From Allolobophora icterica (lineage: Eukaryota; Annelida; Clitellata; Crassiclitellata; Lumbricidae): a stretch of 64,000 bases of DNA. The translations under genes were made by a program, and so were the position numbers. The stretch spans positions 19,634,982 to 19,698,981 of the forward strand of contig OY744604.1 of the NCBI GenBank assembly GCA_963556255.1. The letters run 5' to 3'. Below are positions 1 to 64,000 of the stretch, in pieces. How positions within the stretch are numbered: position 1 is the stretch's first letter; every line of letters starts with the position of its first letter. A model generated the notes under the pieces. The model made no database searches and had not been told where the DNA came from. It was given only the letters and a program-made list of their open reading frames with translations.

Positions 1-232
1 TCGATACCCGCTAGCCCCACAAGGTTAACTCAGCCTTCATCCCTAGGTGGCGATTGTAAAATGAGCACTAGTACAGCTAGGAGCCTTGCATGGCTGCCAT
101 ACAGTTAAATTCGTCTCCTGTTAAACTTGTTATCGCCTATTACTACTACATCATGTAATCTTACTGCGTACCTGTCAGCTTGAATTAATAAACGAAGATT
201 ATAATTAATAATAATAATAATAATAATACTAG

Positions 233-278
<46 letters not shown>

Positions 279-591
279 TTATTATTATTATTATTTTATT
301 ATTATTACACCTCCATCAAAGCTGCACACTATTATTATTACTGACCCTTGTAAAATAAGTCATGTTCGTTTTGGGCAAGATTTTAATCCTGAACCCAATG
401 GAGTATCAGACCATCATATTAAACTTGGTTCACGATAGTGTTGACCTCGTCACTTACAATAGTAACAAAAATTAGAACTATGGTAAGATTTGCATAGGGA
501 GAAAGCAACCTTCTCCTGTGTGGTTGAGGTCATCCCCATACTAGATGCATTTTCCCCTTGAAGTCACTGCATTTCTCCACAAGAATTTCTA
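1..591. other. AT-rich intergenic sequence with (AAT/ATT)n tract
   Basis: No coding signal seen. Positions about 202-306 are an AAT run followed by an ATT run, so the tract is self-complementary and could form a hairpin. The remainder is unremarkable AT-rich sequence. Confidence 0.7.
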
Positions 592-2244
592 ATTAGGGTT
601 ACCATACGTCCGGGTTCCCCCGGACGCGTCTTCTTTCTAGGCCCCTGTTCGGGCGGTTTTCCAGAAGTTGGGCGTTTGTCCGGGTTTTCCACTGTACAAT
701 TTCTGACGTGGAACCCTGGGCGCTGGATCCATACTTTCTTACTTACTTACTTGGAGCCTAGCACAGCAACGTAATCAGAAACGCGCCAACATGTATTCAT
801 TAGCTCTATGCCATTGAGTCTATGGTAAAAACCAGCGGATGAGCCATTCCATCACACAATGTTTTTCTCTAATGCAAAGGCAATGGACAAAGGAGAGAAA
901 TAAGTTGCTCGTTGAATCTGTCAAAGGAATTTTCTTTGTGCAGCATAACTTTAAGCATAATTATGTAATGCAAAGACTTTCACGCATGTCTTAGAAGCCG
1001 GCCAAAGGTGTTGAAGGTCATAATTTTTCTAATAAATAGGCCTACGCCTCGTCGACTTCTGCAAGTTTGGCTCAACTTGAGTCACCCTCAAATACGGAAG
1101 TTTCTGATGATAAGTAGACAGTGTTGGATGAGAGAAAGTATTTAAATAGTTTATGACTATTGACGCCACTATTTCAAATAGTCAGGCAAGAGGTGCTATT
1201 GAAATAGTATTTAAATAGTATGCGACTATTTACTATTTATTAAAATTTAAATAGTCAGCCATCAGTCTGAAAACAAAGTTAAAGGTGAAGAGAGGTGGCA
1301 TAACATAACCCAAAGTCTCAAACCACTATAAACTAACCCTAACCCAACTGTAACCCGAAACCTAACCTTAACTGACCGGTTGTCGTTTTCATATTCGCTG
1401 AAACTTTCTTAAAATTTTCAAACAAAAACAACTTCAAAACACATAACGAAATGTCACAAACTTTTAATATATCTGTATAATTTATATATTTTAACATAAC
1501 CATCATATTGTCACAACTTCACTCACAGGCTCAACAAATATTTGTAATTATCGGTACCAGTATCGGAATCACCAATAACACGTGCTAAATTATCGGTATC
1601 GGTTATCGGAAGAAAATGCTTATCGGTTACTCCATATTAGATGTCCTCCAATGTGAAAATGAGTCGTGTCTTGGGTTTGTGCTGTCAACACTGCAAAAGC
1701 TCAAAATCAAGATAAAAGATGATGTGGTATTTGAACGTTTGCTGTTCTCAAAGTTAACAAGAACTACTAACGGAACGTTACTACATTAAAACATTTCAAG
1801 CTTTCTCAATAATTATATAACTGTCACTGATAGTAGCTAAATAGTTTTTAAATAGTCATGTGGTATTTGCAATAGTTAGCAGCTATTGACTATTTTAAAT
1901 ATTATTTAAATAGTTTTCTACAGGGACTATTTACTATTCTATTTAAATAGTCAACTTGACTATTTATCCCAACACTGTAAGTAGACTATTGTTAGTGTCA
2001 CCATAGACTACAACTAACTGCACAGTTACTGTAAGTCTGTCTTGTTTTGTGTGCGTGCTCACTGGCTAAAACTCTTAAGCCATTTACATTACTTCCTGCA
2101 ATTCAAATTTAGACAGTATACATAATATAAAAATAAATCGTAGCGGCGTAGCCGCCAGGTAACGTATACGGTAGGCCTATATCTTATACTCCGATGCAAT
2201 TCTGATTTTTCCTCTTTTTTCATCTGCGCAAATATGGTAACCCT
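592..2244. mobile_element. hAT-like non-autonomous DNA transposon
   Basis: The ends are inverted repeats: AGGGTTACCATA near 595 and its complement TATGGTAACCCT at 2233-2244. The flanks share ATTTCTA (585-591 and 2245-2251), which looks like a 7-8 bp target duplication. No transposase is readable inside. A second hAT-type element (1119-1977) lies within it. The superfamily call rests on end sequence and duplication length only. Confidence 0.6.
1119..1977. mobile_element. hAT MITE with AAATAGT subterminal repeats
   Basis: It starts CAGTGTTGGATGAG and ends with a complementary CCAACACTG, flanked by a perfect 8-bp duplication TAAGTAGA (1111-1118 and 1978-1985). Both subterminal regions are crowded with AAATAGT/ACTATTT words in both orientations, typical of transposase-binding arrays. 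No ORF is present. Confidence 0.8.
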
Positions 2245-2480
2245 ATTTCTATCATGACTGTTATTTTGGATTGTGTGTCTTTAAGAGTTTATCGACTAGA
2301 TGGATTGGTTTCCCAGTCGCTTTACATAGCGTATTATTCATGACCGTCATACAACGAACTTATACACGATCGTTATATAGCGCATATTTATGTGACATTT
2401 CAACTGTAAATTAGGATGTGTTGCTCAGTCATTTGTTTTGAAATCGTGCGCGGGGTTTGATATCCGCTGCGTAGTCGATA
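2245..2480. other. Unassigned flank
   Basis: No gene, repeat or recognisable signal seen between the hAT-like element and the LINE tails that follow. Confidence 0.5.
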
Positions 2481-2484
2481 CTCT

Positions 2485-2692
2485 TCAGGATATTAACCTG
2501 ATTACGGCTTGGATTTGGTGCTCCATCGGTTGATGCCATGTGCGTTAGACAGTGACGCTTCAATAGAAGTTACTAATTACAATTACAATTATCTGATAAC
2601 GGTTTTTTGTGCAACGGTTGATGCCTTGAGAGGCGTTATATAAATCGTGTGGTTGAATGACTGAATGAACGAACGAATTAATAAATAATGAC
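2485..2692 (+). mobile_element. Two LINE 3' tails in tandem
   Basis: Positions 2497-2590 match, in the opposite orientation, the 3' end of the reverse-strand LINE at 36350-36440; both contain CATCGGTTGATGCC and end in GTTACTAATTA. Positions 2620-2692 resemble the end of the LINE at 26.5-28.2 kb (AGGCG, TATATAAATC, then GAATGAA-type repeats). Both are short 5'-truncated remnants. Confidence 0.6.
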
Positions 2693-3435
2693 GATGATGG
2701 AGAATCAACAGGATCATCTGTGACTGACTGCGTGATGATCGATTGGTTTTCCACAGTTTGGATATGACTCGGCGATTTCTCTTAATCATTCAAAACATGT
2801 TCGGTTATTGCATTATAATATCGAAGTGTTTGATGTAACAACAATAAATGAGAGTCACTGGCATAGTGACGCTCATTTATTCTTGTTACGTACCGCATCA
2901 CATCTCCAAACTAGAGGAATGGCAGACGTTTGGTTGACTTGCCAAACTATAATTTCTGATGGTTCTGCAGTGCTCGGAGCTGTAAGCTCCGGCTTCAACA
3001 AAAGTGTTGCCGCAGAACCTCCATGGAAAGTGACAACTTCGTTCTCAGCATACGACTCATCCTGTGTTGTGTTGATCTCAGGTTGGATGCAGCGAGCGAT
3101 ACACTGAGATAATGCGGGATAGCAATTTTGGATCTGTATTGCTCTCCACCCCCTTTTTAAAGAACTCTCTTCCCCACCTGGGTGGCACGCTCAGATTTGA
3201 TTTAAGTTACTTAAAGAGAAAACTAATTAGAGACTCTTTCTGAGCGAAACTGTTTGATATCATATTGTTTTTATTGTGGATATCTAGAGTGCTTGTCATT
3301 ACAAAATTCTATTCTTTTGCGTATTTCTAACTGTAGTTGCGCTGCTGCCGAAATGCATGTTATCAGCTATCAGTTCGTTCTTTTTGTATGCCAAGGTGTG
3401 TAATGTTTATGAAGTAATTCGATTTTTTCTTGAAG
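2693..3435. other. Unassigned sequence upstream of a candidate exon
   Basis: A 99-codon open frame at 2808-3107 (+) matches no family I know and is probably chance. Otherwise nothing recognisable until the splice-acceptor-like TTTTTTCTTGAAG ending at 3435. Confidence 0.5.
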
Positions 3436-3528
3436 AGGAATATATGAGCAAAAAGAGAATTGCAGGCAATGTTGAATCAGTTCGCATCAAATTAAAAAGA
3501 AGAAAGAGCGATTCCACACCTGATTTAT
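3436..3528 (+). CDS. Candidate exon of host gene 1 (basic, disordered protein)
   Basis: This is a possible internal exon of 93 nt. An acceptor (TTTTTTCTTGAAG) precedes it and a good donor (T|GTAAGTT) follows. Both boundaries are in phase 1, as in the four exons at 28.9-36.3 kb. It encodes a basic stretch starting EYMSKKRIAG and ending RRKSDSTPDL, rich in Lys/Arg with a Ser/Thr-Pro end, which suggests a disordered, perhaps nuclear, segment. Linking it to the downstream exons rests only on matching phase, strand and composition. If correct, the 25-kb intron after it contains the Polinton. No protein family is recognised. Confidence 0.4.
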
Positions 3529-4430
3529 GTAAGTTGCGCTATAATATTAAATTGGATGGACTCAGTAAAGTTTTAAACTGACTAACAACAGTTAGTAGTA
3601 GTAGTAGTTGTTGTAGTAGTAATAACATTCTCTTCATAATCATCATTGTCATCAGTGCTCTTTTTCTGGATAAATGAAATGAAATAATAAAATAACAACA
3701 TATGAGAAATAAAAAAATCTATCTTAGCAGTTCTGGTATGATTGGAGTTTATTAGCCGTTTAATAAATAAAAAATTGTTAGAATAGTTTATTACTAATGT
3801 TGTCCTCACTAAAACTGTATACTGACATAAGTGCCACACCTGATCAATTCCCACAACCTCACTGAAATTTTGTGGAGTGCGAACGTGCATCAAATGGCAA
3901 AATGGAAGCCTTATGCCCGACGGTGCCCAAAAATGAATTTACTATCATCAGTGTTAGTCCACTTACTGTTCTTAATATAGGCTTGCGTTGTTGATAATTG
4001 AACACTTCTTTATATCTTCATTTCATAATTTTTATTGATGATACCAATATCGGATAAATGTCGGATAAATCTGGTCTGTATAAGTGCTTACTAATAAAAT
4101 TTATGTTGAAATAAGAATGGCAGCGGTATTGTTTAAAGTTAGTAAACTGTTGTTAAATCTTAAAGAGTCGAATTTCTAATTGTTCCCTCGTAGAATTGAT
4201 GAAAGATAATTCATGTGTAATTCTTGAGCTCACTGATCTGTCTACACTAGTCATTTAAATTAGGTCAAAAATCCTATGTGGTTGATGTACTTAATTAAGT
4301 TTACCATTTTGGTTTCTTCTATTCCATTCTGTACTACAGTATAGCACTATATTTGACGTGATGTAGCAGAACGATGTCACATTAGGAGAAGTAATCGAGT
4401 ATGTAATTATTATTATTATTATGATTATTA
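3529..4430. other. Non-coding stretch
   Basis: Positions 3594-3655 (GTAGTAGTAGTAGTTGTTGTAG then an ATAACATTCTC segment) recur at 5316-5391, so a segment of at least 60 bp is duplicated 1.7 kb apart. A (ATT)n patch lies at 4407-4440. Nothing else recognised. Confidence 0.5.
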
Positions 4431-4840
4431 TTATTTTTATTGTATTGTATTGTGTTTACGAATTTATATAAGCGCCTCTCGCAGAGCAACCTAATCAGAG
4501 GCACTGCCAGTGCGAGAAGCCCCGTGAGAAAAGTCTAAACACAGCGAGAACTAGCAGCAATGCCTCCAGATAGGATCTCAGAACGAGTCATGGTAGAAAG
4601 ATCATTCCAGAGGGAAGGGCAAACAGTTGCGTAGGCACGGTATGGCGCCATAGAAGATGTCATGCCGGTCTAAAGAACGGAGAGGACGACCAGAGGCAGC
4701 GGGAAAAGGTCGACAGATAAGTTCACAGAGATAAAGAGGAGCTTGACCTTGAAACGCTCGAGAGGTAAGGAAAAGAATTTTAGACTGTATAGTGTATACG
4801 CGCAGAATTATTTTTTTTACCCGAGGTATCAAGGATCCCT
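4431..4840 (-). mobile_element. CR1-like LINE 3' fragment
   Basis: Read on the minus strand, 4602-4832 encodes the end of a reverse transcriptase ORF (SRAFQGQAPLYLCELI, then RPLRSLDRHD). The same landmarks occur in the LINEs at 27.9-28.1 kb and 52.3-52.5 kb. It ends with a short 3' tail containing CGCTTATATAAATTCG. It is 5' truncated. Confidence 0.65.
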
Positions 4841-4899
4841 CAGGATTTGGAAAAAATTATTGTTATTTAGGAGAAGAGGTCTTGGGGTGCTAATTTATT

Positions 4900-5290
4900 A
4901 TTATTTTTGCTTCTTCTTCTTCTTCTTCTTAGTTCCTTTCGTTCCTTTCAGAACATCGGGCGACAAGATTCCTCCATTCTGTACGGTTGTCTGCAATGTC
5001 CTCCGCCTCCTTCCATCCGATTCCCATCGCCACCAGATCCTCTTTGAAAGTGCTTCTCCATGTCTTTTTTGGACGTCCTCTATTTCTTTTTCCTCCCTCT
5101 GGTACCCGCGTCATCGAATTCTTTGCCGGCCTTTGTGCCGGTAGTCGGAGTATGTGTCCAGCCATCCTCCTTCTCCTTGTTTCCACGATCGTCTCAAGCT
5201 CCACCGCTCCAGCCAATCTCAGGACCTCCGCATTGCTGACGTGGTCCTTCCATGAGATGCCTAGGATGCCTATTTTTGCTATTATTATAT
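4900..5290 (-). mobile_element. LINE ORF C-terminus relic with (GAA)n tail
   Basis: Minus-strand 4929-5216 encodes RRRRMAGHILRLPAQRPAK, then a Gly-Arg-Pro-Lys-rich stretch (RGRPKKTW) and WKEAEDIADNRTEWRNLV. This is the typical C-terminus of a non-LTR ORF2 (end-nuclease LINE). The frame stays open for 95 codons. The 3' end runs into GAAGAAGAAG and ATA repeats (4910-4930). A relative of the same type is at 49409-49760. Confidence 0.65.
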
Positions 5291-5391
5291 TATTATAATT
5301 ATATTATTATTATTATTAGTAGTAGTAGTAGTGGTAGTTGTTGTTGCTGTTGTAGTAGTAATAACATTCTCTTCATAATCATCATTGTCAT

Positions 5392-5647
5392 CAGTGTTTT
5401 TTTTAAGTTTCTGGAACGGAACAATAGGTTCCGGAACGGAATAATTATGGGCGGGCTAAAATCCCGATAAACGGGATTTTTGGTTGTGGGGAGTCTCAAT
5501 AAACATTGAAAACAGTTCAAAACACTGAAATTAAATTAAAATGAATAAATTATTGTTTTTATTATGGAAATTAATAAGTTATTTTTTATTACCTGAAAAA
5601 GGTGCCGGAACGCAGTTCCGGCGCGTTCCGGCTGAAAAAAAGCACTG
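5392..5647. mobile_element. hAT MITE, 256 bp
   Basis: The ends are CAGTGTTTTTTTTAAG and a complementary AAAAAAAGCACTG, with a perfect 8-bp target duplication ATTGTCAT (5384-5391 and 5648-5655). The interior holds copies of TTCCGGAACG-like words (GGAACGGAA, CCGGAACGC). The same words occur at about 29810-29850 and 49750-49830, suggesting relatives. No ORF. Confidence 0.8.
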
Positions 5648-5670
5648 ATTGTCATCAAAATCATCACTAG

Positions 5671-5902
5671 TAGATGAGAAGTAAGAGTGGTGACACAGTC
5701 GCTAGGTGGAGTTCTAAAAGCTTAAAAACTCTTACAATGAGTGAATCTGAAACCCCAACCTGTTGGCGCTCTAAGGGCCTGATAGAGGAAAGGAACGGTC
5801 ATTCAGGGTAAATAGGAGTGCATGGGCTAACACAGTGCGCTACAGAAGCCCGGAGCTGGAGAAGACTCCCTTGGCCCTATAGAAGTCCAGAGTTTGGGCG
5901 CA
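5671..5902 (+). repeat. Left copy of a ~230-bp inverted repeat flanking the Polinton
   Basis: Nearly identical, in inverse orientation, to 23544-23776. Shared landmarks include GGAGCTGGAGAAGACTCCC and CCTTGGCCCTATAGAAGT. After 5903 it runs into CAATCAAT-type repeats (to about 5970, again at 6050-6075), which look like a retroposon tail. It is therefore more likely a SINE or LINE end than part of the Polinton. Confidence 0.75.
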
Positions 5903-6143
5903 ACAATCAATTTATCAATCAATTAGTCAATCAATCATCAATCGACCATAATAGTCACACATTCAATCAATCGGCCAATCGAATTCTCTACAACAATATA
6001 CTCAGAAGCTCTGCGTATTTCCTCTGGCACCATGTCAGGTTTTTAAAAACAGTCAATCAATTGGTCAATCGAAATTTATATAGCACCCACCCCAGGGACA
6101 AAAAATAGGATCGTGGATTGCCTTAACACATCAAACCGCAAAA

Positions 6144-6180
6144 GTGTCGTTTGCTGCCGGCCGAGAACCTCCCACGAGGC
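6144..6180 (+). repeat. Left terminal inverted repeat of the Polinton (37 bp, imperfect)
   Basis: It shares the 18-bp core CGTTTGCTGCCGGCCGAG (6148-6165) with the complement of 21003-21020, then a second matching block CCTCCCACG. It marks the left edge of the coding block. Polintons usually have longer terminal repeats, so the true ends may be trimmed. I see no convincing 6-bp target duplication. Confidence 0.7.
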
Positions 6181-6290
6181 CGGCCCAAACCATTGGAGTG
6201 TGCCAGTAAAAATTATAGCCCACTAATCGTACGGGGGTGGTGCGCTAGGAATTACAGACTCACTACTCCAACCACCTACGATGAAAACTT

Positions 6291-6896
6291 TTATTTTGAG
6301 GTTCGTGGGCAAGACCCAGCGCTGGTTAGTTTCTTGATTAGTTCTGCCACCACCTGGTCTTTGCTTTGACTCGGCAACTCTTTTTTTCCATTCTTGCTTT
6401 GTATATCACGTTTCATCGTTCTATATTTCTCCTCCTCTCCCAGAATAAGTTTATATTCATCGTCGCTTATAGCTGTGTCTTCTAACGCCCGAGAAATATG
6501 GTCATGAACTGTGTTTAGCTTACTTTCCGCCAAAATACAAATTTCGTCGTGTTTTGAAGCTTTAGCAACAAACGATCGGCTAACAACATTTCCAATAATA
6601 TCCAGAAAACTCGTCGCTATGGCCAAACTCTCCAGAACAATACCAGGAATAAAACCAATACCAGTGGCTAACATAGCTGCCCCACCCACCCCAGTTCCAA
6701 GACTAACTATAGCAAGGCCGGCCGAGGCCCCATTAGCCACATCTACAACCCTCTTATACTTCTTGCATAGTTGTCCCCGACTTATCGCCTCGGACCTCAG
6801 GAATGCTTCTATTTCGCCGATCTTCTGCAGACGAAATGTTTGCGACGTCGTGTCTGACGAAATTGTTGACTCCATAAGCGGTGGGTACAAAGACAT
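6291..6896 (-). CDS. Unknown Polinton protein with a hydrophobic Gly/Ala-rich core
   Basis: It is 201 residues from ATG at 6896. Residues about 50-105 are a long Gly/Ala/Val/Ile-rich stretch (GTGVGGAAMLATGIGF and ESLAIATSFLDIIG), consistent with one or two membrane-spanning or membrane-active helices. The C-terminal half is charged and helical, probably coiled coil (EDTAISDDEYKLILGEEEKY). I recognise no family. It is the last gene of the leftward block. Its start follows CTATAAAAAAAACT, where the stop of the upstream gene (6905) sits inside the TATA-like box. A membrane-active virion or exit function is possible, inferred only from composition. Confidence 0.5.
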   Translation of the reverse strand: MSLYPPLMESTISSDTTSQTFRLQKIGEIEAFLRSEAISRGQLCKKYKRVVDVANGASAGLAIVSLGTGVGGAAMLATGIGFIPGIVLESLAIATSFLDIIGNVVSRSFVAKASKHDEICILAESKLNTVHDHISRALEDTAISDDEYKLILGEEEKYRTMKRDIQSKNGKKELPSQSKDQVVAELIKKLTSAGSCPRTSK

Positions 6897-6904
6897 AGTT
6901 TTTT

Positions 6905-7459
6905 TTATAGTTGCTCTATCAGTAACGTTACGTTTAACTCAATAGTTGAAGTACTTAAAACGCCTCTCTTTTTTCCTTCAATTCGAAAACTCGTTTGTCC
7001 TGGAATGTATATTGCCCTAGCTGCATCAAATTGTCCACTTGAAATGTCGACTGTACGATCGATACTACCACCAGCAGCTGCCGGTGCTATAACGCGAACT
7101 GTTGCATCACCACCGCAAACACCAAAGACTGTTAGCTTCCAGAACCCGCACTCTAACGAAACCCCCTCATTGGTGGTTTGCAAACTTATACACGGAAAAC
7201 GCGCAGCGGTCAATGGAAGAGTTTGCCACGCACTGGTGGTTACCGTTCCAGCCGCCGTATAGATATCGCGGCTGTGGTAATCGTCCGACACGAAGTCGAT
7301 GTGCTGTTGAGGCACCGCGGTCAATAGCTCTGCGGTGGGCTTCGGGATGTCGTACCCCCAGTGGCCTACATCACCTAGACTGTCTATGCTGTATTTACAC
7401 ATGTCTATTTCTCCGTGTTGACGGAGATACCCCCGAATCTTGTAGTGCGTGTCAGACAT
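6905..7459 (-). CDS. Unknown Polinton protein, predicted beta-rich
   Basis: It is 184 residues from ATG at 7459. Residues about 75-184 alternate hydrophobic and polar residues with many Thr, Ser, Gly and Val (ECGFWKLTVFGVCGGDATVRV; SSTIELNVTLLI-like end), the look of a beta-sandwich such as a knob or TNF-like fold. I cannot assign a family. It is directly downstream of the fibre gene, with 5 bp between the fibre stop and this ATG. A role in the same surface structure is a reasonable inference. The fibre stop overlaps a CAGTAGTATAGAAAAA box ahead of this start, also seen before the polymerase gene. Confidence 0.5.
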   Translation of the reverse strand: MSDTHYKIRGYLRQHGEIDMCKYSIDSLGDVGHWGYDIPKPTAELLTAVPQQHIDFVSDDYHSRDIYTAAGTVTTSAWQTLPLTAARFPCISLQTTNEGVSLECGFWKLTVFGVCGGDATVRVIAPAAAGGSIDRTVDISSGQFDAARAIYIPGQTSFRIEGKKRGVLSTSTIELNVTLLIEQL

Positions 7460-7461
7460 AT

Positions 7462-7479
7462 TTTTCTATACTACTGACT
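7462..7479 (-). promoter_or_regulatory. TATA-like box before the 184-residue gene
   Basis: The minus strand reads CAGTAGTATAGAAAAA just ahead of ATG 7459. AGTAGTATARAA is shared with the region ahead of the polymerase gene (20512-20526). Similar ACTATAAAAA or ACTATAAT boxes precede the genes at 6896 and 11879. Promoter function is inferred from position and repetition. Confidence 0.4.
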
Positions 7480-9634
7480 GTCCCCCATGTCTAAAATATG
7501 TATAGATCTGGAAGTGGGATATTCCAAAAGTACCTTGTGTTGGGCTGGTGGCCGAGACTACCAGCTTGAATTTTTTGAATACTGTGTCATCAGTGAAGGT
7601 GAACTCTTCTGCAGAATTAGTCAATGTGACAGTGGAGGAAATGAGAGGACTGCGTGTCATTCCTACTTCAGGAGCGGTGAGTGGAATCCCATGGAATGAC
7701 CAAGACGTGATACGTGGTGCAGTAGGACTAGATCCCCCAGCCAGACTAACCTTCCATACTCGCACAGGCGTCGGGCATTCAATCTGTAACCAAGTCCCCG
7801 CCAGCCATTCTCTCGAAGTGGACGCTGTCTTCCACTCACCTCTCACACCCGAGTTGAATGCCATATGAGGCGGGTTAGTGGGTAAAGATTCGTTGGCTGA
7901 GGCAATAAAACCCGTTTCGGAAACGTTTCTGGATAGGGGCGGAATATGGCCGCTGTAGTTGAGAATCTTGATGTCCGTCGCGTATCGCCTTTCATTAGCT
8001 ATCTCACTGTCTACATACCGCTTGTTAGTCAAGTACCATGGTCCCGAGGGCGGTGTATCATTATTCGTAGTGGCGATGGTGATCAGCCGCGTCACTTGTT
8101 TAAAACTCACAGCGTCGCTATCGGATCCTGAAATTTCTGTTGGGAGCCCAGTCACTCTTTTACCACCCATAGCCAGATCACCGGTCATGGTACTGCCGGA
8201 TTTAAACACGCATGCGCTCCTAACGATAACATCTTGCTCGTTGGCGTACCTCTTAGCAGCTTCAGCTTTCTGGTCCGCATAGAGTCTAACAGAAGCCCCA
8301 ATCTCTGCGTTTTTCACGTCAACGTATCGTTTATTTGTCACATGCAACGGTTCTGTTGGTACTCTATCACTCTTTGTCATGTTGTCGGCGATCAGCTTCG
8401 ATACTTGTGCCATACTCGCCGCGTCGCTTTCGGACGTTGCTGCGCTCGTAGGGAGCCCAGTAACTCTATTACCACCCATGGTTAAATCACCCGTCATTGC
8501 GTCGCCAGCTTTAAGCACGCATGCGCTCCTAACGATAACATCTTGCTCGTTGGCGTACCTCTTAGCAGCTTCAGCTTTCTGGTCCGCATAGAGTCTAACG
8601 GAAGCTCCAATCTCAGCGTTTTTCGCGTCCACATACCGTGTGTTAGTCAAGTACTTTGGTCCAGCCGGCGCCGTATCATTATTCTTAGTGGCGTTACTGA
8701 TCAGCTGCGTCACCTGTTTCAAACTCGCGGCGTCGCTATCGGATCCTGGAATTTCTGTTGGCAGCCCAGTCACTCTTTTGCCACCCATGGTCAAATCACC
8801 AGTCATAGAATCGCCGCTTTTGAGCACATGCCCGCCTCTTACGATAGCATGCTTCTCGTCCACATATCTTCTAGCGGTGGTGACCTTCTCATCCACGTAC
8901 TGTCTGTAAGAAGCGTCGCGGGAATCTACATACCGCTTATTCACCACATGCAACGACTCCGTGGGTACTCTATCGAGTTTTACTAGAGCGCCAGCGACCG
9001 CTGTTGACACTTGTTTCCAACTCGCTGCGTCGCTATCGGATCCTGAAATTTCTGTTGGGAGCCCAGTAACTCGGTGGCCACCCATAACTAAACTTCCAGT
9101 CATTACGCCGCCGGATTTGAGCACGCACGCATTCCTGACGATAACATCTTGCTCATTGACATAACTTTTAACAATAAGGTCCTTGTCATCTGCATACCGC
9201 CTAACGGAATCTCTCAGCCCCGCATTCTTCTCGTCCGTGTACTGCCTGGCATCGATAAGCTTTTGGTCTGCATGATTTTCGGCTGCGGTCGCCTTCTGGT
9301 CCGCGTATCGTACCACTTGTGCCCAGCTCGCAGCGTCGCTTTCAGACGCACCAGCGTCTGTGGGCAGCCCAGTAACTTTGTGACCACCCATTTTTAGAAC
9401 ACCAGACATCGTTCCACCGGTGATTTGTAGGTTGTCCTGATCTACGATGTCTGCATAAGCCTTTGTTGCGGCGTCTGTGTCCATCGTAGGAGTCCCCACA
9501 TTTGTCAGCCGAAATCCCCCAGCCGAAAGAATTCCCAGCATGGTATCACCAGCCTTGTGGATGAGCCCAGCGGCGCTTATCTGCCCTCCTCCCACCCCAC
9601 CTCCACCGTCTCTTCCAAATTTATCAACCGGCAT
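7466..9634 (-). CDS. Phage-like repeat fibre protein with discoidin-like C-terminus
   Basis: It is 722 residues from ATG at 9634. After a Gly-rich start (residues 8-17), six modules share the pattern G-x-x-M-x-G-x-L-x-M-G-G-x-x-V-T-G-L-P...D-A-A-S. They start near residues 29, 73, 175, 274, 385 and 496. They are separated by heptad-like helices rich in RYADQK, YVDEK and YVNEQDVIVR, probably trimeric coiled coil. The motif with DAA..YVD is known from tail fibres of phages and fibre-type proteins of large algal viruses. Residues about 560-722 look like a galactose-binding or discoidin beta-sandwich (TWLQIECPTPVRVWKVSLAG; FKKFKLVVSATS). The likely role is a host-binding spike. A decayed relative lies at 38638-39181. 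The repeats have high DNA identity, so unequal recombination is expected. Confidence 0.72.
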   Translation of the reverse strand: MPVDKFGRDGGGGVGGGQISAAGLIHKAGDTMLGILSAGGFRLTNVGTPTMDTDAATKAYADIVDQDNLQITGGTMSGVLKMGGHKVTGLPTDAGASESDAASWAQVVRYADQKATAAENHADQKLIDARQYTDEKNAGLRDSVRRYADDKDLIVKSYVNEQDVIVRNACVLKSGGVMTGSLVMGGHRVTGLPTEISGSDSDAASWKQVSTAVAGALVKLDRVPTESLHVVNKRYVDSRDASYRQYVDEKVTTARRYVDEKHAIVRGGHVLKSGDSMTGDLTMGGKRVTGLPTEIPGSDSDAASLKQVTQLISNATKNNDTAPAGPKYLTNTRYVDAKNAEIGASVRLYADQKAEAAKRYANEQDVIVRSACVLKAGDAMTGDLTMGGNRVTGLPTSAATSESDAASMAQVSKLIADNMTKSDRVPTEPLHVTNKRYVDVKNAEIGASVRLYADQKAEAAKRYANEQDVIVRSACVFKSGSTMTGDLAMGGKRVTGLPTEISGSDSDAVSFKQVTRLITIATTNNDTPPSGPWYLTNKRYVDSEIANERRYATDIKILNYSGHIPPLSRNVSETGFIASANESLPTNPPHMAFNSGVRGEWKTASTSREWLAGTWLQIECPTPVRVWKVSLAGGSSPTAPRITSWSFHGIPLTAPEVGMTRSPLISSTVTLTNSAEEFTFTDDTVFKKFKLVVSATSPTQGTFGISHFQIYTYFRHGGQSVV

Positions 9635-9664
9635 TTTTTTTTATATAAAAAGGATGGTGGAAGT
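9635..9664 (-). promoter_or_regulatory. Short AT-rich spacer with TATA-like TTTTTATATAAAA
   Basis: The 30-bp gap between protease stop and fibre ATG reads CCTTTTTATATAAAAAAAA on the minus strand, a plausible TATA element for the fibre gene. Assignment is by position only. Confidence 0.35.
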
Positions 9665-10039
9665 CTAACATAGGTCAAGCACGATGTCTTCAAAATTCTT
9701 TCCAGCAGCGAGCTCTCTTAGCACGGTCAGGCAGAGATGACCACATACCACATCATCGGGCCCCTGTAGCTGGAACGTCTGTGTTCTTATAGGATTTTTT
9801 AAATATCGAGAAATTTCGAGAGGCGGATCCAGCCCATAACTGTCAAAATAGACGGCTGTAGGTCCATCTATCCAATAGGCGACCCAGTGAGTACCATCGC
9901 CGGAACCGGAATCTAAATTAACAACTCCACACTCCTTCTCACGAGCCACGGCGGGCAGACCATCTCGCATGAAAACACCGCGGAAATGCGGCAGACCTCG
10001 GGCAACTTTCTCTATATCGAAGTTGCTAAGAGGTTTTAG
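9665..10039 (-). CDS. PRO: Adenain-type cysteine protease (maturation protease), probably made by -1 frameshifting
   Basis: It belongs to the Ulp1/adenain fold and would mature virion proteins. Numbered from the first Met (codon at 9970), the triad is His28 (GTHWVAYW), Asp43 (YFDSYG) and Cys76 (VVCGH), with the oxyanion Gln69. That 101-residue product would lack the N-terminal helix of this family. The frame is open for 23 more codons upstream (to 10039, beginning LKPLSNFDIEKVARG, then HFRGVF). They fit the family's N-terminus but contain no ATG. The frame joins the upstream pX-like ORF exactly at a slippery A AAA AAC by a -1 shift. I therefore annotate the coding part from 10039; the Met at 9970 is a fallback start. 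It is followed 30 bp later by the fibre gene. Confidence 0.88.
   Translation of the reverse strand, partial: LKPLSNFDIEKVARGLPHFRGVFMRDGLPAVAREKECGVVNLDSGSGDGTHWVAYWIDGPTAVYFDSYGLDPPLEISRYLKNPIRTQTFQLQGPDDVVCGHLCLTVLRELAAGKNFEDIVLDLC
9996..10033 (-). promoter_or_regulatory. Stem-loop downstream of the frameshift site
   Basis: On the minus-strand RNA, CCTC (10030-10033) pairs with GAGG (9996-9999), and GCAACTT (10020-10026) pairs with AAGTTGC (10002-10008). The 7-bp inner stem is perfect with an 11-nt loop. The two stems are separated by a small internal loop (TTA/CC). The structure begins 5 nt after the slippery heptamer, within the usual spacing for a -1 frameshift stimulator. No pseudoknot partner was identified. 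Confidence 0.75.
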
Positions 10040-10527
10040 TTTTTTTGTCCGATGTAGAGACCCGATCCTTTACACATTGGACAACAACCACCACGAGTCT
10101 GGCGCCCGAGATATAAACCGGACCCCCGCGCCTCGAGTGCGCGATTGTGACGCTCCGCCTCCGCCTGTGCGGCGTCGTTGGCCTGTTTGTTGTGCACGGC
10201 CTCTGTCACCCCAGCGGCAATACCACCCGCCGCGGATAACCCACCAAAAAGCAGTGGGAGGAGAGCCAGTAGTGGAAGAAATCCGCCCGATTTTGTCATC
10301 TTTTTCAATTGTGTTTTGGTGAATCTCAGCTCCATGCCAACGCCTTCCGAAATCTTCCTCACGATTCGGGCGGCTTGAACTTTTGTCAGCGCGAGCTTAT
10401 CGTCTCCACGAAGCTGGCCATGAGTGAGCCGGATCGTGGCGCCAGTGCCATCGCGCGCAGCTTTAGCCAATGTTGCCTTTTGCCCTTCGGTCAGCGAAAG
10501 GCCGAACGCAACGTATTCAGTTTTCAT
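10036..10527 (-). CDS. pX-like core/minor virion protein, frameshift donor for the protease
   Basis: It is 163 residues from ATG at 10527. The N-terminal half has three short lysine-rich repeats of a helix that prepares DNA or membrane binding (SLTEGQKATLAKAARDG; RLTHGQLRGDDKLALTKVQ; RFTKTQLKKMTKSG). Then comes a hydrophobic Gly/Leu stretch near residues 81-105 (GGFLPLLALLPLLFGGLSAA). The tail has two GSGLYLG/GSGLYIG repeats flanking a CCPMC cluster. This layout (repeated T-x-x-Q helix words, then a membrane-like Gly-rich segment) matches proteins of Polintons and adintoviruses compared with adenovirus pX. The function is inferred. It ends on the slippery heptamer before TAA, so a fraction of translation should continue into the protease. 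Confidence 0.65.
   Translation of the reverse strand: MKTEYVAFGLSLTEGQKATLAKAARDGTGATIRLTHGQLRGDDKLALTKVQAARIVRKISEGVGMELRFTKTQLKKMTKSGGFLPLLALLPLLFGGLSAAGGIAAGVTEAVHNKQANDAAQAEAERHNRALEARGSGLYLGRQTRGGCCPMCKGSGLYIGQKN
10039..10045 (-). promoter_or_regulatory. -1 frameshift slippery heptamer A AAA AAC
   Basis: In the pX-like reading frame the codons are CAA AAA AAC TAA, so the heptamer is in the correct X XXY YYZ phase and the stop follows at once. A one-base backward slip reads CTA AAA CCT, the protease frame. The same heptamer type is used by known gag-pro frameshift sites. Confidence 0.8.
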
Positions 10528-10583
10528 TTTTGGAAAAAATATATCTAAAAGAGGGCCTTGTATCTAAATGTGAAAAACGATTT

Positions 10584-11879
10584 CTAGTAAACGACGTTGA
10601 ATTTGCTGCCATCCGATTCAAAATTCAGGAGTCGGTCGCTGATCAGGACGGCATATGCTGTCGTATTATTTGGTACCCCTTCGTTAAAGTCCACCTTGAT
10701 TTGTATGTCCTGTACAGAGGTTTTAAGTCGTTCAGATTGCCTCCGCACGTCCAGAACGAAGATCGGAAACAAATCTACAAATTCGATTGGTGTCAGTTGG
10801 CATGACGATTCACGCGCGTCTATGCCGCAATATTCTTCCTTGAAGTCACGTAGGGCCTTGTAAGCGCGAGAGGTTGTCCTCTTGGTGAAGTCGAGATTCA
10901 TGTCAACAACCGGGTAGCGATCGCTGTTGAGCATAGCGAAAATGTTGCGAACCTGCACATGGTCAAACAGTGCCGGATTCTGGCCTTGATGTGCATTCTT
11001 TCCAGTTTGAAAAGCAACAAGAATCCAGCGTGGCTTTTCCGTGCCCGACTTAACACTCAAACGCCAGGAAAAAGTCGTCGCTCGTGGCACCGCAATGTTG
11101 TCGCATTGCATGGCGCGGAATGCTACAGGTACCTTAACCTTGGCTTCAATCTGCTTCATAAGCATGCTTTTATACTCCAAAGCGGGTATTATATGCGGCA
11201 TGAACCAGGAGAGTTTAGTCAGCGTGATCTGGCCATTGACCGCAGCGGCTTCCTTGAAGATCGCGTCTGCATCCCCCTGCCGGCTCAGCAGTAAGGAGTG
11301 TTTAATCCCGTATACGACCTTGTGATAATCATCGCAAAAGCCGAATAGATGTCTTAAGGGAACGATGAATGAAAACGTTCCAATAGGGACGGGTTTTCCA
11401 ATGATCATCAGTCGACGGGCCTCGAAGCCGATATTCGCGGTCGCCGCCGCCGCACTCGTGTCCTTCTGCCAACACATGTTTAAACCTTCAGCTCTGGAGA
11501 AGTCGTCGCCGTAAACCAGCATGCCTTTCATCGTCGTGGCTTGCCCAGGTGACATGACATTCTCTATCTCGGTGTTGTTAGCCAGGTATCGAATCTGAGA
11601 AAACATGTACGGGACGGCGTTGTTGATGAATGACACCAACGTGTCTGCGATGTAAGCGGCGCCAGTTGTTGTAAGCCTGCCCTCCACAAGAAGGTAACTC
11701 TTAGAAGGCTGCGTGAAAATGTCTTGGTTCTGGATGTCTATCTGTATGGCCTGGCCATTGTTGATAGCCGCGGGATTTTGTGACTCATACTCGCGGTATT
11801 CAAACGATTCGATGCTATTGTCATCGGGCACCGCCGAAGCGATGTCCAACATTTCACTCGGCACGTCAAATGCCGCCAT
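10584..11879 (-). CDS. MCP: Major capsid protein, double jelly-roll (hexon-like)
   Basis: It is 431 residues from ATG at 11879. It matches the family of Polinton/adintovirus double jelly-roll capsid proteins. The recognisable sequence signatures are FTQPSKSYLLVEGRLT near residue 60, PGQATTMKGMLVYGDDFSRA near 120, TFSFIVPLRHLFGFCDDYHKVVYG near 175 and SDRLLNFESDGSKFNVVY at the C-terminus. In the virion this protein would form the trimeric capsomers. It lies between the pVI-like and pX-like genes, 56 bp upstream of the latter. Its start follows a minus-strand AACTATAATA box. The frame is intact. Family recognition is by remembered signature rather than by a search. Confidence 0.85.
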   Translation of the reverse strand: MAAFDVPSEMLDIASAVPDDNSIESFEYREYESQNPAAINNGQAIQIDIQNQDIFTQPSKSYLLVEGRLTTTGAAYIADTLVSFINNAVPYMFSQIRYLANNTEIENVMSPGQATTMKGMLVYGDDFSRAEGLNMCWQKDTSAAAATANIGFEARRLMIIGKPVPIGTFSFIVPLRHLFGFCDDYHKVVYGIKHSLLLSRQGDADAIFKEAAAVNGQITLTKLSWFMPHIIPALEYKSMLMKQIEAKVKVPVAFRAMQCDNIAVPRATTFSWRLSVKSGTEKPRWILVAFQTGKNAHQGQNPALFDHVQVRNIFAMLNSDRYPVVDMNLDFTKRTTSRAYKALRDFKEEYCGIDARESSCQLTPIEFVDLFPIFVLDVRRQSERLKTSVQDIQIKVDFNEGVPNNTTAYAVLISDRLLNFESDGSKFNVVY

Positions 11880-11990
11880 TATTATAGTTAAAAAAGTTCA
11901 AGCTTCAATTATTAATCATGTTGCAAATTAATTTCATATGTGGTGGGTTAAACATTTTTTTCCGTTTTGTGAATTAGTCGGAAATTTTTT
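11880..11990 (-). promoter_or_regulatory. Intergenic region ahead of the capsid gene
   Basis: This 111-bp AT-rich gap, the longest inside the structural block, contains TTTTTTAACTATAATAATGG on the minus strand, with a TATA-like core next to the capsid ATG. It is a likely promoter region for a highly expressed gene; this is inference from position. Confidence 0.35.
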
Positions 11991-12449
11991 TCATTTTGCA
12001 AGAAACAGACCCCTACCACAACGACTCGGCTTTATAGTCTTGAAACCGGATCCAGCAATGCGGCTGTTTATGTCAGCCATTGCCGGAACAACTGATGGCG
12101 GACTCACAGCCAGTTGTTTTAAGTATTCGATGCTCTTGTCGCTGAGCGCCTTCTCCAAAGGTGCGGGAACAACGGGCGCGGCAGATGAATTTTCATTTCG
12201 TAAATGAGCTTCATTTACGGCCGCAGCGCGTCTCGCTTTCACGGCATCGACGATCTGCCTGACGGCGGAGGCTGTTGTGGCGCCGGCTTTCGCGACATTA
12301 CCAACCGCCTTGGCAACGTTTGTGATTGTGCCTCTATTCGCCGAAATGAAGGAGCCTGCACGGCCAAGGAAACCCGCGATTTTGGGTATCCAGTCGAAAA
12401 GTCCACCACCCACGACACGACGCCGCTTTTTAATTCCAAGAACAAACAT
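11991..12449 (-). CDS. pVI-like minor virion protein
   Basis: I choose the ATG at 12449 (152 residues); the reading frame upstream to 12479 has only a GTG. Basic residues at the start (GIKKRRR) are followed by VVGGG and an amphipathic helix (LFDWIPKIAGFLGRAGSFI). Next are Ala-rich helices (residues 45-85) and a C-terminal stretch with RIAGSGFKTIK and a basic end. IAGS|G fits the adenain consensus (M/I/L)-x-G-x-G. GG before the amphipathic helix is close to the second consensus, so a protease-processed, membrane-lytic pVI-like protein is suggested. It lies 22 bp after the penton gene and before the capsid gene. The alternative is an unrelated basic protein. Confidence 0.6.
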   Translation of the reverse strand: MFVLGIKKRRRVVGGGLFDWIPKIAGFLGRAGSFISANRGTITNVAKAVGNVAKAGATTASAVRQIVDAVKARRAAAVNEAHLRNENSSAAPVVPAPLEKALSDKSIEYLKQLAVSPPSVVPAMADINSRIAGSGFKTIKPSRCGRGLFLAK

Positions 12450-12471
12450 GAGAATATTTAAGTGTGAAAAT

Positions 12472-13263
12472 CTACGCACTGCGGATGTGAAACCTTATAG
12501 TTACTGTCTCACCGCGGAGGTTTAATTGTTCACCATTCTGGTCGGTCAGCCACACACGAATGCCCTGTACGTTGCCAGCCGGTGCTACTGGTAGGTACAC
12601 TAGATTTTTCGGAGACTCGATTACCTTGTAGCCGGGCGACACATCCGGGAAAAAACTGTAGATTACTGGCAGCTGGCTACCATTTCGATACGATCCAGAG
12701 ATAATATCACAATTTACCAGGATTGTGTCCACGCGGAGAATATCGACTGGATTTTCTCCCTCTTTATAACCACTACCAAGCCTCTGAGGGTTAAAACCGA
12801 GCATTTGCCTGATGGTAGATTGAGCCATATTTACCTTATATAGGGCATTCGTAATTTTTATGAAGGCGCGTAGGGTAGATGCGTTAGCTCCTATGGTAAT
12901 AGGAGAATTAAAGCCGAGTGGTGCCACACCCGTCGGAGAATTTTGCTTTTCTAACTGCCTACCGATTTCATCATTAATCTGTGCGATCTCGTAGCTTCCG
13001 TCGGGCAAAATGATCGTCTTCCACGTCACACCATTGTCGGTGCTGTAGACGAACTTGTTATTTGTACTATCGATGTTGGGAATCGAATTATAAGTTTCAA
13101 GATTGACCAAAGCAAGCTCAAAGCGTCTTTTTGGATCCAGGTACAGCGGTGGTGAGAAAGCCGTGGTCCACCCTGTAGTATCTGAGGAAACAACTATACT
13201 AAAATTTTCCTTAGGCTGTAAAAGTTCTCTAATTTCTTCGAGCAGTTTCTCCGAGCGTTCCAT
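12472..13263 (-). CDS. Minor capsid protein (penton-like)
   Basis: It is 263 residues from ATG at 13263. It starts with a short coiled-coil-like helix (residues 1-16, MERSEKLLEEIRELLQ). A beta-rich body follows, carrying RFELALVNLETYNSIPNI and DNGVTWKTIILPDGSYEI. This is the signature of the Polinton minor capsid family with a single jelly roll that occupies the fivefold vertices. The region YGFNPQRL-like (MLGFNPQRLGSGY) and the C-terminal VTIRFHIRSA are also typical. The order split structural gene, penton, pVI-like, capsid is tight (10 bp before this start). The frame is intact. The assignment uses remembered family features, not a search. Confidence 0.75.
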   Translation of the reverse strand: MERSEKLLEEIRELLQPKENFSIVVSSDTTGWTTAFSPPLYLDPKRRFELALVNLETYNSIPNIDSTNNKFVYSTDNGVTWKTIILPDGSYEIAQINDEIGRQLEKQNSPTGVAPLGFNSPITIGANASTLRAFIKITNALYKVNMAQSTIRQMLGFNPQRLGSGYKEGENPVDILRVDTILVNCDIISGSYRNGSQLPVIYSFFPDVSPGYKVIESPKNLVYLPVAPAGNVQGIRVWLTDQNGEQLNLRGETVTIRFHIRSA

Positions 13264-13273
13264 CTTGTGTGCT

Positions 13274-13831
13274 TTATTTTATGAGCATGTTTCTATTCAA
13301 TTCGAGTGCCAGCTCTTTGGAGATCGCACCGGAACGCAGTAACTCGTCAAGAATGGCGGAGATTTCGTTGTCAAGACCAGTGTTTCCCGCGGCCCTAGAG
13401 GCCACCAAAAGCTGTAACCTCTCTACCAGGGCGTTTGGGTCGTTATAAAATTGCACCGCGCCGCCACGAATCAGCTGGAACTTTTTACTTTTCCGGCCAT
13501 GAATAGGCAGACCAGACATCTGTACGAGCTTTTTGAAAGTTTCAATTGCCTGAGGCGAATATTGCTTAGTCTTAACGAAGCGTTTCGTTAACAGGCTGAA
13601 CAATGACTCATCGGCAGGAGCTTCGAGCACGAGGTTCCCACCTTTAAACACTCTTAGTCTACCAGCAGACAGCGCGACGGGGTCGACGGAGAGCTCACCC
13701 AAGGCGCTACCTTGTAATTTAAGAGGAACGGCTGGGACACTGAAAGCCTTTCCCTTTTTGATGAGGCTGTGGCCCGCTAGCAGTGTATGGATTCGCTTTT
13801 TATATTCCCTTAGGGCTTTCGATATCTGCAG
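13274..13831 (-). pseudogene. C-terminal half of a split structural gene (no ATG)
   Basis: The frame is open from 13831 to the stop at 13274 (185 codons) but has no ATG. The first codon resembling a start is TTG at 13702. It begins KALREYKKRIHTLLAG. It ends with a helical domain containing YNDPNALVERLQLLVASRA, AGNTGLDNEISAILDELLRS and ELNRNMLIK. In related Polinton elements a domain like this follows the N-terminal domain encoded at 13800-14378 in one protein. The two frames overlap by 32 nt and differ by +1. Either a frameshift mutation broke the gene, or a +1 programmed shift joins them. Function is unknown, presumably virion structure or assembly. Confidence 0.5.
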
Positions 13832-14378
13832 TCACCTCATCTACCTTTTCTTCGTCTCCTTGCTTATTGGCTTTCCTTTTCTCTTTGCCCAGGGTGTGGC
13901 GATTATAGTGATTTACCTCACCGATTATCTTTTCAGCACCTGCAATGTCGGCTAAATCGAGCTCGCTCGGAGGTTTAAACCCATGCCGTGTGATTGCCGC
14001 GACGTTGAGATATTTGTTTGGATCTACTAACAATGCGGGGGGAATTCGTGATGTTGGAAGCGCTGGAAGGGCTGGAGCAGCTGCTGTTCCTGCGGAATCA
14101 CCGAACAAAGCTGCTATCGGGTTATAATTAGCAGACTCTGAAATCTGCGCCGGCAAATCCTGTAAAGCGCTGGTAACTTTCTGCAGCTCCTTAGACGTAG
14201 CCGCCTGGGATTCAGCCGTGGCTGTGGCTATTGGTTTGAAAAGCTTTGCCGGATCGTACTGAAGGTTGGCTTCACCGAGTTTCTCATCCACGAAACGTTG
14301 TCTCAATCGATTTCTCCGAGCTAAATAATCCTGAGTCAACGCGTCTCGCTCCTGTTTAGACGAAACTTTTGTCCACAT
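13800..14378 (-). CDS. N-terminal half of the split structural gene
   Basis: It is 192 residues from ATG at 14378. It begins MWTKVSSKQERDALTQDYLA followed by a basic helix (RRNRLRQRFVDEKLGE), then AKLFKPI and a helical region with Ser/Thr/Gln. A Pro/Ala linker (residues 100-125) precedes a charged C-terminus ending KGI before TAA at 13800-13802. The N-terminal signature (W..V..KQER...DYL..R.R..QR) is one I know from Polinton proteins that are longer and continue into a domain like that of 13274-13831. Alone it would be truncated. The stop context is ATA TAA A; skipping the T would continue in the downstream frame. It lies 40 bp downstream of the ATPase gene. Confidence 0.6.
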   Translation of the reverse strand: MWTKVSSKQERDALTQDYLARRNRLRQRFVDEKLGEANLQYDPAKLFKPIATATAESQAATSKELQKVTSALQDLPAQISESANYNPIAALFGDSAGTAAAPALPALPTSRIPPALLVDPNKYLNVAAITRHGFKPPSELDLADIAGAEKIIGEVNHYNRHTLGKEKRKANKQGDEEKVDEVTADIESPKGI

Positions 14379-14418
14379 CGTGATTGTATGTCGGCTATAT
14401 GTTGCCTATATCGTGTCT

Positions 14419-15105
14419 TTAAATACTTACCTTGGGCTTATAGAAGCGATCGAACCCGCAACGATATTTTCCGTCGTACACCTTTGACGTTAAATCTATG
14501 ACTGCAAATCCATATGGCTGGGCAGCACACTCGCTGAAGAACGTACGGAACTCATCGAAAGACATGTCGCCGCCCACGAACGTATCGTGAATGGCTCGCA
14601 AATTTTTGCTGTCTTGGTTGAAGAGGACGATAAGATTAGCATTGTCACGGATCGCTTGCTTCGGAATTCGAAAATAATTCTGCGTTAAGTAGAAGCAGTC
14701 CGCGCCACCGTGTCGACCCATAGTGAAATACCTTTCGATGGGCGACTGTTTTTCAAGCATGACGTCATCGAACACTAGAAGGCTTCTGGCATTCTTATTT
14801 AATGATTCAACTGGAACTATTTCATCTGAGCAAGAGTGAAAGGAAGCCACTTCCTTCCCGGCAACTTTTTCGAGTTCTGTTATCCAGTCCCGAAGAAACT
14901 GATATTTTTCCTGTCCCAGAGACTTTGAGTATAGATAGAGCCGGTCAAAACGTAGGTACCCCTTCTTCAGAAGGAGGTTGAGTAGTAGGTTTGTTTTTCC
15001 ACATCCGCTAGGCCCACAGATTATGCATCGTATGCTTGATGGCAACAACCAATGGTGGTGTTTTTTCCCATCGTCGGCTTCGAGGTCAAAATTTGTTATT
15101 TCCAT
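14419..15105 (-). CDS. ATP: Packaging ATPase, FtsK/HerA type (A32-like)
   Basis: It is 228 residues. I choose ATG at 15105 (MEITNFDLE). The frame extends to 15252, but that part has no similarity to the family and overlaps the divergent gene. Walker A is CGPSGCGKTNLLL (residues 30-42). Walker B is SLLVFDDVMLEK (about residue 107-118). A motif GRHGGADCFYLTQNYFRIPK follows with the sensor Gln. The protein would pump DNA into the capsid. It is shorter than cellular FtsK, typical of virus packaging ATPases. It starts 38 bp from the divergent PLA2-like gene, so the two share one small promoter region. Confidence 0.9.
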   Translation of the reverse strand: MEITNFDLEADDGKKHHHWLLPSSIRCIICGPSGCGKTNLLLNLLLKKGYLRFDRLYLYSKSLGQEKYQFLRDWITELEKVAGKEVASFHSCSDEIVPVESLNKNARSLLVFDDVMLEKQSPIERYFTMGRHGGADCFYLTQNYFRIPKQAIRDNANLIVLFNQDSKNLRAIHDTFVGGDMSFDEFRTFFSECAAQPYGFAVIDLTSKVYDGKYRCGFDRFYKPKVSI

Positions 15106-15143
15106 ATAGAGACAACGAGTTATGATTGTATTCAACGAACACA
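15106..15143. promoter_or_regulatory. 38-bp divergent promoter region
   Basis: The spacer lies between the ATPase (minus) and PLA2-like (plus) start codons. It contains ATATAGAGACAACGAG at the ATPase side. With so little room, core promoter elements must overlap or lie within the genes. Function inferred from position. Confidence 0.4.
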
Positions 15144-15710
15144 ATGTATTGCCTACGATGTAAGAAACATACTGAGACTTCAAATGAAACAATCGTCGAG
15201 TTACGAAACGGTCGGCCAGCCAAGAAGGGAACCTGTGCCGTCTGCGGTGCAAAGAAGAGCCAAATTTTGCCTTCTAAAGTGCGAAAGACTGGAGGTTCTC
15301 TACTGAATAGGGCCCTCAACGCTCTACCTCTGCCTGAGATGCATATGAGCCTTCCATCCGGTATGTCTTCGGAAGATAATCCGGGAGGTTCTTTTCAGAA
15401 CACGGGAAAGTACTCTTACTGTGGACCATTCACAAAACTCGATAAACGGCTGTCACAGCGATATCTCGGTGTTAATCAGCTCGACCGTGCGTGCCTCCAC
15501 CACGATGTGGCTTACGCAGTTCATAAAGATACTCCGGGGCGTAACCACGCAGATGACATCCTCGCTGCAGCCGCGTCGAAGATCGCACTCACCGATGAAA
15601 CTCCGGATTATGAGAAGAAAGATGCCCGGCTCGTATCGGCCATTATGTCAGCGAAGTCGAGGCTGGGGATGGGTTTTGGAATAAAAGGACGGCAGGGAAA
15701 ATGTAAATGA
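15144..15710 (+). CDS. PLA2-like virion protein with N-terminal zinc ribbon
   Basis: It is 188 residues from ATG at 15144; an in-frame TTG at 15126 is not needed. A zinc ribbon is formed by C3-C6 (YCLRCKK) and C31-C34 (TCAVCGAKKS). Residues about 85-160 carry a phospholipase A2-like core: a Gly-containing calcium-loop-like segment (YCGPFTKLD) and a His-Asp catalytic pair in CLHHDVAYAVH (His120-Asp121). This resembles the domain used by parvoviruses to breach endosomes and found in adinto-/Polinton-like elements. The C-terminus is Gly/Lys rich (GMGFGIKGRQGKCK). It is the first plus-strand gene, followed by the integrase 49 bp later. A membrane-lipid cleavage role in entry is inferred, as other key residues cannot be checked by eye. 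Confidence 0.75.
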   Translation: MYCLRCKKHTETSNETIVELRNGRPAKKGTCAVCGAKKSQILPSKVRKTGGSLLNRALNALPLPEMHMSLPSGMSSEDNPGGSFQNTGKYSYCGPFTKLDKRLSQRYLGVNQLDRACLHHDVAYAVHKDTPGRNHADDILAAAASKIALTDETPDYEKKDARLVSAIMSAKSRLGMGFGIKGRQGKCK

Positions 15711-15759
15711 AAATCATTTGTGTATGTGTTTACCTGTTTGTAATATATAGTTTACTGAA

Positions 15760-16773
15760 ATGTCTAAGCACCTTTCAGCCGTCTATTACAGCCCTAAAGG
15801 TTACTGGCGAGGCAAGGCTGCAGTGAAAAAACTAGCCTCAGCCGCCAAAGTTTCCGAGGCGGAGGCTCGTGATTGGTTGAAGAAACAAGTGGTGTGGCAG
15901 ATTTATTTACCCGTTCCACGCCGCATACCGCGTCCAAAGTTCGAGGAAAATCGCCCAAACGCCGTACACCAAGCCGATCTCTTGTTTTTACCTCACGATA
16001 AAGTAGGTCGAAAGACTTATAAATACGCTCTCACTGTTGTTGATGTTGCTTCACGATACAAAGAAGCTGAACCGTTGATCAACAAAAGTGCGACCGAAGT
16101 CGCCGCCGCTCTAAGCCGGATCTACAAGAGGGGTCCATTGACTTGGCCTCGACTCTTTCAGGTCGACCCTGGCCGCGAATTTATGGGTGATTTTACACCG
16201 TTGCTGGCGAAGCACGACGTTCTTGTAAGACGCGGACAGGCCGGAAATCATCGCCAACAGGGCATCGTTGAACGCTTTAACCGTACTCTAGCTGAGCGAC
16301 TTTTCGGTGCCCAGTACGCTCAGGAATTGCTTCTGGCTGCAAGGGGGTCATCCGAACGGTCAGTGGAATGGGTTCGACGATTGCCCGAAGTTGTAGCTGC
16401 ACTAAACGATGAGCCGACGCGCTTGCTCGACATGAAGCCGGTTGAAGCGATGAAAGCTGCTAAAGTGACACAGAAGCCCTCTCATTCACAAATGAAAACT
16501 CGTTTGTGGGGCTTGGATGAGCCTGTTCTCGGGCACGACGTTCTCGTCCGATATTTGTACGCTCCCGGCGAGCTCGAAGGTGGAAGCAAACGTGCCACCG
16601 ATCCTAACTGGTCGCTCACCATCCACGCTATTTTGGATGTTGTTCGGCAGGCTGGCCAACCGGCTTTATACCATCTGGTAGACGGTCCTGCCCGCGGGTT
16701 TGTACGTGAGGAGCTGCTTCTGGTTCCTATGGGCACTGAGCTACCACCCGATAGAATACTCAACCGTCGTTGA
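15760..16773 (+). CDS. INT: Retrovirus-like DDE integrase
   Basis: It is 337 residues from ATG at 15760. The integrase core has Asp73 (HQADLLFLP), Asp136 (RLFQVDPGREF) and Glu171 (GIVERFNRT), with 34 residues between the last two acids, matching the DDE arrangement of Polinton and retroviral integrases. The N-terminal helical part (residues 1-50) lacks an obvious HHCC zinc finger. The C-terminal region (residues 250-330) is a small beta-type domain ending in RGFVREELLLVP. It would insert the element's DNA into the host genome. It runs tail to tail with the polymerase gene, overlapping its 3' end by 14 bp. The frame is intact. Confidence 0.95.
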   Translation: MSKHLSAVYYSPKGYWRGKAAVKKLASAAKVSEAEARDWLKKQVVWQIYLPVPRRIPRPKFEENRPNAVHQADLLFLPHDKVGRKTYKYALTVVDVASRYKEAEPLINKSATEVAAALSRIYKRGPLTWPRLFQVDPGREFMGDFTPLLAKHDVLVRRGQAGNHRQQGIVERFNRTLAERLFGAQYAQELLLAARGSSERSVEWVRRLPEVVAALNDEPTRLLDMKPVEAMKAAKVTQKPSHSQMKTRLWGLDEPVLGHDVLVRYLYAPGELEGGSKRATDPNWSLTIHAILDVVRQAGQPALYHLVDGPARGFVREELLLVPMGTELPPDRILNRR

Positions 16774-19700
16774 TTTTGTAGTGCCCGTATGCCAGCGTTG
16801 TTATCCCATCGGCCTCTATCCACTTTTTTGTGTCTAATGGAGAGAGGCTGATCTTATTCTGCTCGTACACTCCGATCTGGTGGTCGTGGCTTCGAATCAC
16901 GACTTGTGTGTGCCGCATCTCTTCTCGTTCGAACAGGCACTCCTTGTATAGCTCGTGATGCAGATCCTTCTTCACAACTGCTCTCTGAACGCCTTTAGCT
17001 TTCCTGATCTCTGAACCGCCCGATTTTAAGATCGAGTACATCTTCGGACGCAGTCCCACGAATTCGGCGATGGCCAATCCGTTACATTCATCCTTGAACT
17101 TGCCCACGACTTTCTTGTTCTCGACGTCGTAGTATGGGCTGTCTCTAGAAAACTCACTAAAGTCGTATGAGTGTTTTTTGTTCCACATATCGGCATAGGC
17201 GTTCGGAGTTTCCACCTGAAATAACAGGCTGTCAGTGTCTGTGTATAAGAGTTGGGCATTGTTGCCGTACTCGTTTTTCACATCGTTGTACCAGAAGTCG
17301 TACATCAGATGCTTGCTGAGGTCGAGGACAGCCTGGCCGACATATGCAGGTCTGTTTAACTTGAGCTTGTTCTTCAAACTGTGAATCGCGGCGAGTTGGT
17401 CGTTGAAGATTTTGTGTGATATGTAGGCCGGGTCAGCAATTAGTTTACGAAGTTTGTCAACTTTTGAGGTCGGTACCAGGTTAACTCTGATTCTTTTTCT
17501 AAGATTTTCCATGGTCTTTCCAAAGACCGCATTATTAGCCAGTTTGAAGAAATCCTTCTCAAACTCCGACGTTGCCTTCGCTCTCAATTTCGTATTCATC
17601 TCGATGTATGGAGCCATCCATGCCTCCTGTCTAAACTTAATGACACGATGAATTTTAGAAACTCGTAGCCCTAACGAGTGGTAGAGTTTGAGATTTCTAT
17701 AATGGACCACATACCGCTCCTTAGGTCGTAGGCTTGGTACTAACTTCACATGCTTTGTGAACTTGCCTCCCAACTCGTTCATAAGCACATTCTGATAGTC
17801 ACTCAACCACTCCTCTTGGACTGTCAGGGTCTCCGGTGCTAAGGGATAGTCGCTATGTGATTCGTGGAGGTGCTCCGGGTACCCGAGATCGACTTCAAGT
17901 AGGAAGCCTTCAGGCGCGTCATCTGGAGTTTCCAACACTTCGTCGAGAGTAGGACTTTCCCAGCTAAATCCTCCAACTGGTAGTGGCTGTTGCATCGCCC
18001 AGCCGTAAAGATTATTCGCGTCGAGGTACATGATCCAGTTGTCTGGCTTCGTGGTATCGTAGTCGGGGCATTGCGGGTTGTTGGCTTTTGCGAAGCGCTT
18101 AGATACCATCGAGATTCCACCTCGGAGACCTTTCTCTACGAACAAATGCATATCTATATCGGTTAAAAGTTCGAGCTCGATCTTCGTCTTTTTCAACAAT
18201 GCGTCCCAGGCCATTCCTGGTAGGCTAAAGTAGTTTGCTGGATCTAGACTGTAGTGCTTCATCGATGTGTCTCTGAAGGTCTCGAAGACATCTGCGAGTA
18301 GAAGTACATCCGTGCGGAGATACAGGTCGTGATAGTCGCCCAGAGTTTTACAGTCGAATTCGTTCCATACTCGTTGGGCCTGTTGATAATCCTCATCTGA
18401 AATGTTCTCTCGGGACAGCCTGCTGTAGAACGCTTCTTTGGGTGGAAGTCGGTCTTCTTCGAAGCGGTTGTAATCGTCAATGTGCTCGTAACAATATACG
18501 CCCTTTCGCCTCAATAGATCTAGTTTTGTCCTATCATTGTGAACGAAATTTTCCTTTATATATGCCGTTGTGACTTTCAGATCCTCAAGCGACAGATTTC
18601 CTGATAATTTATCCAACGAGCTGTTTAGAAACTGGAGGCTGTCGATGAACTGTAGTTGCCCAATGTTAAATGTCATGTATTTCTCCATATTGTTTGGAAT
18701 GCAGTTAATTTCGGTTTTTTCATCCTGTGCGGCTTCACAGCCTCCGATCGCTTGCATGATGAGATGGCTGTCGTAGCCTCGCAGATTGTGGAAGACCACT
18801 GGTACCTTACACTTATCTGGATATATTCTAAGTTTTAAGTTACACTCGCTGTGAGCGGCACCTCGGTACTTACCAGTAATGTGACAGTGGTCGCGAACTC
18901 TATCCGCTTCGAGTGCATTTCCGCAGATGTGACATTCGATAGCTTCGCGGAATGATTGGCGATCGGCCGCTGACATAACCATCTTAGCTGGGGTGGCCAG
19001 CCTTTGTTTGATAGAGTCCAGCTCGCCTTGTATTCGTTGTAGGAATTGTTGAACGGCGTTCTCTCCACGATATAGCACCGGCTTCTTGGTGCGGCCATCG
19101 TATCGAACCACTATATAACAGAAGCTACACGGTTTCTGCTCAGCTATCTGTCTGGTGTTGCTCTCGCTGGGGTTCATGACTGCACCTTCGATTGGTATGT
19201 TTAGAGCCTCGAAGTCTGCGTAAATGATATACGGAATGCGCATCTGTTTGTGGTGATTCTGGAATTTGAGGATATTTTCATCCTCTTTTGGCATCTCAAT
19301 CCGCTGAGGCTTCTCACTGATGCCCTGACAATCTTTGATATGGGCATCCAGTAAGTCTTGTCTACAGAATATGTGTAGGCAGCGACGACATGGATGTTTC
19401 CTGTTGTTGTCTTTACTATTTTTATGAAGAATTCGACCAAGGTCTTTAATCCAGACGTAGTGGTAATTCTCGCCACTGACTAACAGTAGAAGATCGATAT
19501 TATAGTCTCTATTGGTCTGCTTTGATACACAGATTGGAAATAACCCTTCATTCCATCCGAAGACCGATACGGACACAATAGGGTTCTGACGCTCGAACTT
19601 ACCGATATCTGTAACCTTAACTGGAAATTCTATACCATCGAAGTTTAGCTCCTGGAGGTGGGCACGATACTTAGTTGGGCGTTGAGGGTTCTTTTCTACT

Positions 19701-20500
19701 GGATACATGGCGCTTAGTATGGCCCACTCAAAGCAACGATTGTCTTCATTCTTTACATTAACGACTGAATGATAGGGAATATACTTCGGTGTTGGAAAAT
19801 AGCTCTTGCCTCGGAAAGGCTTATATCTTGCAAAACTGAGGTTTAGCGCCACGACCCGCCTCGCCCTCCACCCCGACCCCTCATTGGTATAATCCTCGAG
19901 GTGTTTCAGTATTTCAGCCTTGGCCTTCCGAATAGCTCCTTGGATTTTACCCGCATTGGTAATTGGTACTGCTGTGCTTCGAAAGTAGGCGGTATTGGTA
20001 ATGACGCCGGGGGGCGCGTTGCCACCATACACATTGTCAAGGGTCGGTGCCAACTTTTCCAACTCAACAGTCAACACTTGAGTGTATTTCAAACCGCCAT
20101 TTTTCAAGAGCTCTTCGTTTAGCTGTGCCTCGATGTTCTGCTCCATTGCACTCAAGAAAGCCAACGCATCTCCTTCTAGCCTGTGGTTAAGAGGTACTTC
20201 TGCCCGTAAGTCTCTCAGATGCTGGTTGGCGAGCTCTTTGTGCACTAGAAAGGGTGGTGGTCCACCTCTATCCTGCATAATTAGGAGTGGGTCGAATTCT
20301 GCCAGAATGGATTTACGTTTTGCCCCTCTGCGCTTGCGCACTGGAGGAATTGGCCTTGGAAGCAGTGGCTGTAGTAAGCGCCTTTTGACTGCATGTGGTA
20401 TGGGTTCGTCTAAGATATTCTGTAGAACTGCTCGAAGAGCTGGGGGGCCAGTAAACTCAACCAACAATTGTTCAATTTTTTCATTCGTAGACAATGCCAT
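16760..20500 (-). CDS. POLB: Protein-primed family B DNA polymerase
   Basis: It is 1246 residues from ATG at 20500, one uninterrupted frame. Exonuclease motifs: I at residues 428-432 (YADFEAL), II at about 570-577 (FHNLRGYD), III at 728-739 (YLRTDVLLLADV). Polymerase motifs: A at 825-834 (YLDANNLYGW), B at 986-998 (KLANNAVFGKTME), C at 1086-1092 (YTDTDSL). There are also a C-x2-C...H...C finger at about 371-391 (CRRCLHIFCRQ) and a C-H-C cluster at 523-554 (CHICGN...HCHITGKYRG). The inserts between motifs are characteristic of protein-primed enzymes, which start replication from the element ends. The N-terminal ~400 residues probably hold the terminal-protein region. The start follows a CAGTAGTATAAAAC box. 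Confidence 0.97.
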   Translation of the reverse strand: MALSTNEKIEQLLVEFTGPPALRAVLQNILDEPIPHAVKRRLLQPLLPRPIPPVRKRRGAKRKSILAEFDPLLIMQDRGGPPPFLVHKELANQHLRDLRAEVPLNHRLEGDALAFLSAMEQNIEAQLNEELLKNGGLKYTQVLTVELEKLAPTLDNVYGGNAPPGVITNTAYFRSTAVPITNAGKIQGAIRKAKAEILKHLEDYTNEGSGWRARRVVALNLSFARYKPFRGKSYFPTPKYIPYHSVVNVKNEDNRCFEWAILSAMYPVEKNPQRPTKYRAHLQELNFDGIEFPVKVTDIGKFERQNPIVSVSVFGWNEGLFPICVSKQTNRDYNIDLLLLVSGENYHYVWIKDLGRILHKNSKDNNRKHPCRRCLHIFCRQDLLDAHIKDCQGISEKPQRIEMPKEDENILKFQNHHKQMRIPYIIYADFEALNIPIEGAVMNPSESNTRQIAEQKPCSFCYIVVRYDGRTKKPVLYRGENAVQQFLQRIQGELDSIKQRLATPAKMVMSAADRQSFREAIECHICGNALEADRVRDHCHITGKYRGAAHSECNLKLRIYPDKCKVPVVFHNLRGYDSHLIMQAIGGCEAAQDEKTEINCIPNNMEKYMTFNIGQLQFIDSLQFLNSSLDKLSGNLSLEDLKVTTAYIKENFVHNDRTKLDLLRRKGVYCYEHIDDYNRFEEDRLPPKEAFYSRLSRENISDEDYQQAQRVWNEFDCKTLGDYHDLYLRTDVLLLADVFETFRDTSMKHYSLDPANYFSLPGMAWDALLKKTKIELELLTDIDMHLFVEKGLRGGISMVSKRFAKANNPQCPDYDTTKPDNWIMYLDANNLYGWAMQQPLPVGGFSWESPTLDEVLETPDDAPEGFLLEVDLGYPEHLHESHSDYPLAPETLTVQEEWLSDYQNVLMNELGGKFTKHVKLVPSLRPKERYVVHYRNLKLYHSLGLRVSKIHRVIKFRQEAWMAPYIEMNTKLRAKATSEFEKDFFKLANNAVFGKTMENLRKRIRVNLVPTSKVDKLRKLIADPAYISHKIFNDQLAAIHSLKNKLKLNRPAYVGQAVLDLSKHLMYDFWYNDVKNEYGNNAQLLYTDTDSLLFQVETPNAYADMWNKKHSYDFSEFSRDSPYYDVENKKVVGKFKDECNGLAIAEFVGLRPKMYSILKSGGSEIRKAKGVQRAVVKKDLHHELYKECLFEREEMRHTQVVIRSHDHQIGVYEQNKISLSPLDTKKWIEADGITTLAYGHYKINDG

Positions 20501-20511
20501 AATTATAAATT

Positions 20512-20527
20512 GTTTTATACTACTGTG
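20512..20527 (-). promoter_or_regulatory. TATA-like box before the polymerase gene
   Basis: The minus strand reads CACAGTAGTATAAAAC, 12 bp before the polymerase ATG. AGTAGTATARAA is shared with the box at 7462-7479. Promoter role inferred. Confidence 0.4.
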
Positions 20528-20541
20528 GCAAACTTTTCCTT

Positions 20542-20703
20542 AATACAATAATTATATCATTTGTTCAAAATGAAATTTTGTTTACTGATATTCGATTGAC
20601 GCTTGCTCATCTGTATTACCTCAATACAATAACTATATCATTTGTTCAAATGATAATTTTTTTTATTCTACTGATATATTTGATAGTCGCTTCCATTCTT
20701 TAT
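20542..20703 (-). repeat. 81-bp tandem duplication between two Polinton genes
   Basis: Copy 1 starts at 20542 and copy 2 at 20623, both with AATACAATAaTTATATCAT-type openings followed by TTTGTTCAAA. Copy 2 contains the stop and last codons of the zinc-finger gene. Copy 1 still resembles those codons, so the end of that gene was duplicated. Confidence 0.6.
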
Positions 20704-20938
20704 TAAATTCACGGACTAACCCACCTCGTCGAGCTCTCAAATATTTAGCGAAATAACCACATTTCATACACTCACCCACGTGTGTTTTTATACCCCTTCC
20801 ACATTTGGCGCAAGGTCTCGTCCCACAACCGTTTCGCAGTCGTGCCAAATGTTTGAAACAGTACTCCCCAATGCACCTGCGACAGCAGAGGGTTGTTTTC
20901 CCTATACCGAGCCAAATGCAAAAGTTTTGCCCTAGCAT
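20663..20938 (-). CDS. Small Cys-rich zinc-finger protein
   Basis: It is 91 residues from ATG at 20938. The Cys/His pattern is CCRRCIGEYCFKHL then CGTRPCAKCGRGIKTHVGECMKCGYF, enough for two zinc-binding modules, followed by a basic tail. Such proteins occur in Polintons upstream of the polymerase; DNA or RNA binding is inferred. It is the gene closest to the right end of the element and reads leftwards. The frame is intact and there is no other coding candidate in this segment. I do not recognise a named family. Confidence 0.55.
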   Translation of the reverse strand: MLGQNFCIWLGIGKTTLCCRRCIGEYCFKHLARLRNGCGTRPCAKCGRGIKTHVGECMKCGYFAKYLRARRGGLVREFNKEWKRLSNISVE

Positions 20939-20987
20939 TATGTTTTATGTATACCACAACCTATTCATATATTTAAATTGAAAAATG

Positions 20988-21024
20988 GCCCGTGGGAGGC
21001 GGCTCGGCCGGCAGCAAACGGCAC
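20988..21024 (-). repeat. Right terminal inverted repeat of the Polinton (37 bp, imperfect)
   Basis: It is the complement of the left repeat: the 18-bp core at 21003-21020 is identical to 6148-6165, and CGTGGGAGG at 20991-20999 matches the second block. Flanking sequences (GCAAAA on the left, AAACAC on the right) do not form a clear 6-bp duplication. Confidence 0.7.
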
Positions 21025-21540
21025 AAACACGTAGAGCTTCTTCTGTATGTCCGCAGGCTGGAAGGAGATGCATTGGCTTTGTTAAAATTCAGTGGGGGCC
21101 GGTCTCTACCCCCCAATTTTTTGAGTAGATGACTGTTGATAATTCATCGGGCCAAAATCAATATTTCTGCCTAAATCGTGGGGAAAACGTAAATTTGCCA
21201 CGTGTAAAATTTTCAGGTCCAAACTTACTGTATCCTGTGCTGTTTGCTAAATGAACTTAATTTGAAATAAATCGCATCAAGCGTGGTAATATTCGTGAAA
21301 CATTTTGACAAAACTTCATCAGGCCAGTATCAATATTTTGGTCTACTTCGTGCAGAAAAAGCAAATTTGCGTTGTGTGAAATATTCACCCCAACCAAAAA
21401 TTTACCCCCCAAAAATTTGGTTAAAAATTCATCAAGTGAAAACCATTATTTTGGCTCAAATCGTGCAGAAAACAGAAATTTGTGACATGTAAAATTTTTC
21501 ATCCAAAACAGTATTTCTGTGTGCGGACTTATGGCTTTCG
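21025..21540. repeat. Degenerate tandem repeats beside the Polinton
   Basis: Three diverged units at about 21130-21235, 21290-21400 and 21420-21510 share the words TCATC(A/G)GGCCA, ATCGTG(C/G)(A/G)GAAA, AAATTTGC and TGTAAAATTTTCA. No coding frame. They could be a decayed satellite. Confidence 0.5.
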
Positions 21541-22896
21541 CTGTTCGGGACGTTTCAGTTGAACCCATTTATAACGGGTCGTGGCAGCTATTGTGGCTTA
21601 TATCATGATATATTTTTCTAGCCCGCTGGAACCCTAACCTATTAACATCTTTGGCTGGAACAGTGCAGACCAGGATATGAATCAGTCGCGTGCAGTGGGT
21701 TTCATGTGCATACGCGGTAGCCTATATATACATTTATACAAGGAAGTAGGCTAAGGGTCGCGCGTGTGCACATAATGGATATGTATATATATATACTGCG
21801 TTAGAGCTGTAACAGTTGGACGAAAGCGGATGTTTTTTCGGCGACCTGCTTCATGTGTGCTCGGGCCTACTGATAATTATAACAGACCTACTTCATGTGT
21901 GCTGAGGAAGACCGGCCATCAACACATGTAAGACATAATTTCTTTGTTTCGTCGATTATATAATATATATATAATTTCGTTTATAATGACAAACCGCAAC
22001 ATCTTACAGAAAGAAACCTTAGTCTAGATTGGTGTATGAAAGGTGGAATAATGCAGGGCCCAAACCGGATATTGTTGTCTGCAGTAAAAAACCTTAGTCT
22101 AGATTAGTGTATGAAAGGTGGAATAATGCGGGGCCCAAACCGGATATTGTTGTATCAGGAAACTGAGTATTGTAGTAAACCCTAGCTTATCGTACAGTTC
22201 CCCGATACAAAAGGATTAATTTAAGAAAGCTAATTTGAAGCGGCGGCGCAAAATAAATTTTCAGAATGAATATCTTTTTTGAAGAGGCTGCTATATAAAT
22301 TTCTAGAATGAACGAGTTTGTTGAGGAGGCGCAATATAAATTTATAAAATCAGGGTTTGATAGCCAGCTGACCCACTTGGGTTGACTTTGAACATCTGCT
22401 TAGCATCCTGTTGCTGATATATATTTAAACTGGCCTGTACTGAGGCGTATGTCTATACCAGGATGTGTCACGCGACGGCTTGGTAACAGGATGTTGATGA
22501 ACGCATGGCCTAATTTCTGCACCCAGTGTGCGTTCGTATGCGTACATGTCTGTTGTATGCGGCCGGCTTAGTAACAAGATGATGATGGTTACTTTTAACT
22601 GTAAACATCCAACGCTGTTTATGTACACCAACGGCATTTAACTAGTACAAGCGGTGCTATATAAATGAAATTTAGTTTGTCAACAGCCGTTGTTTTCCAT
22701 TGCTAGAGAAACTGGTTATTCAGGACGGTCATGGCTTTTCGATGGCTTTCTATACAAACGCACGTAATGGTGGCTTCACCGTGCATACACATAACTGATA
22801 TAAAAATGAGTCAGCATCATTATCACGCCGGCTAATGAACCAGCCACCATGCACAGCATTGCACACGCAGGCCGATAACCATATGACCAATTGTTC
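21541..22896. other. Non-coding flank with a 75-bp tandem duplication
   Basis: Positions about 22013-22081 and 22088-22155 are near-identical (CCTTAGTCTAGATT, GAAAGGTGGAATAATGC, GGGCCCAAACCGGATATTGT). A TATATATA patch lies near 21775-21800. LINE-like ends (GGCTGCTATATAAATT and similar) appear at 22260-22345 and 22650. No genes. Confidence 0.55.
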
Positions 22897-22900
22897 AACA

Positions 22901-22931
<31 letters not shown>

Positions 22932-22932
22932 T

Positions 22933-22966
<34 letters not shown>

Positions 22967-23063
22967 CACACATACACACACACACTCACACACACACACA
23001 CACACACAAACACAACACACACACACACACACACATACACACACACACACAAACACACGCACA

Positions 23064-23102
<39 letters not shown>

Positions 23103-23105
23103 ACA
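22897..23105. repeat. (CA)n microsatellite, about 210 bp
   Basis: A long, slightly interrupted CACA array. The open frames crossing it encode only His-Thr or Cys-Val repeats and are not genes. Confidence 0.95.
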
Positions 23106-23543
23106 ATAGGGGCCTATAGAATATGGTTTTCGTAAACAGGTCTGAACTTTGGTTTCGGTTTCTGCTCGACCCGACAGCTGAGTGCCTTGGTGGAGTTTTG
23201 TGACACAAAGGCATTTCAACCATTGACTCAGCGTGTTCAACGCCCAGGGGCCACATTCCTTGGTGGCACGGTCGACACTTTGATTCGCACAGCGTATCTC
23301 GGTGACGGGTCGCTGAGTGCCTTCGTGGACTTATATGCCATTGACTCAGACTACATCCTCAACACCTACGCACATTCCATCGTGTCACGGTCGACACTTA
23401 GATTCGCACAGCGCGAACGATATTGAAGTCGTCCAGTACAGTGTGGCTGAGAATAGACAGGATGTAGTATATCACTAATGCACTGGAGTATCATATATAC
23501 GTGACAGCACGTTGCTAGTGCCACTCCTTGTTTGATCGCTGAC
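23106..23543. repeat. Imperfect direct repeats of about 120 bp
   Basis: Positions about 23218-23300 and 23338-23415 share CATTGACTCAG, CACGGTCGACACTT and GATTCGCACAGCG, about 120 bp apart. No gene is seen. Confidence 0.5.
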
Positions 23544-23776
23544 TGCGCCCAAAGCCCTGAACTTCTATAGGGCCAAGGGAGTCTTCTCCAGCTCCGGGCT
23601 TCTGTAGCGCACTGTGTTAGCCCATGCACTCCTATTTACCCTGAATGACCGTTCCTTTCCTCTATCAGGCCCTTAGAGCGCCAACAGGTTGGGGTTTCAG
23701 ATTCACTCATTGTAAGAGTTTTTAAGCTTTTAGAACTCCACCTAGCGACTGTGTCACCACTCTTACTTCTCATCTA
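23544..23776 (-). repeat. Right copy of the ~230-bp inverted repeat
   Basis: Complement of 5671-5902. The two copies enclose about 18 kb, including the Polinton. They may be two unrelated insertions of one retroposon in opposite directions. Confidence 0.75.
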
Positions 23777-24004
23777 CTTCACTATCAGTATCGTGCCCCT
23801 CTCAGGAACGTTGCCGTTTCCACGACTGTGCCAATGAACTGTTCCTCCATACAGTCTTGAGTATTTTGTAGCCAATAATTTGGCTGAAGATCCGCCTCCA
23901 TCATTTAAGTACATAAATATTATGTGCATTGGTCTGTTCTAAAACGTTGTTGGCCAGAAATATAGGCTCGGAGTGCTCTAGAGTGGGCCTGCCTGCCATC
24001 GCAC
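23777..24004. other. Unassigned spacer
   Basis: Nothing recognised between the inverted repeat and the LINE tail. Confidence 0.5.
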
Positions 24005-25340
24005 AGAACGAATCGTAATCGTAATCGTAATCTCCAAACTTCTAAAGCGCCACTCGAAGGCCAAGCGCAGGGCACCAGCCTATTCACGAGCGCTACGTCA
24101 GATCAGAGGGGTTTCCAGAGAGTAGCCCAAAAGAAGTCCGAGTCCGGTTTCCAGAAGGCCAAACCAAATCAGAGGGGGTTCCAGAGTGTGGTCCAAAAGA
24201 GGTCCAAGTCCGATTTCCAGGAGGACATACCAAATCAAAGGGGTTTCCAGAGAGTAGTCTAAAAGAGGTCCAATTCCGATTTCCAGGGTACCAAATCAGG
24301 AGGTTTCCAGAGAGTGGTCCAAAAGGAGGTCCAAGTCCGATTTCCAGTTGGCCAAACCAGATCAAAGGGGTTTCCAGAGAGTAGTCCAAAAGAGGCCCAA
24401 GTCCGATTTCCAGGGTACCAGATCAGGCAAGGCAGAGCAGCTGTCAAGGCGGGTGTCGTTTACGGCGAGAATAATTGGAAGGCGGAGTATCAGATGAGTC
24501 AGGGTATGAGTATTTGAAAAGATGAGACTTCAGTTTTGAGTGGAATGCCTGGGGGGTGATAGATAGAGGAACATGAGGAGGAGGATGATGGACGAGTTGC
24601 AATGATGATGGAGGCACTAAGAAACTGCGAAATTCCGGGGAGATCATTCCAGAGGCGTGGTGCTGTGATGGAAATGGCTCGGTTGGAGAACTTGAGGTGA
24701 GTAGTGACTGTGGGTCGAGTAAGACTGAGATGGGACGATGATCGGGTGGGGCGGGTTGTCTGAATGGTGAAGAGATCACGAAGGTACTTGGGCTGGGAAT
24801 ATTGTAGGGAGTTATAGGTTAGTGATAGGACTTTGTAGTGGATTCGCTCTGGGATTTTTAACCAGTGGAGTGATTTGAGGATGGGAGTGATATGATGATG
24901 CTTGGGCGTTCTAGTGACAGCTCTGGCTAGTGAGTTTTGGATAAGCTGTAGACGCTTGATTTGAGTGGATTCAAGGTTGAGGAAAAGAGAATTGCAGTAA
25001 TCACTAATCAAGCTTCGAATGAACAATGGAGGTAGCAATGGTGGAGGCAGTTTTAAGGTCGAGGATGGGTCGTGTGCGTCGGAGGTCACGAATGTGCATG
25101 AAGCAGGAGCGCGAGAGGTTGGAAATTTGGTTAGAGAAGGAGAGGTGTGGATCAAAAATAACACCAAGAGGAGTCAGAGATGAAGGTGAGAGACGATGAG
25201 TTAGTCGAAAGGTTTGTGGAAGGATCAGGGATTTTCTTGATTTGATCAGGAAGGCCTGGGATGATGAACTCAGCTTTAGAAGGGTTAAGGCAGAGGAGAT
25301 TGGATGACATCCACTGTTATATAACGAAGTGCCCAAACAT
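24005..25340 (-). mobile_element. L2/CR1-like LINE, 3' part, with repetitive 3' UTR
   Basis: Read on the minus strand, it encodes the late reverse transcriptase region in shifted frames. Examples are LDYCNSLFLNLESTQIKRL near 24990 and SLARAVTRTPKHHHITPIL near 24900. The 3' UTR (24090-24430) is an array of roughly 55-65 bp units with TTTCCAGAGAGTAGTCC and GGTCCAAGTCCGATTTCCAG. It ends in (AATCGT)n at 24010-24033. Sister copies lie at 35217, 55150 and 58287. Confidence 0.75.
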
Positions 25341-26488
25341 CCGGAGTCATTCTCTTTCAGTCATCTCCGACACTAGGGTTAGTCCCGTGTTCCCTCAGAT
25401 TTATTTCTGCACTGGTGATGTATGCAGTATATGGAAGTCGCATGATTCTTTATAGGCAGCATTTATTAAAAGGCATCCGTTTCTATCCTTAGGGTCACCG
25501 TAGCGTCCAGATCTCAGCCCCATAAAAGCAGAGGTGGATCAATTTTAAAGATTGTGGCAGGTGAATTTTGGTGTCTATTCGAATCGTACTAAAAAATACC
25601 ACGATTATTGCTGTTCCAATAGTCATGTGAACTTGTTATTTGCCGGCGGACCTCAGGCTAGCTGTTGTCATCAGTCTCAAGCCAAGGTTGGTGAACACTC
25701 CTATCAGTTCCGCCGTGGTTTCTCAGAACCTGTATGCAGTCCAAAATCGGAGGACGTTTCTCCGTTGTCTGGATCTTGGTTTTGACCAGTTGCTTTCAAT
25801 AAAAACTCTCTTTCCAACAACACGACCGAGCTATTCAGAATTTCGGCAAAGTCCAGGTCCAAGAACATTTTCAGGCATATGAATGTTTAGGCGTTTCCTG
25901 GGGCGACAGTTTACTTCATCATCTGGTACATTGGCGACAAGAACAGGGGCAAATTGGCAACTCGTCAATCGTGGTCAATTTCCGCGCAAACCCAATACAC
26001 AGCGGGAGCCAGCGGGAGCCAGATGTCGCGCGGCGCGCCCTTATAATCTTTTCTAGCTTTTCGTCGTCTCTTTAAACATGCCGAAGTCATCCTTTTTCTG
26101 GATTACTCTTCTGTGTCCAGTGAGTTCGTTCCAATGTTTCTCGTCAAATTCTTGCTAGTTTTTCGTACAGTATTCGCATGGAATAAAAAAAAATCCGTTG
26201 TTCATTTTTCATCCCAGCCAAAAGCCATATCGGATCCATCCATCGCCTCCATTTTCAACCGCCTAACATGTATCAGTCCTCTTCCTCCTCCTCTTGCTCC
26301 TGCTCCTCCTCCTCCTTCTCCTCAGCCTCCTCAGCCTGACCGTCTACATATACAATTTCACCCCTCAAACCCTCGCATGACGACCATCCCATCCACAGCC
26401 AGCTACAATAACCCCGCACACTCAGTCACAGCAACAAAGCATTCCTTTATGGTATTACTATGGAAGGAGCATTATCATAAATAATCAT
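25341..26488. other. Sequence with no clear gene before the LINE
   Basis: Open frames at 25552-25882 and 26113-26484 show no family signature. Poly-proline-rich low-complexity sequence (CCTCCTCCTC) lies around 26281-26330 and could be LINE leader sequence. Confidence 0.4.
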
Positions 26489-28262
26489 AAGCAATATGCT
26501 GATGATGTCCAAGCATACATGCATTGCCTCTCTACCAATGCCATTCCAACAGTCCGGGTTATGAGTGGGACTTTAGATGCCATGGAAGCGTGGATGTCGT
26601 CATACAGGTTCTGAGAAACACGGCGGAACTGATAGGAGCCTTATCCGCCGCATTATCCTTTCATCGCCACCCAAGTCTTGCGAACTGGATCCTATTCCCA
26701 CCTTCTTACTCCAGGAATTCATCGATATCCTGCTCCCCCTTCTCACAACACTCTGTAATCGCTCTCTTCAGGAATGCGATTTACCACCGACGCAGAAGAG
26801 ATCAATCCTGATTCCTGCCTTAAAGAGTGATAGTCTGGATCCGGATGTCCCTACGAATTACAGACCGATAGCAAATGTCACCTTTCTCTCTAAAATCATC
26901 GAAAAAGTCGTCGCCATGCAGCTCGTCGCTTACTTAGAGAAGAATAATCTGCTGCCTTCAAGTCAATCGGGTTTCAGGAGATTCCATTCAACTGAGACAC
27001 TCCTGCTTCGGCTTCTCTCAGACATCTACGGAACGATTGACAGGGCCCAACTCACACTACTAGCACTCTTCGACGTCAGTGCTGCATTTGACACTGTAGA
27101 CCATGAGATCTTGCTAGAACGGTTGCGTGTTTCATTTGGCCTTTCTGGAGACTTTTATGAATGGATAAACTCATTTCTTTATGAACGTTCCCTCTGTGTG
27201 ATCCATGGCACCACTAGGTCTTCATGGGTCCCTGCACGGTACGGGTTACCCCAAGGCTCCATCCTAGGACCTATTTTATACATCATCTACACCTCTGGTC
27301 TTTCGACGCTTCTGGCTGCACATGCAGTTCTGAGTCAGCAATATGCTGATTATGTCCAAGCATACATGCATTGCCTCTCTACCAATGCCATTCCAACAGT
27401 CCGGGTTATAAGTGGGACTTTAGATGCCATGGAAGCGTGGATGTCGTCAAATCGACTACGCTTGAACCCGTCCAAAAGCAAATTTATTTGGCTAGGCACG
27501 CGACAGCAACTCGCTAAACTTGACCTCACTGCTCTTGCAATTGAATTCCCCAACTATACCTTCTCAACTCTTGTCCGTGATCTTGGTGTTTGGCTCGACC
27601 AGGAGCTTACTTTTGCTCCACAAATACACCGTCTTACTAGGGACTGCTACTACCTGCTACGCCAGCTTCGCACTGTTACTCGTTCGCTAACGCCCAGTGC
27701 CACTGCTACACTGGTTCACTCCTTCGTCACAGCGCGCCTTGATTACTGCTCATCGCTTTATTTTGGTCTTCCATCTAGTCGCATAGTGTGTTTACAGCGA
27801 GTTCTGCGCTCTGCAGCCCGTCTCATTGGGCATATTCCTAAACATGGTCAAGTCTCTAGATATATGCTGGAGGTCCTTCACTGGCTTCCTATGCGCTTAC
27901 GCATAGAATATAGGATCGCTGCCTTAGTATGGCGATGTTGTCAGGGCCCTGCCCCTGCTTACCTTCGAGAGCTATGCTGCACAGTTTCAGGTGTCCAAGG
28001 CCGACGTTCCCTCCGCTCAGCGGGAAAAGGGGTACTTTTAGTTCCATTTGCTCGTTCCACGACTATGCAAAGTCGAGCTTTTTCAGTGGTGGGCCCGGTA
28101 GTCTGGAATAGACTTCCCTTAGAGCTCCGCATGTGCCCTGGGGTCACCTCTGGCATATTTCTTGCAAAACTTAAAACTGTCTTATATGAACGTGCTGGTG
28201 TCGGGAGCGCCTCTGAGTAGTCCCCTTGAAGACGCGCTATATAAATCTTCGAATGAATGAAT
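26489..28262 (+). mobile_element. CR1-like LINE with nearly full reverse transcriptase ORF
   Basis: The ORF at 26577-28220 (547 codons) has RT motifs NYRPIANVTFLSKIIEKV, QSGFRRFHSTE, LFDVSAAFDTVDHEIL and YGLPQGSILGPILY, and a C-terminal thumb. The catalytic box reads QYADYVQ; YADD is mutated to YADY. A 110-bp piece (about 26490-26600) duplicates 27340-27450 and keeps the intact YADD in its frame, so the start of the ORF is a rearranged junction. The 3' end is AGACGCGCTATATAAATC, then GAATGAATGAATGA. Confidence 0.85.
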
Positions 28263-28559
28263 GAATTATCTCACAGTTCACTACAATAGACCATTCAAGC
28301 ATCGCATTCACTATCGTTTCTTCACCATCTTAAAACTGCTCGATGGGGACAAACATCTAAATCTGGGCCAAATTAACGTGTAATCTGCTTCTTATGCTGC
28401 TATACTACTGCTCTTTTTTCACCTCCGCTCCTCCTCCTCCTCTTCTTCTTCCTCCTCCTCCACCACCATCTTCTTCACTTCCGCCATCTGATAAGACAAA
28501 CAAATTTCTACTATGAACCCTAAATATTCGTTAATTTATTCATCCTACACACTCTGAAG
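28263..28559. other. Pyrimidine-rich spacer
   Basis: Contains CCTCCTCCTCTTCTTC low-complexity sequence (about 28430-28465). No gene. Confidence 0.5.
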
Positions 28560-28900
28560 AGGTTACAGACTGCCCTCTCCCCTAACCCTCTCGAGCTATT
28601 TGCATTAACGGAAACATGTCCAGTGCCTAGATTGCATCCCACCCGGCTATAATCTGCACAGTACACCCTTCCCTTCTAAATCGCCAACCGTTACGAAAAC
28701 CACAGGTGGAGGCATCGCTTTTTTGACTCAAGAACTTTCCATCGTCCTAAACTCACCTGGTTACTGCTGTCGTTCCTTCAACTGTACCTCAAAAACTCAA
28801 CTGCCTAACACAATCCTTCTTCGTAATCAAGTCCTACGCCTGTTTTCTTACAATAATTCACCTCCTCTCCACTGCTGCCACTATCCCTCATGAATTCTGG
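28560..28900 (+). mobile_element. LINE endonuclease-domain relic
   Basis: Broken frames read LFALTETCPVPRLHPT and TKTTGGGIAFLTQELS. These resemble the APE-type endonuclease beginning of CR1/L2 LINEs (LTET...P.GY, GGG.A..). It is disrupted by frameshifts and stops. Confidence 0.5.
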
Positions 28901-28947
28901 ATGATCTTAAACATACATCCACTATAAATAAAATATTACTGCCGCAG

Positions 28948-29049
28948 ATTGGATGCCAGCTGATTTGGAACAAACGACATCCGAATCTATTATTCGCGCG
29001 GAGACACAGCCAGAACACCAACTTGAAGAAAAAGTTTCAGATATTCATG
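28948..29049 (+). CDS. Exon of host gene 1
   Basis: It has a polypyrimidine-like acceptor (TTACTGCCGCAG) and donor G|GTGAGAAA, in phase 1 at both ends (102 nt). It encodes WMPADLEQTTSESI...EEKVSDIH, hydrophilic and acidic. It resembles the exon at 30133-30228: both begin with ATTNGATGCC and a (W/L)MP motif, suggesting exon duplication. The reading frame continues cleanly through the exons at 30133, 34863 and 36156. Confidence 0.6.
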
Positions 29050-29301
29050 GTGAGAAAATGTTCAAATTCTCAGTGACTTAAGAACCAGATCAAAAGAACG
29101 TTGTAGTTGTCTTCTGTCTTCAGTGAAGTTTTTTTTTACTGTGGCCACGGAATTCTCTCCAATTCATTGATCGTTTAGCGTCATTATGCAATGAACAGCA
29201 CTACTGTATACAAATTTTGCTGCTAACTTCCAATTTTTAGTTAACTCAACTGATTAAAGGATTAGGCCTACCGATGGTATTCACATTATCGGCAGTACTT
29301 T

Positions 29302-29714
29302 CGGGGACGGCGCTACACCAGGGCGCGCCATGGCAAATGCCCTGGTAAAAAGCCTTTGCCCTGGTTGTTGCCCTGGTCGATGCCCTGCCAGAATGTTTGC
29401 CCTGTCCAGATAAGTTGTTCGAGCATATTTGTTATATACTGAGATATAAATTCACTTAATTCTCTGAATGTTAAAATTTGCTTTACAAATGTCAAAAAGC
29501 GTTCAGCTTCCGGGGGCTTCGCCCATCTGTCCTTACTATAGACAACTATAATAGTGGAGGTGGCGATTTATGGCGAGCGCGGTAGCACGATCACATATGG
29601 GCACCATTTAACTAGCTCGCGCTACGCGCTCTCCATAAATCGCCCTCTGCACTGGTTACTTGTATGACTGCCCTGGCTATGCCCTGGTTACAAAAATGTC
29701 TGGCTCCGCCACTT
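29302..29714. mobile_element. hAT-like MITE with TGCCCTGG repeats
   Basis: Its ends show GGGGACGGCGC and complementary GGCTCCGCCACTT. The flanks share AGTACT(T/C)T (29294-29301, 29715-29722; 7 of 8 bases). The interior contains repeated TGCCCTGG words on both sides. It lies in an intron of host gene 1. Confidence 0.6.
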
Positions 29715-30132
29715 AGTACTCTGTATTTAAATCGGCTAATTTTGCAACATATCGCCTGTTGAAACTTTATCTAATTCATGACAGACTCACACGGTGTTTG
29801 CTGTTTTCTGCCGGATGGCTCCGGAACGGTGTTCCTGCATTTTTTTCAGCTATTAAAAAATAATTTAGTTATTTTAATAAAACATAATGTAGTTGTTTTC
29901 ATTTAATGTGACGTCAAAACTTTTCTTGGAAGAGTCTCATAGACCCCTCCCCAAATCCCACCCCAGCCCCGTTTTTCTCGGTCTTCGCCCTTGATTTAGC
30001 CCTTCCATAATTGTTCACTTCAGGAACTTTTTTACAGAAAAAAGCACTGGACTCAAATGTTAATTATCGTTAATTACCTAAGTGCTGAAACGTTAACCTG
30101 CTCCTATTACAAATTAAATATTATTATCACAG
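29715..30132. other. Intron with a hAT-MITE fragment
   Basis: Positions 29810-30050 contain CCGGAACGGTGTTCC and CAGAAAAAAGCACTGG, like the MITE at 5392-5647. No coding sequence other than the following exon. Confidence 0.4.
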
Positions 30133-30228
30133 ATTTGATGCCGCCTGATTCGGGAAAAATAGCATCTGGGTTTAGCATTGTCAGCAGTGCGGAAACACGG
30201 ACATCATCATATGATTCAGGTGTCTCAG
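30133..30228 (+). CDS. Exon of host gene 1
   Basis: It has acceptor TTATTATCACAG and donor G|GTGAGAAT; it is 96 nt, phase 1 at both ends. It encodes LMPPDSGKIASGFS...SAETRTSSYDSGVS, a Ser-rich segment that could be phosphorylated. The codon completed with the next exon (G + AA) reads Glu, giving EESQRRR. Confidence 0.6.
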
Positions 30229-32010
30229 GTGAGAATTTGTTTACCATTTTCAATAATTTAAATTTATAACTAAATTAAATGGCGTTGTAGGTGTGTTCTG
30301 AACATAAGCGAAATTTGCAGACTCAAAATCTAGTCCAGTCCAGTCTACGTTAACGACTTCTTTAGGCCCATTTATCATAATGCACACGGCATCAAACGAT
30401 GGCTCCTTTGAGTGTAAGCATAGTCAAAAAATCATAATTGCCATTTAAGAAATCCGCTCGAAATACGATGTACTGGTATATTTCCGGAGCAAAACAGAGA
30501 TTCTAAAAGGCGGTATGTAGATAGGCCTACTTTATTAAATATGCACCAATGGATACATAAAACGTGCAAAGACTCACAAACACATACAAAACATATACGT
30601 ATATGCATTCATAGATACATAAATTCATGCATTCCTACATAAATTTATCAAGACACAATATAGCGTCAATTATAACATCACTAAATGCAGCACACGTGGC
30701 TATCTAGGTAATCTAGACAGGTGTCTTTTAAGTAAGAAGAAAGTTTAACGCCTGTCACATAATTTGCTATATCTTGTGTATATTTCGGCTTTGTTGGTTA
30801 CGACTCGGGCGGCACAGTTTGAGACGAATCGGATCTGGCGCAAACAGAACCTTGACAAGTCCATAAGGACTGAATTGCAATAATCCAATCGCAATAAGAA
30901 CACCCATTTGAATGAGCATCAATATGACGCTGAATAATAGATAATGTGTTACACAACGCGATCAACTATTTTGGAGAATGGGTCCTATGCTATTGTGCGT
31001 CTTTATGGCCAAAAAACGGGAATCAGTAAAACTTATAACGAAGTAGGGCCTATATGTTTAGTTTGACAAACCTTCAACACATAGATTACTGTAATAGCGT
31101 TGTAAGTCAACAAATTGCAAGTACAGTCAAATATTTGTCAACCTTCAGCTGAGACATAACCTAAGCCCATCTTCAGTCAGGTGAGAGTTCTGTATTTGAT
31201 CGAAATCCAAGTACTTTTTTGATGTCAGGGATTCTTTCCGATGCAACTGAACGACTTGCATCATATATTGAAGGTGCTGTTCATGATTAGTCAGACCTGA
31301 TTTATAATAATTTTGAAGCGGCCTCACTGGCACTGACTACTTCGAACGCGATCACGATTTTTCAGTGAAAATAAAGAGCTTTAATTCCAGCTTTCATATG
31401 AGAACTGCTGGAACGAATTCTTCAATCCTATGTTCTGTATAATAATTGTTAGTATGAAAAGAACTCAGCGTTCTGTTAACGTGATGTTGAGTGAAGCCTA
31501 GGAAGTGTTTCTTATGCCATCATCATCAGTGGCGTGAGTCTCTCTGGCTCGTTGTCGCTTCTACACACGTCGCCGTCCGTATTCTGGATCGTATCTAGGT
31601 GGAGTGTTTTCCGAAGCTGGATTCACAGAGGGTCAAAATTTAAGTTAAATTTTTCATACATTGGATTATTATCTGTAGGACCCTAAATCGTTTTCCATAT
31701 TCGTTCCATTTTGATAATTGGAGAAACGGAATTTTTATGCTCACATCTGCGCTTGCGCTGGGCTTAGGCATCAATGCAAACATAAGACACGATTTGTGGA
31801 AAAATATTGAAACGGGTGTCAATTCCAGTGTGTTTTGGTGAAAACGAAATTATGAATCGAGGAAGGCTTCTTTCATGGCTTGTGTCGATTCAGGTCCAAC
31901 GTCATTGGAGTGCAAACTTGTACAGTTGCCGCAGTATGTTTCGGGCGTGGATCTTAAAGCCACCGAGAATTTGGGCCATTCGCCAGTATGACGTTGTACT
32001 TATATTACAA
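30229..32010. other. Large intron, mostly unassigned
   Basis: No exon, RNA gene or repeat family recognised in this AT-rich stretch. Open frames here (such as 31145-31333) show no family signature. Confidence 0.5.
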
Positions 32011-32013
32011 ATA

Positions 32014-33250
32014 TACCGGGTGGCCCATTAAAAACGTTCCCAAACTTTGTTAACCTGGCAATTAAACAATTTTAAAGTAAATTGAATCATAGTGTATCAA
32101 ACTAATCATAATTCATATTTGTACAACACAGCCAAAATTTAGCGCAAAATACTCAACAGTTCGAGAGAAATTGTTGTTAGAACTGTATGACCCATGGTCA
32201 CAATTTTGCACAGTTGTTTTATGATGACGTTTTACGCGAACAAAATGTTTAATTGATCCTCCGCCTTCTCTTGTAACGACCCTTAAACGCTGTTTCCACT
32301 GTCCTATTGACTTCTGTATTTGTGTGTCGTCTAAGAGAGACCATTTTGCATGGAAACTCCAGCAGATACCATTAATATTTTAGAGAAACGAGTAGTCTCA
32401 TGATAAAGTCTTTCTGGCGCAATTGAAGACTTTCGGTCATTGCTAGAGCCGTAAACGCGGCTATTCTGTCTGTTAAGAGGTATTTCCAGTGTGAAAGCCT
32501 TCTCATCTGTAAAGACTATGTTCTTAATATCAGATTTTGAAAATCGAGTATACAGCACACGCCATCTAACATTGCGTTTCTTTTTAACGTCAGTTGTCAA
32601 TCTTGTTGTTGGCATTCGTTTGTATGCCTTCAACTGCCTCCTAGAAAGAATTCTTTGTACTGAGCTACGTGAAATGTTCAGAGTGCTGGCCATTTTGCGT
32701 TGAGATTGATATGTGCCAGGTGCATTTTCCTGCGATTGACACAACTGCTCTACACTCTCAGCATTTTCAACAGTCGTTGCAGTTGTTGGACGACCACTTC
32801 CAGGCTTGCAAGCAACGCTACCAGTTTCAATGAGCTTATTAATGACTCGGTTTATGCTTTGTCTTGACCAGTTTTGACGCGGATATTCCTGAACGATTCG
32901 CTTGCCTCGCCAACCCTTCTCCTCAAATGATATCTTAATAACAGCGAGATCATCATTTGAAAACACCATGTTTTAATGTTTACTACTTCGAGGACTAGTT
33001 TAATCAAGATACTCTCGTTACTTCGCGGCGAAACAAATGACGTAGTTTTGTGCAAAATTTTTAAACGGGTATGACGTCATAACCTTGCCGCAGGGTGTGA
33101 CATAATAAACGTAATCTCTTGAAATGTGACATTTGGGAACAGAAATAATTGCTTAACATTTTGGTATAAATTAAAATTTAATATCTCTGAAATTAGATCT
33201 TTGCCAGGTTAACAAAGTTTGGGAACGTTTTTAGTGGGCCACCCGGTATA
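32014..33250 (-). mobile_element. Tc1/mariner element with internally deleted transposase
   Basis: The terminal inverted repeats are about 50 bp (CCGGGTGGCCCATTAAAAAC at 32016 and its complement ending ACCCGG near 33246), with TA at each end. It lies in the intron between host exons 30133 and 34863. The transposase is encoded on the minus strand within it. Confidence 0.88.
32331..32969 (-). pseudogene. Truncated Tc1/mariner transposase
   Basis: It is 212 residues from ATG at 32969. The paired helix-turn-helix DNA-binding region is visible in GKRIVQEYPRQNWSRQSINRV and in ISRSSVQRILSRRQLKAYKR. The first catalytic Asp follows in NIVFTDEKAFTLE. The frame stops at MQNGLS. Just beyond it, in another frame, a segment reading DDTQIQKSIGQWKQRLRVV, then TREGGGSIKHF, is the family's normal C-terminus. 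The middle with the second Asp and the last acid is missing. The protein cannot be a working DDE enzyme. Confidence 0.85.
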
Positions 33251-33840
33251 TCTTATCAAAGACGAGTAAAACTGTGTGGTGGTGCTATGCTAAGGATTAG
33301 ATGCATTGGTGGTGTAGATATGTGATTTAGTTAAATAAATTAATTACCAGCATCTAAAACCAGCATCATAAGGCATAAACTATATCGATAGCATTTGGAG
33401 AAGACGATTCGCGGTGCTGGATGATTATTCGATGTAAAACTAGGAACCGAGCAAAGATAATTCAAACTTTTATGATCGACAAAAGATCGCCCGCTCGGAT
33501 AGGCGCCGTATGCCGGGTTTGTAGCTGATTGCTACAGATATTTCAGTTGGAGCTGGTCTGGCGTAAACTTGTCCAAAATATTGGGGGGCATGGGGTCTGG
33601 ACCAGAAAAACAAGTTTTTTTAATACGAAAAGTTGTTTTTTTTGTTGTTTTTTCGTTTTTATGGTTTTTGTTGTTTTGGTTGTTTTTAAGATTTTCGGAT
33701 TTCGGATGATAAAAGTCATGAAAATGGCATGAACAAGAGCTCCAACTTAGTTTAATTCAGTTGCGATTTCCGAAAATTAAAAATCATTAAATCAATGTAA
33801 TTAAAATAACTTCTGCAAAAATATATATATATATATATAT
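33251..33840. other. Unassigned intron sequence
   Basis: A T-rich patch (33620-33690) and an AT dinucleotide run (33818-33840). No gene. Confidence 0.5.
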
Positions 33841-34417
33841 ACACTGTGTCCGGAAATAAAGGGAACCCTTTTGTAAATAATTAAAATAATTAGTAAATGT
33901 CGTTCGATTTTCAAAATTCCAGAACTGTTTTAATCCTGACATAATTATCAACAAATTTATAATTTATGAACGGCCGCAGCTAAAAAAATTACGTCATAGT
34001 GACGTCGCTAAATTAGAAATTTAAACAAACTGTTAGAAAATAGCTTTCAGCCAAGAAGACAAAATTACCATAAGATTTTTACGAAAAAACAAACATTTAA
34101 GACACTTTGAACAAACCTTGTGGTGTAATATCATTCAAGTATAAAAATAAAAATAAACCACAATGTATTGATAAATAACATTTCAAAATAATTGAAATTT
34201 TTAAGAATATTTTGGGCGCCGTCCTTAACATTTGAATTCTGATGCAAATGACGTCATTGTGACGTCATTGATGGATACTACCCAAACTTTATAATTTCAT
34301 AATTTTTAGGTAACTGTGTCAGGATTAAATCAGTTTTGGTATGTTGAAAATCGAAGCACATTTGCTAATTATTTTCATTATTTACAAAAGGGTTCCCTTT
34401 ATTTCCGGACACAGTGT
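33841..34417. mobile_element. 577-bp MITE with long inverted repeats
   Basis: It starts ACACTGTGTCCGGAAATAAA and ends with the complement, with AT-rich TA at both flanks. The inverted repeat continues imperfectly for about 110-120 bp. No ORF. End sequence and TA target fit Tc1/mariner-type elements. Confidence 0.85.
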
Positions 34418-34862
34418 ATATTAGTCTATAGGTTAAATTCATCCTGTACTACAGTTCCTATAATAGGCCTGTGTCTAAACAGGCCTACCGGTTTCTTACT
34501 AAGGGCAATTCGTGACAATAGCATGATTTACTTATGAGAGTGGTCGCATATCCAGCGGTGGGTTCTGCGATTCATCAATAACTGTTGACTGGTCAAGCAG
34601 GAGAGGACTCACAGAGAACTGAAGTGTGAAGAAATCAAAGATACCAAAATACTTGTGATAAGAGCTTGTTCACAGGAAGCTTTATATGCAGTATACCGAT
34701 CCTTACTTCAAAAGAAGGTCTTGCCAGCTAGTAAAATCTTGTGCATTACTAGTTCCAGTTCCATTCTTATGTCTCATTTACCTTTTCTCGGTACAGTTGA
34801 AGAATAATGTTGTTTGCAATATATAATTGTTCCTTTTAATAAAAAATTATTAATGTTTTCAG
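34418..34862. other. Intron sequence
   Basis: No recognised feature up to the acceptor AATGTTTTCAG. Confidence 0.5.
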
Positions 34863-34982
34863 AAGAGTCACAAAGAAGACGTACATTTAAGAGAGCTGGA
34901 AAAATTAAACCGATCAAATATGTCCGAAGTTCATCAGAGTACGTAGATAAAGGCATGAGAGGAAAGTTACATGACATTCAAG
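34863..34982 (+). CDS. Exon of host gene 1
   Basis: It has acceptor TTAATGTTTTCAG and donor G|GTAATG; it is 120 nt, phase 1 at both ends. It encodes ESQRRRTFKRAGKIKPIKY, then VRSSSEYVDKGMRGKLHDIQ, basic and hydrophilic. No family recognised. Confidence 0.6.
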
Positions 34983-35216
34983 GTAATGCTGTTGAAGACT
35001 TCGGATTAGATTGGAAGAGACAAAATGAATTATTTGGTATAATTCACGCAAATCGTATGCGCTTTATCTGCCCTTATTGTTCAAAATCAAATTGTCTCTT
35101 TAACCACTTAGAAAAATAGCTCACATTTTTGGTTCCTCAATTTCGATACTTTAATACTTATATTGCATGTTGTGTATAACGTTTTACTTTGTAAAAGGTT
35201 CCGCATTTTGTCAACG

Positions 35217-35690
35217 TTTGTAATGATATAACATTGCAACGTGTCCTCCATCCTTCTCCTCATGTTCCTCTCTCTATCACCCCGGGCTTTCCACTCACAA
35301 CTAAAGTCTCATCTTTTCAAGTACTCCTACCCTGACTCATCTGATCCTTCGCCTTATAATTATCCTAGCCCAAAACGACACCCGCCTTGACAGCTGCTCT
35401 GCTCCGTGTCTTGATCTGGCCCCCTGGAAATCGGACTCAGAACTCTTTTGGACTACACTTTGGAAAATTCCCTCTAATTTGATTTGGCCTTCTGGAAACC
35501 TGACTCGGCCCTCTTTTGAACTACTCCATAGAAAATCCCTCTGATTTGATTTGGCCTTCTGGAAACTGGACTCGGCCCTCTTTTGAACCACTCTATAGAA
35601 AACCCCTCTGAATTGATTTGGCCTTCTGAAAACTGGACTCGGACTTCTCTTGGATTACTCTCTGGAAACACCCTCTGATTTGACGTATTT
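35217..35690 (+). mobile_element. L2/CR1-like LINE 3' UTR fragment
   Basis: Contains CATGTTCCTCTCTCTATCAC and repeat units of GGACTCGGCCCTCTTTTGAA, matching the 3' region of the LINEs at 24.1, 57.3 and 59.3 kb. It is truncated just after GATTTGACGTA; the usual GATTAC tail is missing. It lies in the last intron of host gene 1. Confidence 0.75.
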
Positions 35691-36155
35691 AGCATCCTTG
35701 CTTGCAACGATGAGCAACAGAAATGGTTGATGTTCAGAACAGATAGCATTGCAGTCTCTGTGAAAGTGGAAATACTTCTTCACTTGCTAAAGAGTTACAT
35801 ATTTTTATAACCTATAATATGCACATAAAAGCTTATTATTTGTTATCCTTATTTCTGACATTTTGCGTCTCTCTTCAACTGTCGATGATCTAATTTTTTC
35901 TGAATTGTTTTATGTCGCATTTGTATCAGAAAAACTAAAATAGACATATTTCTAAAGCGATGCAATTCCTTAATTATTTTATTATGTTCTGCACGCTTTT
36001 GTTCCAGAAAGCCATAGAGGAATGAAAAAGTTCGTCGTAAAATGAGAGTCCAATTCAGTCCTCTTAAGTTCAGTTGACTGTTTTCTAAATATTATTCCAT
36101 CTATTATTGAATTGTTTAAAGACAATGAAATAATTCTACCTTTTATTGTTTATAG

Positions 36156-36265
36156 GTAAAAACAAAGATTGTATAGATGTGAAACAGAAAATGAAACGAA
36201 AACTGAAAGCGAGAGACAGACTTACTAAACTACTAGAAGAACAGCGAAGAATAGGCAAAAATTGA
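36156..36265 (+). CDS. Last exon of host gene 1
   Basis: It has an acceptor TTTATTGTTTATAG, then 36 codons to TGA at 36263-36265. It encodes KNKDCIDVKQKMKRKLKAR, then DRLTKLLEEQRRIGKN, a basic helix likely to form a coiled coil. The phase-1 join with the previous exon gives Gly at the junction. Downstream positions 36266-36349 hold nothing evident. Confidence 0.65.
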
Positions 36266-36349
36266 AGTCATCGTTTGTTTATGGTGTATTGGTGAAAATT
36301 TCACAATTGTACATTTTGCTGAATATGTTGGTTTGGTACCTTATTATTA

Positions 36350-38250
36350 TTAATTATTAATTAGTAACTTCTATTGCGCCGGTGTCTAATGCACAAGGCA
36401 TCAACCGATGGCACACCAAAAGCAAGCCGTAATCAGGTCAAAATCCAGAAGGTCAGTCCGTAAGACAGAGAGGCAGCCTATGGTGGATAAGCAATTTGAA
36501 AGAGGTAAGTTTTAAGTTGAGAACGAAATGACAAAAGCGACTGAGCAGAGCGAACAGACACAGGAAGAGAATTCCAAAAGTAGGTCCAGCAACCGAAAAA
36601 GCTCGTTCACCAAGAACAGTTCTAGACTTAGGTATAACCAGACAAAGATAATCAGATGACCTAGTTGAATAATGATAAGTCTGTGGAGAAAGAACTGATT
36701 TTAAGTATTGTGGCTGGCCAGAATTCAAGGTTTAATAAACAATGAGCCCCAATTTGAAAAAGATTCTCTGCTGAACAGGAAGCCAATGCAAGGATTTAAG
36801 AACAGGACTAATATGTTGATATTTTGATGTATTAGTTATGGCTCTAGCCAAAGAGTTCTGCACTCTCTGCAGCTTCAGGATATTTCCCTTATTGATACCA
36901 GTAAGAAGCGAATTACAGTAATCTAAGCGACTGGAAACCAATGCATTTGCCAGAGATAACCTTGCAGACATGGGCACATAGCGCCTAATTCTGCGTATAT
37001 CACGAATGAAAATATATGATGACTTGCATATTATTGTTAACATGGCCAGTGAGAGACATGGTAGAATTGAAAACGACGCCTAAATTACGAGCAGCATCAG
37101 CCAGCTCAACAATGGAGTCACCAAGTTTCAATGACTTAAGCTGATAAATTTCTTAAGTTGCTCTGGAGTGCCTAGTAGCAGAAATTCAGTCTTTGATGGG
37201 TTAAGGAGAAGTTTATTGGCTGCCGTCCAAGACTGTACCTCGTCAAAGACAGCAGACAACAGCTGCACAGATGAGTCACATGACAGACTGTCAAATGAAA
37301 TGTAGATTTGAGTATCATCAGCATAGAAATGATATCCCAGTGAATGACTACCCAGCAATGTTCCTAGTGGTGTGGTGTATAATGTAAGCAAAAGAGGACC
37401 AAGCACAGAACCCTGTGGAACACCAAATGCCAACAAAGTACTAGATGAGTAATCACCATTTAAATACACTGACTGAGTGCGTGGACTAAGATAAGTACTA
37501 AACCAATTTAATGCAGGACCAGAGATCCCAAACCAGTGCTTGAGGCGATGAAGAAGAATAGAATGATCCACAGTATCAAAAGCAGCAGACAAGTCAAGAA
37601 GAACAAGTGTTGTAACCTTACCCTTGTCCATTGAGCATATGATGTCATTATGAACAGCAAGAAGTGCGGATTCTGTTGAGTGAAACTTACGATAGGCCGA
37701 CTGAAAAGGGGAGATTAGTGAGTTTGATGATAGGTGAGTTTGCATGCGATTCATGACTATCCGTTCAAGGATTTTAGATTTAAAATTCAAGGTTGAGATG
37801 GGTCTATAATTTGACAGGTCATCAGGGTCAAGAGAAGGTTTCTTAAGCAGCGGATGAATGAGCAAAAGCAGATGGGAAAGATCCCTCGTACAGTGAGAAA
37901 TTAATAATCGATGTAATGGTTGGACCCAAGACATCAAAGCACTCTTTCAGAAACCAAGTAGGAATGATGTCAAGGAGACCGGTTTTGTTAGGCGAGGAAA
38001 AGATAAGTTCTCTAACCTCTTCAAGAGTAATTGGCAGAAATAAGTCCATGACGGGAGGTGAAAAATTTGGATGGAGGAATTTATCCAGTGCAAAAACAAC
38101 TGACGTATACCAGAAATTTTGTCAGCAAAAAACGTCAAATAATGTAGCTGATAATGTGTGATAAAAGTGACCAAATTGGTCATATTGGAAATGTTTCTCC
38201 ACCTGGAATAGCCCCTATCTGGAGCTTCGCTTGCTACCCAGAACACTTTC
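36350..38250 (-). mobile_element. CR1-like LINE, reverse strand, decayed
   Basis: The RT is spread over several frames on the minus strand. The main piece (37128-37937) contains NYRPISTLNFKSKILERIV, SAYRKFHSTESAL, LLDLSAAFDTVDHSILL, FGVPQGSVLGPLLLTLYTTP and an intact YADD. Upstream piece: 37843-38049. C-terminal pieces: 36732-37043 and 36453-36728. The 3' end (36350-36440) matches 2497-2590. Confidence 0.88.
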
Positions 38251-38637
38251 TTCTTTGTTCTTTTCTCAACTGAAGATTGCTCTTTTCAGCCGTCCTGGAG
38301 TCGGGAGCACATTGAGGTGTTCTCCATGAAGAGGCGCTGTATAAATGTCCGATATATATATATGTACGCATGGATGTGTTTGTTTATGTTACATTTCTTT
38401 TATTTTCTAAATAAATGTGACATAGACAAAAGTTGCCCAAGAGTGTATCATCTAGTGGGATAAAAAGAGAGTTTCCGGGACGAATTCATAGCGGAACTCA
38501 TCAAATACTAACCACCACCGGGTCTTCTCCGTGAGCCTCGGTATGAAAGTTTTCATACCAATTGCGTGTAGTGTTGAGTCTGTTGTTGTTCCGAGTTCGT
38601 CACCACCAAATGATTAGTGGGCCATAATTTTTTACTA
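38251..38637. other. LINE 3' tail and spacer
   Basis: Positions 38280-38370 hold another LINE-like tail (AGTCGGGAGCACATT, AGAGGCGCTGTATAAATG, then AT repeats), plus strand. The rest is unassigned. Confidence 0.4.
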
Positions 38638-39181
38638 TTACACTCCATTGGTTTCACTCGGCCTCGTTGGATGCAGCTTAGATGTCGCTGCATACGTGGA
38701 GATCATCCGGATCAGAGTAACTCTGTGGCCGCGCACTGACAAATTACCCGCCATTGTATCACCTGATCTGAGCACGCACGCAGTTCTGACCGCAGAATCC
38801 TGATCATCCGAGGACCTCTTCGCGGCGTTGGCCTTCTCGTCCGCACACTGTGTAGCGTCAGCTATCAGCTCGGCGTTCTTCTGGCCCACGTACCGCATGT
38901 TAGTCAGGTGCTTGGGTCCCGCTTGCTTCGTGTCATTATTTGGTGATCAGCTGCGTCACTTGTGGTCAGCTCGCTGCGTCTCTATTGTATCCTGGAATCT
39001 CTGTTGGGAGTCCAGTCAGTTTGTGTCCGCCCATCGACAAATTACCGGTCATAGTATCGCCGGCCAAATATACGTCCGTTGACCTGATGAGAGCATCCTG
39101 TTCATTCACATACTTCCTAATGGTAGCGTACCGAGCGTCTACATATCGCTTGTTAACCACATGCAAAAGTCCCGTGAGCAC
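38638..39181 (-). pseudogene. Decayed second copy of the Polinton fibre gene
   Basis: The minus-strand frames at 38966-39181 and 38638-38898 encode fibre-type modules. Examples are AGDTMTGNLSMGGHKLTGLP, VVNKRYVDARYATIRKYVNEQ, MRYVGQKNAELIADATQCAD and SGDTMAGNLSVRGHRVT. The pieces are separated by a frameshift. This shows an independent remnant of a related Polinton (not a copy of the intact one, as residues differ). No other Polinton genes are near. Confidence 0.8.
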
Positions 39182-39409
39182 TCTTTAGTGTTGTTTTCGT
39201 TAACCACATGCAAAAGCCCCGTGAGCACTCTTTAGTGTTGTTTTCGTTAACGAAAACGAAAACGAAAATGGCAATTAACGAGAAAGAAACATTTTCGTTA
39301 GTGAAAACTAAAACTAGAACGAAATACGCAGAGAATAAAAACTAAAACTAAAACGAAAATTGCAACAATAAAAACTAAAACGAAACGAAAATAAATCAAA
39401 TGGTTCACG
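39182..39409. repeat. 58-bp tandem duplication and (CGAAAA)n-type repeats
   Basis: The segment with AACCACATGCAAAAG and GTGAGCACTCTTTAGTG occurs twice in tandem (about 39157-39248), the first copy within the fibre relic. Then ACGAAAACGAAAACGAAAA-type repeats (39247-39390) with self-complementary GTTTTCGTTAACGAAAAC. Confidence 0.65.
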
Positions 39410-40290
39410 ATCTTCCAGCTTCTAGTTTTAGCCATATTTTCATCAAGAATTCGCCTCCTAGTTTGAGCTCTATTTTCATTCAGCTTCTAGTTTGATCTTT
39501 TTTCAACGAGAATCCAGCTTCTAGTTTGCCCTCTAGTTTTATCGCTCTTCCAGTTTCTAGTTCTAGCTGATTTTCATCTCTTTTCCAGCTTCTGCTTTGA
39601 CCTCTATTTTCAGCGCGCTTCCAGTTTTCAGTTATAGTTCATTTTCGTCGCTCTTCCAGTTTCTAGTTTGACCTCTATTTTCATCGATCTTCCAGCTTCT
39701 AGTTTGACCTCTATTTTCATCGCTCATCCAGCTTCTAGTTTGATGTGTATTTTCATCGCTTTCCAGCTACTAGTCTAAGTCTTAATATGAAATGTTTTTA
39801 TCGCTCTTCCAGCTTCTAGTCTTAGCACATTCTCATCGCTCTTCCAGCTTCTCGATTGAACTATGTTTTCATCCATCTTCTAGCTTCTAGTTTAAGTTTT
39901 AATATGACACGTTTTCATCACTCATCCGGCGTCTTGTTTGACATCTACTTTCATCGTTCATCCAGCTTCTAGTTTGACCTCTACTTTCATCGCTAATCCA
40001 GGTTCTAGTTTGACCTTTATTTTTATCGCTCTTCCAGCTTCTAGTTCTGGCAGATTTTCATTGCTCTTCCAGCTTCTACTTTGACCTCTATTTTCATCGC
40101 TCTTCCGGCTTCCAGTTTCAGTTTATTATCATCGCTCTTCCAGCTTTTAGTTTGACCTCTAGTTTCATTGAGAATCAAATGAAAGGACAAGAGTGTGATT
40201 TATTTTGCACAAACTAGAAGCTGGAAGATCTATGAAATTATAGGTCAAACTAGAAGCTGGATGAGCGATTAAAATGAGCTAAAACTATAT
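39410..40290 (+). repeat. Minisatellite of CTTCCAGCTTCTAGTTTGAC-type units
   Basis: Some twenty diverged units of about 35-40 bp carry CTTCCAGCTTCTAGTTTGAC followed by CTCTATTTTCATCG. The last part (about 40200-40265) is in the opposite orientation. No coding function seen. Confidence 0.85.
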
Positions 40291-40719
40291 GCCTACATAG
40301 CTAAAATGGCTCCTATATCATCGGAAATAATTACTTGCTCATTTACTACGGGTGTAGTCCCTCACCTGTAAAATTAGTAAAAAGTAGTCGCAATATATAA
40401 AAAAGAAGAAAACGACGATATAACCAACTATAGACCTGTTTAAATTCTTCCATATTTCCCAAGAAAAATTAATGAATAATAGGCTCTATAACTTTATTGA
40501 AAAATATGATGTATTATTCCATCATCAACATGGTTTCCAGCCTGGTCGATCTCCATTTATGTCACTACTAAGTATGCAGGATAAAATTTATAGAGCATTT
40601 GAAAATAATGATTAATCAGTAGGCATATTCTTCAATTTAGCACACGCCTTTAATACGGTGAATCATGATAATTTGCTTTAAAAAAACCTGGAGACATGGA
40701 ATCAGAGGCATGCAACTAA

Positions 40720-41510
40720 GCCGTGCTGCAGCTATCGTCAACTGGGGTAACTTTGATATACGGATTACTTTGACACACCTGTGGTAACCTTGATAATTTT
40801 GTGTGAACGTTGTGAATACAGCCAGTACAGTTCTGCAGTAACCTGTTTAGGGTATGTGATTGGTTTAAAATGTTTACAGCGGCCATTTTGCTTTCTGCCA
40901 GTGGTACCAAAGAAGTTTATTTTACAATGAATCACTAGCGACTACTAGCCTCGGTACTAAAAAGTCCCATGGTATGAACCTAACCTTTGGATTGAGGTTA
41001 AATATGAAGGGAAAAGAGCTTATCTTAACTACATTGGCAAAATTCTTGAGGTAAGACCAAGAATAAGACGTCTGAAAGTGCAATGTGTGAAGAAACAGAC
41101 CGGGTGCAACTATTTCAAATTTACTGACAACGAAGCTGATGTTGACCCTGTAATTCCATTAACTTTCATATGATGCAGTTGTTGAAAAAATACCTACAGA
41201 AGCCTACAGAAAACAATAGACAGCAATCCCAGTTCAAAAATGTTACCAGTAAAGTAATGAATTAAAAGAAACTGCTAAAACTTATAAAATATGTTGTCCA
41301 TTTTGGAATGGAAAAAGAACCGTTTTTGGATATCCAGGTATCTAGTTATGCACTGTCTTGGATCCAATAGTGATAGGGGATACCTGTTTATTTTTTAAAC
41401 TCCAAAATATCACCAATATAGCCCCTACGATGTCCATAATTGATACCGCATTGCAAAGTAGGCCTAATGCATTATCAAAATAACCCCACCCAGTGAGGTA
41501 ACAGTGATAA
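40720..41510. mobile_element. Probable pogo-like non-autonomous element
   Basis: The left end has GGGGTAACTTTGATATACGG and a further GTGGTAACCTTGATAATT. The right end has complementary ATTATCAAAATAACCCCACC and GGTAACAGTGATAACTC. The repeated subterminal word resembles the arrangement of the elements at 42079 and 44823. Ends are approximate. Confidence 0.45.
40988..41173 (+). pseudogene. C-terminal transposon-protein fragment
   Basis: This 61-codon open frame without ATG begins WIEVKYEGKRAYLNYIGKI, contains LKVQCVKKQTGCNYFKFTDN and ends at TGA. The pattern (V.Y.G....Y.G.I..., then DVDPV) resembles a small C-terminal domain found in transposon-encoded proteins. It is unidentified beyond that. 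It supports the view that 40720-41510 retains the end of a transposase gene. Confidence 0.4.
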
Positions 41511-42078
41511 CTCTTTGGGCTTTTAAAAATATACCAGGTATACTTGAAAAAAATGAAATTCAGTTTGGTCATAATAACAAGACATCATTTGATATAATAA
41601 AAAAAAAACCGGAAAGATATAAAAAAAGGTTTCCTGTATGGATTCAAATATGCAAAATCTATCAAGGTACCCCAGTTTACGGTACTTTGTCTATCGACGA
41701 GAATTAGGGTTGCCACCTCATAAGGATACGAATCCGGGAGATTCAAGAAATTTTGTTAGCATTTGCAATTGCACTGATAGAAAAGAATCGAAGTATGGTT
41801 TTAAATCATTTTGTTTTAGACATTTGGTAAACACAAGAAACAGCTATCAACTAATTATTTAATTGGTCATTCACTTTAGTCCATAGTGCTGTGGTAGAGT
41901 GATGAAGACTACTTGCGCTTAAAAGTATATTTCGCATCAGATCTTGCAGCAGCCAACAATCTGGGTTTCTTAATCAAGAAGTCATAAAACTCTGAGCATT
42001 CGTACTTCAAATTTTCAGTGTGTTTCTCCGATGTGGCGTGCTGTACTACCGATCTGCGTCCCTCGTATTTTACTGATA

Positions 42079-43709
42079 GGGGAGAGTGCTCCAAGATGCC
42101 CACGCTAAGGAGATTTGTGTTTTTCAGCCGTGTAGATTGCAGGAGAAGTACAAGTTTGTACCCAATGCAAAGAGTGGTCATCAATAAAGCAATCAGAACA
42201 AGTATAGATGTTAATTCAAAAACATAATTTTTGTAAATTAAAAAAAGTAGATGTCTTCAAACTGGGCATCTTAGGAACCCCATACTACAAGACGCCCACA
42301 GGATGGGCATCTTAGAACAATGGAAAATGACTAAAACAAATAGTGTGGCAATCGGCAATCCTGCAATTTTAGACTAAAGCAGTAAACTTTTAAATAAATT
42401 AAACAAACCTTACCATAAACTAAAGACCATACAGCTACTAAGCAAATCAAGACATGGGAAGAAAAAATCTAAACTGATGTTGTAAGATGTTATAGGCCCT
42501 ATTGTAATTTTCATTGTCAGACACAGTTAACGACAAAAGTCGCACACAAATCCTATGGATGTCTCTCCATTTGTACACTCTTCATGACACCAACCCTTAA
42601 ACTTCCTGCATTCTATCAATTTCTCCCCAGCAGCACTATCACTGAAGCGTTCACCACACATCAGACATTTTAAATCTTCTTCGTTGTCATACTTGGGTTT
42701 GTTTTAGCTGTCTTTCTTGGCTGAGTTTCCAGTTTGTCTTGTCTGCATGTAAGTTTCTTTTTTTTAGTTCCTTCATTTTGTTTTTTGCTGCAACTGTCTC
42801 TGAAGATGCAGAGTCCTTACAGCATGCCACAGATTTTGTCTGTTTTGGCATTGTTTTCATATTTGTCTTTCCTGTTTTTTCTAGTACCTTCTTTTTATAT
42901 GGTGAACTGTCTTTCTCACATAAATCATTTCAACAAGTTCCTAGATAAACCATTTGCGCGTTCTCACTATCACAATAAACAAATATATGCTGCAAATAAA
43001 TTTAGGTTGATGTGGAAACAGTGACAGACAAATACGCACACCGTACCCCTACACAACTAGGTTTTAGCCATGTAAGAGTAATCAGCATAGTCCACTGATG
43101 CTGTGATTGTAACACTAAAACAACCTTGTAACGATTCGGATGTGTTGCGGCGCCATAAAACTTTCGTTGTTATTAGAATTAAACGTCAACAATTAATCAG
43201 AAGCATCACCAAACTCACATACCTCTTCAAATCACATGATGCAAAGATGATACTTTAAGATTCTCAAGGTATCAAAGACGCCCATGGGCATCTTGTAACC
43301 TCTGTGCTTCTTATACATTCAAGACGCCCATGGGCTTCTTGTAATTTTCGAGTCCCTCTCAATCGACGCTATTTTATTTCACTAGGTTAATGTTTGCAAG
43401 TTTGAAAAAGGCATCAAAACAACTAAAAATGGACCCAAAATAAACGTTAAAATGCGCGCCTGGGTATTATATAAGGTTCCGGAGAAAATGAAGCAGTTTC
43501 ATAAATGTGTACTTGCGCAAAAGTAGTCAAAATTGAAAAAATGTAATAATCACGCCAATATCTCGAATATTGAAATGCTGCTGCTAAGGAAGGTTCATAA
43601 GATGTCGCTACATGCAAAGACACAACTAAAATACGAATTTGTATCTTTCTACACGTTTCAGAGGGGGTGGGCATCTTATTCGCCCTGGGCATCTTGGAGC
43701 ACTCTCCCC
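42079..43709. mobile_element. pogo-like element with AAGATGCCCA subterminal repeats
   Basis: The 24-bp perfect inverted repeats begin GGGGAGAGTGCTCCAAGATG. The target duplication is TA (42077-42078 and 43710-43711). The word TGGGCATCTT or AAGACGCCCA recurs at least eight times (42092, 42263, 42289, 42304, 43275, 43285, 43321, 43669, 43686). A transposase C-terminal zinc finger remains at 42527-42703. Confidence 0.85.
42527..42703 (-). pseudogene. pogo/Tigger-type transposase C-terminal zinc finger
   Basis: This 58-codon frame ends at TAA 42527. It includes LKCLMCGERFSDS, LIECRKFKGWCHEECTN and GFVCDFCR: a C-x2-C...C...W-x-H-x2-C...C-x2-C pattern typical of the end of pogo-type transposases. 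Everything upstream of residue 1 is missing, so only the C-terminal domain survives in the element. Confidence 0.6.
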
Positions 43710-44822
43710 TAATGTTTGCTGTCAAATTTTGCACGCTGCTTCCAACTCGTTTTTCTTAGCCAACCAATCCTTAAAATCGTCTTCTTTGAGCCAATCATCG
43801 TTGAATGAACATTAATACTTCTTTTTCTTCTTAACTACACATTTTTCTGGATTAGACTCAGACTCAGAGTCAGAATTTGAATTCGCCATTGCGAACTTCA
43901 CGAGCACACTGCACGCGGAGTCATAAACATAGATATCTCAATTGAAAAGTGTCCGCAGAAAGTTAGAAAAATACATAGATATATAAATTGAATTTGAAAA
44001 GTGTCCGCTGAAAGTTAAAAATACAATCTCGATCAGACATTCAGACTCTGAGTCTCTGATTCGATGTCGAGTAGTGACGCATTGTGCAGTTGTCCTAGGG
44101 AATAGGACTTTTCAGCATTCCGGGATATTTGAAAGTTTTCCAAATTAATTCCTGGAGACGGGAGATCATATCGAAATACGGGAGACTCCCGCCCAATCCG
44201 GGAGAGGTGGCAACCCTTACGAGAATGCGTCTACTGTAATGGTGGTCTATCGGAAATTATAGAAATTAAGTATCGAGTCTCACAATGGTCAAACCTCGGA
44301 CCTCTGCTTTTCTTAATTTATATTGACGGTCTCCAGAATGTTTCACCGACTATGCGTTTTGCTCTATTTTCTGATGACACCAATGCCTTTGCTGTCACAG
44401 CTAATTGCAGACGCTTACCAAACGGCTAATTTCAAGCTCTCTGAACTGATGGAATGGTTCTCTGCAAATAAGCTCACTCTAAACCTTGATAAAAATAAGT
44501 TCATATTTTTTAAATCTCATAGCAAGTTACGCTAGACTTCTTTATCCTATCACCCACGTCACCTCTAGTAAATTCTTGCAGGCTGTCTGTTCTGTTAGCA
44601 GTTAAGATTTATCGCATAACATGACATGTACAGCGCAGTGCGTTTGCAGGCGCTTAATTAAAGAATAAATATTATTATTATATTATGTGAACCAGCACTT
44701 GACTTGGAAACAGCATATACATGCTATCTCTGAAAGGAGAGCCAAGATCGTTTGTGTTTTATCCAGAGTATCTTATCTCTTGCCCTCCTCCACACGTCTT
44801 AAGTTGTAGGCCCTATTATGTA

Positions 44823-46245
44823 GTGAAAACTTGGAACCCTTGATCCCGTTTTTGAATTTTTTAAATAAATAAAAAATTAAATCACTAGCAGGTTTTATTA
44901 AATTCTATTTAATAAGAATATTTATTTTCTATCTGAGTTCCATAAAGTGGTTTTCACAATTACGAACTATGAAAATCTATGGGCAAAAAATACAAGACAC
45001 CCAAAACGGGATCGAGGGTGCTAATGGGTTGGCACCTTTGATCCCACCCATGTGCACCTTTGATCCCCAATAGGCTCCTTGATCTGTTTGTTTGCAACAG
45101 CAAGGAAATGTTGGAAATGATTATTTGAAATGAAAAATGTGCAAAATATTACTTTGGATATAATAAAGACAATGCAATTGCCACATTCTGACAGTCTAAA
45201 CTTATACGGAAAAATGCTTTTTTCATCGATTTTATGTACAACATAATCTCAGATTTTCAAGCTATCGTGTGCTATTTGTCCGATGTTTTCATCATCCGTA
45301 CTATAATTAGGTTCCATGTCAAAGTCATCTGCACTATCTGAAGATGGATCATGCAGAGTTTGAAAGCCAAATTCATGAACATTTTCATCATTTTCAATTT
45401 CTTCGTCTTCATCGTCAGTGTCGCTCACAGTAGTCAGTCTGATATTTTTCCTGCATGAGTTCATTTTGGTATTTTTATTCAATTTTTTATTAGCATTAAT
45501 TCCACCACTATTTTCAGTCAGTTTTTGTCTATCTTTTGGGTGTTTGTTTGCCTTGGCTTCCAGAACTAACAATGCTGCCTTCATTTCAGATTCAGAAACT
45601 TGACCTCTTGGTGGCCTGTTTGACTCTCTCTTTTTATGATAAGGCATGGCTGCATGTATGAAAAAATAAAGTATATCAACCCAAACATTATTCTCAATTA
45701 TACATATATAATATTCAAAACAAACTTCTTGTTAACATGTGGTATACATTCAACATTTCATGTATATAGGCACCCTTGATCCCCGGGATCAAGGGTGCCG
45801 ACTGGAACCTTTGATCCTGGGATCACGGGTGCCGACTGGGGATCAAGGGTACCGATACAAGCAGGGTCAAGGGTGCCAAACCATTTAGTTTCCACTTCTT
45901 GAATCGTACCATTTTTAATGTACGCGTTAAGTGTCTCAAAATAGATTCAACAAGTAAACAAATCAATTAACTTTATAAATGTAATAAACAAATTTGCTAC
46001 TTATTTTAAAATCTTTGTTTGTAGAGTTCGTTGTGAAGTTGATCAAAAATACTTTTTACCTTCAAAATTTAATTTTTATGATACAAAATTTATTATTCAC
46101 TCTAACCACATGAATAGACAGAAGGAAGGTAAAATCAATAAACATAATGGAATGATTCACTGCTTTTCTTCAATACATAAGTAAGTAAGGCAAAATGACT
46201 GAAGGATCAAGAGTACCTATGGATCAAGGGAGCCATAGTCTCCCC
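44823..46245. mobile_element. pogo-like element with GGGATCAAGGGTGCC repeats
   Basis: Imperfect ends (GTGAAAACTTGGAACCCTTG on the left, complement GGGAGACTATGGCTCCCTTG on the right) are flanked by TA. The subterminal word GATCAAGGGTGCC/GGCACCCTTGATC recurs about ten times (such as 44835, 45006, 45031, 45053, 45771, 45785, 45808, 45840, 45866). It is the same architecture as the element at 42079 but with an unrelated word. Confidence 0.7.
45249..45647 (-). CDS. Putative transposase N-terminal domain with acidic tail
   Basis: It is 132 residues from ATG at 45647. The basic beginning (MPYHKKRESNRPPRGQVSES, then EMKAALLVLEAK) resembles the start of the psq-type helix-turn-helix DNA-binding domain of pogo-type transposases. 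The rest is very acidic (DTDDEDEEIENDENVHEF). It lacks the DDE core. It could be a remnant with residual DNA-binding capacity, or an unrelated protein. It lies wholly inside the 44823-46245 element. Confidence 0.4.
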   Translation of the reverse strand: MPYHKKRESNRPPRGQVSESEMKAALLVLEAKANKHPKDRQKLTENSGGINANKKLNKNTKMNSCRKNIRLTTVSDTDDEDEEIENDENVHEFGFQTLHDPSSDSADDFDMEPNYSTDDENIGQIAHDSLKI

Positions 46246-46725
46246 TACTGGTAGAGGATTTAAACTCCTATCGTCCTAGTATGCTTATTCCAACACTCGT
46301 ATTTTCTCAATAAAATCTATGGGTTCCATAACTTGGAATAGGTTTCCTCTTAGCATTCGTCAGGCCCTCACGTACAAATTTTTAAACAGTCGCTACGTAC
46401 ATTCTTAATTAAAGAAAGTTGATTGTTTGTTTACCTTTCCTAGAATTCGTGTTTATTACTAGTTAAGTTCTTTTGTTTAGATTTGCTTTCTTTCCATATA
46501 ATGTTGTCTGCTATTATTGATCTATGCATTGACTGAGCTGTTGCTACGTATACATTACGTTGGAATGTTAACTTGTAGAGCCCACCTAGCCGGATCTTAA
46601 TCCCTTCTGGGTCTCCTCTTGTCGCCTCGATATTTATGGCATATTGTAGTGCCTTGTTCTTTGAAAAATGGCTTTAATAAACTGATTGATTGATTATTAT
46701 CAGTATTATTGATTATTATCAATAT

Positions 46726-47034
<309 letters not shown>

Positions 47035-47145
47035 CTCTGCTGCTGCTGCCGCTGCTGCTACTACCGGTACTTCGGTTCGAGAAGTTTCTGTGCCATTACT
47101 AAAAGGTAGCCTGAAAGATATGTACTATTACTTCATTTCTTTTAG

Positions 47146-47613
47146 ATAGGTGTCGTAAACCGCTAATGGCTACTGGTGCTACTGTTCGTGCAATTGATGT
47201 GGACTTAGAGAAATTTGACTTTGACAGTGTAGCAACTCGCAGGAACTTCATAGGCAGAGGGACCTATGGTGAAATCTACGGGCCTTTCTTATGGAACAGT
47301 AGAATGTGTGCATTCAAGCGAATCTTGATCAGTGAGGAGAAACACGATGATTTCAAAATTAAATTGGAAAGTAAAAAAACTATCTGGACTTCACTGAAGC
47401 ATACAAACTTGATAGAAATCCACTACGTGGGTTTCACGCCAAAGGCATGCTACACATTAATGGACTATGCAAGTGGCGGTTCGTTATGGCATTTGTTAAA
47501 ATATGGGCCGTATGTCACACTTGATGTTTCCAATTGGGCTAGACAGATAGCTGAAGGCATGCTTTACCTACACGAGAAGGATATCGTTCACAAGGACTTG
47601 AAATCCAGGAACA
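47146..47613 (+). CDS. Mixed-lineage-type protein kinase, exon 1 of the visible part
   Basis: It has acceptor TTCATTTCTTTTAG and donor A|GTGAGTG (phase 1). The frame is open from the exon edge; the first ATG is at 47166 and may not be the true start. Numbered from that Met: Gly-rich loop IGRGTYGEIYG (29-39), Lys51 (AFKR), alphaC region, and catalytic loop HKDLKSRN with Asp at the usual place. The exon ends after RN, where the next exon supplies ILLVQDF. The family resembles MLK/TKL Ser/Thr kinases. No SH3 or leucine zipper is visible in the window. The DFG motif in the next exon is DFD, so activity is uncertain. Confidence 0.85.
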
Positions 47614-47659
47614 GTGAGTGTATGCCTACTTGTTTTTAATTTACAACTTCAATAGACTG

Positions 47660-48498
47660 CAGTGGTTCCCAAACTATGGTCCGCGGACCGGTGCCGGTCC
47701 GCGAGCCCTCAGTTGCCGGTCCGCGAAGTGAGTCAGGAAAAACTACAATTTTCTCGATTGGGTGTCGCTTCGAACTATCTTCAAAAACACGACTGCCTCA
47801 TAAATTAAGATTTGTTCTGGAAGTGAATGTATTTCAGCTATTGTAAACTAAAACTGCCGAATAAATAGTTTCTCGACGAATTGCTGACAGGTCAAATAGA
47901 TGTTGTTCACCTTTACTAGAAATTTTGATCGTAACATTTGGGTTTTTTGACCGGCAATTAGAAACCGGATGTGACGTATCTCTTTCGTCTTTAATAATTT
48001 GGTAACTGCTTTCGTCAAAAGACGCGTCTACTTTTAGGTTTGATATTGTAGGTACAATATATTATAAATTTGAAAATTACAAGAATAATATATAATAAAT
48101 ATATTAATGAAAAGCATTAGCATGAATTATTTATATTTTTTTAACAAAATGCAAAGTTTTGATTCATATTGGACCAGTGAATATGATATTATTTCATATC
48201 ACATTAACTTCCTTACAACTTATTTTATAATTAGAACTGTGGTTAAATTTGTGACATTTTCCCAACAATATCCGCTCCTTTCAATGTAACTTTATAATTC
48301 GTACCAAATTCCAAGATTTGTTTTAGCTTAATTCTCGTTTTTTAAATCTTAGAATTAATACATCTTTAGTGATCGAGAAAGAAATAAAACTAATAAATTG
48401 GGTATCGGTCCTGCTGCAATGGTAAAATTCCTGCCGGTCCGTCGCATTGAAAGTGAATTCCTGCCGGTCCGTCACACTGAGAAGTTTGGGAACCGCTG
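47660..48498. mobile_element. hAT element with CAGTGGTTCCCAAACT ends
   Basis: It starts CAGTGGTTCCCAAACTATGG and ends AGTTTGGGAACCGCTG. CAATAGA occurs at both flanks (an imperfect 7-8 bp duplication, with a 2-3 bp offset on the left). It sits 46 bp after the donor of the first kinase exon. AT-rich interior, no transposase. Confidence 0.8.
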
Positions 48499-49390
48499 CA
48501 ATAGAGTATTTTACATACTAGTGGATTGCCCGTCATTATGACGGGGGAGGTACGCATGGAGGGAGGGTTTAAGGGAGGGATGGAGGGAGGGACAGAGGTA
48601 GGGAGGGACAGAGGGAGAGAGGGAGGCATAGACACTAGACAGACTTACTAACCGTTGTTTCTCTGTGTGTCAATCTTCAATACTTCAATACTCTGTCTGT
48701 CTGGCTTTGCTTCTGTACGTATATCTCCATAGTGCCAAGTGTTTGTGGGCTGGGAGAATTTCGTCGCCTCTGTTATATTGCATCGGCTATAATCAGTCTT
48801 CCCCTCATCTCTGCCCCTCCCCCCTGAAGATGAACAGAGGTAGGGCTGGCTGGAGGGAGGCATAGACATACTTAATTACCGCTGTTTGTCTGTGTGTCCA
48901 CCCTCTGTCCCTCCCTACCTCTGTCTATCTGTCTGACCGTCCATTCGTCTGTCTGTTTGGCTTTGCGTGTGTACGCCTATCTCCGTAGTGCCCAGTGTTC
49001 GTGGGCGGGGCCAATTTCGGGCGCCTGTGAGAGCGTTTATCGACAGACAGATTTGGGGAACTATCTAAGAGATTTGTAATAAATTTTTGCCAGTTAGAGT
49101 AAGTTTTTGTGCTAAATTTCCTGTACAGTCATTGAAAGTTGAGCTTTTTATAAGTACAATGGGGTAGTGTTAATGGTATTTGTAACTCAGAGGTTAGTTA
49201 AATGTATGAGAAACTTGGTAATGCGTGTTTGATGAGAGGTTAACTGCCTGATGTATTTTACATGACATCTGGCAATAGATTGCATTTACTGTTCATTGCT
49301 ACTTGGTCAGACAATTTTTCTTTCACGTTAGTTTGGCTAACATTTGCCTTTAATTCAGAACTAACTAACTCATAGTTACTAGTGTCTTAT
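48499..49390. repeat. Diverged repeats in the first kinase intron
   Basis: Two copies of a ~90-bp unit (TCTGTCTGTCTGGCTTTG, TATCTCC(A/G)TAGTGCC, GTGGGC) lie at about 48697 and 48948. GGAGGGAGGGA and TGTCTGTC low-complexity patches also occur. Possibly decayed retroposons; no gene. Confidence 0.45.
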
Positions 49391-49408
49391 TGTTCTTTTC
49401 AATAGCCA

Positions 49409-49770
49409 TTGTTTTGGTTTTCTCTACGCACACATGAATCTAAGGTTAACGCTTGTGAAATGTGGATATGGAGGAAGATGCTGAGAATATCTTGGACTGA
49501 GAAAAGAACGAACGAATCAATACGAGAGGAGATTGGAGTTGAGAATGAAGAGTCGTTAAAACAAACTGCGACAAGAATGAAGCTAAGGTTCTTTGGACAT
49601 GTTATGCGATCTGATGGTCTGGAGAAGGAAATGATGCTGGCGTGCGGTGAGGGGAGGAGAAGACGGGGTCGCCCAAGGAGGAGATGGATGGATGAGATAC
49701 AAGATGTAACTGGCATGAATTTGGCGGAATTAAGGGACTTCAGTGCTCGAAATGGACCGGAACGCACCGG
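49409..49770 (+). mobile_element. LINE ORF C-terminal relic
   Basis: The frame 49409-49801 reads CEMWIWRKMLRISWTEKRTN, then LRFFGHVMRSDGLEKEM, and RRRRGRPRRRWMDEIQDVTG, the hallmark end of RTE/CR1-like ORF2. It joins at about 49745 a GGACCGGAACG-type hAT-MITE-like segment (49750-49870). Confidence 0.75.
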
Positions 49771-50214
49771 AACGCCGTTCCGGTTCGTCAAAATGAATTA
49801 GCGTTCCGTTCCGGTTCGTCAAATGAATTATTGTGGAAAATACTATGAAATTAACGTGAATGCTCCCATATCTTTGACTAGCGTAAAATTTTCCATTTCG
49901 AGCACTGAGGGACTTGTCATCGAATAGGAAACAATGGAGTGTGTTCACCAGGACGATCGCTAGAGCTCCACGAGCTGACAGCACAAGGTGACAAGGTGAC
50001 ACATGACACATACGTAACGCATACAAGGCATTTATACAGAACAGCTAGCAGATCTTAAGCCGACTCTTGCTAATTTCGCTAGCAATGATGCAACGCAGCG
50101 GTGGCCGTCTGCAATTAATGTTTAAGACAGAGGATGCACTAAATACATGTATATACTATGATGCGGACTTATCTCCTTTAAATCCTTTTAAATTACACTT
50201 CAAACTTAAGCCAT

Positions 50215-50900
50215 CTTCTTTCCTTCTTAGGAGCTTCTGCTCACCAGTATGCCGAGGATACTCAAGAATATCTTCATGAGATAGTCTCAGCTGAGAAATT
50301 GGTTGAGATATCCTAGGCCCTTTGTGCACGGATGACATCCAACCGCCTCCAACTCAAACCCGAAAACTCAACCGATGTGGCTTGATAACCGTCGACCGCT
50401 CCAAAAAAAGACTTCCATAGCTTGCAGCTTGGTTTTCCAAATGCCTCCTTCTTTACTTCAGTGCATGACCTAGGCATTATAGTCCACCAGGAATTGGCCT
50501 TCTCTGAGAATGTGAAGACAGTATGTTGAACATGCCTGTTTCATCTGTGCCAGATGCGCACTACATCCCACTTGTCTGCCAAAGCTGCTTCTACGTGATG
50601 TATTTTATGCGATTGTGTGAACTATGATACGGTAATGTAATTTATGCGGACCTCCCTCATTCTCGCTCTGTTGAATCAACTTCAATCTGTTTTGAACCCT
50701 GCAGCTATTTTAACTGTTAGGATTCCGAAGTTTGGTCGTATATATAACTACATGCGGAACAAGCCTTCAGCTCAGAACTTTTTAGGATTTATTCACTGCT
50801 AAAACTGGTTTTTAATTCAATTGCATGGACTGCCCTACCCGAAACCAATTAGTTACATTGGTCACTGGCTCTGCCCTTGCTGAATCCATTAAAGTGTATT
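50215..50900 (+). mobile_element. CR1-like RT relic
   Basis: In shifting frames it reads HQYAEDTQEYLHEIVS (YADD decayed to YAED) and then WMTSNRLQLKPENS-like and DLGIIV-like pieces, as in the LINE at 27.3-27.6 kb. Heavily decayed. Spacer 49771-50214 holds nothing clear. Confidence 0.55.
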
Positions 50901-51644
50901 ATTACACGCAGACTTGTTCACTCTGTGAAATATATCCAGAGCCCCTTTATGATAATAATTAAATTTATATACAGCATCTTCTATATATATCTTCTTCAGA
51001 GACATTTGCAGCTAAGACTGGGTTAGAAAGAAGTTTTGATGTCCGAAACGAAGCACTAATGCGAATGAAAGAAAAATAAGTGAAGGTCAGAGAATATGCT
51101 AAAGAGATTATATAAATGAAGACCTAGCAAGCCTTGGACTAAACATGGCAGGAGTGCTGATCTGACAAATGACCGAATAAAAATGGGCATTGGTCATTTT
51201 CACCTATCACCAGAAAATTGCTGGTATCGTGAACTGATGGTGAAGTGATGGTAATGATGTCAATGCCTAAGCCAACAATATTTGTCACTGTTGAAGAAAA
51301 TGGCAGAAAAACAACACTATTTTTGCAGAACTCACAAGTTAAAAATACAAGTCCAGAGGCAGAAAATTGGACATAATGTTTTATGAACATTGTATGTATG
51401 TATGTATGTATGTATGTATGCAATGCATGTATGTATGTATTGGGTCACTTAATATATTACATTTAAAGGACTTCACAAAAGAACAATACACATGACGAAT
51501 CAACTTCTGTTTGCTAAAGAGTTTGCTGTGGGGCACCTGTATGCTCATCATGTTGTCCAGGTCCTGGTCCATGGTCTTCCTGCTCATCAGTTTTCCCTCT
51601 GTCAATCTTTTGAGTCTTTTTCCTCCGATCTCCATTGCTGGATG
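50901..51644. other. Intron with (ATGT)n patch
   Basis: GTATGTATGTATG repeats at 51391-51440. No gene recognised. Confidence 0.5.
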
Positions 51645-51903
51645 CAGTGGCGTCACGAGGGGGTGCGGACCGCACCGGGTGACACCCTCAGAGGGGGTGA
51701 CAACAATATGAGAAAATGATGAAATTTTGGCAACAAGATTAGGAATTCCTAAAAAAGGTCATAACTTTTTTTGGGGAGACGAATTCCTAAAAAAGATCAT
51801 CACTTTTTTAGGGAGACGAGTTCGTAAAAAAAGTCATCACATTTTTTTAGGGTGACACCGTGACTTACCGCACCGGGTGACACCAGCCCTAGTGACGCCA
51901 CTG
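51645..51903. mobile_element. hAT MITE, 259 bp
   Basis: It starts CAGTGGCGTCACGAGGG and ends CCCTAGTGACGCCACTG, with a perfect 8-bp duplication GCTGGATG (51637-51644 and 51904-51911). Interior repeats contain TTTTTTTAGG and CACCGGGTGACACC. Confidence 0.88.
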
Positions 51904-51959
51904 GCTGGATGTCCTCGACTCGCCTCTCCTTAAATTCTTTAAAGATTCAGCTGATATGA

Positions 51960-52640
51960 TTTGGCACTCACCAGCAGCTCCTCAAGCTTGATTATGCAAC
52001 TCTCACCGAAAGCTCTCTCCTATTCTCTTTCTCTACAAGTGTTCGTGGTTTGGGTAGAACTCGTTCGTTTGCTAACCACAGTCTCTAACCTCTGTCGTTC
52101 TAGTTTCTATCATCTGAGACGTCTTCATAATGTCAGGCGTTCTGTTTTTTCCTCCACTTTCTCCTCCATGATGCATGACTTTATTTGCTCGCGTATTGAT
52201 TACTATTACTCATTACTTGTTGTTCTGATTCCACTTCAATCTGTGCTCGCCTTCCACGCTACTCTCATATCTCGACTTTAATGTCTGAGCACTTACACTG
52301 GCTTCCGCTCACTGCGTGGTATTCATGTTAAAATCCTTTTCTTCACCTCTCGAGCGTTCCAGAGCCGAGCTCCTCGATACCTCTGTGTTCTTATCTGTCG
52401 ACCTCCTTCGGGTACCTCTCGTCATCCTCTCCGTTCTATGGACAGTAATGACCTCTTGGTCCCTTTGACTCGGACTTCCATACCGTGCCTACGCATCCGT
52501 CCCTCTGGAATGAGCTTCCTTCTATGACACGTTCTTAAATTCTAACTGTAGGCACTGCTGTTAGTTCTTGCTGTCTCAGGACTTTTCTTTTCTCATGGGG
52601 CTCTTCGCTCTGATTAGGTTAACCGCGACAAGCGCTTTAA
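51960..52640 (+). mobile_element. CR1-like LINE 3' fragment
   Basis: It reads SNLCRSSFYHLRRLHNVRRS and RIDYYYSLL (the usual LDYCNSLL region), then SRAFQSRAPRYLCVLICRPP in another frame, like 4602-4832. Decayed by frameshifts. Confidence 0.65.
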
Positions 52641-53036
52641 ATTTCTAATATAAAGATCTCTAGAAGATCTAAACCAGTGCATTTTAAGAGAATTAGTAAA
52701 TGTATGCTGCACAGAGTCAAAGGCATCAGTGCATAAGTACAGTGGGAGATTGTTCCAGGAGAACGGTCCAACACATAAATCGAAGTGCGACAGTATGGTA
52801 CTTGCATACCTGCAGATTGCGCAGTATGACCCGTATATGGCTTATCTGGTAAAAGCAGGATCAGTAGAGGTGATTCACATGGTCCGCCATTGATAAATAG
52901 CACACCCAAGTTGCAAACGACGCACATTTGATTCCAGTCATTGATTCCAGTCATTGACTTCTGAAACACTAAAATGACCACAAATAAACATGATTAAATA
53001 AAGGGCTAGTCACAAGTAAGAACACTCTAGTGTTAA
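52641..53036. other. Unassigned intron sequence with a short dispersed repeat
   Basis: CACAGAGTCAAAGGCATCAG followed by TGCATAAGTACAGT (52710-52743) recurs at about 53899-53932. No gene. Confidence 0.45.
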
Positions 53037-53234
53037 ATGTGTGCTTGTAAAGTTTCTTCCGGAGGGAGCCCAACTTTCGAGCAGCTGTGTCGCAGGGCTC
53101 ACAAGAGCCTCTCTGCTGATGTCCTAGACAATTCTGGTCACGTGATATACCCGCTACTTCCGCCTGAAAGGGTGATCACCTACACCCTGCGCCACAACCG
53201 CACGACCGAATATTCCCACGAGAAGACCATGTGA
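53037..53234 (+). mobile_element. LINE ORF2 end relic
   Basis: The frame reads FEQLCRRAHKSLSADVLDNS and then HVIYPLLPPERVITYTLR. This resembles the last residues of LINE ORF2 proteins (HVL..LLPP......Y.LR.R). Short, 5' truncated. Confidence 0.5.
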
Positions 53235-53433
53235 TGCGTAAAACATTTTTAATGAGAGTTTTATATCTTATTTAATGTCATGTTCTCCAAAGTGCGGTAA
53301 AGCAGTTGGAATGAAAGTTCATTGTGCATCACTGTCAAGGGTTAACTTGCTATTGATTCGAGAAAACAATAATATTATTAGCAGTATCGGCGACGTCATG
53401 ATGCTCTCATGCATTGTTTCTCTTTTGGTACAG

Positions 53434-53617
53434 TTTTGCTGGTGCAAGATTTTGGGTATCGGAATGCTCCTGATGAGATAACACTCAAGATAGCAGACTT
53501 CGATAATGTACGAGAACACGTTGACACAATGATAATGTCAATCGAAGGAACAGTCGCCTACATGGCACCAGAAGTTCTGACAACAGACAGGTTTTCCAAA
53601 GCCAGTGACATTTGGAG
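53434..53617 (+). CDS. Mixed-lineage-type kinase, second exon
   Basis: It has acceptor TTTTGGTACAG and donor AG|GTGATT. It starts in phase 1 and ends in phase 2, matching the neighbours exactly. It encodes (I)LLVQDFGYRNAPDEITLKI, then ADFDNVREHVDTMIM, SIEGTVAYMAPEVLTT and FSKASDIW. The motif that should be DFG reads DFD. The activation segment ends with MAPEV. This exon plus the neighbours give a continuous kinase frame: I at the first join, S (AG + C) at the second. Confidence 0.9.
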
Positions 53618-55147
53618 GTGATTGCGAAGTTTATTACTAATCTTTCACTTTTTTTGAAATTATGTTTCCAAGGATCGGTTGTTTTGGTTAATTTACAGGA
53701 ATAGATTTCTTCCGAAGAATAAGAAGTTTCTGTTAAAGAAAAATCGACCAGTTTAACACAAGAATATTTTCGATTTAAAAAGTTCTAAAGACTCCTAGGC
53801 ATACATTTGGTTATGACTGCTGAAAATAGAGATTAATTTGATGTACTTATAGTTTGTGAATTCTGAATATTGTAAAATATATGTTGGCCGACTATTCCAC
53901 AGAGTCAAAGGCATCAGTGCTTAAGTGCAGTAATGTATCTGTTCAGGAACAATCTGAATGACAAATTCCCCAAAGGCAATCATGCATAATTAAGAGTTAA
54001 TCTCTTATTAGTTATTCATTCAATCGATGACAATATGACAATAGTCCCATTTACCCTAGATATGGTCCCATATGGGAATGAATTTCTTTGTAACTTTCGC
54101 TCAATCTTCAATCGTCCCTCCATTTTCTTTCCCTTGTCTCCTGCACTCCAATCTCCCTTCCACAATATCCCTTTCTCCTGCTTCTGTTTTTTCTAATTTG
54201 CTCCTTTCTTCCTCAGATTCCCTCCGCTTTCGCGACCCATTCTGTTACTGCTCTCTTTCTCTTTGTCTGCCTCTCTCTGTCTGTCTTTTCTTTTCTCTCT
54301 CTCTCTCTCCTACATTCATGATCGACCACGTGTGTGTCTGCTTCAAGTTACCTTGAGACTGTGAAAGCAGTTGCAAAAATGTTCTCCTATTTCATTTTCT
54401 ACATCGATTTCTATACGTTTATCTTACTTCGCCGTAAATAGTTCTAAATCATATGCTACTCAAAAATAATGTCTGTATACAGATTGTATGCGGTATATCT
54501 TCGGGGATACTAATTGTGATAATGTGAGTATGTATCATGTATATCCTGAGGGATAAAGTTTGTTGATTGTATCCTGTTTATCTTCAAGGATAGTGAACGT
54601 TGATTGTGTCTTGTATGTATACCCTGAAGGATACTGTCTCTTGACTGTATTATGCTTAGAGACACATTACAGATGAATGGCTGTTGACGTGAATTTTACC
54701 TCATTTAACTTATGTGAATTGTCTGGATGGTTTCTTTTTAATGACGAAGTAAGGAAGGTGATTATTGTCATCCTCTACACTTATCAATGAGTTCCTCTGT
54801 CGCTAGCCAATTACGCCAGAGGCAGAGTTGTATACTGAGTATAAATTGCCGGCTAATTGTATATAAATCAATATTAGAAGAGAGCAGTGTAAGACTTCGA
54901 TTAACCATTTTGTTTTAGGAAAAAAATCACATTTGTTTAACCATATATTGTTGAAATTTACAAAACATCATTTGTAAACAACCTTGAAATTCTTTACATC
55001 GTAGCACCTCTTGAAGCAAAGTTTACATTTGCTGGTCAATCAATAAAATAGGACCGTTGTAGTGTTCTGTCAGTGACTGACCACGTGCGTGTCTAATCCT
55101 TTTTGATAAACAGATGATTGGTTTTGGTATTAATAGTATAATTTTGA
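53618..55147. other. Second kinase intron, non-LINE part
   Basis: Tandem degenerate units near 54540-54660 share TATCCTGAGGGATA or ACCCTGAAGGATAC. A CT-rich patch lies at 54250-54310. No coding sequence. Confidence 0.45.
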
Positions 55148-57640
55148 TTGATTGATTGTACTTCTTTTTTCATTCAGTCAGTCACTCAATCATTGGTACA
55201 GTTACTAAGTCAGTGGGTGGATAGTCGGTCAAGCACCAGCCAGATAAATGCATCGTCTCTCACCTTCACCTCTGACTCCCCTGTCCGCAATATTATTCTT
55301 CACTTATCCATTCCAGCGCCTCAAAACTGGAAAACTGTCGACACTCTCCTTCATCGCAAATCTCGCTCCCCACTGCCTAGATCCATTCCCTCCTCCTCCG
55401 TTGCTGATACATTCTGTTCATTTTTTCAGACAAAATCTCATCCATTCGCTTTACATTACAATCTCTTCTAGACACACTTACCCCCTTGCCTCCTCCAGCA
55501 CTGATTCATCCCCTTCTTTCAACCCTACTCCTCCTACCTCTCAGTCATCGCTCCAAATTATCTCTCCCGCCCCTGAAGCAGAAGTGTCACTCCTCCTAAA
55601 CTCTCCCCCTAACAAGCAATGCGAACTTGCTACTATCCCACCTCTCTTCTAAAAGGCTGTGCCTCCGCCCTGATTCCTGTAATCACCAAAATTAAAAATA
55701 TTTTACTGTCTACCGACAATTTCTCTATGGCCTTTAATCACTCTATTGTAACTTCTCTTCTCAAAAAAGCTAACATTGACAAGGAAAGCCTATCTAACTA
55801 CCCTCAAGGCTCCGTCCTGGGTCCACTCATTTTCATCCTTTATACCACACCTTTAAGTCATCTTATAAAATACCCTCTGTTGATCACCATCTCTACGCAG
55901 ATGACACCCAACTCTACATATCCTTCTCCTCAGGCTCTTTTTCCACCGCCATCACACAATTGCTCAACGTGGTTAACCTTATTTCACAGTGGATGTCATC
56001 CAATATACTCTGTCTTAACCCTTTCAAAACTGAATTCCTCATCCTAGGCCTTCCTGGTCAAATCAAGAAAATCCCTGATCCTTCTATAAACCTTCGAATA
56101 ACTAACTCATCGTCTATCACCTTCACCTCTGACTCCCCTGTCCGCAATCTTGGTGTTACTTTTGATCCACACCTCTCCTTCTCTAACCACATCTCCAACC
56201 TCTCGCGCTCCTGCTTCACGCACATTCGTGACCTCCGACGCATACGGCCCATGCTCGAACTTAAAACTGCCTCCACCATTGCTACCTCCATTGTTCATTC
56301 AAAGCTTGATTACTGCAATTCTCTTTTCCTCAACCTTGAATTCACTCAAATCTAGCGTCTGAAGCCTATCCACAACTCCTAGCCAGAGCTGTCACTAGAA
56401 CGCCCAAACATCATCATATCACTCCCATCCTCACATCATTCCATTGGTTAAAAATCCCAGAGCGAATCCACTTCAAAGTCCTATCACTAACCTACAATTC
56501 CCTAAAATACCCCTCCTCCCCAAGTACCATCGTGATCTCTTCACCACTCCGACAACCCGTTCCACCTGATCCTCCTCCTATTTCAGCCTTTCTCGACCCG
56601 CAGTCACTACTCACCTCAAGTTCTCCAACCGAGCCATATCCAACAGAGCATCATGTCTCTGGAATGATCTCCCTCTGAATTCCGCAGTTTCTCAGTGCCT
56701 CTATCATCATTGCAACCCGTCCTTCATCTCCAACCTCTCGCGCTCCTGCTTCATTCACATTCGTGACCTCCGACGCATACGGCTCATGTTCGACCTTAAA
56801 GCTGCCTCCACCATTGCTACCTCCATTGTTCATTCAGAGCTTGATAACTGCAATTCTCTTTTCCGCAACCTTGAATCCACTCAAATCTAGCGTCTGCAGC
56901 TTATCCACAACTCACTAGCCAGAGATGTCACTAGAACGCCCAAACATCATCATATCACTCCCATCCTCACATCATTCCATTGGTTAAAAATCCCAGAGCG
57001 AATCCACTTCAAAGTCCTATCACAAACCTACAATTCCCTAAAATACCCCTCCTCTCCAAGTACCATCGTGATCTCTTCACCACTCCGACAACCTGCTCCA
57101 CCCGATCATCCTCCCATTTCAGTCTTTCTCAACCCCCAGTCAATACTCACCTCAAGTTCTCCAACCGAACCATATCCAACACAGCACCACGTCTCTGGAA
57201 TGACCGTCCTCCTGAATTCCGCAGTTTCTCAGTGCCTCCATCATCATTGCAACCCGTCCTTCATCCTCCTCCTCATGTTCCTTTATCTATTACCCCCTGG
57301 CTTTCCAATCAAAACTGAAGTCTCACCTTTTCAAATACTCCTACCCATCTCATCTGATATTCCGCCTTCCAATTATTCTCGCCGTAAACGACACCCGCCT
57401 TGACAGCTGCTCTGCCTCTCCTGCTCTGGTATCCTGGAAATCGGACTTGGAACTCTTTTGGACTATCTGCAAAACCCCACTTTGATTTGGATTGGCCTTC
57501 TGGAAACTGGACTCGGACCTCTTTTGGACTACTCTTTGGAAATCCCCTCTGATTTGACGTAGCGCTCGTGAATAGGCTGGTGCCCTGCACTTGGCCTTCG
57601 AGTGACGATTTAGAAGTTTGGAGATTACGATTACGATTGC
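55148..57640 (+). mobile_element. L2/CR1-like LINE with internal tandem duplication
   Basis: RT pieces: YPQGSVLGPLIFILYTTPLS, then (other frame) YADDTQLYISFSSGSFSTAI and ISQWMSSNILCLNPFKTEF. Positions about 56190-56723 are duplicated at 56724-57260 (offset 534 bp; CAACCTCTCGCGCTCCTGCT at 56197 and 56731). The 3' UTR units (GGAAACTGGACTCGGACCTC) and a GATTACGATTACGATT tail end it at about 57640. It fills most of the second kinase intron. Confidence 0.8.
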
Positions 57641-58038
57641 GAAGTGTTTTTTTTAAGAAGAGACAAAGTAATGCAAGAGGCACTAACCGAGATAGCACAA
57701 ATAAAAATTAATAAATTAAACTTTACCGGATCGTTTTTGTAAGATCGGTGTTTTATTTTTTTCATGAATAAGCCACACATTTTATTCAAGTTTGCGTATG
57801 TTGTTCTAGTTCTACCATAAAATCGACTGTGTTATGTAATTCGTCAAGATTTGCAGCGTATTTAGCTGTACTGATCCAGTGCATATTTGCAGCAAGCTAT
57901 AGGTCATCATGGGGAATGTTTATTGAATTGGTTTTGGGAATTGAATATGACTTACTGACAGATATATTGTGTCAGATAGCACACTGTAAATGAGACTTCA
58001 CTAGATAAATGCTTTTTTATATATATGGTGTGTTTTAG
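57641..58038. other. Intron end
   Basis: AT-rich sequence up to the acceptor TATATGGTGTGTTTTAG. No other feature. Confidence 0.5.
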
Positions 58039-58187
58039 CTACGGTGTAGTGGTGTGGGAGATGTTGACAAGAGATTTTCCACATGAAGGTCTAGCACAAG
58101 CAGCAATAATGCATAAAGCATCCTCTGGCGAACTCACACTCTCTATTCCTGAACATATTCCAAAAGCTTGTGAGGAACTTCTTTGTG
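58039..58187 (+). CDS. Mixed-lineage-type kinase, third exon
   Basis: It has acceptor GTGTGTTTTAG and donor G|GTAAGTT; it starts with C, which completes Ser with AG of the previous exon, and ends in phase 1. It encodes (S)YGVVVWEMLTRDFPHEGLA, then IMHKASSGELTLSIPEHIPK and ACEELLC. This is kinase subdomains IX-X (DIWSYGVVVWEMLT). It fits the exon at 53434 without a gap. Confidence 0.9.
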
Positions 58188-58263
58188 GTAAGTTTACACT
58201 AAGAATCTGAGACGTGGCTTATTCCACATCAATGTGCATTGCATTTTTTTAAGTATGTTACAG

Positions 58264-58286
58264 CAGTTGCCGATAATTGCCTGTCA
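58264..58286 (+). pseudogene. Broken fourth kinase exon
   Basis: A good acceptor (GCATTTTTTTAAGTATGTTACAG) precedes CAGTTGCCGATAATTGCC. In phase with the previous exon this gives AVADNCLS, as expected for subdomain XI start (LL..A..CL). LINE sequence begins at about 58287 (TTCTTTATACCACACC), so the exon is cut off. Intron 3 would be only 76 bp. Confidence 0.4.
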
Positions 58287-59615
58287 TACTTCTTTATACC
58301 ACACCTTTAAGCCATCTCATAAAAGCCTCCTCTGTCGACCACCATCTTTATGCTGATGACACCCAACTCTTCATATCCCTCTTCTCAGGCTCTTTTTCCA
58401 CCGCCATCACACAACTACTCAACGTGGTTAACATTATTTCACAGTGGATGTCATATAATTTCCTCTGCTTTAATCCTTCCAAAAGTGAATTCCTCATCCT
58501 AGGCCCTCCTGGTCAAATCAAGAAAATCCTTGATCCTTCCATAAACCTTTCGACTAACTCATCGACTCTCACCTTCACCTCTGGCTCATCTGTCCGTAAT
58601 CTTGGTGTTACTTTTGATCCACACCTCTCCTTCTCTAGCCACATCTCCAACCTCTCACGCTCCTGCTTCATGCACATTCGTGACCTCCGACCATACGACC
58701 CATGCATGACGTTAAAACTGCCTCCACCATTGCTACCTCCAGTGTTCATTCAAAGCTTGATTACTGCAATTCTCTTTTCCTCAACCTTGAATCCACTCAA
58801 ATCTAGCGTCTACAGCTTTTCCAAAACTCACTAGCCAGAGCTGTCACTAGAACGCCCAAACATCATCATATCACTCTTGTCCTCAAATCACTCCATTGGT
58901 TAAAAAATCCCAGAGCGAATCCACTTCAAAGTCCTATCACTAACCTACAATTCCCTAAAATATTCCCAGCCCATCGTGATCTCTCCACCATTCCGACAAC
59001 CCGTTCCACCCGAACCTCCTCCTATTTCAGTCTTTCTCGACCCACAGTCACTACTCACCTCAAGTTCTCCAACCGAGACATTCAACACAGCACCACGCCC
59101 CTGGAATGATCTCCCCTTGAATTCCGCAGTTTCTCAGTTACTCCATCATCATTGCAACCCGTCCTTCATCCTCCTCCTCATGTTCCTTTATCTATCACTC
59201 CCCGGACTTTCCACTCAAAACTGAAGTCTCGCCTTTTCAAATGCTCCTACCCTGACTCATCTGATCCTCCGACTTCCATTTATTCTCGCCGTAAACGACA
59301 CCCGCCTTGACAGCTGCTCTGTCTCCCGTGATCTGGTATCCTGGAAATCGGACTTGGACCTCTTTTGGACTACTCTGTGGAACCCCTTCTGATTTGGTTT
59401 TGTCTTCTGGAAATCGGACTTAGACCTCTTTTTGACAAATCTCTGGAAAGCCCCTCTGATTTGGTTTGGCCTTCTGGAAACCGGAGTCGGACCTCTTTTG
59501 GACTACTCTCTGCAAACCCTCTCTGATTTGACGTAGCGCTTGTGAATTGGCTGGTGCACTGCGGCTTGGCCTTCGAGTGGCGCTTTAGAAGTTTGGAGAT
59601 TACGATTACGATTCT
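58287..59615 (+). mobile_element. L2/CR1-like LINE copy, 5' truncated
   Basis: Sister of the copy at 55.1-57.6 kb. The RT part reads LYTTPLSHLIKASSVDHHLY, then ADDTQLFISLFSG and QWMSYNFLCFNPSKSEFLIL (frame 58277-58834). The 3' UTR units are at 59330-59520. Tail GATTACGATTACGATTC at 59600-59616. Confidence 0.85.
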
Positions 59616-60121
59616 TAGTTAGCTGGTTCATGATTCAAATATTTATTCGTGATGTAAAGACAGTAGCATTGCAACGATTAAGGTACAGGTGGTACAGAGG
59701 GCCATAAAGGGATAATAGATCCCGCTAACTGGAGACTCTTGATACATTGTGTAGCTAAATTATTAAAGCGAACAGACAATTGAATAACGAAGTCTTCAAA
59801 TGGAGAAAACACTTAACTAAGATCAAGCAAGGTATACATCAACTGAATCAGGTTGTTAATGATAGTCTTGGGAAAGCTGATATACTGTAGAATCTTTTCA
59901 GATTAATCTTTGAGGTACCCCAAGGACTCTTAACTGTTCGCGAGTTTAAAGGCTCCGAAGCATTGTCTTTAACGTAATTTGTTGTTTGGGTAAACTAATT
60001 TATGAACAGCTTTAAGGGGATTTAATAATCTTTTAATAGGTGGGTGGCGATTCATTTGAGTTCGTAAAGATGAACAGGACTTTCTTACTGATCAGACAAC
60101 AGTAAGGTTAATGTTTTTCAG
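59616..60121. other. Unassigned sequence
   Basis: No exon or repeat recognised. Confidence 0.5.
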
Positions 60122-60216
60122 GAATGTCAATAGATTTCCGACAAATAAGCTTGCAAACAAACAGAAAGGAAAAGCTAAGCAAGCTCTACGAATCGAAAAA
60201 TATCGCAAGTCATTAA
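60122..60216 (+). CDS. Possible terminal kinase exon
   Basis: After AATGTTTTTCAG, the open frame reads MSIDFRQISLQTNRKEKLSK, then LYESKNIASH and stops at TAA 60214-60216. IDFRQISLQ resembles the last helix of a kinase domain (RP.F..I...L). The phase is compatible with a phase-1 donor. No supporting neighbour exon was found, so the link to the kinase is tentative. Confidence 0.25.
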
Positions 60217-61364
60217 GCGTGAGAAGGTCTTTGACGCTAATGATGGTGATATATTCGTTTATTGTTTACAAAATAAACACATTCTGACAAACCGCAGCAT
60301 GGAACAAAGTTAGAGTTTTGAGAAGTAGATAATGTTGCATATTGTGTTCGGGAAATAAAGTCCCTATCGTATTTAACTGGAAGACATCACTGGTGATTCT
60401 GGGGACGCAGTGAACATACAGTTTTATGGATTATTGGTAAAAGAGGCAAAAGGACTTGATCTTGATTATTCTTAATCGATGCAAATAATCGGCTACCATC
60501 ATGAATTCGCAAGGTCAGCTATAGTCAGTTGACGACACAGTAGACGAATCTGAATCTAATTTCGATACCAGCAGGTCAAACACATGTTATCAACAACAAT
60601 ATTGCTGGTCAGTACTTAGGTCAGGCGAAGCTACATGTGGAAACTCCGATTCAATTGATCAAAGTACACCACTGGTAACTGTGATGATGATGCTGTTCAT
60701 CTTGGTTGTAATCAACTTTGTGATGAACCTGAAACGAACGTTATAGTCAAGAGACATCATCGTAGACTGCCAACATTAGCTTCTGCCTGTCTGAAATGGT
60801 GTTATAATTATGTTAGGCTGATTTGTCAAATGTCATTAACCAAAATAAAGTTACACGTGAACGATCAATGAAGCGAAACTAGCTGCAAGACTCGAATAAC
60901 TTAGATGATATACGTGGTTTATTTTTTGATTGTCCAAGAGATGAGACCCTACAGAATGTCAAAGAAAGGCATATATAGGTATTATCAACGAGTTGTTACC
61001 GAGGAGCACTTATCGTTGGTGAAGGAACCAGGTTCGACTTACGCCGAACATGCATCAAGCACTGCTGGATCAGCCTTACACATTATATCAGTATAGTGGA
61101 ATTAATTGTTTGTAACAATATTAATGTAGAGAAACTAGTCGCTGTTGGGTGTAATGGCACCAATATGAACGTGACAATAGAGTCATCAGGTTGCTGGGTG
61201 TTGAGTTTTGCAAACCCTTACAGTGGCTAGTATGCCAGCTTCATGTGAATGAACTACCACTGCGACATCTAGTCCTGTTACGCCGTGTCCCATCCCCCGG
61301 CACTGGTTGTTAAGTCAGGCTGTTGAAATGGGTCAGGCACGCGTCTTCGCAATACCACGGAAGG
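60217..61364. other. Unassigned sequence
   Basis: No gene recognised; frames here are short and lack family signatures. Confidence 0.5.
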
Positions 61365-61440
61365 AGGAACCTCTAGCTCAGTGGGGTGATCTGATCTGTG
61401 ATCATCTACAGGATCTGCTGGGATTCGATTCCAATGGTTC
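61365..61440 (+). other. tRNA-like segment (SINE head or tRNA pseudogene)
   Basis: It has an A-box-like TAGCTCAGTGG (61374-61384), a B-box-like GGATTCGATTCC (61421-61432), and complementary ends GGAACC...GGTTCC. Length 76 nt. The D arm does not fold well and the T arm is one base off, so it is more likely a tRNA-derived repeat than a working tRNA. Confidence 0.3.
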
Positions 61441-63110
61441 CCTAGCTCCCAACAATTCAGTCTGGATTTCATCTGCAAACGTTCACTTCTTCTGAACGTG
61501 GAAAGAGGTGAACTGGCTCTTTGCTCGGACCTGACTCCGAACGGTTCCAGTGTGCTCTGAGCAATATTTGGCACAACGAGCGGTAAACGCGCGGCTACAC
61601 TATGTTCAACCATCGTACGATGGGAATGATCTGGAGTTCGTTTATGTCTTTATGACTTGCGGAACAATAGAAGAGGCCTCTTCAAATATTTCAAGGCGAC
61701 ATAAAAATTCTGCCTGCTGTCTTTCATTTCTAATTGGTTGTCTCATATCTGCTACGTTACTGGCTAAGTTCACTTGGCTACCTCTTAAATCAGTTACATC
61801 CTCTCTAACATCAGCTACGCTTGCTAGCTGGCTCTCTGTGACTAAATACTATGTCCGACTAGCCAACTGCTATGCTATCTAATTTCTCTGCAACTGATCC
61901 TATACTTCTTAGAAGTTGTGCCATGGCAGAGAAAGAACGAGAAAGAGAAGAGAAAGGACGAACACTACTCTCTTGTCTATTGCTAGGTCCTGCTTCCAAA
62001 TCCAGCAATCTTAAAGAGTGTAATGACATGTTTAATATTCAAATGAATGATCCAGCAAATGACAGCAAACGAAATGGAAAAAAAACTGCGATTTCTGCTA
62101 AAATACACTAACAAGTTCTACACATTTTATACGATACATACTTAACACAAGCGATCAATCACATTAGTTATAGATAGTGAAATGATAACTGCACCCCAAA
62201 TTTAGAAGACAACTTCAAAATCTCAAGTCTCAGCCTGTTCAAGCGATGATCCAATACAGCACGTAAGAATGATACTCAGCACAGAATTCGTCACAAACGC
62301 TTCGAACGCTTCCTATCGCTCTCTACTGTCGATCCACAGCGAAGTAGGCCTAAAGCCTAACGATATATCCACGAGAAAGTAAAAAGCCTATCTCAAACTG
62401 TAGACCTTACACTGCATATAAATGCACAGTAACTTTCGCGATGGATTAAACACTTATACAGCGCACGAATGACTTCTCACCGCTAGTCTGCTCCATGCTG
62501 ATGCAACTGCCTACTTCACAACTATGACAATGACCTTAATTTCGACAAATCATCACTAGCATTGCAAAGCCCTGACTGCGCAGGCACGAAGGCAGGTGTC
62601 GTGTTTATAGAGTTCAGTTTCGCACCTGACGCCTGACGTCACCACTCAGGCGGGAGCAGCAGCTTCAGAAGCAGGAACTAGCTCTGCTGTTCGCGCCACA
62701 CGTATGACTCACCATCCAGGTATGTCAACGGGACAAACATGGCGGAAAACATTATATACAAAGCCTCGAGATATTTGGAAATAACATAAATAATTATATA
62801 AATTATATAAATGAAATTCCTGTTACGTTCCCATAGAACATAACAGTGCAGCATCTTGGTGAGCAACAAGTGGTCCCCGTGATTTCTCTGGACCAACTGG
62901 TAAAGAGTTATTAACGTAAACGGTTACCAGTGGTGGGCTTTGATAAAATTGATTCGGATTTCAACCTGTAACTTCCAGTGACCTCAGTACTGACCAACAA
63001 TATTTGTAGGACATTAACAGCGCGGTCGTTAGAGGTCAATGCTCGTTGAACTTCTCTAAGAAGCACCCTGAAACGTTGAACCAGTCGCAGCGGTTGACAG
63101 CTGCGACAGA
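61441..63110. other. Unassigned sequence with a possible antisense coding relic
   Basis: The minus strand of about 61675-61900 reads QLASVADVREDVTDLRGSQ, then VNLASNVADMRQPIRNER and QQAEFLCRLE, a coiled-coil-like stretch broken by stops. No family recognised. The rest shows no feature. Confidence 0.35.
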
Positions 63111-63285
63111 TGCTTGCTAGCAATGTTAACTGATGACCTTAAGGAAATTCGAGAGCTGGCAATGCGTCGTGTCCTGAAAACTGAGCAAAAACTGTACGGT
63201 CTGGAATTCAAAAATTCCTTGTCCCAGAGCTTAAGTTCGATGCCTCTGACTACACTTAACTCATTACGCAAATGTGCGTAACAAC
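63111..63285 (+). pseudogene. Relic coding segment, copy 1
   Basis: The open frame reads MLTDDLKEIRELAMRRVLKT and continues EQKLYGLEFKNSLSQSL to TAA. It resembles a conserved I-R-E-L-x-x-R-R-x-L-K motif I have seen in invertebrate transposon-derived proteins, without being able to name the family. The stretch recurs at 63612-63792. Confidence 0.35.
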
Positions 63286-63611
63286 TATGGGAACCTAACA
63301 GGAATTTAATTTATATATATTAGTTATTTATTTCCAAAATATCTCGAGACTTTGTCTGTCTCCCTGTCTGCCTGCCTGCTTGACCCTTTGGATTTTGACC
63401 CTGGAAACGATTTTGACCCTACCTGCCTATCAATTTTGTTTTGACTGAGCGCCTCTGAATGAGATTGTTCTTGCGATTTGTCTTGGTAAGCGCTGTAGAT
63501 ATCATTACGACTACGAGTCTGTCGGTCAATATAGCTGTTTGTCTCTCTGTATGTAGATCTGTTTCCCTTCGGATGTTATAGAGTAACGATTATTTTTGTC
63601 ATCCTAGGAAT
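63286..63611. other. Spacer between duplicated segments
   Basis: Contains CTGTCTGCCTGCCTGC-like low complexity near 63355-63380. No gene. Confidence 0.5.
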
Positions 63612-63792
63612 TTATTACTAGCAATGTTAACTGATGTCCTTAAGGAAATTCGAGAGCTGGCAATGCGTCGTATCCTGAAAACTGGGCAAATTGTACGATT
63701 TGGAATTCAAACATTTCTTGTTCCAGATCTAGTTCGATGCCTCTGATTACTCTGAACTAATTGACTGGCAAATGTGCGTAGCAACTAACATT
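63612..63792 (+). pseudogene. Relic coding segment, copy 2
   Basis: About 85-90% similar by eye to 63111-63285 (GCAATGTTAACTGATG, AAGGAAATTCGAGAGCTGGC shared). The frame reads MLTDVLKEIRELAMRRILKT, then GQIVRFGIQTFLVPDL, and stops. Both are in direct orientation about 500 bp apart. Confidence 0.4.
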
Positions 63793-64000
63793 AAAAGTCT
63801 GATAAAGACGTGGTGCCATTTGTAACGACGCTCGCAGCACAAAAGTGGAGCTTTGTGTTCAAGTATTGACTGAAGCCCCACCTGCAGCCTGCGACATTCA
63901 GCGAGAGAAGGCGTCTTTAATGAGAATTGGAATCCAGACAAATAATGTCGAATGTTACATTAAATGAGAATACCTCAAAGCCTGACTGCTTATTTTTTCA
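63793..64000. other. Unassigned window end
   Basis: A 64-codon minus-strand frame (63747-63941) has no recognisable signature. Confidence 0.5.

What the first reader, a model, noticed from the sequence alone, without database searches (positions are those of the whole stretch)
9996..10045. Canonical -1 ribosomal frameshift signal joining a pX-like protein to the adenain protease in a Polinton
All parts are present in order on the minus strand: an in-phase A AAA AAC heptamer, an immediate 0-frame TAA, a 5-nt spacer, then a stem-loop (CCTC/GAGG and GCAACTT/AAGTTGC). The -1 frame gives 23 ATG-less codons that fit the protease N-terminal helix. This mirrors gag-pro of retroviruses and would deliver the protease into the particle at low stoichiometry as a fusion. 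I do not know of this being described for Polintons.
Basis: partly seen in the sequence, partly recalled or inferred. Interest (0 to 1): 0.88.

Follow-up and report, generated by a model that had tools for sequence, protein, structure and literature searches.

The report
Polinton protease likely made by frameshifting
In this virus-like transposon the gene for the capsid-type protease has no start codon of its own and follows, one reading frame back, a slippery A AAA AAC sequence at the end of a core-protein gene that 157 of 158 examined sister copies keep, so the protease is likely made only as an occasional ribosomal-frameshift fusion, much as retroviruses make theirs.

Summary
In detail: on the minus strand the pX-like ORF (10527-10036) ends CAA AAA AAC TAA, and the adenain-like protease lies in the -1 frame with no ATG for its first 23 codons. 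The genome holds a large family of this element. In 158 other copies the heptamer is kept in 157 and the TAA in 158. In 135 of them the ATG-less codons change almost only synonymously in the -1 frame (11 synonymous, 3 not), but not in the other frames, so they are translated. Protein pairs from three metagenome contigs force the same junction, and it stands in the DNA of a distant viral contig (protease 41% identical). A second Polinton family in the same genome has an ATG-started protease, PolB instead of pX upstream, and no heptamer.

A 2024 preprint already suggested Hexon-Adenain frameshift fusions in adintoviruses; the pX partner and the evolutionary evidence look new. No frameshifting has been measured.

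The parts
10036..10527 (-). pX-like core protein ORF (0 frame, 163 aa), ending GSGLYIGQKN-stop
   Evidence: Adeno_PX below the cut-off (E 0.0015), but a homolog (P0185) passes it with 33.9 bits
10039..10045 (-). slippery heptamer A AAA AAC, in phase with pX
   Evidence: kept in 157 of 158 other copies
10036..10038 (-). 0-frame TAA directly after the heptamer
   Evidence: TAA in 158 of 158 other copies
9665..10039 (-). adenain-like protease in the -1 frame, from CTA to TAG (124 aa)
   Evidence: adenovirus proteinase match by profile (1avp E 1.1e-4) and by fold (1nln E 1.3e-6)
9971..10039 (-). 23 ATG-less protease codons (N-terminal helix and most of the first strand)
   Evidence: 11 synonymous and 3 nonsynonymous distinct changes in the -1 frame; 4 and 12, and 0 and 16, in the other two frames; predicted helix 16-23 and strand 29-34 of P0001
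9968..9970 (-). first in-frame ATG of the protease frame (internal Met)
   Evidence: ATG in 158 of 158 other copies
10070..10072 (-). TAA that closes the -1 frame upstream
9995..10034 (-). stem-loop of this copy, 4-5 nt after the heptamer; not conserved
10584..11879 (-). major capsid protein (double jelly roll)
   Evidence: PF21738 E 2.8e-56
7466..9634 (-). 722-aa repetitive fibre-like protein with its own ATG
   Evidence: function inferred from the repeats, no Pfam family above cut-off
14419..15252 (-). packaging ATPase
   Evidence: Pox_A32 E 4.3e-8
15760..16773 (+). rve integrase
   Evidence: PF00665 E 2.3e-10
16760..20500 (-). type B DNA polymerase
   Evidence: DNA_pol_B_2 E 1.4e-21
5669..5898 (.). 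left terminal inverted repeat
   Evidence: 230-nt arms, 98% complementary
23549..23778 (.). right terminal inverted repeat; both outer flanks read TCACT, a 5-bp target duplication read by eye

Best explanation
The Polinton protease is likely made only as a C-terminal extension of the pX-like core protein, by a -1 ribosomal frameshift at the conserved A AAA AAC that stands directly before the pX stop codon. Shown: the in-phase heptamer, the adjacent stop, the ATG-less protease frame, the conservation of these across copies of the family and (by DNA or by forced back-translation) in a few other lineages, and protein-level selection on the ATG-less codons. Inferred: most ribosomes stop at TAA and make pX; a minority re-pair on A AAA AAA, read CTA next (junction ...GQKN-LKPLSNFD) and make a pX-protease fusion. 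Inferred further: the fusion enters the particle through its pX part, in low number, and the protease is later freed or works as a fusion during maturation, as Gag-Pro does in retroviruses. Which element stimulates the shift is not known.
For: (1) 157 of 158 other copies keep AAAAAAC and 158 of 158 the TAA, at a mean pairwise divergence of 8.0% in the 500 nt around it (1500 sampled pairs). (2) In 135 copies the 23 ATG-less codons show 11 synonymous and 3 nonsynonymous distinct changes in the -1 frame (per-site ratio 0.089); the same DNA gives 4 and 12 (0.98) and 0 and 16 in the other frames; the last 90 codons of pX give 0.287 in frame 0 and 1.47 in frame -1. (3) The three synonymous third positions of the heptamer codons are unchanged in all 158 copies, whereas 62 of 97 such sites in the 100 codons before it changed at least once (chance about 0.05). 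(5) 11 of 40 protease N-extensions fit an out-of-frame GxGL[YF]..KN upstream; shuffled extensions fit at 0-5% per row; the 11 are all among the 17 rows that I had labelled slip-type, none among the other 23. (6) A distant viral contig, L001, has the same heptamer, a weakly pX-like neighbour and an ATG-less -1 protease in its DNA. (7) Helix 16-23 and strand 29-34, at or before the internal Met, are predicted with confidence (mean pLDDT 90.5). (8) A second family in the genome, with PolB upstream instead of pX, has an ATG-started protease.
Against: No measurement of frameshifting. The stem-loop is not conserved and no convincing pseudoknot was found, so the stimulator is unexplained. Of the 17 slip-type database rows, 13 begin with a reported Met upstream of the KK codons, inside the pX reading (4 begin with V or L); gene callers demand a start and some sources print GTG or TTG as M, but separate initiation there is possible in those relatives. 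The window family has no such ATG. The A-run of L001 is 11 bases long, so a length error there cannot be excluded. In 3 of 158 copies an insertion within 10 nt before the heptamer changes the frame (L120, L148, L154); L177, L178 and L180 also carry one extra base and read pX and protease as one ORF. Copies were taken from the best protein matches, so intact ones are over-represented.
Confidence: 0.86

Rival explanations
1. The protease is started separately, at a non-AUG codon or by re-initiation after the pX stop.
For: Separate starts could serve relatives with an ATG at the junction, such as the 'MPLSNFDIE' rows (P0021, P0023, P0027, P0033, P0036, P0037), and perhaps the 13 slip-type rows with a reported Met upstream.
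Against: No ATG lies in the -1 frame before the internal Met in 157 of 158 copies of the window family; the exception, L174, has one inside the helix. The Leu codon near the N-terminus varies (CTT, CTG, CTC, TTG), so no near-cognate start there is kept. Of nine other ORFs of the element checked, eight start with ATG; the ninth is listed from TTG, and the pVI-like ORF from GTG.
Confidence: 0.05
2. Splicing joins an upstream exon with an ATG to the protease frame.
For: A weak acceptor-like CCTCTTAG overlaps the AGC-encoded Ser (by eye); adenoviruses splice late mRNAs (general knowledge).
Against: It leaves the kept heptamer, the adjacent stop and the KK codons of other lineages unexplained. Transcripts were not available.
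Confidence: 0.04
3. Transcriptional slippage on the A-run inserts a base, so that part of the mRNA encodes a fusion.
For: The run is 7 A in the window and 11 A in L001; a few genomic copies already carry one extra base and a fused ORF.
Against: In pair P0126/P0009 the run is forced to six A, short for polymerase slippage (general knowledge).
Confidence: 0.04
4. The missing ATG is decay of one inactive copy.
For: 96% of Maverick loci in vertebrates are reported as eroded (PMC8097293, passages).
Against: The arrangement is shared by the 158 other copies read, under purifying selection (135 tested), and by other lineages.
Confidence: 0.01

Closest known systems
Retroviral gag-pro -1 frameshift (MMTV, A AAA AAC; recalled)
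   Same: Same heptamer; protease in the -1 frame without its own start; upstream partner a structural protein
   Different: Here a double-stranded DNA element, a cysteine protease of the adenain kind and a pX-like partner; the 0-frame stop follows the heptamer directly; no conserved stem or pseudoknot found
Hexon-Adenain ('Hexain') fusions suggested for adintoviruses (PMC11071296, section 16 read whole)
   Same: A predicted -1 shift that yields an adenain fusion in an adenovirus/Polinton relative
   Different: There the partner is Hexon and the main text gives one sentence, resting on KnotInFrame predictions; here a separate pX ORF lies between capsid gene and protease, with conservation and codon evidence
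Adenovirus proteinase (adenain) with pVI/pX precursors
   Same: Fold and catalytic residues of the protease; pX-like neighbour
   Different: As recalled, the adenovirus protease has its own ATG and binds a peptide of pVI; no frameshift fusion

Membership tests
-1 programmed ribosomal frameshift site | X XXY YYZ heptamer in phase with the upstream frame | tested here: met
   heptamer in 157 of 158 copies, phase changed by an insertion in 3 of 158; L001
-1 programmed ribosomal frameshift site | downstream ORF open in the -1 frame across the heptamer, without its own start | tested here: met
-1 programmed ribosomal frameshift site | both frames under protein selection | tested here: met
-1 programmed ribosomal frameshift site | stimulatory RNA structure 5-9 nt downstream | tested here: inconclusive
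   stem-loop in this copy but not conserved; no convincing pseudoknot
-1 programmed ribosomal frameshift site | measured frameshifting | not testable with these tools
   no reporter, ribosome or peptide data
Polinton/Maverick | PolB, rve integrase, ATPase, double jelly-roll capsid protein and inverted repeats | tested here: met
Adenain (Peptidase C5) fold | adenovirus proteinase fold with His, acid, Gln and Cys | tested here: met
   H61, D76, Q102, C109 invariant in 60 rows, aligned to the adenovirus enzyme; Foldseek best hit 1nln. Pfam gave no family for the window protein
Adintovirus 'Hexain' arrangement | Hexon directly upstream and shifted into adenain | tested here: not met
   the upstream ORF is pX-like; the capsid gene ends 56 nt before pX

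The most novel reading that the evidence does not exclude
Polintons load their maturation protease as retroviruses do: a slippery heptamer at the end of a pX-type core-protein gene makes a minority core-protease fusion that carries the enzyme into the capsid at low dose. The device is old in this part of the Polinton/adenovirus-like world, and lineages in which the protease lies elsewhere have an ATG instead.
Probability: 0.6. Interest if true: 0.85.

Novelty: new variant of a known kind. Interest (0 to 1): 0.77.

Why it matters
Gag-pro-type frameshifting is a textbook device of retroviruses (general knowledge); here a double-stranded DNA, adenovirus-like element appears to have reached the same answer to the same problem, dosing and delivering a capsid protease. 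It gives a testable account of how Polintons, whose particles had not been observed according to PMC8097293 (2021; start of the abstract in the listing), would control maturation. It also warns annotators that ATG-seeking gene callers cut off the first part of this protease: 13 of the 120 listed homologs begin at the internal Met.

Tried and rejected
Scans for more junction DNA: protease, pX and junction queries in viral contigs gave one usable relative contig, L001 (again as L003, L005, L006, L175), and a weak one, L002 (residues 17-55, E 5e-4), which I did not read; the pattern hit L004 did not look like a protease. Genome contigs gave no relative, phages none. Rfam gave no hit in 1-26000. 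Stem-loop as a conserved stimulator: rejected. Pseudoknot: one weak 5-bp candidate within 120 nt. Searches of the own genome with other protease types returned, as far as I read them, the window family, apart from L176 and L179. Four more protein pairs with matching contig length and source (P0129/P0020, P0140/P0031, P0144/P0019, P0145/P0034) could not be tested jointly, because the protease row starts too late; P0019 starts MKKVPL, perhaps its own ATG. A pattern count over the whole genome, free of protein-match bias, did not complete.

Rows dropped: L007 (the window) and duplicates L016 and L021, and seven repeat places among L145-L174. A first script misaligned several loci and stopped with an error at L032; redone. 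The tree used 97 of the 121 protease rows (120 of 138 hits were listed), with labels set by eye. One search tried 49 pX C-termini against 58 protease rows.

Full report
WHAT IS THERE. The window holds a Polinton of about 18.1 kb (5669-23778) with 230-nt inverted repeats, 98% complementary, and TCACT at both flanks (read by eye). It encodes a double jelly-roll capsid protein, packaging ATPase, integrase and type B polymerase. On the minus strand the order is capsid protein, 56 nt, pX-like ORF, protease, fibre-like ORF. The pX-like ORF ends CAA AAA AAC TAA. The protease lies in the -1 frame, opens after a TAA at 10072, and has no ATG until 9970.

THE PROTEASE. The window protein has no Pfam hit. 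A profile of it and 23 relatives matches adenovirus proteinase (E 1.1e-4), and its predicted fold (mean pLDDT 90.5) has adenovirus proteinase as best match (1nln, E 1.3e-6, TM-score 0.62 on the query). Helix 16-23 and strand 29-34 lie at or before the internal Met (residue 34 of P0001), so a product started there would lack conserved structure. In the 24-row alignment D18, R30, G31 and F33, all upstream of that Met, are invariant.

COPIES IN THE SAME GENOME. The genome (G000, 1.118 Gb) gave 1643 first-look candidates, of which 150 were scored. I read the junction of 158 other copies. AAAAAAC is kept in 157 (L026 has AAAATAC), TAA in 158, and 157 have no ATG in the -1 frame before the internal Met. 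In 135 of them the ATG-less 23 codons show 11 synonymous and 3 nonsynonymous distinct changes in the -1 frame (per-site ratio 0.089); read in the other two frames the same DNA gives 4 and 12 (ratio 0.98) and 0 and 16. The last 90 codons of pX give 0.287 in frame 0 and 1.47 in frame -1. Of 187 insertions in pX, counted per copy, 183 are multiples of three (105 copies). The three synonymous third positions inside the heptamer are unchanged in all 158, as are 35 of 97 such positions in the 100 codons upstream, which gives a chance of about 0.05. These copies were taken from the best protein matches, so decayed ones are under-represented.

OTHER LINEAGES. Database proteins came without DNA, but pX C-termini (frame 0) and protease N-extensions (frame -1) constrain it jointly. 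Thirteen of the combinations tried fit. Three are pairs with matching contig length and source and force A AAA AAY TAG. The other ten combine proteins that need not share a contig, or are the window itself; two of these (P0160 and P0169, each with P0018) give the heptamer followed by one more codon and then TAA. Among 51 near pX relatives, 23 end in KN, 6 in KN plus one residue, 2 in KK, 2 in KKR and 18 otherwise (several look truncated); among 69 far ones, 1 ends in KN. Of 40 protease rows with at least 10 residues before the PLSN motif, 11 fit an out-of-frame GxGL[YF]..KN, including two that are only 44-45% identical to the window (P0107, P0121); shuffles fit at 0-5% per row. In the tree the window falls in a 35-row clade (support 95/93) with 14 slip-type, 12 internal-Met, 7 other and 2 ATG rows; another clade has six ATG rows ('MPLSNFDIE') and one slip-type row; labels were set by eye and many forks are weak. 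Of the 17 slip-type database rows 13 begin with a reported Met in the pX-overlapping stretch and 4 with V or L, so separate initiation is not excluded for them. At DNA level, viral contig L001 (protease 41% identical) has A AAA AAC in phase in a pX-like ORF, with the protease in the -1 frame and no ATG until the same internal Met. Its pX kinship is weak (E 0.00035, probability 37%), and its A-run of 11 invites caution.

THE COUNTER-EXAMPLES. A second family in the same genome (L176, L179; L182) has a protease 43% identical to the window's with its own ATG. In L182 it lies directly behind a polymerase 45% identical to the window's PolB, and no such heptamer stands in the stretch before it. I read this as the expected contrast: without an upstream pX the gene needs a start codon. 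A few copies of the window family carry one extra base in or near the A-run; L177, L178 and L180 then read pX and protease as one ORF, and L154 carries an extra base too. They are natural run-length variants or assembly errors.

THE STEM-LOOP. Across 158 copies the outer arm forms in 17 and the inner in 115, with no two-sided change; 49 of 1000 synonymous recodings are as stable. One weak 5-bp pseudoknot pairing was seen within 120 nt. A further hairpin (CCGC/GCGG) about 47 nt downstream is kept in 154 of 158, but it lies too far for a usual stimulator (general knowledge).

MECHANISM. I take -1 frameshifting at A AAA AAC as the most likely route to the protease. Particle delivery, dosage and later release are inferred by analogy with Gag-Pro. 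The pX C-terminus carries two GxGLY motifs and cysteines, and the pVI-like ORF (so named by eye) a GxGLF motif. Whether such tails act like the adenovirus pVI cofactor is a guess.

PRIOR WORK. PMC11071296 (passages; [quoted passage not shown] The listings showed nothing else that I recognised as describing a Polinton protease frameshift; most listed papers were not opened. The passages seen in PMC8097293, PMC10120064, PMC8363768 and PMC4028283 do not describe one. The adintovirus founding paper (recalled DOI) was not held.

Noticed in passing
G000 (whole genome): This Polinton family is very abundant: 1588-1643 first-look candidates per protease search in a 1.1-Gb genome, with the 150 scored at 96-100% protein identity to the window's protease.
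   Followed up: partly
L177, L178, L180 and L154 (copies of the window family): An extra base in or near the A-run; in L177, L178 and L180 pX and protease then read as one continuous ORF. Natural variants or assembly errors.
   Followed up: partly
L182:1312-1746: A second Polinton family in the same genome has an ATG-started protease directly downstream of PolB.
   Followed up: partly
window 7466-9634: The 722-aa ORF after the protease holds four DNA repeats of about 288 nt (MGGxxVTGLP repeats); an 836-aa ORF with similar-looking repeats lies downstream of the protease in L001 (5182-7692).
   Followed up: no
window 10036-10527 and 11991-12479: The pX-like and pVI-like proteins share a C-terminal GxGL[YF][LI] motif near cysteines, a candidate for a protease cofactor or cleavage signal.
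   Followed up: no
window 15126-15710 (+): ORF with a DUF5679 domain and a phospholipase A2-like domain (PF08398, E 2.5e-9).
   Followed up: no
window 5669-23778, minus strand: Several ORFs start with ATG after an A/T-rich, in places TATA-like stretch, as if each had its own promoter; the internal Met of the protease has no such stretch.
   Followed up: partly
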